Of a stretch of DNA of 33,939 bases, positions 1 to 33,939 are shown piece by piece. The notes below the pieces were generated by a model. The model was given only the letters and a program-made list of their open reading frames with translations, searched no databases and had not been told where the DNA came from. Location: NCBI RefSeq assembly GCF_900188425.1, contig NZ_FZON01000052.1, positions 1-33,939 of the forward strand, read 5' to 3'. The position numbers and the translations under genes were made by a program. Each line of letters opens with the position of its first letter. Position 1 is the first letter of the stretch. This DNA comes from Antarctobacter heliothermus (GTDB lineage: Bacteria; Pseudomonadota; Alphaproteobacteria; Rhodobacterales; Rhodobacteraceae).

Positions 1-235
1 CGCGCTTGGGCTTCCGCGCGTTTGTCGCCAGCATCTCGTCGAGTTCGTCCTTCCAAGGACCGATCTTCGGCTGCGGCTGGACGGTCCGCTCGTAGGTGTG
101 CTCGGTCGCACCGGACCGGATCACCTTGCGCACCGTGTTCCGTGAAATCCGCAGTTCCCGGCAGATCTGCTTGATCGGCTTCTTGTCCTGAAAATACGCC
201 CGACGGATCTTCGCAATCGTCTCCACAACCAACAT
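1..235 (-). CDS. istA: IS21-family transposase IstA, N-terminal part (cut by window edge)
   Basis: Translation from the ATG at 235 begins MLVVETIAKIRRAYFQ and continues through a helix-turn-helix (IKQICRELRISRNTVRKVIR, about residues 21-40), then GATEHTYER and QPQPKIGPW. This is the usual start of IstA transposases of IS21 elements in Rhodobacteraceae. IstA is the DDE transposase that works with the AAA+ helper IstB. Only about 78 codons are present; the catalytic domain and istB lie to the left of the window. No disabling change is seen in the visible part, so activity cannot be excluded. Confidence 0.88.
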   Translation of the reverse strand, partial: MLVVETIAKIRRAYFQDKKPIKQICRELRISRNTVRKVIRSGATEHTYERTVQPQPKIGPWKDELDEMLATNARKPKR

Positions 236-347
236 CCCACACTGTGCTCCCCGATAGCCTCGGGAGCATCATCCACATCAGTGTAAGGGGGTCATTGTTG
301 GACGCCGATCACCCCGTTACGGGGTCAAAATTGCATGCCTGTTCACA
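1..347 (-). mobile_element. IS21-family insertion sequence, 5' end (continues beyond the window)
   Basis: The element runs off the left edge. Its outer end is placed at 347 because the minus strand reads TGTGAACAGG from there, fitting the TG...CA ends of IS21 elements, and because the reading frame of the interrupted host gene stops looking like its family exactly at this point. Two related 19-mers inside the end (minus strand, about 339-321 and 306-288), both beginning GGC and ending TGACCCC, look like the repeated transposase-binding sites found at IS21 termini. An 8-bp hairpin (246-254 with 260-267) lies just before istA. The other end and the target duplication are outside the window. Confidence 0.85.
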
Positions 348-1379
348 GTTCGACACTGCCAGCGCCAGCGCACGCCGGACGCGAACGTCCGAATAGGGTT
401 TCTGGCCGTCGATTTCCGCGTTCTGGTTGGTGCGGATCACCACCGTATTCGCGGTGATGGTTTCGGATTTATTCCACCCAATGCTGTCGAACAGCTCAAC
501 AAACTCTCCCAGCGATTCATACAACATGTCCACTTCGTCCGCTTCGGCAGCAGAGAAATGCGTCACTTGATCGGTGCCGAAATCGATGTATTCGATCCGG
601 TCCAGATAGGGCCCGCCATATACCTCGGTGCCCCACCATGTGTGATCCTCATTGCGGACCATGACCGATTTTACCCCGACCTCCAGATCAACCGGGACAA
701 ACGGGCCGGTGCCCTTGCGGTCGGCCATCGGGTCGCCGCTGAAATCCTGCGGCACAATCGCGGCGGGGTAGTCCGAGAAACCGGCTATCAGCGTGATGTC
801 CGGTGTGGGCAGCGTCAGCGTCACGGTCAGATCGTCGGTTGCGACAATGGCCCCCTCGATGGCCTGTTTGGTTTCAGGATCAATCAATGAGGCCATGCGC
901 GATGCCATCGAGTTACCCTCGACCGTCTGATCGCACCATCGGGTTATGTTGAAGGCGACATCGGCGGCGGTAAACGGTGTGCCGTCATTCCATGTGACAC
1001 CGGGACGGACGCTCAGGGTGTACTGCGTCGCGTCGGCGTTGACCTCCCAGCCTGCAAGCAACATCGGCTTGAAACTGCCGTCGCGCTGATATTCGACAAG
1101 GTATTCCAGCCAGCCGCGCGAAAAATTCGACATCTGGGGCCAGTCGTATGTGCGCGGGTCTTTGAGCGCGCGAACGTCCGACTGAATCCGCAGCGTGCCA
1201 CCCTGCGCGGGCTGGGCGCGGACCTCTGAGGGCATGGCAACGCCGATCAGGCCGTAGGCGGCGGCGGTCGTCAGCCCCAGTGACGTGGCGCGGGTCAGGA
1301 ACTCGCGGCGTGACAGCTCTCCACGGTCATGTTCGGCAGCAAGGGTTTGCGCGGCGGGGTGAAGGGCGGGAGTGTCCAT
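309..1379 (-). pseudogene. DppA/OppA-like solute-binding protein, truncated by the IS21 insertion
   Basis: Periplasmic binding protein of a peptide-type ABC transporter (SBP_bac_5 family). The start at 1379 is preceded by GGAG. Residues 23-28 are SRREFL, a twin-arginine signal, followed by a hydrophobic stretch and a likely cleavage site after VRA (about residue 55). The mature part shows family features such as GVTWNDGTPFTAADVAFN. The host frame is recognisable up to AVSN at position 348. The last 12 codons (positions 347 to 312) are IS21 sequence and end at a TGA. About 344 native residues remain where the family usually has 500 or more, so the C-terminal lobe is missing and the protein is probably non-functional. 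Its transporter partners are not in the window; they may lie beyond the IS. Confidence 0.88.
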
Positions 1380-1451
1380 GAGGGCTCCAATCGGCGTTTG
1401 TCAAAAGTCTGGCGCAAGATTGCACCGGAGGGAAAAGCGGCGTGACTGGCT

Positions 1452-1485
1452 TGAACCGGGGTTGAAAGCATGTCGGCCCGGTTCA
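1452..1485. promoter_or_regulatory. 9-bp perfect dyad upstream of the truncated binding-protein gene
   Basis: TGAACCGGG (1452-1460) and CCCGGTTCA (1477-1485) form perfect arms around 16 bases. The site lies 73 bases upstream of the binding-protein start and downstream of the scfR-like gene, both on the minus strand. There is no T-run after it on that strand, so an operator or an mRNA hairpin is more likely than an intrinsic terminator. Its function is unknown. Confidence 0.35.
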
Positions 1486-1556
1486 GACCTACTCTTTAAG
1501 GTAGATAGCGCAGAGGCCAGAGGGTCAACCCGCCGAAGCGGATCGCCGTGCCGGGC

Positions 1557-2960
1557 CTACAGGGCGTACCGGGTTGCGCCGCGGCGGTTTTCGTCCACCG
1601 GGTCGGACAGGACAACTGCCTGATGGGCGCGCTGGTCACAGTTGGCCCGAGGGCAGACACGGCAGTTGATGCCGATTTCTGTCGCACGGGCCTGCGCGAC
1701 ATTCAGATCTTCGGCGTAGCCGATGCTGTCCACATGGTCCATCGCACATCCCACGGCGACGGCCAGCCGCACGTCCTGACGATGGCGGGTAAAGCTGGGG
1801 CGATCCACGGTGCGGGCAAGAACGATGAATTGCGACTTGTCCGGCATCTCGACCACCTGCGGCAGGATCAGACCGGGGGTGCGGAAGCAGGCGTGGACCT
1901 CCAGCCGGGGGCAGGCACCGCCGTATTCGGCAAGGTGAAAGTCGGTCGCGTTGAACCGTTTGGTGACATTGCCGGCCTTGTCGATTCGCAAAAAGAACAG
2001 CGGCACGCCGCGCGCGCCGCTGCGTTGCAGCGTGGTCGCCCGGTGGCAGGCCTGTTCAAAGCTGACGCCAAATCGGGTGGCGAGATGGTCGAAATCATAC
2101 TTGCTGGCCAGAGCCTCGAACAGGAAACGGTCATAGGGCATCAGCACAGCGGCGGCGAAATAATTGGCCAGTTCCACCCGGCACCGCGCCCGCCCATTGG
2201 CGTCCGTCAGCCCACTGCGTCCCAGGATCTCGTCCAGCACGTCTTTTTGTTCCTGCAGGCCGGCCACATGCACCAGCTGGAACACCCGGTTGGGGTGATC
2301 CAGCGCCTCTGACAGCCGGACCTCGCGGCGGTCCTCATCGTATTCGCGCAAGGACTGCGGCATGTCGGCCACAGGCACAATGCGGACCCGCAGGTTCAGA
2401 CGGTGTTTCAGCCGCAGTTTCAAAGCCGGATAAATGTCGTCGGGGTCCACACTCTCGCCAAACCAAAACCCCTCTGCCGCCTCTTCCAGCGCCTCGAAGT
2501 GGTTGCGGTTGCTGCGGAAAAAGTTGTGTACCACGGCCTCGGAGGTCAGTGGCAAAACCCGGCTGCCGCCCTCTCCGGTGCTGGCCACGCTCATCAGTTG
2601 GTCATTTGTGGCCAGATAGGCGCGGTGCAGTTTCAAAAAGCAGCTGGCAAGGTCGGGACTGTGCGCCAGCGCCGCGCGCAACTGTGGCAGATCGGGGCGG
2701 CCGCTCTCGAACAGCGGGTCTTGCAGGACGGCGCGGATGTCCGCCAGACGCGCGGTGTCGTCGTCCTCGGCAATGTCGCGCCAGTCGACGCCATAGGCCT
2801 CAAACAGCTTGAGCAGGACAGGCACCGAGATGCTGCGTTCGTTCTTTTCCAGCAGGTTGACGTAAGAGGTCGAGATGCCAAGTGCCTTGGCCATCTGGAC
2901 CTGGGTCTGTCCGTGTTCGATGCGCAAGCGGCGCAGGCGAGGGCCGATAAAGGTTTTCAT
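1557..2960 (-). CDS. XRE-family short-chain acyl-CoA-type regulator (ScfR/RamB/PccR group)
   Basis: A 467-residue cytoplasmic regulator. Residues about 6-60 form an XRE helix-turn-helix (GQTQVQMAKALGISTSYVNL). The middle has the IrrE/ImmA-like region typical of this family. The C-terminus carries the family cysteine cluster CRVCPRANC (C433, C436, C441). Known relatives (RamB, MccR, PccR) control acetate, propionate/methylcitrate and propionyl-CoA carboxylase genes by sensing short-chain acyl-CoA. It is divergent from the malyl-CoA/mesaconyl-CoA operon across 141 bases that hold TTTACAAA boxes, so it probably regulates that operon and itself. Zinc-peptidase activity is unlikely because the expected HEXXH is seen only as LVHVAG, as is usual in this group. 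The effector is inferred from the family, not from the sequence. Confidence 0.85.
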   Translation of the reverse strand: MKTFIGPRLRRLRIEHGQTQVQMAKALGISTSYVNLLEKNERSISVPVLLKLFEAYGVDWRDIAEDDDTARLADIRAVLQDPLFESGRPDLPQLRAALAHSPDLASCFLKLHRAYLATNDQLMSVASTGEGGSRVLPLTSEAVVHNFFRSNRNHFEALEEAAEGFWFGESVDPDDIYPALKLRLKHRLNLRVRIVPVADMPQSLREYDEDRREVRLSEALDHPNRVFQLVHVAGLQEQKDVLDEILGRSGLTDANGRARCRVELANYFAAAVLMPYDRFLFEALASKYDFDHLATRFGVSFEQACHRATTLQRSGARGVPLFFLRIDKAGNVTKRFNATDFHLAEYGGACPRLEVHACFRTPGLILPQVVEMPDKSQFIVLARTVDRPSFTRHRQDVRLAVAVGCAMDHVDSIGYAEDLNVAQARATEIGINCRVCPRANCDQRAHQAVVLSDPVDENRRGATRYAL

Positions 2961-2982
2961 GGTATTTCACTGTATGCGAAAA

Positions 2983-3029
2983 TTTACAAATTTACAAATA
3001 TCAGATTTTGTAAAATCTCGCATTTACAG
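2983..3029. promoter_or_regulatory. TTTACAAA operator cluster between scfR-like gene and sgaA
   Basis: Two directly abutting TTTACAAA boxes (2983-2990 and 2991-2998) are followed by a dyad AGATTTT-GT-AAAATCT (3003-3018), which holds the same box on the other strand (3007-3014), and a partial copy TTTACAG (3023-3029). RamB/PccR-type regulators are known to bind short AT-rich TTTGCAAA-like boxes, so this is the likely binding region of the divergent regulator. The cluster sits 22-45 bases from the regulator start. Confidence 0.6.
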
Positions 3030-3101
3030 CAGGACGCGGGAGTGTTTCCAGTTCTTGAATGTATGGCGCATGTTCCCTGTCATCCGAAAGGGAGGATCGC
3101 C

Positions 3102-4298
3102 ATGCGCACCGGACACAGACATCTTTTCATTCCCGGCCCGACCAATGTGCCGGAGGCGGTGCGGCAGGCGATGAACGTTCCGCAGCAGGACCAGCGCGCC
3201 AGCGACTTCGGCCAGTTGACGCTTGGCCTGTTTTCCGACCTCAAGCGCGTGTTCAAGACCGGAACCGGCGAGGTCATGCTGTTCCCCGGGTCCGGCACCT
3301 CTGCTTGGGAGGCGGCGATCACCAACACGCTGAACCCGGGCGACAAGGTGCTGATGGCGCAGTATGGCCAGTTCTCGACGCTTTGGGTCAAGATGGCAGA
3401 GATGCTGGGGCTGGAACCCATCGTTGTCGATCTGCCCTGGGGGGCCAGCGCCCCGGTGGGAGAGTTCGAACGTATCCTTGGCCGCGACGTCCATGATGAG
3501 ATCAAGGCGGTTTTTGTCACCCATAACGAGACCGCCACCGGCGTTGTGTCCGACGTGGCCGCCGTGCGCCGCGCGTTGGACAGCACGTTTCATGATGCGC
3601 TATTGTTCGTCGATGGCGTGTCCTCGATCGGGTCGATGGATTTCCGCATGGACGACTGGGGTGTCGATTTGGCTGTCACCGGCAGCCAGAAGGGCATGAT
3701 GATGCCGGCGGGGCTGGGTATCCTTGGCGCCAGTCAAAGGGCGCTGGAGGCGTCGCAGACCGCCACCATGCGCCGCGCCTATTACGATTTCGCCGACATG
3801 CGCGCCATGAACGCGGACGGCTATTTCCCCTACACCCCGCCGACACCGTTGTTGCATGGTTTGCGCGCCGCGCTGGACCGGATGTTTGCCGAGGGGCTGG
3901 AGGCGATCTTTGCCCGCCACACTCGGCTGGCGGAAGGCATCCGGCGGGGGGTGCAGGCCTGGGGGCTGGATCTGGTGGCCGAGCATCACAGCTATTACTC
4001 GGACACCGTCAGCGCGATCCGCGTGCCGCAAGGCGTCGATGCGCGTGAGGTGTTGCGCTTCGCCTATGACGAGTTCAACGCGTCGTTTGGCTCTGGCCTC
4101 GGTCGTCTGAATGGCAAGGTATTCCGCATCGGACACCTGGGCGACTTCAACGAAGGCATGGCGCTGACGGCACTTGGCCTTGCGGAATTGTCGCTGATGC
4201 GGGCGGGCGCGCATGTCGTTCCCGGCTCTGGCACCGGGGCCGCGCAGGCCTGGTTTGCCGAGGGCGCGCCACAGACCTACGCAATCGCCGCCGAATAA
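3102..4298 (+). CDS. sgaA: Serine-glyoxylate aminotransferase (class V, PLP)
   Basis: Transfers the amino group of serine to glyoxylate, giving hydroxypyruvate and glycine. Class V aminotransferases of this type also use alanine or other donors. The 398-residue protein starts MRTGHRHLFIPGPTNVPEAV, as in SgaA proteins. The PLP lysine is K197 in VTGSQKGMMMPAGLG, and the cofactor aspartate lies in LLFVDGVSSIGS. The ATG at 3102 was chosen because GGAGG lies six bases before it; the upstream open frame has no ribosome site. It is the first gene of the malyl-CoA operon. In serine-cycle methylotrophs the homologue sits beside mtkAB and mclA. Here hprA, glyA, mtdA and ppc are absent, so its main job may be removal of glyoxylate released by the lyase. 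Confidence 0.87.
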   Translation: MRTGHRHLFIPGPTNVPEAVRQAMNVPQQDQRASDFGQLTLGLFSDLKRVFKTGTGEVMLFPGSGTSAWEAAITNTLNPGDKVLMAQYGQFSTLWVKMAEMLGLEPIVVDLPWGASAPVGEFERILGRDVHDEIKAVFVTHNETATGVVSDVAAVRRALDSTFHDALLFVDGVSSIGSMDFRMDDWGVDLAVTGSQKGMMMPAGLGILGASQRALEASQTATMRRAYYDFADMRAMNADGYFPYTPPTPLLHGLRAALDRMFAEGLEAIFARHTRLAEGIRRGVQAWGLDLVAEHHSYYSDTVSAIRVPQGVDAREVLRFAYDEFNASFGSGLGRLNGKVFRIGHLGDFNEGMALTALGLAELSLMRAGAHVVPGSGTGAAQAWFAEGAPQTYAIAAE

Positions 4299-4328
4299 CA
4301 CCTCTGAACCCCCCGGGCTTCCCGGACT

Positions 4329-4346
4329 GCGCCCCGCACTGGGCGC
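4329..4346 (+). promoter_or_regulatory. Intra-operon hairpin between sgaA and mcl
   Basis: GCGCCC (4329-4334) and GGGCGC (4341-4346) form a 6-bp stem with a six-base loop, followed within a few bases by a pyrimidine-rich run (CTCTTTCTTTG). It lies in the longest gap of the operon (84 bases). It may be a weak terminator or RNA-processing signal that sets different levels for sgaA and the downstream genes. No independent promoter was recognised. Confidence 0.4.
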
Positions 4347-4382
4347 GGGCACTCTTTCTTTGTCACATGAAAGGTTTCGACC

Positions 4383-5342
4383 ATGTCCCATACGCTTCAC
4401 CCCCTGCGCAAACAGCGCCTGCACCGTTCGGAACTGGCGGTGCCTGCCTCGAACCCTGGCATGGTCGAAAAGGCGGCCGACAGCGCCGCCGACTATGTCT
4501 TTCTTGATCTGGAGGACGCCGTTGCCCCGCCGGAAAAGGATCAGGCCCGCAAGAACGCCGTTGAACTGCTGAACGACATTGATTGGGCAGGCAAGGGCAA
4601 GACCGTTTCGGTGCGGATCAACGGTCTGGACACGCATTACATGTACCGCGACGTGGTCGACATCATGGAGCAGGCCGGCGATCGGATCGACACGATCCTT
4701 GTCCCCAAGGTGGGCGTGCCTGCGGACATCTACATGGTCGAGGCGATGATCAACCAGATCGAACAGGCCTGCGGTTTGACCCACCGCGTGGGCCTAGAGG
4801 CGCTGATTGAAACCGCGCTGGGCATGGCCAATGTCGAGGCAATCGCCCAGTTCGGCGGACGGCTGGAGGCGCTGCACTTTGGTGTCGCGGATTATGCGGC
4901 AAGCATGCGGGCGCGCACGGTCAACATTGGTGGGTTGAACCCGGACTATCCCGGTGACCAGTGGCACGCCTCGATCACGCGCATGGTCATCGCCTGCCGC
5001 GCTTACGGGCTCCGCGCCATCGACGGCCCCTTTGGCGATTTCAGTGACGGTCGGGGCTATGTCGCTGGGGCAAAGCGTGCAGCGGCGCTGGGCTGTGAGG
5101 GCAAATGGGCGATCCATCCGACACAGATCGCCATGGCCAACGACGTCTTCAGCCCGCCAGAGGCCGAAGTCACCAAGGCGCAGCGCATCATCGAGGAACT
5201 GAAAACGGCAGAGGCCGCGGGCAAGGGCGCGGCCAGCCTTGACGGCAAGATGATCGACGCGGCCAGCGAAAAGATGGCCCGCAATGTCATCGACATGGCG
5301 CAGGCCATCGCCGCCAAGAGCACCAACATCGCCGCCGAGTAA
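4383..5342 (+). CDS. mcl: Malyl-CoA lyase (CitE/HpcH family)
   Basis: Reversibly cleaves L-malyl-CoA into acetyl-CoA and glyoxylate. Homologues in ethylmalonyl-CoA-pathway bacteria also act on beta-methylmalyl-CoA, and those of the 3-hydroxypropionate bi-cycle act on citramalyl-CoA. The 319-residue protein has the magnesium/CoA motifs [12 protein letters not shown] (about residues 39-50), [36 protein letters not shown] and [13 protein letters not shown]. Its N-terminal half reads very like methylotroph MclA. By eye, the segment after [11 protein letters not shown] is shorter than in MclA or Rhodobacter Mcl1, so a surface loop appears to be missing. AAAGG lies upstream of the ATG. It is the key shared enzyme linking the mtkAB genes and the meh/mct genes of this operon. 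Substrate range cannot be told from sequence. Confidence 0.9.
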
Positions 5343-5365
5343 TCGACGTCACGGGAGGAGAAACC

Positions 5366-6541
5366 ATGGATATTCATGAACATCAGGCCAAGGAAATCCT
5401 GAAAGGCTTTGGCGTGCCGGTGCCGCGCGGCGGGCTGGCCTATTCGCCGGAACAGGCGGCCTACCGCGCCCGCGAACTGGGCGGTGCCGCCTGGGTCGTC
5501 AAGGCACAAATCCACTCCGGCGGGCGCGGCGAGGCGGGCGGTGTCAAGGTCTGCAAGAGTGAGGCCGAGGTGGCGGAGTTCGCGCGCGGTCTGCTGGGCA
5601 AGCAGCTTGTGACCAAGCAGACCGACGCCAATGGCAAAGGCGTCTATCGTCTATGGGTCGAAGAGGCGTCGGACATCGCGCAGGAACTCTACCTTGGCTT
5701 TGTGCTGGACCGAAAGTCAGAGCGGATCATGATCGTCGCCTCCGGCCACGGCGGGATGGAAATCGAGGATCTGGCCGAGGCAGACCCAGACAGTCTTGTG
5801 CGGATGGTGATCGATCCGGCTGTGGGGCTGGCTATGTATCAGGCGCGCGAACTGGGCTTTCGCCTTGGGTTGGAGGGCAAGCAGGTTGACCAGTTCTCGA
5901 CCTTCCTGCGCGCCTGCTATCGCGCCTACCGCGACCTTGACGCCATGATGGTCGAGATCAACCCGCTGGTGATCACCGGGGCAGGCGATCTGGTCGCGCT
6001 GGATGCCAAGATGTCCTTTGACACCAACGCGCTGTACAAACACCCCAGCGTTGCCGCCCTGCGTGACCCATCGCAGGAAGACCCGCGTGAGGCGACCGCC
6101 TTTGACAACGGGCTGGCCTATGTCGGCCTCGACGGTGACATCGGTTGCATCATCAACGGCGCAGGTCTGGCCATGGCGTCGATGGACATGATCCAGCTTG
6201 CCGGTGGCGCGCCTGCCAATTTCCTCGACATCGGCGGTGGCGCATCACCTGACCGGGTTTGTCAGGCTTTCCGCACGGTGCTGTCCGATCAAAACGTCAG
6301 CGTGATCCTTGTGAATATCTTCGCCGGGATCAACCGCTGCGACTGGATCGCGAAGGGGGTGGTGCAGGCCTACAAGGAGGTTGGCATCCAGATCCCGGTG
6401 GTGGTCCGCCTGAGCGGCACAAACGTCGAGGAGGGGCAAAAGATCATTCGCGACAGCGGTTTGCCCATCATCAGCGCCGACACGCTGGAAGAGGCGGCGC
6501 ACAAGGCGGTCGCCGCCCGCCCGCAATCCGCAGCAGCCTGA
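5366..6541 (+). CDS. mtkA: Malate-CoA ligase (malate thiokinase) beta subunit
   Basis: ATP-grasp subunit that, with the next gene, activates malate to malyl-CoA using ATP and CoA. The 391-residue protein begins [20 protein letters not shown] and has the ATP-grasp core ([19 protein letters not shown]), the metal site in [11 protein letters not shown], and the C-terminal ligase domain ([30 protein letters not shown]). Malate rather than succinate is preferred for two reasons: by-eye resemblance to methylotroph MtkA, including [11 protein letters not shown], and direct linkage to malyl-CoA lyase. Succinyl-CoA synthetase beta (SucC) is the alternative. A strong ribosome site (GGGAGGAG) precedes it 23 bases after mcl. 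Confidence 0.86.
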
Positions 6542-6553
6542 GGAGCACAAGAC

Positions 6554-7450
6554 ATGGCCATTCTGATTGATGAAAACACCAAGGTTGTTGTCCAGGGCCT
6601 GTCCGGGCGCATCGGACAGTTCCACGCGCAAGAGATGATCGAATACGGGACATGGATCGTCGCTGGGGTCACGCCGGGCAAAGGCGGCACTACGGTATTG
6701 AATCGCCCTGTTTTCAACACGGTGCGCGAAGCCGTTGAGGCAACTGGGGCAGAGGCCAGCCTTCTGTTTGTACCGCCGCCCTTTGCTGCGGATGCGATGA
6801 TGGAGGCGGCGGATGCGGGCATCAAGACGGCGGTCTGTGTGACCGACGGCATTCCGGCGCAGGACATGATGCGGGTGAAACGGTTTTTGCGCCGCTACCC
6901 GCGTGATCGAAAGATGCGGCTGATCGGGCCGAATTGCGCGGGCATCATCTCGCCAGGCAAGGGGTTCATGGGCATCATGCCACCCGCGATCTACATGCCG
7001 GGGCGCGTCGGCATCGTGGGTCGGTCCGGCACGTTGGGGTACGAGGCCGCCAGCCAGATGAAGGCGCTGGGCATCGGCATCTCATCTTCCATCGGCATTG
7101 GTGGCGATCCGGTCAACGGGTCCAGCTTCAAAGACATCTTGGAACTCTTTGAAAATGATCCGGAAACCGATGCGATCATGATGATCGGTGAGATCGGAGG
7201 TCCGCAAGAGGCAGAGGCCGCCGCCTATGTCCGCGACCACATGACCAAACCTGTGGCCGCCTATATCGCAGGTCTTGCAGCGCCCAAGGGGCGGCAGATG
7301 GGCCATGCGGGCGCAATCATCAGCGCCTTTGGCGAAAGCGCGCAAGAAAAGGTAGAGATCCTGTCCTCGGCCGGGATCATGGTTGCGCCGCACCCCTCGG
7401 ACATGGGGGCCACGATGGCCCGCGTTCTGGGCACAAAGGCAGCGGCATGA
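6554..7450 (+). CDS. mtkB: Malate-CoA ligase (malate thiokinase) alpha subunit
   Basis: The CoA-binding and phospho-histidine subunit partnering MtkA. The 298-residue protein has the N-terminal Rossmann CoA-binding domain (VVVQGLSGRIGQFHAQEM, about residues 11-28), LIGPNCAGIISPGK in the ligase domain, and the phosphorylated histidine in MGHAGAIISAFGES (H251). The chain length fits SucD/MtkB. It starts 12 bases after mtkA and its stop overlaps the next start by 4 bases, so the two subunits and the hydratase are translationally coupled. Succinyl-CoA synthetase alpha is the alternative; context favours malate. Confidence 0.86.
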   Translation: MAILIDENTKVVVQGLSGRIGQFHAQEMIEYGTWIVAGVTPGKGGTTVLNRPVFNTVREAVEATGAEASLLFVPPPFAADAMMEAADAGIKTAVCVTDGIPAQDMMRVKRFLRRYPRDRKMRLIGPNCAGIISPGKGFMGIMPPAIYMPGRVGIVGRSGTLGYEAASQMKALGIGISSSIGIGGDPVNGSSFKDILELFENDPETDAIMMIGEIGGPQEAEAAAYVRDHMTKPVAAYIAGLAAPKGRQMGHAGAIISAFGESAQEKVEILSSAGIMVAPHPSDMGATMARVLGTKAAA

Positions 7451-8316
7451 GTGCCGTCTCCCTGATGGAGCCCGACTACACCGACTGGATCGGGCGCACC
7501 GAGACCCGCGAGGGCGGTGTTACACCCAACCTCGCAGGGATGCTGGACGCGGCGGTCAGTCATGACCTGAGCCCGGTCCGTGATGTTCGGGCGGGCATGG
7601 TCCTGCCAAGTCTTTGGCATTGGGTCGCTTTCCCTGAGTTTGTTCCGATGAGTGAACTGGGCGATGACGGTCACCCCGCGCTGGGCGGCTTTCTGCCGCC
7701 TTTGCCGTTCCGTCGCCGGATGTGGGCGGGCGGTGACGTGCGGTTCAAGGGTGTGCTGCATGTCGGTGAGGCGCTGTCGCGCGTCTCGACCATTCGCGCG
7801 GTGACGCAAAAGGCGGGCAAGACGGGCCCGATGGCCTTTGTCACCGTGGACCATGTGACCACCGGCGAACAGGGCGGCGTGATCGAGGAAGAACAGAACA
7901 TCGTCTACCTCAACATCCCGCAGACCTTTCGGCCGCCACGGCAGGTGCCCGTGCCGGACCGTCTGGCCTGCGATGAGCGTGTTTCGATGAATGAGGTGCG
8001 GCTTTTTCGTTATTCAGCAGCAACTTACAATGCGCACCGCATACACTATGATTTGACGTATGCGCAGCAGGTCGAAAAGTACCCGGCGCTTGTGGTGCAT
8101 GGCCCGATGCAGGCGACCATGGCGATCGAGGCGGCAGAACGGCACACGGGACGCCCCCCTGCGCAGTTCACCTACCGTGTTGTGCATCCGATGTTTCACG
8201 ACAGCGACATGCGGTTGGTTGGCGCGCTGGACCCGGCGGGCGGCGCAATCGAGATCGGGACCGCCACGTTTGAGGACTACCTGGGATTGCAGGCAAGGAT
8301 GGAGTGGGCGACATGA
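7447..8316 (+). CDS. meh: HTD2-type acyl-CoA hydratase, probable mesaconyl-C4-CoA hydratase
   Basis: A double hot-dog (FAS1-like dehydratase plus MaoC-like) protein of 289 residues. The N-terminal half holds YTDWIGRTETREGGVTP, LPSLWHWVAFP and GGFLPPLPFRRRMWAGG, typical of the HTD2 group. The C-terminal half holds the hydratase-2 motif YNAHRIHYD (residues 194-202; H200 and nearby N195 probably catalytic) and LVVHGPMQATM. Close relatives are the 3-methylfumaryl-CoA (mesaconyl-C4-CoA) hydratase of the 3-hydroxypropionate bi-cycle, giving (S)-citramalyl-CoA, and itaconyl-CoA hydratase. The adjacent Mct-like transferase and Mcl support the first. It overlaps mtkB by 4 bases and the next gene by 4. 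Itaconate use remains the main alternative. Confidence 0.75.
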   Translation: MSAVSLMEPDYTDWIGRTETREGGVTPNLAGMLDAAVSHDLSPVRDVRAGMVLPSLWHWVAFPEFVPMSELGDDGHPALGGFLPPLPFRRRMWAGGDVRFKGVLHVGEALSRVSTIRAVTQKAGKTGPMAFVTVDHVTTGEQGGVIEEEQNIVYLNIPQTFRPPRQVPVPDRLACDERVSMNEVRLFRYSAATYNAHRIHYDLTYAQQVEKYPALVVHGPMQATMAIEAAERHTGRPPAQFTYRVVHPMFHDSDMRLVGALDPAGGAIEIGTATFEDYLGLQARMEWAT

Positions 8317-9551
8317 GCGGTGTTCTGGACGGGATGCGTGTGGTCGAAAGCTCGGCCTTTGTGGCGGTGCCTTTGGCGGGAATGACTCTGGCGCAGATGG
8401 GCGCGGACGTGATCAGGTTCGACCTGCCGCAGGGCGGACTGGATGCGAAAAGATGGCCTGTAACATCTTCAGGAAAAAGTCTTTTCTGGGACGGGATGAA
8501 CAAGGGGAAACGGTCGGTCGCGCTGGACGTCAAGACGGCGCGCGGGCGCGAGATCGCGCAGGAGATCATCTGCGCTGATGGAGAGGATGCGGGCCTGTTC
8601 ATCACCAATCTGGCGGCAAGGGGCTGGACCGATTACGAGACGCTCAGGGCACGGCGCGGCGACCTGTGCATGGTCAGCCTGCGGGGCGACCGGCACGGAC
8701 GCTCGGCGGTCGACTACACAGTGAACCCCTCATTGGGGTTTCCCATTGCGACCGGACATGAGGGCGCGACAGGGCCGGTGGCGCATGTCTTGCCGGCCTG
8801 GGACTGCATTGCCGGAAACATGGTTGTTTCGGGACTGCTTGCGGCTGAAAGAACCCGCCTTCGCAAGGGCTTGGGGCAGTTTGTTGATCTGACGCTGAAA
8901 GACGCCGCTGCCGCCATGCTGGGCAATCTGGGCATCATCGGAGAGGTTGCGGTCAACGGGGTCGATCGGGCGAAGTCGGGAAATGCGCTGTATGGCGCCT
9001 ATGGTCAGGATTTCATCTGCGCGGACGGGCGGCGGGTCATGGTGATAGCGCTGACGCCACGCCAGTGGATCAACCTGATCTCTGTCACCGGCACAACGCA
9101 GGATATGGGATACCTTGCTGCCCGGATGGGTGTGGATCTGGGACAGGAGGGCGTGCGCTGGACCTATCGGGCGGAAATCACCAAGGTTCTGGCGCCCTGG
9201 TTCGCCAAGCGCAAACTGTCTGATTTTGCGGAGAGTTTTGACAGGGGTGGCGTCACATGGTCGGTGTTTCGCAGCTTTGGTCAGGCGCTGCGCGAAGACC
9301 CCGACCTGTCGTCGGACAATCCGATCTTCGCCGAGGTCGATCACCCGGAAACCGGGCGATACCTGACGCCGGGGACTCCGTTTTCGTTTGCCGGACACGT
9401 CCGGGAAACACCGCGTCCCGCCCCGCGTCTGGGCCAGCACACCGAAGAGGTTCTGGCCGATGTGGCGGGCCTGCCGTCGGGGGCGATCAGCAAACTGATG
9501 GATGACGGGGTGGCGATGCAGCCGCGCGGCGATGTTCGCATGGCCTCATAA
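8313..9551 (+). CDS. mct: Family III (CaiB/BaiF) CoA-transferase, probable mesaconyl-CoA C1:C4 CoA transferase
   Basis: A 412-residue class III CoA-transferase. The ATG at 8313 overlaps the stop of the previous gene (ATGA). D164 in VLPAWDCIAGN sits where the family forms its aspartyl-CoA intermediate. Several stretches recall Chloroflexus Mct: GMRVVESSAFVAVPLAGMTL, GGLDAKRWPV, NKGKRS and NALYGAYGQDF. Mct moves CoA within mesaconate from C1 to C4 (2-methylfumaryl-CoA isomerase), supplying substrate for the hydratase encoded just upstream. It is the last gene of the operon. A succinyl-CoA:itaconate or mesaconate transferase is a possible alternative. The identification rests on remembered family sequence, not a search. 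Confidence 0.75.
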   Translation: MSGVLDGMRVVESSAFVAVPLAGMTLAQMGADVIRFDLPQGGLDAKRWPVTSSGKSLFWDGMNKGKRSVALDVKTARGREIAQEIICADGEDAGLFITNLAARGWTDYETLRARRGDLCMVSLRGDRHGRSAVDYTVNPSLGFPIATGHEGATGPVAHVLPAWDCIAGNMVVSGLLAAERTRLRKGLGQFVDLTLKDAAAAMLGNLGIIGEVAVNGVDRAKSGNALYGAYGQDFICADGRRVMVIALTPRQWINLISVTGTTQDMGYLAARMGVDLGQEGVRWTYRAEITKVLAPWFAKRKLSDFAESFDRGGVTWSVFRSFGQALREDPDLSSDNPIFAEVDHPETGRYLTPGTPFSFAGHVRETPRPAPRLGQHTEEVLADVAGLPSGAISKLMDDGVAMQPRGDVRMAS

Positions 9552-9630
9552 GCGGGCCTCTGAGGGCCGGGCACATCGCATGCACAGACCATGCACAACC
9601 GATGTACAGAAATGCGCGCCCCGCGTCCTG

Positions 9631-10527
9631 TCAGGCGCGGGCTGCGGCGGCCCGGCGAACCGTATCGGCAAGGCGTTGGAACTGGTCCGACAGGGGACTT
9701 GAGCGGCGCCAGACCATGCCAATGGTCCGGGCCGGTTCGGGATCGGAGAACCGGGCAACCGCCACCCGCGCCGAGGGCGTTTCTACCGGCACTGCCATTT
9801 CGGGGATCAGCGTCACCCCCAGCCCCGCGCCGACCATCTGCACCAGCGTCGTCAGGGATGAGCCATCCAGCCCGTCGCGCGGCGTTGTTGCGTTCAGCTT
9901 GCAAAAGCTGAGCGCCTGATCGCGAAAGCAATGCCCCTCTTCCAGCAGCAGCAGGCGCATCTTTTGCAGCGCCTCGCCGTCGGGAACCGGGTGATCGGTC
10001 TCGGCCTCTGGGCGGACAAAGACGAAGACCTCGTCAAACAGCGCCACTTCGTCCAGCCCGGGTTCGCCCACGGGCAGGGCGAGAATGGCGCAGTCAATCC
10101 GGCCCTCGTGCAATTCGCTTAGCAGGCGCGGGGTCATGGTTTCGCGGATGTGCAGGTCAAGACCCGCGTGGCTTTGCGCCAGTTCCGCGAACAGGGCGGG
10201 CAGCAGATAGGGGGCCACCGTCGGGATGACCCCCAGCCGCAACCGACCGACCAGATCGCCCTGCGCGGCGCGAGCCAGATCCTCCAGTTCATCCACCGCG
10301 CGCAGGATCTTGACCGCGCGTTCAAGACAGGCCTCGCCAAGGGCCGTCAGGCGCACCTGCCGCGCGCCGCGTTCGAACAGCGGCGCGCCAAGGTCTGCCT
10401 CCAGATCGCGGATTTGCACCGACAGGGCCGGCTGCGAGATGGAGCAGGCCGCCGCCGCGCGTCCGAAATGGCCATGCCGCGACAGAGCCTCAAAATACCT
10501 CAATTGGCGCAGGGTCAGATTCTTCAT
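9631..10527 (-). CDS. oxyR: OxyR, LysR-family peroxide sensor
   Basis: LysR-type activator of 298 residues with an N-terminal winged helix (LTLRQLRYFEALSRHGHFGR; SQPALSVQIRDLEADLG) and a periplasmic-binding-like sensor domain. The redox pair is C200 and C209 in EEGHCFRDQALSFC, matching the disulphide pair of known OxyR proteins, which join on contact with hydrogen peroxide. It is divergent from katG across about 200 bases, the common arrangement in alphaproteobacteria, so katG is its expected main target. It faces the mct gene tail to tail, with 79 bases between them. No other LysR function fits the cysteine motif as well. Confidence 0.93.
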   Translation of the reverse strand: MKNLTLRQLRYFEALSRHGHFGRAAAACSISQPALSVQIRDLEADLGAPLFERGARQVRLTALGEACLERAVKILRAVDELEDLARAAQGDLVGRLRLGVIPTVAPYLLPALFAELAQSHAGLDLHIRETMTPRLLSELHEGRIDCAILALPVGEPGLDEVALFDEVFVFVRPEAETDHPVPDGEALQKMRLLLLEEGHCFRDQALSFCKLNATTPRDGLDGSSLTTLVQMVGAGLGVTLIPEMAVPVETPSARVAVARFSDPEPARTIGMVWRRSSPLSDQFQRLADTVRRAAAARA

Positions 10528-12898
<2,371 letters not shown>

Positions 12899-12917
12899 TT
12901 TGGTGGAACGGAATGAG

Positions 12918-12951
12918 AAGGGGCGCACCGGGAGACCGGGGCGCCCTTTTT
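12918..12951 (+). terminator. Rho-independent terminator of katG
   Basis: Outer arms GGGCGC (12921-12926) and GCGCCC (12941-12946) enclose a second stem CCGG-GAGA-CCGG with a GNRA tetraloop; one A/G mismatch separates the two stems. Five T residues (12947-12951) follow, and A residues upstream can pair with part of the T-run. It lies 20 bases after the katG stop codon. Confidence 0.85.
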
Positions 12952-12969
12952 CGTCTCCGGTTTCATGCC

Positions 12970-13016
12970 GGGTGGGCGGGAAGGGACTCGGGCCACGGGG
13001 GGCCCATCGCCCACCC
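12970..13016. repeat. Inverted repeat downstream of katG terminator
   Basis: GGGTGGGCG (12970-12978) and CGCCCACCC (13008-13016) are perfect 9-bp arms. Between them a smaller stem GGGCC/GGCCC (12990-12994 with 13001-13005) can form. Two short palindromes, GGCGCGCC (13031-13038) and GCGGATCCGC (13046-13055), follow. No gene-like reading frame is seen here. The role is unknown. Confidence 0.55.
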
Positions 13017-13081
13017 ACCAACCCCGGATTGGCGCGCCTTGCGGCGCGGATCCGCTAAAAGATCCACCTGCAAACAAACCC

Positions 13082-13240
13082 GCCTGTTCGCCAGACCCAC
13101 CCCTCGCTTTGTTGCTGCCTGAGCCAAAGCCGCGTGTCCTGCAAGGGCAAGCCGCGCAAGCGCGGGGCTGCGCCCCCTTGCAGGACACGCGGCTTCGTCT
13201 CTTATAGGCATCAAGCGAGGGATGGCTCCGGCGAACAGGC
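13082..13240. repeat. Nested long inverted repeat (about 159 bp) between katG and the paa operon
   Basis: Three sets of perfect arms are nested around one centre: 11 bp (13082-13092 with 13230-13240), 9 bp (13101-13109 with 13213-13221) and 21 bp (13127-13147 with 13175-13195). Inside is a further hairpin, CCGCGC/GCGCGG (13152-13157 with 13160-13165). The stretches between arms have equal length on both sides (8 and 8; 17 and 17), so the whole is one large imperfect palindrome. It could be a MITE-like element, a structured RNA or a cruciform-forming site. No target duplication was recognised and no protein is encoded. Confidence 0.8.
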
Positions 13241-13275
13241 TGGGCCGGGGGCTGTTGCCTTGTCGGATACGTTAC

Positions 13276-13358
13276 GAGATTTCGGGGCCAGCGAGATTCT
13301 GTAACTTTTCCTTGCGCGAATCTCTGTGCTGGCTTAATTCGACCATGTGGTCGATTAA
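13276..13358 (+). promoter_or_regulatory. paa operon promoter with candidate PaaX and TetR operators
   Basis: GAGATTT (13276) and GAGATTC (13293-13299) are direct copies. The second forms a dyad with GAATCTC (13318-13324) that overlaps a possible -35 box TTGCGC (13312-13317). This resembles the TGATTC-type inverted sites of PaaX, so it is a candidate PaaX operator. A possible -10 TAATTC (13335-13340) lies 17 bases on. It overlaps the dyad TCGACCA-TG-TGGTCGA (13339-13354), followed by TTAAT, which is shared with the tetR promoter at 21911. Ribosome site GGGAGGGG (about 13360-13367) precedes the thiolase ATG. Assignments are by eye. Confidence 0.55.
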
Positions 13359-13376
13359 TGGGAGGGGTCGTCTTAC

Positions 13377-14579
<1,203 letters not shown>

Positions 14580-14601
14580 TTTCACGAGCAGGGAGGCTCA
14601 G

Positions 14602-15579
14602 ATGTACGCACAGATGATAAAGTCGGAAGCGTCTCGGGAAGACCCCGAGAAGCTCGCCGCATTTCAGGCCCGCATCGACGCGGGTGACAAGATCGAGCCC
14701 AAGGACTGGATGCCGCTGGGATATCGCAAGACGCTGATCCGGCAGATCGGTCAGCACGCGCATTCCGAGATCGTCGGCCAATTGCCCGAAGGCAACTGGA
14801 TCACCCGCGCGCCCACGTTGGAGCGTAAGGCGATCTTGTTGGCCAAGGTGCAGGATGAGGCCGGGCATGGTCTGTACCTCTATTGCGCGGCAGAGACGCT
14901 GGGCGTGACCCGCGATGAACTGACGGAAATGCTGTTGGACGGGCGGATGAAATATTCGTCGATCTTCAACTATCCGACACTGACATGGGCCGACATGGGT
15001 GCGGTCGGCTGGCTGGTCGATGGCGCGGCCATCATGAACCAGGTGCCGTTGCAGCGGACGTCGTTCGGGCCGTACTCCCGCGCAATGATCCGCATCTGCA
15101 AGGAAGAGTCGTTCCACCAGCGGCAAGGCTACGACATCATGATGAAGATGGCCGCCGGCACGCCTGCGCAAAAGAAGATGGCGCAGGATGCGCTGAACCG
15201 CTTTTGGTATCCGTCGCTGATGATGTTCGGCCCCTCGGACAAGGAATCCGTGCATTCCGAACAGTCGATGGCCTGGAAGATCAAGATGAACACCAACGAT
15301 GAGCTGCGTCAGAAGTTCGTCGATCAGACCGTGCCGCAAGCGCACTATCTTGGCCTGACCGTACCGGACGAGCACCTGAAACTGGACGAAGAAACCGGCC
15401 ACTACGCGTTTTCGCAGCCCGATTGGTCTGAGTTCTTTGACGTGCTCAAGGGCAATGGCCCCTGCAACCGTGAGCGTCTGGCGGCCCGGAACAAGGCCTG
15501 GGACGATGGCAAATGGGTGCGTGACGGGCTGCTGGCCCATGCCGACAAGAAAGCCGCAAGAAAGGTGGCCGCAGAATGA
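14602..15579 (+). CDS. paaA: Phenylacetyl-CoA epoxidase catalytic subunit PaaA
   Basis: Diiron oxygenase subunit that adds one oxygen atom to the ring of phenylacetyl-CoA to give the 1,2-epoxide. The 325-residue ferritin-like protein keeps the two EXXH pairs: E86/H89 ([12 protein letters not shown]) and E169/H172 ([12 protein letters not shown]). E56 and D140 stand at spacings that fit the remaining ligands of E. coli PaaA. The ATG at 14602 follows GGGAGG by five bases; an open frame extends upstream into the thiolase gene but without a ribosome site. The stop overlaps the paaB start by 4 bases. Confidence 0.95.
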
Positions 15580-15911
15580 GCTCTCCGAACTCCGCATATC
15601 CCGACATTCCCGAAGCCACAAAACCAAAGCGCCATGAATGGCCGCTGTGGGAGGTGTTCATCCGCGGCCAGCACGGCATGAGCCATCGCCACGTTGGATC
15701 GCTGCACGCACCGGACGCCGAAATGGCGGTCAAGAACGCGCGCGACGTGTATACCCGTCGCAACGAAGGCGTCAGCATCTGGGTGGTCGAGGCGCGCCAT
15801 ATCGCGGCCTCGTCGCCGTCGGACAAGGGGCCGCTGTATGAGCCGTCCGAGAGCAAGGTCTATCGTCACCCGACCTTTTTCGACATTCCCGATGAAGTGG
15901 GGGCCATGTGA
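15576..15911 (+). CDS. paaB: Phenylacetyl-CoA epoxidase subunit PaaB
   Basis: Small structural subunit of 111 residues that bridges PaaAC dimers in the epoxidase. Recognised from [50 protein letters not shown] and the C-terminal [16 protein letters not shown], all typical of PaaB. It is slightly longer than the E. coli protein at the N-terminus. The start overlaps the paaA stop (ATGA), and the stop overlaps the paaC ATG, so the three are translationally coupled. Confidence 0.95.
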
Positions 15912-16672
15912 TGACCCACGAAGAGGCGTTTTTCGAATTCCTCTGCCGGATGGGGGACAATCCCCTGATCCTGGGCCACCGGGTCAGCGAATGGTGCGGT
16001 CTGGCACCGGTTCTGGAAGAGGACATTGCGCTGGCCAATACCGCGTTGGACCTGATCGGCCAGACGCAGATGTGGTTGGGCCTTGCCGGTGAGGTCGAGG
16101 GCGCTGGGCGCTCTGCCGATGATCTGGCGATGCTGCGCGACGTCTGGGATTTCCGCAACGTGTTGCTGGCGGAACAGCCGAACGGTGATTTCGGCCAGAC
16201 CATGATGCGGCAGTATCTGTTCGACCAGTTCCATGTGCTGCTGCTGCACAAGCTGGCAGCGTCTTCGGACGAACGTGTGGCCGCAATCGCCGCCAAGGCG
16301 GTCAAGGAGGTCGCCTATCACGTCGAACGGTCCCGTGACACGGTGATCGGGCTGGGCGATGGCACATCGGAAAGCCACCTGCGGATGCAGGCGGCGCTGG
16401 ATCTGCTCTGGCCCTATGTCGGTGAGATGTTCACCGATGATGCGGTCAGCACGCAGATGGCCGAGGCCGGGATTGCACCGGACCCGTCGACCCTGCGGGC
16501 CGATTGGGACGCCTTGGTGCAGGCCACGATGGCAGAGGCCACGCTGGTCATTCCCGACAGCCTGTTTGCCCATGCGGGCGGCAAGACGGGAACGCGGCAC
16601 ACCGAACATCTGGGCCATCTGTTGACGCAGATGCAGTGGTTGCAGCGCGCCTATCCCGGCGCGACCTGGTAG
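15911..16672 (+). CDS. paaC: Phenylacetyl-CoA epoxidase structural subunit PaaC
   Basis: Ferritin-like subunit that pairs with PaaA but has lost the catalytic diiron site. It is recognised from EEDIALANTALDLIGQTQMWL, the FLF-like QYLFDQFHVLLLHKL and KEVAYHVERSRDTVIGLGDGT. The start is taken as the ATG at 15911, which overlaps the paaB stop by one base; a GTG one codon earlier (15908) is possible and would add one residue. Length 253 residues is normal. The next gene begins 5 bases after its stop. Confidence 0.93.
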   Translation: MTHEEAFFEFLCRMGDNPLILGHRVSEWCGLAPVLEEDIALANTALDLIGQTQMWLGLAGEVEGAGRSADDLAMLRDVWDFRNVLLAEQPNGDFGQTMMRQYLFDQFHVLLLHKLAASSDERVAAIAAKAVKEVAYHVERSRDTVIGLGDGTSESHLRMQAALDLLWPYVGEMFTDDAVSTQMAEAGIAPDPSTLRADWDALVQATMAEATLVIPDSLFAHAGGKTGTRHTEHLGHLLTQMQWLQRAYPGATW

Positions 16673-16677
16673 ACGCC

Positions 16678-17136
16678 ATGACAGCGACAGTGGATCAGAT
16701 CTGGGGCTGGCTGGACGAGGTGCCGGACCCCGAGATCCCCGTGATCTCGGTCGTCGATCTGGGCATCGTGCGCGACGTCTCGCTGGAGGGCGATACCGTC
16801 ACGGTGGCGGTCACGCCGACCTATTCGGGCTGTCCCGCGACGCGGGTGATCTCGATGGATATCGAGACGGCGCTGCGGGATCGCGGGGTGGACAAGATCC
16901 GGATCGAAACCCGGATTGCGCCGCCCTGGACCACCGACTGGCTGTCCGACAAGGGCCGCGTCAAGCTGGAGGAGTACGGCATCGCGCCGCCGTCGCCCGC
17001 TGGTGGCCCGGACCACTGTCCGCGTTGCGGATCAAAGAATGTCACCCGTGTGAGCCAGTTCGGCTCTACCCCCTGCAAGGCGCATTGGCGGTGTAGCGAC
17101 TGTCTTGAGCCTTTCGATTATTTCAAATGCATCTGA
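16678..17136 (+). CDS. paaD: PaaD, MIP18-type maturation factor of the epoxidase
   Basis: A 152-residue protein with an N-terminal MIP18/DUF59 domain (VPDPEIPVISVVDLGIVRDV; the cysteine lies in YSGCPATRVISMD) and a C-terminal zinc-ribbon-like part with cysteines in CPRCGSKN, STPCKAHWRC and SDCLEPFDYFKCI. PaaD is needed for epoxidase function in vivo and is thought to help iron-sulphur assembly, probably of PaaE. The ATG at 16678 was chosen because it lies 5 bases after paaC and gives the standard N-terminus; a longer open frame upstream runs inside paaC. Confidence 0.93.
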   Translation: MTATVDQIWGWLDEVPDPEIPVISVVDLGIVRDVSLEGDTVTVAVTPTYSGCPATRVISMDIETALRDRGVDKIRIETRIAPPWTTDWLSDKGRVKLEEYGIAPPSPAGGPDHCPRCGSKNVTRVSQFGSTPCKAHWRCSDCLEPFDYFKCI

Positions 17137-17148
17137 GGAGGGTGGCCC

Positions 17149-18216
17149 ATGCCGCGCTTTCATGAGCTGACTGTGCGGGACGTCAAGAAGACGATCCGCG
17201 ACGCCGTTGTCGTGACGCTGGAGCCGAAAAATGGCGAGGCGTTTGATTTTATCCAGGGCCAGTACCTGACCTTTCGGCAAGAGATCGAGGGCGTGGAATT
17301 GCGCCGCTCTTATTCGATCTGCGCCGGGCGCGGTGAGGGGGTGCTGCAAGTGGGCATCAAGAAGGTCGATGGCGGTGCCTTTTCGACCTGGGCCAATGAG
17401 CGCTTGCAGCCGGGCATGGTGGTGCAGGCGATGGAACCGATGGGATCGTTTCACACGCCTCTGGATGCCGCCGCGCGGCGCAGCTACCTGGGGTTTGCCG
17501 GTGGGTCTGGGATCACGCCGGTGCTGTCGATCCTCAAGACCGTTCTGGCGACGGAACAGCAATCGGATTTCACGCTGGTCTATGCCAACCGGGGCGTGAA
17601 CACGATCATGTTCCGCGAGGAACTGGAGGATCTGAAAAACCTCTACATGGGTCGGCTGAACGTTATCCATGTGCTGGAATCCGACGCGCAGGACATCGAA
17701 CTGTTTCAGGGCCGGGTGGACGCGGAAAAATGCGCCGCGCTGTTCGACCACTGGATCGACGTGACCACGGTCGACACTGCGTTCATCTGCGGGCCGGAAC
17801 CGATGATGCTGGGCATTGCCAAGGCGCTGAAGGATCACGGTCTGGCCGATGCACAGATCAAATTTGAACTGTTCGCCAGCGCCCAACCCGGTCGGTTGGA
17901 GCGCAAGGCGCGCGACGTGGACGCCGGCACACAGGCCGCGCGGACACAGGCCAGCGTGACGCTGGACGGCACTGCGCGCAGCTTTGAGATGGATAAGGGG
18001 GTCTCGATCCTCGACGCCGCCTTGGAAAACGCGATGGACGCGCCCTATGCCTGCAAGGCCGGGGTCTGTTCGACCTGCAAATGCAAGGTGCTGGAAGGTG
18101 AGGTCGAGATGATCGCCAACCACGCGCTGGAGGATTACGAGGTGGAACGCGGCTACGTTCTGTCCTGCCAATCCTACCCGCTGACCGACCGTGTGGTCGT
18201 CGATTACGACCAGTAA
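17149..18216 (+). CDS. paaE: Phenylacetyl-CoA epoxidase reductase PaaE
   Basis: Electron-transfer subunit of 355 residues passing electrons from NADPH to PaaA. It has an N-terminal FAD-binding domain (RRSYSICAGRGEG), an NAD(P)-binding domain (GFAGGSGITPVLSILKT; CGPEPMM) and a C-terminal plant-type 2Fe-2S ferredoxin domain (CKAGVCSTCKCKVLEG with a later cysteine in VLSCQSYP). Domain order matches PaaE. GAGGAGGG precedes the ATG, 12 bases after paaD. Confidence 0.95.
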   Translation: MPRFHELTVRDVKKTIRDAVVVTLEPKNGEAFDFIQGQYLTFRQEIEGVELRRSYSICAGRGEGVLQVGIKKVDGGAFSTWANERLQPGMVVQAMEPMGSFHTPLDAAARRSYLGFAGGSGITPVLSILKTVLATEQQSDFTLVYANRGVNTIMFREELEDLKNLYMGRLNVIHVLESDAQDIELFQGRVDAEKCAALFDHWIDVTTVDTAFICGPEPMMLGIAKALKDHGLADAQIKFELFASAQPGRLERKARDVDAGTQAARTQASVTLDGTARSFEMDKGVSILDAALENAMDAPYACKAGVCSTCKCKVLEGEVEMIANHALEDYEVERGYVLSCQSYPLTDRVVVDYDQ

Positions 18217-18227
18217 GGGAGAGGGAC

Positions 18228-18989
18228 ATGACGGACGAGATGAACATTGCCGACTACCTGTCTCAGGGCGGCAAGCTGACAAACCCTGCCAATGTACCAC
18301 CGCGCTACCGCGCTGAGCTGATGAAGCTGATGAGCATCTTTGTGGACAGCGAATTGGCAGGGGCGGCGGGCTTTGCTGATGTGATCAATGCCGGTCCCGG
18401 CATCAAGGAACGCATCGCGGCGGCGCGGATCGTGCTGGAAAAAACCGATCACGCCGACAAGGTGCTGCGCCTGATGGGTGAATTTGGCGCCAATACCGAC
18501 CGCTATGTGGGTCACCACCCGTGGACAGACCGCCTGCCGCGCGACACCGCGCCGGGCAGCGCGCGGTCCACGCATGACATGCGGCTGTCGGTCTTCAACT
18601 ATCCGCTGGATGGCTGGGTTGATGCGGTGGTGATGAACCTGTGCATGGGGCACGCGGTGGCGGCGCAACTGGACGACATGATGCGCAGTTCCTACCAGCC
18701 GCTGGCCGAGGCGATCCGCGATGTCACCCCGCGTGAGACCCGGCACACCGAACTGGCCGAAGAAGGTCTGGCACGCCTGGCCGAACAGGGGCAGGGTGCG
18801 GCGATTGCCGACAGTCTGGCCTATTGGCGTCCGCGCGTTGCGGCGATCTTTGGCGATCCGTCCGCCGACCGTCTGGCGCAACTCAAAGGCTGGGGCCTGC
18901 GCCATGCCACGGCGTCCGAGATGCGGGATGCCTGGGAGACGCGGCTGGACGCGGCGTTGAACCGGCTGGGCCTGACACAGGCCGCCTGA
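18228..18989 (+). CDS. Extra PaaA/PaaC-like ferritin-fold protein in the paa operon
   Basis: A 253-residue protein of the phenylacetic acid catabolic (PaaA_PaaC) family. It is neither canonical PaaA nor PaaC, both of which are already present. The second EXXH is intact (E170/H173 in TPRETRHTELAEEG). By-eye alignment of the first one (LEKTDHADK, E71-H75) to PaaA E86/H89 puts K72 at the glutamate ligand, although H75 remains. A lysine at the metal site is reminiscent of non-catalytic PaaC. It may be a structural or alternative subunit of the epoxidase, or a separate enzyme. It sits 11 bases after paaE and 52 before paaZ, so it is expressed with the operon. The function is not known to me. Confidence 0.7.
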   Translation: MTDEMNIADYLSQGGKLTNPANVPPRYRAELMKLMSIFVDSELAGAAGFADVINAGPGIKERIAAARIVLEKTDHADKVLRLMGEFGANTDRYVGHHPWTDRLPRDTAPGSARSTHDMRLSVFNYPLDGWVDAVVMNLCMGHAVAAQLDDMMRSSYQPLAEAIRDVTPRETRHTELAEEGLARLAEQGQGAAIADSLAYWRPRVAAIFGDPSADRLAQLKGWGLRHATASEMRDAWETRLDAALNRLGLTQAA

Positions 18990-19041
18990 ACACACAGCAG
19001 ACAATGATGACCGGCCAAGGCTGGCAGCACAGGGGGGAAGG

Positions 19042-21078
19042 ATGAGCCTTCTACAGATCAACAGTTTCGCGGCTGGCCAATGGGTTGCGCCCGGAACCGG
19101 CGCGCGCGAGATCGAAAATGCCGTGACCGGCGCCGTGATGGCGCGGGCGGGCAACGACGCGCTGGATGTGGCCGCGATGCTGGATTACGCGCGCACCACC
19201 GGCGGGCCTGCGCTGCGGGCGATGACGTTCCATCAGCGCGCCAAGATGCTCAAGGCGCTGGCGCAACATCTGGGCCAGCACAAGCAGGCGCTGTACGACC
19301 TGTCGTTCAACACCGGGGCCACGGCCAAGGACCACCTGATCGACATCGACGGTGGCATCGGTACGATGTTTGTCTTTGCCTCCAAGGGGCGGCGTGAGCT
19401 GCCGGATGGGCATGTCTATCTGGATGGCGAGGTGGAACAGCTGTCCCGCTCCGGTCAGTTCCTTGGCCACCATATCTGCACGCCATTGCAGGGGGTTGCC
19501 GTCCATATCAACGCCTTCAACTTCCCCGTTTGGGGAATGTTGGAGAAACTGGCCCCGACGCTGTTGGCCGGGGTGCCTGCCATCGTCAAACCGGCGACGG
19601 CGACCTGTTATGTCACCGAACTGGCGGTGCGGTTGATGCTGGACAGTGGTCTGCTGCCTGCGGGTGCCTTGCAACTGGTTTCGGGCGGTCTGGGTGACAT
19701 GCTGGACCGGCTGACCTGTCAGGATGTGGTCAGCTTTACCGGCTCTGCCGATACGGCGTTCAAACTGCGCTCCGCGCCGCACATTCTGCGTAACTCCATC
19801 CGTTTTGTGGCGGAACAGGACAGCCTGAACGCCTCTATCCTTGGGCCGGATGCGGAATCGGGCACGCCCGAGTTTGACCTGTTTGTCAAAGAGGTCCACC
19901 GCGAGATGACCACCAAGGCGGGGCAGAAATGCACCGCGATCCGCCGGATCATCGCGCCCGACGCGCAGGTGCCCGCACTGATCGAGGCGCTGTCGGACCG
20001 TCTGTCCAAAACCGTGATCGGCGACCCGAAAGCCGATGACACCCGCATGGGCGCGCTGGTTTCCAACAGTCAGAAACGCGATGTTCTGGCCAAGGCCGCG
20101 ATGATCGGCACAGAGGCAGAGCGCGTTTACGGCGATCCGGAAGCGTTTGACGTGGTGGGCGCGGACGGCGCGGCGGGGGCCTTTTTGCCGCCGATGCTGT
20201 TCCACTGCGCCGATCCCGACGGCGCGGAGCGGGTGCATGACACAGAGGCGTTTGGCCCGGTGTCCACCATCCTTGGCTACCGCGACATCGGCCACGCCGT
20301 GCAGCTGGCCAATCGCGGCGGCGGGTCGCTGGTGGCCTCGGTCATCACTCATGACCCGGCAGTTGCGCGTGAGGTCGCGTTGGGCGCGGGGGCGTTCCAC
20401 GGTCGCATCTACATCAACGACCGCACCAGCATGAAGGAAAGCACCGGCCACGGGTCGCCTTTGCCGCATCTGGTTCATGGCGGCCCCGGCCGCGCGGGCG
20501 GGGGTGAGGAAATGGGCGGCGTGCGTGGCGTGATGCATTACATGCAGCGGACCTCTGTGCAGGGCAGTCCCGAAATGCTGACCGCCATCGGCGGCCGCTG
20601 GGTGCCCGGTGCGCCCGAGATCGTGGCAAAGGTGCATCCGTTCACTCGCGGTTTTGACGATCTGGAGGTCGGCGAGACGCTGAAGGCCGGTCCGCGCGTC
20701 ATCACGCTGGACGACATCGAACATTTCGCCGACTTCACCGGCGACACCTTCTACGCCCACATGAACGATGAGGCCGCCGCGCGGAACCCGTTCTTTCCCG
20801 GACGGGTGGCGCATGGCTACCTGCTGCTCAGCTTTGCAGCCGGGATGTTTGTCGAGCCGAATGAGGGGCCAGTGCTGGCCAACACCGGCCTTGACGGTCT
20901 ACGTTTCATGAAGCCGGTGGTGGCGGGCGACGCGCTGAACGTGCGCCTGTCCGTCAAGCAAAAGACCCGCCGGACGGATGAATACGGCGAGGTGCGCTGG
21001 CATGTGACGCTGACCAATCAGGACGGCGAGGCGGTGGCTGAATATGAGCTGCTGACCATGAACGCCTACACCGCCTGA
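19042..21078 (+). CDS. paaZ: PaaZ, bifunctional oxepin-CoA hydrolase / semialdehyde dehydrogenase
   Basis: Fusion of an aldehyde dehydrogenase (residues about 1-525) and a MaoC-type hydratase (about 530-678). The hydratase part opens oxepin-CoA to the 3-oxo-5,6-dehydrosuberyl-CoA semialdehyde; the dehydrogenase part oxidises this with NADP. Catalytic residues are E258 (FVAEQDSLNA) and C297 (KAGQKCTAIRR), and in the hydratase D568 and H573 (TGDTFYAHMND). Spacing agrees with E. coli PaaZ (E256, C295, D561, H566). Both halves look intact, so one protein can do both steps and prevent loss of the reactive aldehyde. GGGGGAAGG precedes the ATG. Confidence 0.95.
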   Translation: MSLLQINSFAAGQWVAPGTGAREIENAVTGAVMARAGNDALDVAAMLDYARTTGGPALRAMTFHQRAKMLKALAQHLGQHKQALYDLSFNTGATAKDHLIDIDGGIGTMFVFASKGRRELPDGHVYLDGEVEQLSRSGQFLGHHICTPLQGVAVHINAFNFPVWGMLEKLAPTLLAGVPAIVKPATATCYVTELAVRLMLDSGLLPAGALQLVSGGLGDMLDRLTCQDVVSFTGSADTAFKLRSAPHILRNSIRFVAEQDSLNASILGPDAESGTPEFDLFVKEVHREMTTKAGQKCTAIRRIIAPDAQVPALIEALSDRLSKTVIGDPKADDTRMGALVSNSQKRDVLAKAAMIGTEAERVYGDPEAFDVVGADGAAGAFLPPMLFHCADPDGAERVHDTEAFGPVSTILGYRDIGHAVQLANRGGGSLVASVITHDPAVAREVALGAGAFHGRIYINDRTSMKESTGHGSPLPHLVHGGPGRAGGGEEMGGVRGVMHYMQRTSVQGSPEMLTAIGGRWVPGAPEIVAKVHPFTRGFDDLEVGETLKAGPRVITLDDIEHFADFTGDTFYAHMNDEAAARNPFFPGRVAHGYLLLSFAAGMFVEPNEGPVLANTGLDGLRFMKPVVAGDALNVRLSVKQKTRRTDEYGEVRWHVTLTNQDGEAVAEYELLTMNAYTA

Positions 21079-21094
21079 GCGCGGACGGAGGACG

Positions 21095-21865
21095 ATGGAG
21101 GTACAGGCGTTTGCGGCAGCAGTGGCCGATTTGCGGGGGGATATATCACCGCGCGTCTGGTCACTGCTTGTCACCGTCTTTGGCGAGCTGGCACGGGACG
21201 GCGCGGCGATCCCCGCCGCCGTTCTGGGGGAAATCACCACCCGTATCGGCATCCGGCCAGAGGCCATGCGCGTGGCCCTGCACCGGCTGCGTAAAGACGG
21301 CTGGATCGACAGCACGCGGCAGGGGCGCAGCAGCCACTACAGGCTCACGGCAGAGGGGCGCGCCCAGACCGTCGCCGCCACCCCCCGCATCTACGCGGTG
21401 GACCCGCCGTCAGAGTCGGCGTTTCTGGTGCTGACCGATCCGTCGTCGCCTCTGATCTGGTCGGACAAGGATGTCTGGGTCACGCCGCACGCGGTGCTGA
21501 CAGCGCGCCCGCCACAGGGGGCAGAGATTTTTGCTACACCTCTGAGCGCCGCGCAGGTGCTGCCGCGCTGGATGCGGGCAAAGACCTGTGATGACGCGAC
21601 GGCGGCGCTGTCAGCGGATCTGGCGGCGCGGCTGGGCCGGCTGGAGGGGGCGCTGGATCGGGCAGACCTTCCTGACCCGCTGCAGACAGCGGCCTTGCGA
21701 GTGCTGGTTGTTCACAGTTGGCGTCGTATCGTCCTGAAGGCGCCGGACCTGCCGGATTTTGTCTTGCCGGACACTTGGGCCGGGCCAGACTGTCGCGCAC
21801 GGATAAGCAGGCTGCTTGCCCGTCTGCCACGCCCCACGCCCGAGACATTGGCACAGGCCACATAA
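21095..21865 (+). CDS. paaX: PaaX-family repressor of phenylacetate genes
   Basis: PaaX proteins repress paa operons and are released by phenylacetyl-CoA. This 256-residue protein has the N-terminal winged helix (ISPRVWSLLVTVFGELARDG; RIGIRPEAMRVALHRLRKDG) and the family C-terminal region (LRVLVVHSWRRIVLKAPDLPDFVLPDTWAG). GGAGG lies before the ATG, 16 bases after paaZ, so it is transcribed with the operon and could give negative feedback. The GAGATTC/GAATCTC dyad at 13293-13324 is a candidate binding site. Confidence 0.9.
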   Translation: MEVQAFAAAVADLRGDISPRVWSLLVTVFGELARDGAAIPAAVLGEITTRIGIRPEAMRVALHRLRKDGWIDSTRQGRSSHYRLTAEGRAQTVAATPRIYAVDPPSESAFLVLTDPSSPLIWSDKDVWVTPHAVLTARPPQGAEIFATPLSAAQVLPRWMRAKTCDDATAALSADLAARLGRLEGALDRADLPDPLQTAALRVLVVHSWRRIVLKAPDLPDFVLPDTWAGPDCRARISRLLARLPRPTPETLAQAT

Positions 21866-21902
21866 GACAGGCCACATAAGTCGGGCTGGTCGGCTTGTCG
21901 TG

Positions 21903-21931
21903 TTGTCACTGACCAATCGGTCAGTTAATTT
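21903..21931 (+). promoter_or_regulatory. Promoter and TetR-type operator before the paa-linked tetR gene
   Basis: A perfect dyad ACTGACC-AATC-GGTCAGT (21908-21925) is followed by TTAATT. It lies between a possible -35 TTGTCA (21903-21908) and a -10 TAATTT (21926-21931) spaced 17 bases, where a bound repressor would block polymerase. The core GACC-N4-GGTC and the trailing TTAAT recur at 13341-13359 in front of the thiolase gene. Confidence 0.65.
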
Positions 21932-21979
21932 GTCGGCAGAGCCGCGGGATCGCGCCGGGGCAGGCAGCGAGGAGACACC

Positions 21980-22576
21980 GTGGCACGCCCCATCGCCAAG
22001 GACCATGACGAAAAGCGCGCGCAGATCCTGAACACGGCGGCGCATGTCTTTGCTGTCGAAGGCTATGATCGCGCCTCTATGAACCAGATCGCCGCTGCCT
22101 GCGGCATCTCAAAGGCCAATATCTATCACTACTACGCCGGCAAGGACGCAATGCTCTTTGACCTGCTCGACAACTACCTGTCCGAGCTGCGCAACCGGGT
22201 CTGCACGCCGCCAGAGACAGGGGCCACTCCCGAAGACCGGCTGTTGCAGACCGTGCGGGCCGTGCTGCGGGCCTATCAAGGGGCGGACGATCATCACAGG
22301 GTGCAGGTCTCGGCGCTGGATGCGCTGCCCGAGGACAAGCAAAAGATCTTGCGCGCCTATCAGCGTGACATGGTGGCCCATCTGTCGGGCATTCTGGCTG
22401 AGGTGTCGCCAGACGATCTGGGCCGCGATGCACGCAAGCTGCGCTCTGTGACCATGTCGGTGTTCGGGATGCTGAACTGGTACTACATGTGGAATTCCGG
22501 CGCAGGCAGCGAAGCCCGTGAGGACTATGCGCAGCTTGTCACCAACTTGTCATTGAAGGGCCTGCACGGGTTGTAA
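21980..22576 (+). CDS. TetR/AcrR-family regulator linked to the paa operon (PaaR-like)
   Basis: A 198-residue TetR protein with an N-terminal helix-turn-helix (AAHVFAVEGYDRASMNQIAA, then CGISKANIYHYYAGKDAMLF, about residues 14-60) and a divergent ligand-binding C-terminus. The start is the GTG at 21980, preceded by GAGGAG. It is last in the paa cluster and has its own likely promoter with an operator that resembles the one before the thiolase gene, so it probably represses both itself and the paa operon. TetR-type PaaR proteins that respond to phenylacetyl-CoA are known in other bacteria. Whether this is an orthologue cannot be told from sequence alone. Confidence 0.85.
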   Translation: MARPIAKDHDEKRAQILNTAAHVFAVEGYDRASMNQIAAACGISKANIYHYYAGKDAMLFDLLDNYLSELRNRVCTPPETGATPEDRLLQTVRAVLRAYQGADDHHRVQVSALDALPEDKQKILRAYQRDMVAHLSGILAEVSPDDLGRDARKLRSVTMSVFGMLNWYYMWNSGAGSEAREDYAQLVTNLSLKGLHGL

Positions 22577-22615
22577 GGGCCAAGCGTGGGGCTGGTTTTC
22601 GCGTCTCGGGGCGTT

Positions 22616-23392
22616 TCAAACCGTAAAGGCGGCGCGAAATGCCTCCAGCGCCGTTTCGGGGTCGCCCTTGGCATAGCCTTCGTATCCAACCGGACCATCA
22701 TACCCCATGTCGTGCAGGGCACGGGCGATGACCGGCCAGTTCATCTCTCCGGTGCCCGGTTCGAACCGGCCGGGGTTGTCGGCGACCTGCACCTCTCCGA
22801 TCCACGGCAGGCAGGCTTCGGCCCAGCGGATCACGTCACCTTCGCCGATCTGGGTGTGGTAGAGGTCAAGGTTGATGCGCAGTTGCGGCCGATCGACGGC
22901 AGCGACCAGCGACAGCACGTCGCCGGTGGAATGGAACGGACAGCCGGGGTGTTCGCGCAGGTTGAGGTTTTCCAGCGTAAAGGTGACGCCCTCTTCCTCG
23001 GCCATGTCGCAGATCCGGTGCAGTGTATCGCGCGCGCGCAGCCACATGCCGGGCGCGACGTGGTCCCTTTGCTGGACCGGAAGTCCCATGTCGCCGAGCC
23101 CGGTGCCATGCAGGTTCAGCCGATCGACGCCCAGCCGTTTACCCACCTGCGCCGTCTCACGCGCGGATGTCAGCAGAAGGTCGGCACCCTCGGCATCTGC
23201 CAGCCGCCCCTCCAGATAGCCGTTCATGATGGTGAAATGCGCGCCGGTCTTTTCCAGCGCGCCCAGATCCCATTCAGGCCAGTTCCACAGGCCGACGCCA
23301 AAGCCCATTTCGTGCAGGCGTGCGGCGCGCCAGGCGATGGGTTTGTCCTGCCACAGCATTTCGGCGCAAGCTGCAAGTTGAAAGCTGTTCAT
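22616..23392 (-). CDS. TIM-barrel isomerase, hydroxypyruvate isomerase-like
   Basis: A 258-residue protein of the AP-endonuclease-2/xylose-isomerase-like TIM-barrel superfamily. Motifs recall the hydroxypyruvate isomerase/OtnI group: LENLNLREHPGCPF (metal glutamate), INLDLYHTQIGEGD, IGEVQVADNPGRFEPGTGE and the late glutamate in GPVGYEGYAKGD. Members interconvert hydroxypyruvate and tartronate semialdehyde, or 2-oxo-tetronate sugars, and need a divalent metal. It starts one base after the stop of the gene at 23394, so the two form an operon. The exact substrate is not determined. It meets the tetR gene tail to tail, 39 bases apart. Confidence 0.75.
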   Translation of the reverse strand: MNSFQLAACAEMLWQDKPIAWRAARLHEMGFGVGLWNWPEWDLGALEKTGAHFTIMNGYLEGRLADAEGADLLLTSARETAQVGKRLGVDRLNLHGTGLGDMGLPVQQRDHVAPGMWLRARDTLHRICDMAEEEGVTFTLENLNLREHPGCPFHSTGDVLSLVAAVDRPQLRINLDLYHTQIGEGDVIRWAEACLPWIGEVQVADNPGRFEPGTGEMNWPVIARALHDMGYDGPVGYEGYAKGDPETALEAFRAAFTV

Positions 23393-23393
23393 C

Positions 23394-24353
23394 TCAGGTA
23401 TCCTGCGGTTTGAAGTCAGACGGGGCGACGGGCATGACGCCTTGCAAAAAGGCGATGGATTTTTCCAGCCCTTCGCGTGCTTTCAGCAGCACGTCCTCAT
23501 GTTCGATCGACAGCCAGCCATCGTAGCCGACCATCCGCAGACGGTAGCAGAACTGCCGCCACCAGTCTTCACCATGTCCGAACCCAAGGGTGATGTAGGA
23601 CCAGCTGCGCGCCGGAATATCGACAAGAGAGCCGTTTTCCAGCAGCGAAGTTGTCGCCTGCACCGGGGCATTCAGCATCGTGTCCTTGGCGTGGACATGA
23701 TAGATCGCCTCGCCCAGAGCGTCCGCGGCGGCCAGCGGATCGGCCCCCATCCAGAACAGGTGGCTGGGGTCAAGGTTTGCCCCGATGACCGGCCCGATGG
23801 AGTCGCGCAGTCTTTGCAGTGAGGGCACGTTGTAGACGCACTGGTTGCCATGCAGTTCCAGCGCGATTCTGGCAACACCGCTTTCGCGTGCGACAGCGGA
23901 GGCGCCTTCCCAGAAAGGCAGCAATACCTCTTGCCACTGAAACTGCAGGATCTCCTGTGTCTCGGGTGGCCAGGACGAAACGATCCAATTGGGCATGGTG
24001 TCGCCAATGGCACCGGCGGGCAGCCCGGACATGGTGCAGACAGTCTGAATGCCCATGTCACCTGCCAGCCGGATCGTGTCCAACAGGCAGTCGCCCTGCG
24101 CCCGGTCGGTTGGGTGCAGCGGATTGCCGTTGGCGTTGAGGCTGATGATCTCCAAACCGCGGCTGGAAAAGGCGTCAAGAAAGGTCCTGCGAGCCGCAGC
24201 GCTGGATTTCATCGTCTCAAGGTCGAAATGCGGGGCTTTTGACCAGCCGCCAGTATTCACCTCGACACCTGCGACTCCCATCCGGGCGGCGTGGTCCAGC
24301 ATGGTCTCGAAGGGCATTCCGCCGAGGCTGTCAGAGACAAATCCAAGTTTCAT
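23394..24353 (-). CDS. Sugar phosphate isomerase/epimerase family TIM-barrel protein
   Basis: A 319-residue member of the xylose isomerase-like TIM-barrel family. Visible features are MKLGFVSDSLGGMPFETML at the start, VAGVEVNTGGWSKAPHFD, IALELHGNQCVYN (metal glutamate), IGANLDPSHLFWMGADP, IYHVHAKDT and WLSIEHEDVL, which supply the usual Glu/Asp/His/Glu metal ligands. The start at 24353 follows GAGGAGG; an open frame extends 33 codons further but lacks a ribosome site. Such proteins are sugar or inositol isomerases, epimerases or dehydratases. No sugar transporter or dehydrogenase is adjacent, so the substrate is unknown. It is first of a two-gene operon. Confidence 0.8.
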   Translation of the reverse strand: MKLGFVSDSLGGMPFETMLDHAARMGVAGVEVNTGGWSKAPHFDLETMKSSAAARRTFLDAFSSRGLEIISLNANGNPLHPTDRAQGDCLLDTIRLAGDMGIQTVCTMSGLPAGAIGDTMPNWIVSSWPPETQEILQFQWQEVLLPFWEGASAVARESGVARIALELHGNQCVYNVPSLQRLRDSIGPVIGANLDPSHLFWMGADPLAAADALGEAIYHVHAKDTMLNAPVQATTSLLENGSLVDIPARSWSYITLGFGHGEDWWRQFCYRLRMVGYDGWLSIEHEDVLLKAREGLEKSIAFLQGVMPVAPSDFKPQDT

Positions 24354-24490
24354 GCTCTGGCCTCCTCGCCTTGTGGGCGGGTGTCCGGTGTCTTGACTTG
24401 TGGCGGGAACGGGGCGGGTCCTGCGGCGACGTCGAAGGTGCGATCCACCCAAAAGGTATCGGCTCCGGGCACGGCTCTACGCATACTCAT
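24350..24490 (-). CDS. Possible small ORF or remnant overlapping the isomerase start
   Basis: A 46-codon frame begins MSMRRAVPGADTFWVDRT and its TGA overlaps the isomerase ATG (ATGA). The frame is open back to a stop at 24587-24589, and the extra part (VESFDVLPGAGILPAPRFKR) is also protein-like, so this could be the decayed 3' end of a lost upstream gene or a translationally coupled leader peptide. No family was recognised and the ribosome site is weak. Confidence 0.25.
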   Translation of the reverse strand: MSMRRAVPGADTFWVDRTFDVAAGPAPFPPQVKTPDTRPQGEEARA

Positions 24491-24675
24491 CTCGTGGGGC
24501 GTCCTTTTGAAACGGGGTGCAGGCAGGATGCCCGCGCCGGGTAGAACGTCAAATGACTCGACGGGTGAATTCTGATGTGAAACGCCTCAATTTGCGGGGA
24601 TCTGCTCGTCCGTGGCGGTTGGATCGGCGGGTCAATGTGCTGACCTCACTCAAGATTGCCGGACCTCCACAGGCG

Positions 24676-24718
24676 ACATTTGTCTGCCAGACTGTTGCTT
24701 ACATCTGTCTGTCAGGCT
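24676..24718. repeat. Tandem 18-base direct repeat in the gap before the fadR-like gene
   Basis: ACATTTGTCTGCCAGACT (24676-24693) and ACATCTGTCTGTCAGGCT (24701-24718) match at 15 of 18 bases with a 25-base period. The first copy holds the dyad GTCTG-C-CAGAC (24682-24692). Repeats of this size and spacing suggest paired operators, perhaps for the minus-strand isomerase operon or the fadR-like gene. The rest of the 540-base gap (24354-24893) shows no convincing gene apart from the small frame at 24350-24490. Confidence 0.5.
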
Positions 24719-24837
24719 CTTTGCGTCTTTCCCGCGCCGCCCACGACAGTTGTCCTTCATGCCGAGTTTATGGTGTCCAGACCGGGGTTTGAGTCCGAAA
24801 ATCGCTCGGTTCGTGGCGATCTGCGCATTGCCCCTTG

Positions 24838-24855
24838 AATTGATCATGATGAATT
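24838..24855. promoter_or_regulatory. AATTKATCATGA-type operator before the fadR-like gene
   Basis: AATTGATCATGATGAATT has near-palindromic AATT ends around ATCATGAT. The 12-base core AATTKATCATGA recurs twice before the peptide ABC genes (27274 and 27302). It lies 39 bases upstream of the chosen ATG of the GntR gene, fitting autoregulation. Confidence 0.6.
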
Positions 24856-24893
24856 GATTGCATTGGCAGAATGCTGACACGCCGCAGTCTCTC

Positions 24894-25667
24894 ATGACGA
24901 ATCTCAAGGGGCCGGGGCCCCTGACACAGGGCCGTGCCCGCCGGTCGCGCCCCGTTCTGGTGGCGGATGCGATCAAGGATTGGGTGGTGGAACGCGGGTT
25001 GCAGCCCGGTGACCGGCTGCCTGGCGAGGCCGATCTGATCGCACGGTTCGCCATGTCCAAGGGCACCATCCGCGAGGCGATGCGCCTGTTGCAGGCACAG
25101 GGGCTGGTGGTGACCAAGACCGGACCGGGGGGCGGCAGCTTTGTCGGTGAGGTCGGCAAGGATCGCGCCCACGCGTTGCTGGGCAACTATTTCTACTTCC
25201 GCAATATATCCATTGATGACATCTATCAGGTGCGAATCGTGCTGGAACCAGAACTTGCCGCCTCATTGGCCGGCGGGCTGAGCGAGGCACAACTCGCGGA
25301 ACTGGACCAGATCATGACCGCCTATGCCGCCCCCGCCGCCGACGCCGAAGAGGAGCGCGCCCAGCACGTTGCCTCATTGAAATTCCACGCGCGGCTGGCT
25401 GAATATGCGGACAATGCGCTGTTGGGTTTCTTCATTGGCTTCATGGCGCAGATCCTTGCCGACCTGACGGTTTACAAGCGCCTGTATTCCAAGCCGAACC
25501 ATGAACTGTGGAAGCAGGGGCGCGATCATCAGGCCGGGCTGGTGGCCGCGCTGCGCGAAGGCAACGCCGAGGCCGCGCGCGCGATCATGCGCGAACACAT
25601 GCAGATGGCCCGCCGCCTGATGGAGGATCAGGAGGCAGTGGTCATGAAACGCTTCATGGCGGAATAG
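24894..25667 (+). CDS. FadR-subfamily GntR transcriptional regulator
   Basis: A 257-residue regulator with an N-terminal winged helix (VADAIKDWVVERGLQPGDRL; AMSKGTIREAMRLLQAQGLV) and a C-terminal all-helical FCD domain with candidate metal/ligand residues (D in IYQVRIVLEPELA, H in LKFHARLAEYADN, H in GRDHQAGLVAALREGN). Members bind small organic acids or amino acids. The ATG at 24894 was chosen over a TTG at 24858 because the latter abuts the operator-like dyad; neither has a strong ribosome site. glsA starts 3 bases after the stop, so the regulator and glutaminase are one transcript. The shared AATTKATCATGA motif links it to the ABC transporter genes. Confidence 0.85.
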   Translation: MTNLKGPGPLTQGRARRSRPVLVADAIKDWVVERGLQPGDRLPGEADLIARFAMSKGTIREAMRLLQAQGLVVTKTGPGGGSFVGEVGKDRAHALLGNYFYFRNISIDDIYQVRIVLEPELAASLAGGLSEAQLAELDQIMTAYAAPAADAEEERAQHVASLKFHARLAEYADNALLGFFIGFMAQILADLTVYKRLYSKPNHELWKQGRDHQAGLVAALREGNAEAARAIMREHMQMARRLMEDQEAVVMKRFMAE

Positions 25668-25669
25668 CG

Positions 25670-26587
25670 GTGCAAGGACTGGCAGAGGAACTGCAGCGTC
25701 TCGTGGCAGAGGCGCGCGCGGCGCGCGACTGGGGCGTGCCCGCAGATTACATCCCCGAACTGGCCAAGGTGGAGCCGGCGCAGGTGGGCGTCGCGGTCTG
25801 TCTGGCGGATGGGCAGGAGATCGGGGCAGGGGACGCGGACGTGCCCTTTTCGATCCAGAGCATTTCCAAGGTGTTTTCGCTGGCGGCGGTTCTGGGGCGT
25901 CTGGGCGATGATCTTTGGCGGCGCGTCGGACGCGAACCGTCAGGCACCGCCTTTGACAGCATCTTCCTTTTGGAACACGAACAGGGTCGCCCCCGAAATC
26001 CGTTTATCAACGCCGGAGCGCTGGTAACGACAGATGCGCTGTTGGGCGGGCGCGAACCACGTCAGGCGCTGTCAGAGATCATGTACCTGGTGCGCGCAGC
26101 GGCAGAGGATGACGACATCCATATCGACAAGGCGGTGGCAGAGTCGGAAAAGGCCACGGCAAGCCGCAACATGTCCTTGCTCTACTACCTGAAATCCCAC
26201 GACAATCTGAAGTGCCCGCCAGAGATGGTCATGGGCACCTATGCGCATCAATGCGCGATCGAGATGACCTGCCACCAGTTGGCGCGGTCGGGCCGGATGC
26301 TGGCCATGTTGCCGGATGCGCCCGCGATGATCTCATCGCGCAGGGCGCGGCGGATCAATGCCCTGATGATGACCTGTGGACAGTACGACGGCTCTGGCAA
26401 CTTTGCCTATCGCGTCGGGCTGCCGGGCAAAAGCGGGGTAGGGGGTGGCATCTTGCTGGTTGCGCCGGGGCGGGCCTCGATCGCGGTGTGGTCGCCGGGG
26501 TTGGACGAGTACGGCAATTCCAAGATCGGAACCTGGCTGGCCGAAAAGATCGCCGACTATACCGGCTGGTCGGTTTTCGCACCATAG
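25670..26587 (+). CDS. glsA: Glutaminase A
   Basis: Hydrolyses glutamine to glutamate and ammonia with a serine beta-lactamase-like fold. The 305-residue length is typical of bacterial GlsA. The catalytic Ser-x-x-Lys is S64-I-S-K67 in PFSIQSISKVFSLA. Other family stretches are RPRNPFINAGALVTTDALLG, SRNMSLLYYLKS, MTCGQYDGSGNFAYRVGLPGKSGVGGGI and VWSPGLDEYGNSKIG. The start is the GTG at 25670, 3 bases after the regulator stop, giving the usual N-terminus; there is no strong ribosome site, so translation probably depends on coupling. Its 3' end overlaps the convergent DUF1028 gene by 31 bases. Confidence 0.93.
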   Translation: MQGLAEELQRLVAEARAARDWGVPADYIPELAKVEPAQVGVAVCLADGQEIGAGDADVPFSIQSISKVFSLAAVLGRLGDDLWRRVGREPSGTAFDSIFLLEHEQGRPRNPFINAGALVTTDALLGGREPRQALSEIMYLVRAAAEDDDIHIDKAVAESEKATASRNMSLLYYLKSHDNLKCPPEMVMGTYAHQCAIEMTCHQLARSGRMLAMLPDAPAMISSRRARRINALMMTCGQYDGSGNFAYRVGLPGKSGVGGGILLVAPGRASIAVWSPGLDEYGNSKIGTWLAEKIADYTGWSVFAP

Positions 26588-27246
26588 GGGACGGCGCGCT
26601 CTGGCTCAGCCAAGGTTGGCACCAGAACCGACCAGTCGGCATAGTCGCCCGATGTGGCGCGGGTGTGCAGCGCGCGCAGATCGTCCAGTGGGGTCGGTGA
26701 GTAATCAACCCGCAGGGTACGCGGGGCCATGTCGCGGCCCACGATCAGCAAGGCCGCCGATAGCAACCCCCGGCTGTCGCCGCCTGCGGCAAAGGCCGCG
26801 TCCAGCGCTGCCATCAGGCGCAAGTCCAGCAGTCCTTGCGCGCCAAGATATCCGTCCAGCGCGGCGTCCAGAACTGCCTCCGACGACAACAGGTTGCCGG
26901 TCACAATCACGCGGTCGGCGTGGCGCGCGCCCGCCACGGCGATGCTGTCCGCGCCGGTGAAATGGCCGACACCGCCCTGCGTGTCCAGCGTCGCCAACTG
27001 CCGTTGGCCGCGCCCGCTGTCGGCCCCTGTCACCTGATCCACCGCCGCTTGCGCGCCGGTGCCTGCCTTCATCAGCGTCAGCGTGTCGGTCCCCCACATG
27101 GTCGATGGCAGCGACCCTTGTGAGGCGGACATCCCCGATTCGGCATCGCCGCGCAGCACCCAGCCCCCGACGCACAGACTGCCAGTTGTGGCGGCACCGC
27201 CGTAACGGCCTGATTTTTCATCGTAGGCCAGGATCGAAATCGTCAT
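26557..27246 (-). CDS. DUF1028 (Ntn-hydrolase-like) protein
   Basis: A 229-residue cytoplasmic protein recognised from the DUF1028 pattern: TISILAYDEKSGRYGGAATT at the start, the central GVGHFTGADSIAVAGARHADRVIVTGNLLSSEAVLDA, then GGDSRGLLSAALLIVGR and LRVDYSPTPLDDLRALH. The family has a fold like Ntn hydrolases and is often encoded beside peptide transporters and peptidases; its reaction is not established. AGGAGG (minus strand, 27254-27259) precedes the ATG. It is divergent from the peptide ABC operon over a region with AATTKATCATGA motifs and convergent with glsA. An amidase or peptidase acting on imported peptides is an inference. Confidence 0.85.
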   Translation of the reverse strand: MTISILAYDEKSGRYGGAATTGSLCVGGWVLRGDAESGMSASQGSLPSTMWGTDTLTLMKAGTGAQAAVDQVTGADSGRGQRQLATLDTQGGVGHFTGADSIAVAGARHADRVIVTGNLLSSEAVLDAALDGYLGAQGLLDLRLMAALDAAFAAGGDSRGLLSAALLIVGRDMAPRTLRVDYSPTPLDDLRALHTRATSGDYADWSVLVPTLAEPERAVPYGAKTDQPV

Positions 27247-27258
27247 GTGCGGGCCTCC

Positions 27259-27316
27259 TGATCATGAGACTTGAATTTATCATGAAAATTTGGCCTGATG
27301 CAATTTATCATGAAAA
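27259..27316. promoter_or_regulatory. Repeated AATTTATCATGAAAA operators before the peptide ABC operon
   Basis: Two identical 15-mers AATTTATCATGAAAA lie at 27274-27288 and 27302-27316, 28 bases apart, and a shorter TGATCATGA at 27259-27267 touches the ribosome site of the DUF1028 gene. The 12-base core is shared with 24838-24849 in front of the fadR-like gene. The placement lets one regulator control both divergent transcripts. Confidence 0.65.
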
Positions 27317-27349
27317 ATAAAAATCAAAGACAACAGCGGAGGTAACGCA

Positions 27350-28927
27350 ATGTCGCTCTTTTCATTCACGCGTCGCGGGGTGTTGGCCGCAGGGACGGCG
27401 CTTGCGCTTTCCCTTGGTACTGTGTCGGGCGCGCAGGCGCAGACACCGCCCGGGGTTCTGATCGTTGGCCAGATTGCCGAACCCAAGGCACTGGACCCGG
27501 CGGCGGTGACGGCGGTCAACGATTTCCGCATCCTGATGAACGTCTATGACGGCCTGGTGCGCTACAAGGACGGCACGCTGGAGGTGGAACCGGCGCTGGC
27601 GACGGACTGGACCATTTCCGAGGACGGCACCGAATACACCTTTACCCTGCGCGACGGGGTGAAGTTCCACGACGGCAGCGATTTCAACGCCGAAGCGGTC
27701 AAGTTCAACTTTGAGCGGATGCTGAACGAGGATCACCCCTATCATGACACCGGGCCGTTTCCGCTGTCCTTCTTCTTTTCTGCGGTCGAGTCGGTTGAGG
27801 CGGTGGACGCCACGACGGTGAAATTCACCCTCAACAGCCCCTACGCCCCGTTCCTGTCAAACCTTGCCTATCCCACCGGCCTGCTGGTCTCACCGGCGGC
27901 GGTCGAGGAGCATGGTGCAGAGTTTGGCCGCAATCCATCCGGCACCGGCGCGTTCAAATTCGCCGAATGGCGATCGAACGAGGCGGTGGTGATCGAGGCC
28001 AACGCTGATTACTGGGATGGCGCGCCGGAACTGCAGGCGGTTGTGTTCCGCCCCATCACCGACGCCAATACCCGCACGGCAGAGATGCTGGCAGGGGGCA
28101 TCGACCTGATGGTCGAAGTGCCACCCGTGGCTCTTAGCGAGTTTCAGGGGGCGGAATACACGGTCCATGAACAGGCCGGACCGCACGTCTGGTTCCTGAT
28201 CCTGAACGCCAAGGAAGGTCCCTTTGCGGACAAACTGGTCCGGCAGGCGGCGAACTACGCGATCAACAAGACCGCACTGGTGGATGAGGTACTGGAAGGC
28301 ACCGCCGCCGTGGCCGCAGGCCCGACGCCCCCGGCCTTTGCCTGGGCGTATAACGAAGAGCTGGAACCCTATCCCTACGATCCCGAAAAGGCCAAGGCGC
28401 TGCTGGCCGAAGCCGGTGTCGAGGGCGCGGAACTGACGTTCTATGTAACCGAAGGCGGGTCGGGGATGCTGGACCCAGTGGCGATGGGCACGGCAATTCA
28501 GGCGGATCTTGAGGCTGTCGGGTTTGACGTCAAGATCGAGACCTATGAGTGGAATACCTTTCTGGGCAACGTGAACCCGGGGCTGGAGGGCAAGGCGGAC
28601 ATGGCCGAGATGGCCTGGATGACAAACGACCCCGACACGCTGCCTTTCCTCGCGTTGCGGACCGACGCATGGCCGGACAAGGGTGGTTTCAACTCTGGCT
28701 ACTATTCCAATCCGAAGGTGGACGAGTTGCTGGAGGCGGCGCGTGTGGCCACCGATCAGGACGAACGCGCCCGTCTGTACAAGGAGATGCAGGTGATCGT
28801 GCAAGAGGACGCGCCTTGGGTTTTTGTCGCGAACTGGAAGCAGAACGCGGTGACCAGCGACAAGGTAGACGGGTTCTCTTTGCAGCCGTCGTTCTTTTTG
28901 CTGCTGGATGACGTTGTGAAAAACTGA
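27350..28927 (+). CDS. Peptide-type ABC transporter solute-binding protein
   Basis: Periplasmic binding protein of the DppA/OppA (SBP_bac_5) family, 525 residues. The N-terminus SLFSFTRRGVLAAGTALAL has a twin-arginine-like signal and a likely cleavage site after GAQA (residue 30). Family stretches include YEFTLR-like YTFTLRDGVKFHDGSDFNAE, NPSGTGAFKFAEW, ANADYWDGAPELQAVVFRPI and the final ARLYKEMQVIVQEDAPWVFV. GGAGG precedes the ATG. It heads the ABC operon and is separated from the permease by strong hairpins, which fits its need for higher expression. The ligand is not known; di- or oligopeptides, or glutamine-containing amides given the glsA neighbour, are inferred. Confidence 0.9.
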   Translation: MSLFSFTRRGVLAAGTALALSLGTVSGAQAQTPPGVLIVGQIAEPKALDPAAVTAVNDFRILMNVYDGLVRYKDGTLEVEPALATDWTISEDGTEYTFTLRDGVKFHDGSDFNAEAVKFNFERMLNEDHPYHDTGPFPLSFFFSAVESVEAVDATTVKFTLNSPYAPFLSNLAYPTGLLVSPAAVEEHGAEFGRNPSGTGAFKFAEWRSNEAVVIEANADYWDGAPELQAVVFRPITDANTRTAEMLAGGIDLMVEVPPVALSEFQGAEYTVHEQAGPHVWFLILNAKEGPFADKLVRQAANYAINKTALVDEVLEGTAAVAAGPTPPAFAWAYNEELEPYPYDPEKAKALLAEAGVEGAELTFYVTEGGSGMLDPVAMGTAIQADLEAVGFDVKIETYEWNTFLGNVNPGLEGKADMAEMAWMTNDPDTLPFLALRTDAWPDKGGFNSGYYSNPKVDELLEAARVATDQDERARLYKEMQVIVQEDAPWVFVANWKQNAVTSDKVDGFSLQPSFFLLLDDVVKN

Positions 28928-28935
28928 TTGCGGTG

Positions 28936-28970
28936 CGGTTCGGGACGGGCATTGAGCCCGACCCGAACCG
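28936..28970 (+). promoter_or_regulatory. Strong intra-operon hairpin after the binding-protein gene
   Basis: Arms 28936-28950 and 28956-28970 are complementary over 15 positions apart from one A/A mismatch, with a five-base loop ATTGA. No T-run follows, so it is more likely to protect the upstream mRNA from 3' decay or cause partial termination than to end transcription. Confidence 0.65.
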
Positions 28971-29037
28971 GCGGGGGCTCTGCCCCCACAGCGCGCCTAT
29001 GGGCGCGCACCCCCGGGATATTTCTGGACAGAAGAAG
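28971..29037 (+). repeat. Intergenic hairpin repeat of Rhodobacteraceae type
   Basis: Two further stems follow: GGGGGC-TCT-GCCCCC (28973-28987) and GCGCGCC-TAT-GGGCGCGC (28991-29008). Then comes CCCCCGGGATATTT (29010-29023) and CAGAAGAAG (29028-29036). This ordered pattern resembles an intergenic repeat I recall as common in Rhodobacteraceae genomes; only one copy is seen in this window, so the assignment rests on memory. The permease ribosome site GGAGGG is at 29061-29066. Confidence 0.5.
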
Positions 29038-29071
29038 ATCGGGGTCGTGAATTTCGAAGTGGAGGGCGCGT

Positions 29072-30019
29072 ATGGGGCGCTATGTCCTGCGACGACTGAT
29101 ATCGGCCGTGCCGGTGCTGCTAGGGATCACGGTGATTGTCTTTGCGATCATGGCGCTGATCCCGGGTGATCCGGCGACGGCGATCCTTGGCAGCTATGCC
29201 ACGCCTGAGAATGTCGAAAAGCTCAACCGGGATCTGGGTTTGGACAAGCCGTTGGTGGCGCAGTATTTCATCTGGCTGGGCAATATGGTCCAGGGGGATT
29301 TCGGCACCAGCTTTTCGCTGAACCGTCCGGTGATCGACGAGGTGTTGGAGCGGTTCAACGCGACGCTTGTGCTGGCCGGGACGGCCTTTGTGATCTGTTC
29401 GGTGCTGGGCATTGCCGCGGGCGTGGTGTCTGCCGCCAATCAGTATGGTTGGGCGGACAAGGCGATCACCTTTGTGGTGTTGCTGGGGATTTCGATCCCG
29501 TCGTTTTTCCTCGGCATGATGATGATCCTTTATTTCGCGGTGAGCCTGCGGTGGTTCCCGGTGTCGGGGATGTGGCCGATTTACGGAACGCGGGACATCT
29601 GGGCCTTGCTGGATCATCTTGTGCTGCCGGCCAGTGCACTGGCGGTGGTCGCCACGGGGGTAATTGCCCGGCTGTCGCGGTCCGCCATGCTGGAGGTGTT
29701 GCGGCAGGATTTCATCCGCACCGCGCGCGCCAAGGGGGTGCATGAGCGCGGCGTGATCTGGCGGCATGCGTTGCGCGCCGCGATGGTGTCGATCATTCCG
29801 GTACTGGGCATTCAGGCGGGATTTGTTCTGTCGGGGGCTGTTTACATCGAGATCGTCTTTCAGTGGCCCGGCGTGGGGCGGATGCTGGTTGATGCGATCC
29901 TCACGCGCGACATTCTGTTGGTGCAGGGCGGCGTGGTCTTTGTTGCGGCCTGCTACGTGATGTTCAACATCGTCGTGGACGTGGCGCAAAGCCTGCTGGA
30001 CCCGAGGATCAAGACATGA
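29072..30019 (+). CDS. Peptide-type ABC transporter permease (DppB-like)
   Basis: Inner-membrane permease of 315 residues. The N-terminus YVLRRLISAVPVLLGITVIV is the usual first membrane segment of DppB proteins, followed by MALIPGDPAT and YFIWLGNMVQGDFGTSF. The cytoplasmic coupling (EAA-type) loop is FIRTARAKGVHERGVIWRHA, and further segments and FQWPGVGRMLVDAILTRD complete the family pattern. GGAGGG precedes the ATG. The stop overlaps the next start by 4 bases. Confidence 0.93.
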   Translation: MGRYVLRRLISAVPVLLGITVIVFAIMALIPGDPATAILGSYATPENVEKLNRDLGLDKPLVAQYFIWLGNMVQGDFGTSFSLNRPVIDEVLERFNATLVLAGTAFVICSVLGIAAGVVSAANQYGWADKAITFVVLLGISIPSFFLGMMMILYFAVSLRWFPVSGMWPIYGTRDIWALLDHLVLPASALAVVATGVIARLSRSAMLEVLRQDFIRTARAKGVHERGVIWRHALRAAMVSIIPVLGIQAGFVLSGAVYIEIVFQWPGVGRMLVDAILTRDILLVQGGVVFVAACYVMFNIVVDVAQSLLDPRIKT

Positions 30020-31899
30020 TCGGGTTTCTCAAACTGTTGGCCCGCAACCGTCTTGCGCTGGCGGGGGGGATTGTTCTGTTCCTTGTGGTTGTGTTGGCGC
30101 TGGTGACGCCGCTGCTGCCTTTGGCAGAGCCGAATGTCACCAATACCTCGGCGCGGTTTTTACGGCCGTTTTCCGACGGCGCGCTGATGGGCACCGATCA
30201 TCTGGGTCGCGATCTGCTGTCGCGCCTGTTGTGGGGGACGCGGTTGTCGCTGGCGGTGGGCTTTGCTGCGGCGGTGGTTGCGGCCACGCTGGGGGCGGCC
30301 ATTGGCATCATCGCGGGGTTTTATGGCGGGCGGACCGATAACCTGATCATGCGCGGCGTCGACATGCTGATGGCCTTTCCCTACATCCTGCTGGCGCTGG
30401 CGATTGTGGCCGCGCTTGGCCCCGGTCTGTTCAATGCGCTGATTGCGGTGGCGGCGGTCAATGTGCCGTTCTTTGCCCGCAACATTCGCGGCATCACCGT
30501 GGGCATCGCCCATAAGGAATTTGTCGATGCCGCGCGGCTGGCGGGGTTGTCGAACACCAAGATCATCCTGACGGAAATCCTGCCCAACGTGGTGCCGGTG
30601 ATCGTGATCGCCATGTCTACCACCATCGGCTGGATGATCCTTGAGACCGCCGGTCTGTCGTTTCTTGGGCTGGGGTCGCAGCCGCCGCAGGCCGATCTGG
30701 GATCCATGCTGGGTGAGGCGCGCTCTGCCCTGATCACCAATCCGCACACATCCGTTGTGCCGGGGCTGATGATCCTGATCATCGTCATGGCGATCAACCT
30801 GCTGGGGGACGGGGTGCGCGACGCGCTGGACCCGCGGTTGAAAAGCGGTGCGCTGTCGCGGCCCATGGCCTCGACCATGGTCAGGCGGCAGGGTCCGGTG
30901 CCGGAGCCGGAGGGCAAGGGCCTGCTGGAGGTGCAGGAGTTGCAGACGCAGTTCCATGTCCGCGACCGGAATTATCGCGCGGTGGGCGGTGTGTCGCTGC
31001 ATGTCAAACCGGGCGAATGTCTTGGCATCATTGGGGAAAGCGGGTCGGGCAAGTCGGTCACCGTGCTGTCTGTCATGGGGTTGGTGGCCTCCCCCCCCGG
31101 GGTGATTACCGGCGGGGCGGTGCGCTATGACGGGGCCGATCTGATCGGCGCGCCGTACCGCAAGCTGCGTGAGATGCGTGGCCGCAACGTCGCCTATATC
31201 TTTCAGGATCCGCAGGCCACACTGCATCCGCTGTACCGCGTCGGCGACCAGCTGAAAGAGGCGATCCGCGCCCATCATGGCATCGGGCGGGATGAAGGGC
31301 GGGCGCGCGCCATTGAGTTGCTCAAGGCGGTGCGCATTCCCAATCCAGAACAGCGTCTGACGGATTTCCCGCATGAGATGTCGGGCGGGATGCGGCAGCG
31401 CGTCGGCATTGCCATGGCGCTGGCCAATGATCCCGACATCATCATCGCGGATGAGCCGACCACCGCGCTGGACGTGACCGTGCAGGCGCAGATCCTGTCG
31501 TTGCTGGATGACCTGCGTCGGTCGCGCGGGCTGGCCATTGTCTTTATCACCCATGACTTTGGCGTGGTCGGCCAGCTGTGTGACCGGGTGGCGGTCATGT
31601 ATGCCGGGCGGATTGTCGAAGAGGGGCCGACGCAGGCGGTGCTGGAGGCCCCGACCCATCCCTATACCGCGCGGCTGATGGCCTGTGTGCCGGAACTGGG
31701 CGGCGGCAAGCGGCGGTTGGAGGCGATCCCGGGCCTGCCGCCGGTGGTCGACAACCTGCCCATGGGCTGTGCCTTTGCCGATCGTTGTGACCGGGTGCAG
31801 GCCGACTGTCGCAAAGGTGAGATTGTGCTGGAACGGCAGGGCGCGCGCGCTGTGCGCTGCCTGCATCCCGTGACCCCGTTGACGGAGGCTGCTGAATGA
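30016..31899 (+). CDS. Fused ABC permease (DppC-like) and ATPase (DppD-like)
   Basis: One 627-residue protein with two normally separate parts. Residues about 1-280 form a DppC-type permease: FFF-like PFSDGALMGTDHLGRDLLSR, coupling loop DAARLAGLSNTKIILTEILP (171-190) and the C-terminal DPRLK (272-276). Residues about 300-627 form a DppD-type ATPase: Walker A GESGSGKS (340-347), Q-loop IFQDPQATLHP, signature MSGGMRQR (455-462), Walker B IIIADE (475-480), H-loop FITHDFGVV and the oligopeptide C-terminal cysteine region CAFADRCDR. The linker is about 25 residues. No frameshift is needed; the frame is open throughout. Such fusions occur in alphaproteobacterial peptide/nickel-type importers. Confidence 0.93.
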   Translation: MIGFLKLLARNRLALAGGIVLFLVVVLALVTPLLPLAEPNVTNTSARFLRPFSDGALMGTDHLGRDLLSRLLWGTRLSLAVGFAAAVVAATLGAAIGIIAGFYGGRTDNLIMRGVDMLMAFPYILLALAIVAALGPGLFNALIAVAAVNVPFFARNIRGITVGIAHKEFVDAARLAGLSNTKIILTEILPNVVPVIVIAMSTTIGWMILETAGLSFLGLGSQPPQADLGSMLGEARSALITNPHTSVVPGLMILIIVMAINLLGDGVRDALDPRLKSGALSRPMASTMVRRQGPVPEPEGKGLLEVQELQTQFHVRDRNYRAVGGVSLHVKPGECLGIIGESGSGKSVTVLSVMGLVASPPGVITGGAVRYDGADLIGAPYRKLREMRGRNVAYIFQDPQATLHPLYRVGDQLKEAIRAHHGIGRDEGRARAIELLKAVRIPNPEQRLTDFPHEMSGGMRQRVGIAMALANDPDIIIADEPTTALDVTVQAQILSLLDDLRRSRGLAIVFITHDFGVVGQLCDRVAVMYAGRIVEEGPTQAVLEAPTHPYTARLMACVPELGGGKRRLEAIPGLPPVVDNLPMGCAFADRCDRVQADCRKGEIVLERQGARAVRCLHPVTPLTEAAE

Positions 31900-32861
31900 G
31901 TGCCGCGCTGACACTGACCGACCTGTCCAAGACGTTTCCGGTGGGGCGCGGCGTTTTTGGTGCACCCAAGGCCACGGTCAAGGCGGTGCATCCGATCACA
32001 TTGACCGTAGCGCAGGGGGAAACGCTGGGCATCGTCGGAGAGTCCGGCTGCGGCAAGTCCACGTTGGCGCGGATGCTGGTGGGGCTGCTGGAACCGACCA
32101 CCGGTACGATCGAGATCGACGGCGCGGCGCTGGACAATGCTGATCCGGCGCTGTTCGGCAAACGCATCCAGTATGTGTTTCAGGACCCGATCTCATCGCT
32201 GAACCCGCGCAAGACCATCCGCCAGATCATCGAGGCCCCGTTGATCCATCTGCATGGCATGGACAGGGCGCAGCGGACACGCCGTATCGCCGAGATTTTT
32301 GCCAGCGTGAACCTGCGCGAAGAGTTCCTAGACCGCTATCCGCATGAATTCTCGGGCGGGCAGGCGCAGCGGATCGGGATTGCCCGCGCACTTGCAGCGC
32401 AGGCCAGCATCCTCATTCTGGATGAGCCGGTTTCGGCACTGGACGTATCGGTACAGGCGCAGGTGCTTAACTTGTTGGCGGATCTGAAACGTGAATTGGG
32501 CCTGACCTATCTCTTCATCAGCCACGATCTGGCCGTCGTCGAGGCGGTCAGCGACCGGATTGCGGTGCTGTATTTCGGATCGGTGGTGGAACTGGGACCG
32601 GCAGAGGATATCTTTCGCGCGCCCCGCCATCCCTATACGAAACTGCTGGCGGACAGTGCGCCGGTGGTTGGCCGACCGCTGACGGCACCCGAGGGGCGTG
32701 AGACCGAACTGCCAGATCCGCTAAACCCGCCCAAGGGCTGCGCCTTTGCCGCCCGTTGCCCCCGTGCCAGTGACCGCTGCCGGGCCGAGGTGCCTGTGCT
32801 GGAGCGGCAGGGTGCTGTGGACGTGGCCTGTTTCCATCCTCTGGTGGCCGGGGAGGAGTGA
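31896..32861 (+). CDS. Peptide-type ABC transporter ATPase (DppF-like)
   Basis: A 321-residue ATPase. It has Walker A GESGCGKS (48-55), Q-loop VFQDPISSLNPRKTI, signature EFSGGQAQRIGIARAL, Walker B ILILDEPVSALD, H-loop FISHDLAVVEAVSDRIAVLY and the C-terminal oligopeptide-transporter region with cysteines (GCAFAARCPRASDRCR). It pairs with the ATPase half of the preceding fusion to form the nucleotide-binding dimer. The start overlaps the previous stop by 4 bases and it ends the operon. Confidence 0.93.
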   Translation: MSAALTLTDLSKTFPVGRGVFGAPKATVKAVHPITLTVAQGETLGIVGESGCGKSTLARMLVGLLEPTTGTIEIDGAALDNADPALFGKRIQYVFQDPISSLNPRKTIRQIIEAPLIHLHGMDRAQRTRRIAEIFASVNLREEFLDRYPHEFSGGQAQRIGIARALAAQASILILDEPVSALDVSVQAQVLNLLADLKRELGLTYLFISHDLAVVEAVSDRIAVLYFGSVVELGPAEDIFRAPRHPYTKLLADSAPVVGRPLTAPEGRETELPDPLNPPKGCAFAARCPRASDRCRAEVPVLERQGAVDVACFHPLVAGEE

Positions 32862-32935
32862 CACGGCGGGCGAAGCGCTGAAGTCGGACATATTCCAAAA
32901 TTGCAGGATGCGGCAGTAGCGGGTACAAAGGGAGC

Positions 32936-33553
32936 ATGACGCCTGTTCCCCAAAAACGCGGTCCCGGTCGTCCGCGCAGCTTTGACAACGCCGCCGCGCT
33001 GGAATCTGCGACGCGGTGCTTTTGGTCGCGGGGCTATGCCCGCGCAACCATGGGCGTTCTCAGCCGGGAAATGTCCGTTCCGCGCGCCAGCCTCTATGCC
33101 CATTTTGGCGACAAGGACGGGCTGTTTCTGTTGGCGATTGACCACTATGCCCGCTCTCGCAGCGCCAAGGCGCTGGCGCATCTGACCGGCCAGGGCGATG
33201 CCTTTGCCGAGGTTTCGCGGTTTTTCGACGCCGCGATCACCTTGGTGACTTCGGATCCCGCAACACCGGGCTGCCTGATTGCCTGCGTCCTGTCCGAGGC
33301 CGCAACCGCCGATCAGCGGTTTCAAGAGGTGTTGGTGGGCAAGACCCAGAAATTGGAACAGCGGCTGTCAACTTGTCTTCGGGCCTCGGACGCCGGTTTA
33401 CCAGAGGATGAGATCCGGGCGCGGGCTGGCATTCTGGCGGCAACGGTAAGGGGGCTGGCGATCAGTGCGCGGGCCGGTATACCGGCCGATACTCTGCGAG
33501 AAACAGCGTCCATGGCCGCGCGACTGACGTGCGGAAATGCACAGTCTTGGTGA
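32936..33553 (+). CDS. TetR/AcrR-family transcriptional regulator
   Basis: A 205-residue TetR protein. The N-terminal helix-turn-helix is GRPRSFDNAAALESATRCFW, then MGVLSREMSVPRASLYAHFG and DKDGLFLLAIDHYA (about residues 10-70). The C-terminal part contains GCLIACVLSEAAT, as in one common TetR C-terminal group. AAAGGGAG precedes the ATG. It starts 74 bases after the ABC operon and shows no clear dyad upstream. The IS1380 element begins about 60 bases after its stop, so any downstream partner gene may have been displaced. Its target and ligand are unknown. Confidence 0.85.
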   Translation: MTPVPQKRGPGRPRSFDNAAALESATRCFWSRGYARATMGVLSREMSVPRASLYAHFGDKDGLFLLAIDHYARSRSAKALAHLTGQGDAFAEVSRFFDAAITLVTSDPATPGCLIACVLSEAATADQRFQEVLVGKTQKLEQRLSTCLRASDAGLPEDEIRARAGILAATVRGLAISARAGIPADTLRETASMAARLTCGNAQSW

Positions 33554-33614
33554 TCACGCTGCTGTCAGTACGGGCCGGTCGGTGCTTGACCCTGAGCGGC
33601 ACGGCTGGTCTGAA

Positions 33615-33939
33615 CCCGGCTTATTCATCCAAATCAGGGGAAATAGCTGGCGTGCCCGCGAAAGCTTTGTAGAATCAAGCTGCTAGACAAAATCCGACAG
33701 CAGCCATCGGAGCACGCCATGGGTGAAACGCTACAGCCGGTCGCCACGAGCTTCAACAGGTCCCTGCGCGTCGAAAGCCGTGCCGAGCGGCTGACCGGTG
33801 ATGCCGGTGCCGTGGTGCTGCGCGAGATCATGGAGCGCAGCGGCATCGTCGAATGGATGGTCCCGCAGCTGACCGATCCGCGGCGTCAGGAAGATGTCGT
33901 CCATGACCTCGGCTCGCTCATCCGGACCAGCGTGCTGCT
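33615..33939 (+). mobile_element. IS1380-family insertion sequence, 5' end (continues beyond the window)
   Basis: The transposase start at 33719 shows the element. Its left end is uncertain; the sequence CCCGGCTTATTCATCC beginning near 33615 looks like a possible terminal inverted repeat, but the partner end is outside the window and cannot be compared. Confidence 0.5.
33719..33939 (+). CDS. IS1380-family transposase, N-terminal part (cut by window edge)
   Basis: About 73 codons are visible. The translation includes VESRAERLTGDAGAVVLREI, IVEWMVPQLTDPRRQEDVVH and LGSLIRTSVLL, which match the N-terminal region of IS1380-type DDE transposases (leucine-rich start, D-G/A-G block, DPR motif, then HSLADLLR-like segment). 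CGGAGC lies before the ATG. The catalytic core is outside the window, so integrity cannot be judged. Confidence 0.75.
   Translation, partial: MGETLQPVATSFNRSLRVESRAERLTGDAGAVVLREIMERSGIVEWMVPQLTDPRRQEDVVHDLGSLIRTSVL

Follow-up and report, generated by a model that had tools for sequence, protein, structure and literature searches.

A six-gene operon of Antarctobacter heliothermus as a possible exit branch from the ethylmalonyl-CoA pathway under acyl-CoA control

The window analysed here, a stretch of 33,939 nucleotides of Antarctobacter heliothermus DNA, carries six ORFs in the order sgaA-mcl-mtkA-mtkB-meh-mct, all located on the + strand and spanning positions 3102-9551 according to ORF calling. 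Judging from the sequences, we lean slightly towards reading this operon as a branch, under acyl-CoA control, that leads out of the ethylmalonyl-CoA pathway (EMCP) and by which mesaconyl-C1-CoA would yield acetyl-CoA and pyruvate, and glyoxylate would yield malate or glycine. Cells living on acetate-like food may in this way turn an EMCP intermediate into pyruvate, malate and glycine, using a six-gene set that recurs in several relatives. No description of this gene set was found among the literature matches listed, in agreement with the original prediction, to which no described pathway with this set in Rhodobacteraceae was known.

The genes are predicted to encode a class-V glyoxylate aminotransferase with serine, aspartate or another compound as donor (sgaA, 3102..4298), a malyl-CoA/beta-methylmalyl-CoA lyase-like protein that is also a possible citramalyl-CoA lyase (mcl, 4383..5342), the beta subunit of malate-CoA ligase, matching PRK14046 (mtkA, 5366..6541), its alpha subunit, assigned by pairing (mtkB, 6554..7450), a mesaconyl-C4-CoA hydratase-like protein of the superfamily shared with itaconyl-CoA hydratase (meh, 7447..8316) and an Mct-like family III CoA-transferase (mct, 8313..9551, within an ORF open from 8304). 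The Pfam matches, in the same order, were class-V aminotransferase, HpcH/HpaI lyase, ATP-grasp plus CoA-ligase, CoA-binding plus CoA-ligase, FAS1_DH_region and CoA-transferase III. The mtkB and meh genes overlap by 4 bases (7447-7450), and gaps of 84, 23 and 12 bases separate sgaA from mcl, mcl from mtkA and mtkA from mtkB, respectively. The ATG at 8313 is more likely to be the mct start than 8304, because it gives a 4-base overlap with the meh stop and both Mct alignments begin there. The six closely packed genes of the original prediction were thus all present, with two 4-base overlaps, but it had overlooked a divergent ScfR-family regulator (RamB/PccR-like, 1557..2960, - strand) and a conserved 64 bp putative operator/promoter element (2976..3039, + strand) lying between the regulator and sgaA. 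The downstream oxyR-katG pair was rejected as part of the operon, since, of all scanned loci, only L143-L146 have it after mct.

In the proposed route, Mct would move the CoA of mesaconate from C1 to C4, converting mesaconyl-C1-CoA into mesaconyl-C4-CoA, Meh would hydrate the latter to (S)-citramalyl-CoA, and Mcl, or another lyase of the Mcl/CitE type, would split this product into acetyl-CoA and pyruvate. When the upper EMCP is included (2 acetyl-CoA + CO2 to mesaconyl-CoA), the carbon sum would be acetyl-CoA + CO2 to pyruvate. Mcl and MtkAB would link glyoxylate plus acetyl-CoA with malyl-CoA and malate in either direction, at a gain or a cost of ATP, and SgaA would interconvert glyoxylate and glycine; sgaA, mcl and mtkAB would in this way handle the products released by the normal EMCP cleavage. 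A dedicated ScfR regulator would sense short-chain acyl-CoA and act via the element preceding sgaA.

The transferase is Mct-like and carries the residues tied to intramolecular mesaconyl-CoA transfer. It matched two solved Mct enzymes, PDB 7xkg and 8apq, with 469 and 464 bits (the next family gave 89), and its residues D167, R50, Y138 and L46 correspond to Asp165, Arg47, Tyr136 and Leu/Ile43 of the intramolecular enzyme. Across 111 sequences, some of them from loci fetched twice, the D, R and Y were found in all 111, and the fourth position was L in 107 and M in 4. The score with NCBIfam TIGR04253 (2-methylfumaryl-CoA isomerase) was 490.5 bits, under the equivalog cut-off of 725, so we describe the protein as Mct-like and do not file it as that equivalog. 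The hydratase matched PDB 8huc and 8khg with 169 and 166 bits and fell in our tree among the Mct-linked hydratases, while 9 of the 10 Meh-like genes without an adjoining Mct formed a separate starred clade with the window protein outside it. The Mct-like and Meh-like character of the two proteins agrees with the original prediction. Two exceptions were seen: the Mct-linked L045 branched with the Mct-less group and the Mct-less L035 among the Mct-linked ones. The tree covered some of the Mct-less homologues and no characterised Chloroflexus Meh sequence, and seven of its rows (L147, L154, L059, L210, L071, L209 and L200) were wrongly labelled Mct-less, their ORFs being extended upstream or cut; six of these have Mct alongside, whereas in L071 mct is cut by the end of the contig (L098). 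When plasmids were searched with Meh, 208 records were returned, every one below 60% identity.

We infer the name SgaA for the class-V aminotransferase. Its best NCBIfam model was BhcA (NF045640; 543.6 bits), an identity that we rejected because the cut-off of 650 was not reached and the SgaA clade was separate from BhcA in the tree; the genome has its own bhcABCD, with a BhcA on contig C68 scoring 751.3 bits. MtkA scored 679.6 bits with PRK14046 (malate-CoA ligase beta), above the cut-off of 604, and for MtkB only succinate-CoA ligase alpha models passed, no malate-specific alpha model being matched. The best PDB match of Mcl was 5ugr (394 bits), followed by the Rhodobacter sphaeroides Mcl 4l9y (306 bits) and by 6kin and the Chloroflexus enzyme 4l7z (170 bits). 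Mcl formed its own clade, apart from the Mcl1-like and the serine-cycle-type Mcl. A published test, described in the available text of PMC3832036, shows that citramalyl-CoA is another product of the R. sphaeroides Mcl and that its formation is reversible, so one lyase could serve both ends of the route, as originally predicted. MtkAB and Mcl may either split malate, as the original prediction proposed, or make it with a gain of ATP. We consider it unlikely that the route runs backwards as a citramalate cycle (pyruvate + acetyl-CoA to glyoxylate + propionyl-CoA), because the same text describes citramalyl-CoA synthesis with a large excess of pyruvate (PMC3832036).

The original prediction had proposed a search of the genome for ccr and mch. 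A ccr gene (crotonyl-CoA carboxylase/reductase) was found on contig C73 with 613.4 bits, above the cut-off of 378.55, and for mch we found an mch-like gene of 342 aa, near mcl2-like and sucCD-like genes, whose best models (RipB, 85 bits; haloarchaeal 2-methylfumaryl-CoA hydratase, 49 bits) were both under cut-off. Two further Mcl homologues, mcl1-like and mcl2-like, are also present; together with ccr and the mch-like gene, they suggest that mesaconyl-C1-CoA can probably be made in this genome. Isocitrate lyase was not found by the genome profile search, which gave only a match of 60 bits over about 100 residues, but this absence discriminates little, because the enzyme is rare in the family (by our own reading, 9 of 248 genomes above about 100 bits, one of them over cut-off). 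The association between Mct and ccr was not significant (ccr was present in 35 of 36 genomes with Mct of at least 54% identity and in 230 of all 248; Fisher p 0.48).

The regulator scored 190 bits with Pfam ScfRs (PF09856), above the cut-off of 24, and 352.4 bits with NCBIfam RamB (NF038139), under the cut-off of 700. It accompanied 24 of the 26 full operons, the remaining two being cut by contig ends; a second ScfR of the genome, 38% identical, is divergent from a gene reading as pccB. The element consensus was TTtACAAttTtACAA...TTGTAAA.TcTCGCaTTtACAGCAGgACCCG, derived from 28 aligned intergenic regions out of 33 eligible (five were dropped, having no anchor or not being full length; two regions of less than 100 bases were unused and three regulator-meh regions were held out). 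All 3 regulator-meh-mct loci had the element before meh, but it was absent upstream of stand-alone meh-mct (0 of 59 loci), so the mesaconyl branch is independent of the ScfR regulator. The random controls of this comparison sometimes drew the element itself (L216, full-operon loci), so that their maxima are not clean. In each of 12 chosen genomes the core of the element occurred a single time. The Corynebacterium-type motif TTTGCAAA was absent in all 38 intergenic regions. Together, the regulator and the conserved upstream element point to a putative control by acyl-CoA: the RamB of Paracoccus denitrificans, of the ScfR family, is divergent from ms-icl and binds EMCP CoA esters, beta-methylmalyl-CoA best, as given in the available part of PMC10370305.

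The six-gene arrangement is not due to chance, because mtkB lies directly before meh-mct in 26 of the 141 scanned loci, the window included; these loci, whose ORFs were called by codon scoring, are the best matches to the window's own proteins and not a random sample, and the proportions are biased. The full operons did not form one clade within meh-mct (AU p 1e-12), and meh-mct and sgaA-mcl-mtkAB each occurred alone too, with no adjoining mtkB at 59 of the 105 pair loci. Meh was missing beside Mct at 7 of 112 scanned Mct loci, one of them an operon (L120, G144) that also had no regulator, and clusters L123 and L130 had no mcl. At L177, L178, L184 and L188, meh-mct was followed by a CitE/RipC-like lyase with 157-175 bits for its best NCBIfam models (RipC/Ccl; cut-off 375).

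Among 248 genomes sampled from a single alphaproteobacterial family, with each genus represented once, Mct-like genes were present in 37, and Meh adjoined 33 of the 37 Mct places (at least 54% identity; lists compared by hand). Mct occurred in 15 of 21 genomes with a cluster of the sgaA/regulator type against 22 of 227 others (Fisher p 7e-10) and, without the nine fused cases, in 6 of 12 against 22 of 227 (p 9e-4), kinship being ignored in both tests. The 21 genomes were assembled by hand, including G144 and G207, without a regulator seen, and G021 and G030, without sgaA seen; left off were G209 and G194 (similar mcl-mtkAB, no regulator or sgaA in the stretch seen), G008 and G195 (short stretches only), G028 (a fragment) and G083 (sgaA and mcl, 71% mtkB, Mct elsewhere). 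The 45% match of G068 was not counted as Mct, and G180 was counted from its truncated gene.

The reading as an EMCP exit branch is supported by the residues and similarity of Mct, the Mct-Meh pairing, the hydratase clades and the meh-mct-lyase loci, as well as by the EMCP genes of the genome, the weak isocitrate-lyase profile match, the homology of the regulator, the once-per-genome element, the co-occurrence of cluster and Mct, and the finding that the full operons do not form one clade. Against it stand the lack of a significant Mct-ccr link, the absence of the element at stand-alone meh-mct, the sub-threshold scores of Mct with TIGR04253 and of the mch-like gene with its models, the Mct loci without Meh, the clusters without mcl and the two exceptions in the hydratase tree. 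The presence of SgaA, Mcl and MtkAB would also be consistent with flow the other way, and the putative ligand of the regulator is taken from a homologue that controls another target.

It had been suggested originally that the operon serves as the second half of the 3-hydroxypropionate bi-cycle for co-assimilation, MtkAB and Mcl splitting malate into acetyl-CoA and glyoxylate, which with propionyl-CoA would give methylmalyl-CoA (Mcl), mesaconyl-C1-CoA (Mch) and, through Mct, Meh and Mcl, pyruvate and acetyl-CoA. Genes for all these steps are in the genome, the mch-like one included, MtkA passes the malate-CoA ligase cut-off, cluster and Mct co-occur, and comparable partial bi-cycles are known in symbionts (available text of PMC6593406). 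However, 6 of the 21 cluster genomes have no Mct and meh-mct often stands without mtkB, which implies that neither needs the other at the same place, and we consider this role fairly unlikely. Quite improbable is a mere sharing of a promoter, in which mcl-mtkAB-sgaA would turn EMCP glyoxylate into malate (with ATP) or glycine and meh-mct would have an unrelated duty: it would agree with the separate occurrence of each module and with the missing element at stand-alone meh-mct, but not with 26 joined loci that are not one clade, nor with a co-occurrence that persists when the modules are unlinked.

Degradation of mesaconate, itaconate or methylsuccinate, the main alternative of the original prediction in its mesaconate and itaconate forms, turned out to be less supported, because the transferase carries the equivalents of Arg47, Leu43 and Tyr136 of the intramolecular enzyme, for which free acids are poor substrates and free mesaconate is barely used (available text of PMC9813914). 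Most Mct-less hydratase homologues moreover belong to another clade, and among the six genes there is no transporter and no CoA-transferase of the intermolecular type; although Meh shares its superfamily with itaconyl-CoA hydratase, an enzyme that accepts mesaconyl-C4-CoA for hydration as well (PMC12290011, in the part available), such a function seems very unlikely. We attach equally little weight to a part in the serine cycle for C1 growth. The sgaA, mcl and mtkAB genes are serine-cycle genes, grouped in the Methylobacterium locus L239 with hprA-like and ppc-like genes, but the family sample has a different cluster type (L135-L138; mtkB 70-72%, Mcl 61-62%), of which L138 carries gck-, hprA- and ppc-like genes (named after their top NCBIfam models, each under cut-off); beside the window operon no hprA, gck or ppc was found (models over 309-12898, the rest by eye in translations), and its Mcl lies in a separate clade.

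If the exit-branch reading is true, acetate-grown cells would be able to form C3 compounds from acetyl-CoA and CO2 by a direct route, which could readily be tested by way of the regulator and its element. More tentatively, and with somewhat less than even confidence, we propose that aerobic EMCP bacteria own a natural shunt from acetyl-CoA and CO2 to pyruvate via mesaconyl-CoA that needs neither pyruvate synthase nor isocitrate lyase nor malic enzyme. In several genera this shunt would be wired together with malyl-CoA/glycine exits in one operon under a dedicated acyl-CoA sensor, an arrangement that would have arisen or been exchanged on more than one occasion. The branch would also be a source of enzymes for synthetic CO2 fixation. 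The frequency of Mct-like genes and their pairing with Meh indicate that the mesaconyl branch is widespread in a group that is large in ecological terms. For the C5 enzymes of the bi-cycle, the literature gives an uncommon and disjunct distribution, with partial forms in Kentron, Thiosymbion, Accumulibacter and Riegeria (PMC6593406, available text).

The second cycle of the 3-hydroxypropionate bi-cycle of Chloroflexus aurantiacus (C5 reactions) likewise converts mesaconyl-C1-CoA into acetyl-CoA and pyruvate with Mct-, Meh- and Mcl-like enzymes. In contrast, the window genes adjoin a malate thiokinase and an aminotransferase, face an ScfR regulator and lie in a genome with ccr, and their Mcl resembles 5ugr and the R. 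sphaeroides enzyme 4l9y more than it does 4l7z. The RamB-ms-icl operon of P. denitrificans likewise combines a divergent ScfR regulator, an acetyl-CoA assimilation operon and upstream boxes (PMC10370305, in the part available), but the window targets differ, isocitrate lyase was not detected by profile, and the window regulator is under the RamB cut-off, with a putative ligand. Serine-cycle clusters, both Methylobacterium L239 and the L138 type of the same family, share mtkA, mtkB and mcl, as well as sgaA in L239 and L137, whereas the window operon has no hprA-, ppc- or gck-like genes and its Mcl and SgaA fall in separate clades. Finally, the itaconate/methylsuccinate cluster ict-ich-ccl has related hydratase and CitE-like lyase families (PMC12290011, available text), in contrast to which the transferase of the window operon has residues of the intramolecular Mct type.

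The six + strand genes that had been read between positions 3102 and 9551 were recovered by gene calling and Pfam. They encode a class-V aminotransferase (sgaA), an HpcH/HpaI lyase (mcl), two CoA-ligase subunits (mtkA and mtkB), a FAS1_DH_region hydratase (meh) and a family III CoA-transferase (mct), with four-base overlaps between mtkB and meh and between meh and mct. That gene inventory lacked a divergent regulator on the - strand (1557-2960), which has a ScfR (short-chain fatty acyl-CoA regulator) domain (Pfam 190 bits, cut-off 24) and whose start codon is separated by 141 bases from that of sgaA. The genome (G000) comprises 5.17 Mb in 159 contigs, the window being contig C136. Between 9631 and 12898, an OxyR-like regulator gene, scoring under its model's cut-off, is divergent from katG, a catalase-peroxidase gene scoring over it, and the same pair was found downstream of mct in the closest relatives (L143-L146). 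The + strand region 13377-21865 reads as a phenylacetate degradation (paa) cluster, with translations named by eye as thiolase, PaaA/B/C/D/E-like, PaaZ-like and PaaX-like proteins.

Mct matched the solved structures 7xkg (469 bits) and 8apq (464 bits), the next family reaching 89 bits. Of these, 8apq is the Mct of Chloroflexus (PMC9813914), and we take 7xkg to represent the enzyme from Roseiflexus described in PMC9196870. These two structural papers tie intramolecular transfer to Asp165, Arg47, Tyr136 and Leu43, whose equivalents in the window protein, according to the alignment, are D167, R50, Y138 and L46. Across 111 Mct sequences, some of which came from loci retrieved in duplicate, D, R and Y were invariant, and the fourth position was L in 107 and M in 4. 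In 10uh, the best-matching other transferase, an alignment read by eye showed Ala in place of Arg47 and Asp in place of Leu43. Because Mct scored 490.5 bits on TIGR04253, under the cut-off of 725, it was not filed as an equivalog of that model. MtkA exceeded the cut-off of the malate-CoA ligase model (679.6 bits vs 604), and the structures closest to Mcl were 5ugr (394 bits), R. sphaeroides 4l9y (306) and, far lower, 4l7z/6kin (170). SgaA is placed by its sequence among the glyoxylate aminotransferases; it reached 543.6 bits on the BhcA model (cut-off 650), and 36 proteins from sgaA-mcl-mtkAB clusters formed one clade (98/99) of the aminotransferase tree, apart from the clade of BhcA and the L137 protein; SgaA of Methylobacterium fell into neither clade.

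Mct was detected at E 1e-80 or better in 37 of 248 genomes of the same family, sampled one per genus, and in 36 of those at 54% identity or above. When the match lists were compared by hand, Meh lay directly upstream at 33 of the 37 Mct places of at least 54% identity, the exceptions being in G144, G083, G030 and G164. In the G144 locus (L120, 6481-11930), an operon variant without meh and the regulator, mtkB is immediately followed by mct. A mct-like gene with no meh beside it was also seen in Methylobacterium nonmethylotrophicum (L222, 10001-11218).

We scanned the window, 40 loci surrounding Meh matches, 20 surrounding MtkB matches and 80 further loci, 141 in all, and Mct above 50% was present in 112, with Meh adjoining in 105 and absent from that position in 7. 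The 105 pairs comprised 26 full operons, in which mtkB directly precedes meh-mct, 3 in which the regulator directly faces meh (L159, L163 and L216), 17 at contig ends and 59 stand-alone pairs; among the stand-alone pairs whose flanks were read by eye, several adjoin ribosomal, tuf or other housekeeping genes. Full operons, of which L155 and L175 are truncated where their contigs end, contained the regulator in 24 cases, sgaA above 50% in 22, mcl in 24, mtkA in 25 and mtkB in 26; in the Roseicyclus operons L147 and L150 the sgaA position showed only 37-43% identity to the window aminotransferase. Carriers include Mameliella alba, Maliponia aquimaris, Sagittula salina, Roseicyclus sp., Roseibaca ekhonensis and Roseibacterium persicicum. 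The cluster without adjoining meh-mct was found in L119, L121-L131, L240 and L241, where sgaA was not seen in L127 and L128, mcl in L123 and L130, and the regulator in L129. In L122 and L240 a mcl1-like gene (87-88% identical to that of G000) is situated a few kilobases away from the regulator-sgaA-mcl-mtkAB cluster, which may point to a neighbourhood that the two shared ancestrally. Mct occurred in 15 of 21 genomes with a sgaA/regulator-type cluster vs 22 of 227 others (p 7e-10) and, with nine physically joined cases excluded, in 6/12 vs 22/227 (p 9e-4), in tests that both ignore kinship and use a cluster list compiled by hand.

A quick tree of the concatenated Meh and Mct proteins (98 rows after removal of near-repeats) brought most full operons together and placed L037, L067 and L071 among the stand-alone pairs, beside L216, these four forming a group with SH-aLRT 100. 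A tree forcing all 26 full operons together was rejected (AU p 9.9e-13). These phylogenies suggest either that meh-mct entered the cluster on several occasions or that it was exchanged in situ; a single old operon, broken up many times, is a possible alternative. L159 and L163 nest close to full operons, and their middle genes may have been lost.

We favour the operon as a putative exit branch of the ethylmalonyl-CoA pathway (EMCP), because its substrates and products would be intermediates of this pathway or their direct followers, because G000 has ccr (613 bits, well over cut-off), as the original prediction presupposed, and no isocitrate lyase found by profile (top match 60 bits over ~100 residues), and because regulators of this family are linked to acyl-CoA assimilation. 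The computed carbon balance holds for each proposed step. G000 has a single Mct-like gene (next match 31%, 77 bits) and three Mcl homologues, namely that of the window, a Mcl1-like one on C106 (48%) and a Mcl2-like one on C51 (36%), the latter with sucCD-like genes and a mch-like gene of 342 aa nearby. A complete bhcABCD plus bhcR set of the beta-hydroxyaspartate cycle on C68 (L086, 4829-10376), all over NCBIfam cut-offs, indicates several glyoxylate outlets in this genome. In four loci (L177; L178, a Loktanella MAG; L184, HTCC2083; L188) mct is followed by a gene for a 267-275-aa lyase, best matched by the NCBIfam RipC/Ccl model (157-175 bits, cut-off 375), which fits citramalyl-CoA as product. 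Where such a gene is absent, a Mcl could cleave citramalyl-CoA, since the R. sphaeroides enzyme forms it reversibly (PMC3832036).

Co-assimilation of glyoxylate with propionyl-CoA, also proposed originally, would employ the same enzymes with MtkAB running towards malyl-CoA, a direction that lies beyond sequence evidence. Itaconate degradation, previously regarded, together with mesaconate degradation, as the main alternative, would agree with the Meh matches to two near-identical PDB entries (169 and 166 bits), one named itaconyl-CoA hydratase; this enzyme itself also hydrates mesaconyl-C4-CoA (PMC12290011), so that similarity alone is insufficient to tell Meh from it. An itaconate role is considered unlikely from the Meh tree, where 9 of 10 Meh-like genes without Mct formed a separate clade, with the exceptions of L035 (without Mct), among the Mct-linked genes, and L045 (with Mct), branching beside the Mct-less clade. 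A serine cycle role is likewise considered unlikely. The family has another cluster type (L135-L138), with mtkB at 70-72%, mtkA at 64-66% and Mcl at 61-62%, and its member L138 carries genes resembling gck, hprA and ppc (by best NCBIfam model, each scoring under cut-off). None of these was seen beside the window operon, whose Mcl falls in another clade of a quickly built tree in which distant paralogues have long branches.

Expression of the proposed exit branch may depend on a conserved, ungapped 64 bp element (2976-3039) between the regulator and sgaA, with two TTTACAA-like boxes, an inverted TTGTAAA and then TCGCATTTACAGCAGGACCCG (28 training sequences). Its model gave 57-74 bits on three held-out regulator-meh regions and under -24 on all 59 stand-alone meh upstream regions. 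Each of 12 chosen genomes contained a single match to a shortened pattern (up to 3 mismatches), whose coordinates placed it in the region upstream of this cluster. This distribution suggests a dedicated regulator that acts locally, with the stand-alone meh-mct pairs outside its control. A second ScfR on C71, 38% identical to that of the window, is divergent from genes reading by eye as pccB and pccA, and thus the window regulator is probably not PccR. RamB of P. denitrificans belongs to the same family as the window regulator, is divergent from ms-icl, depends on a pair of upstream boxes and responds to CoA esters of the EMCP, with beta-methylmalyl-CoA giving the strongest response (PMC10370305); by analogy with RamB, we infer that the window regulator would read an EMCP intermediate.
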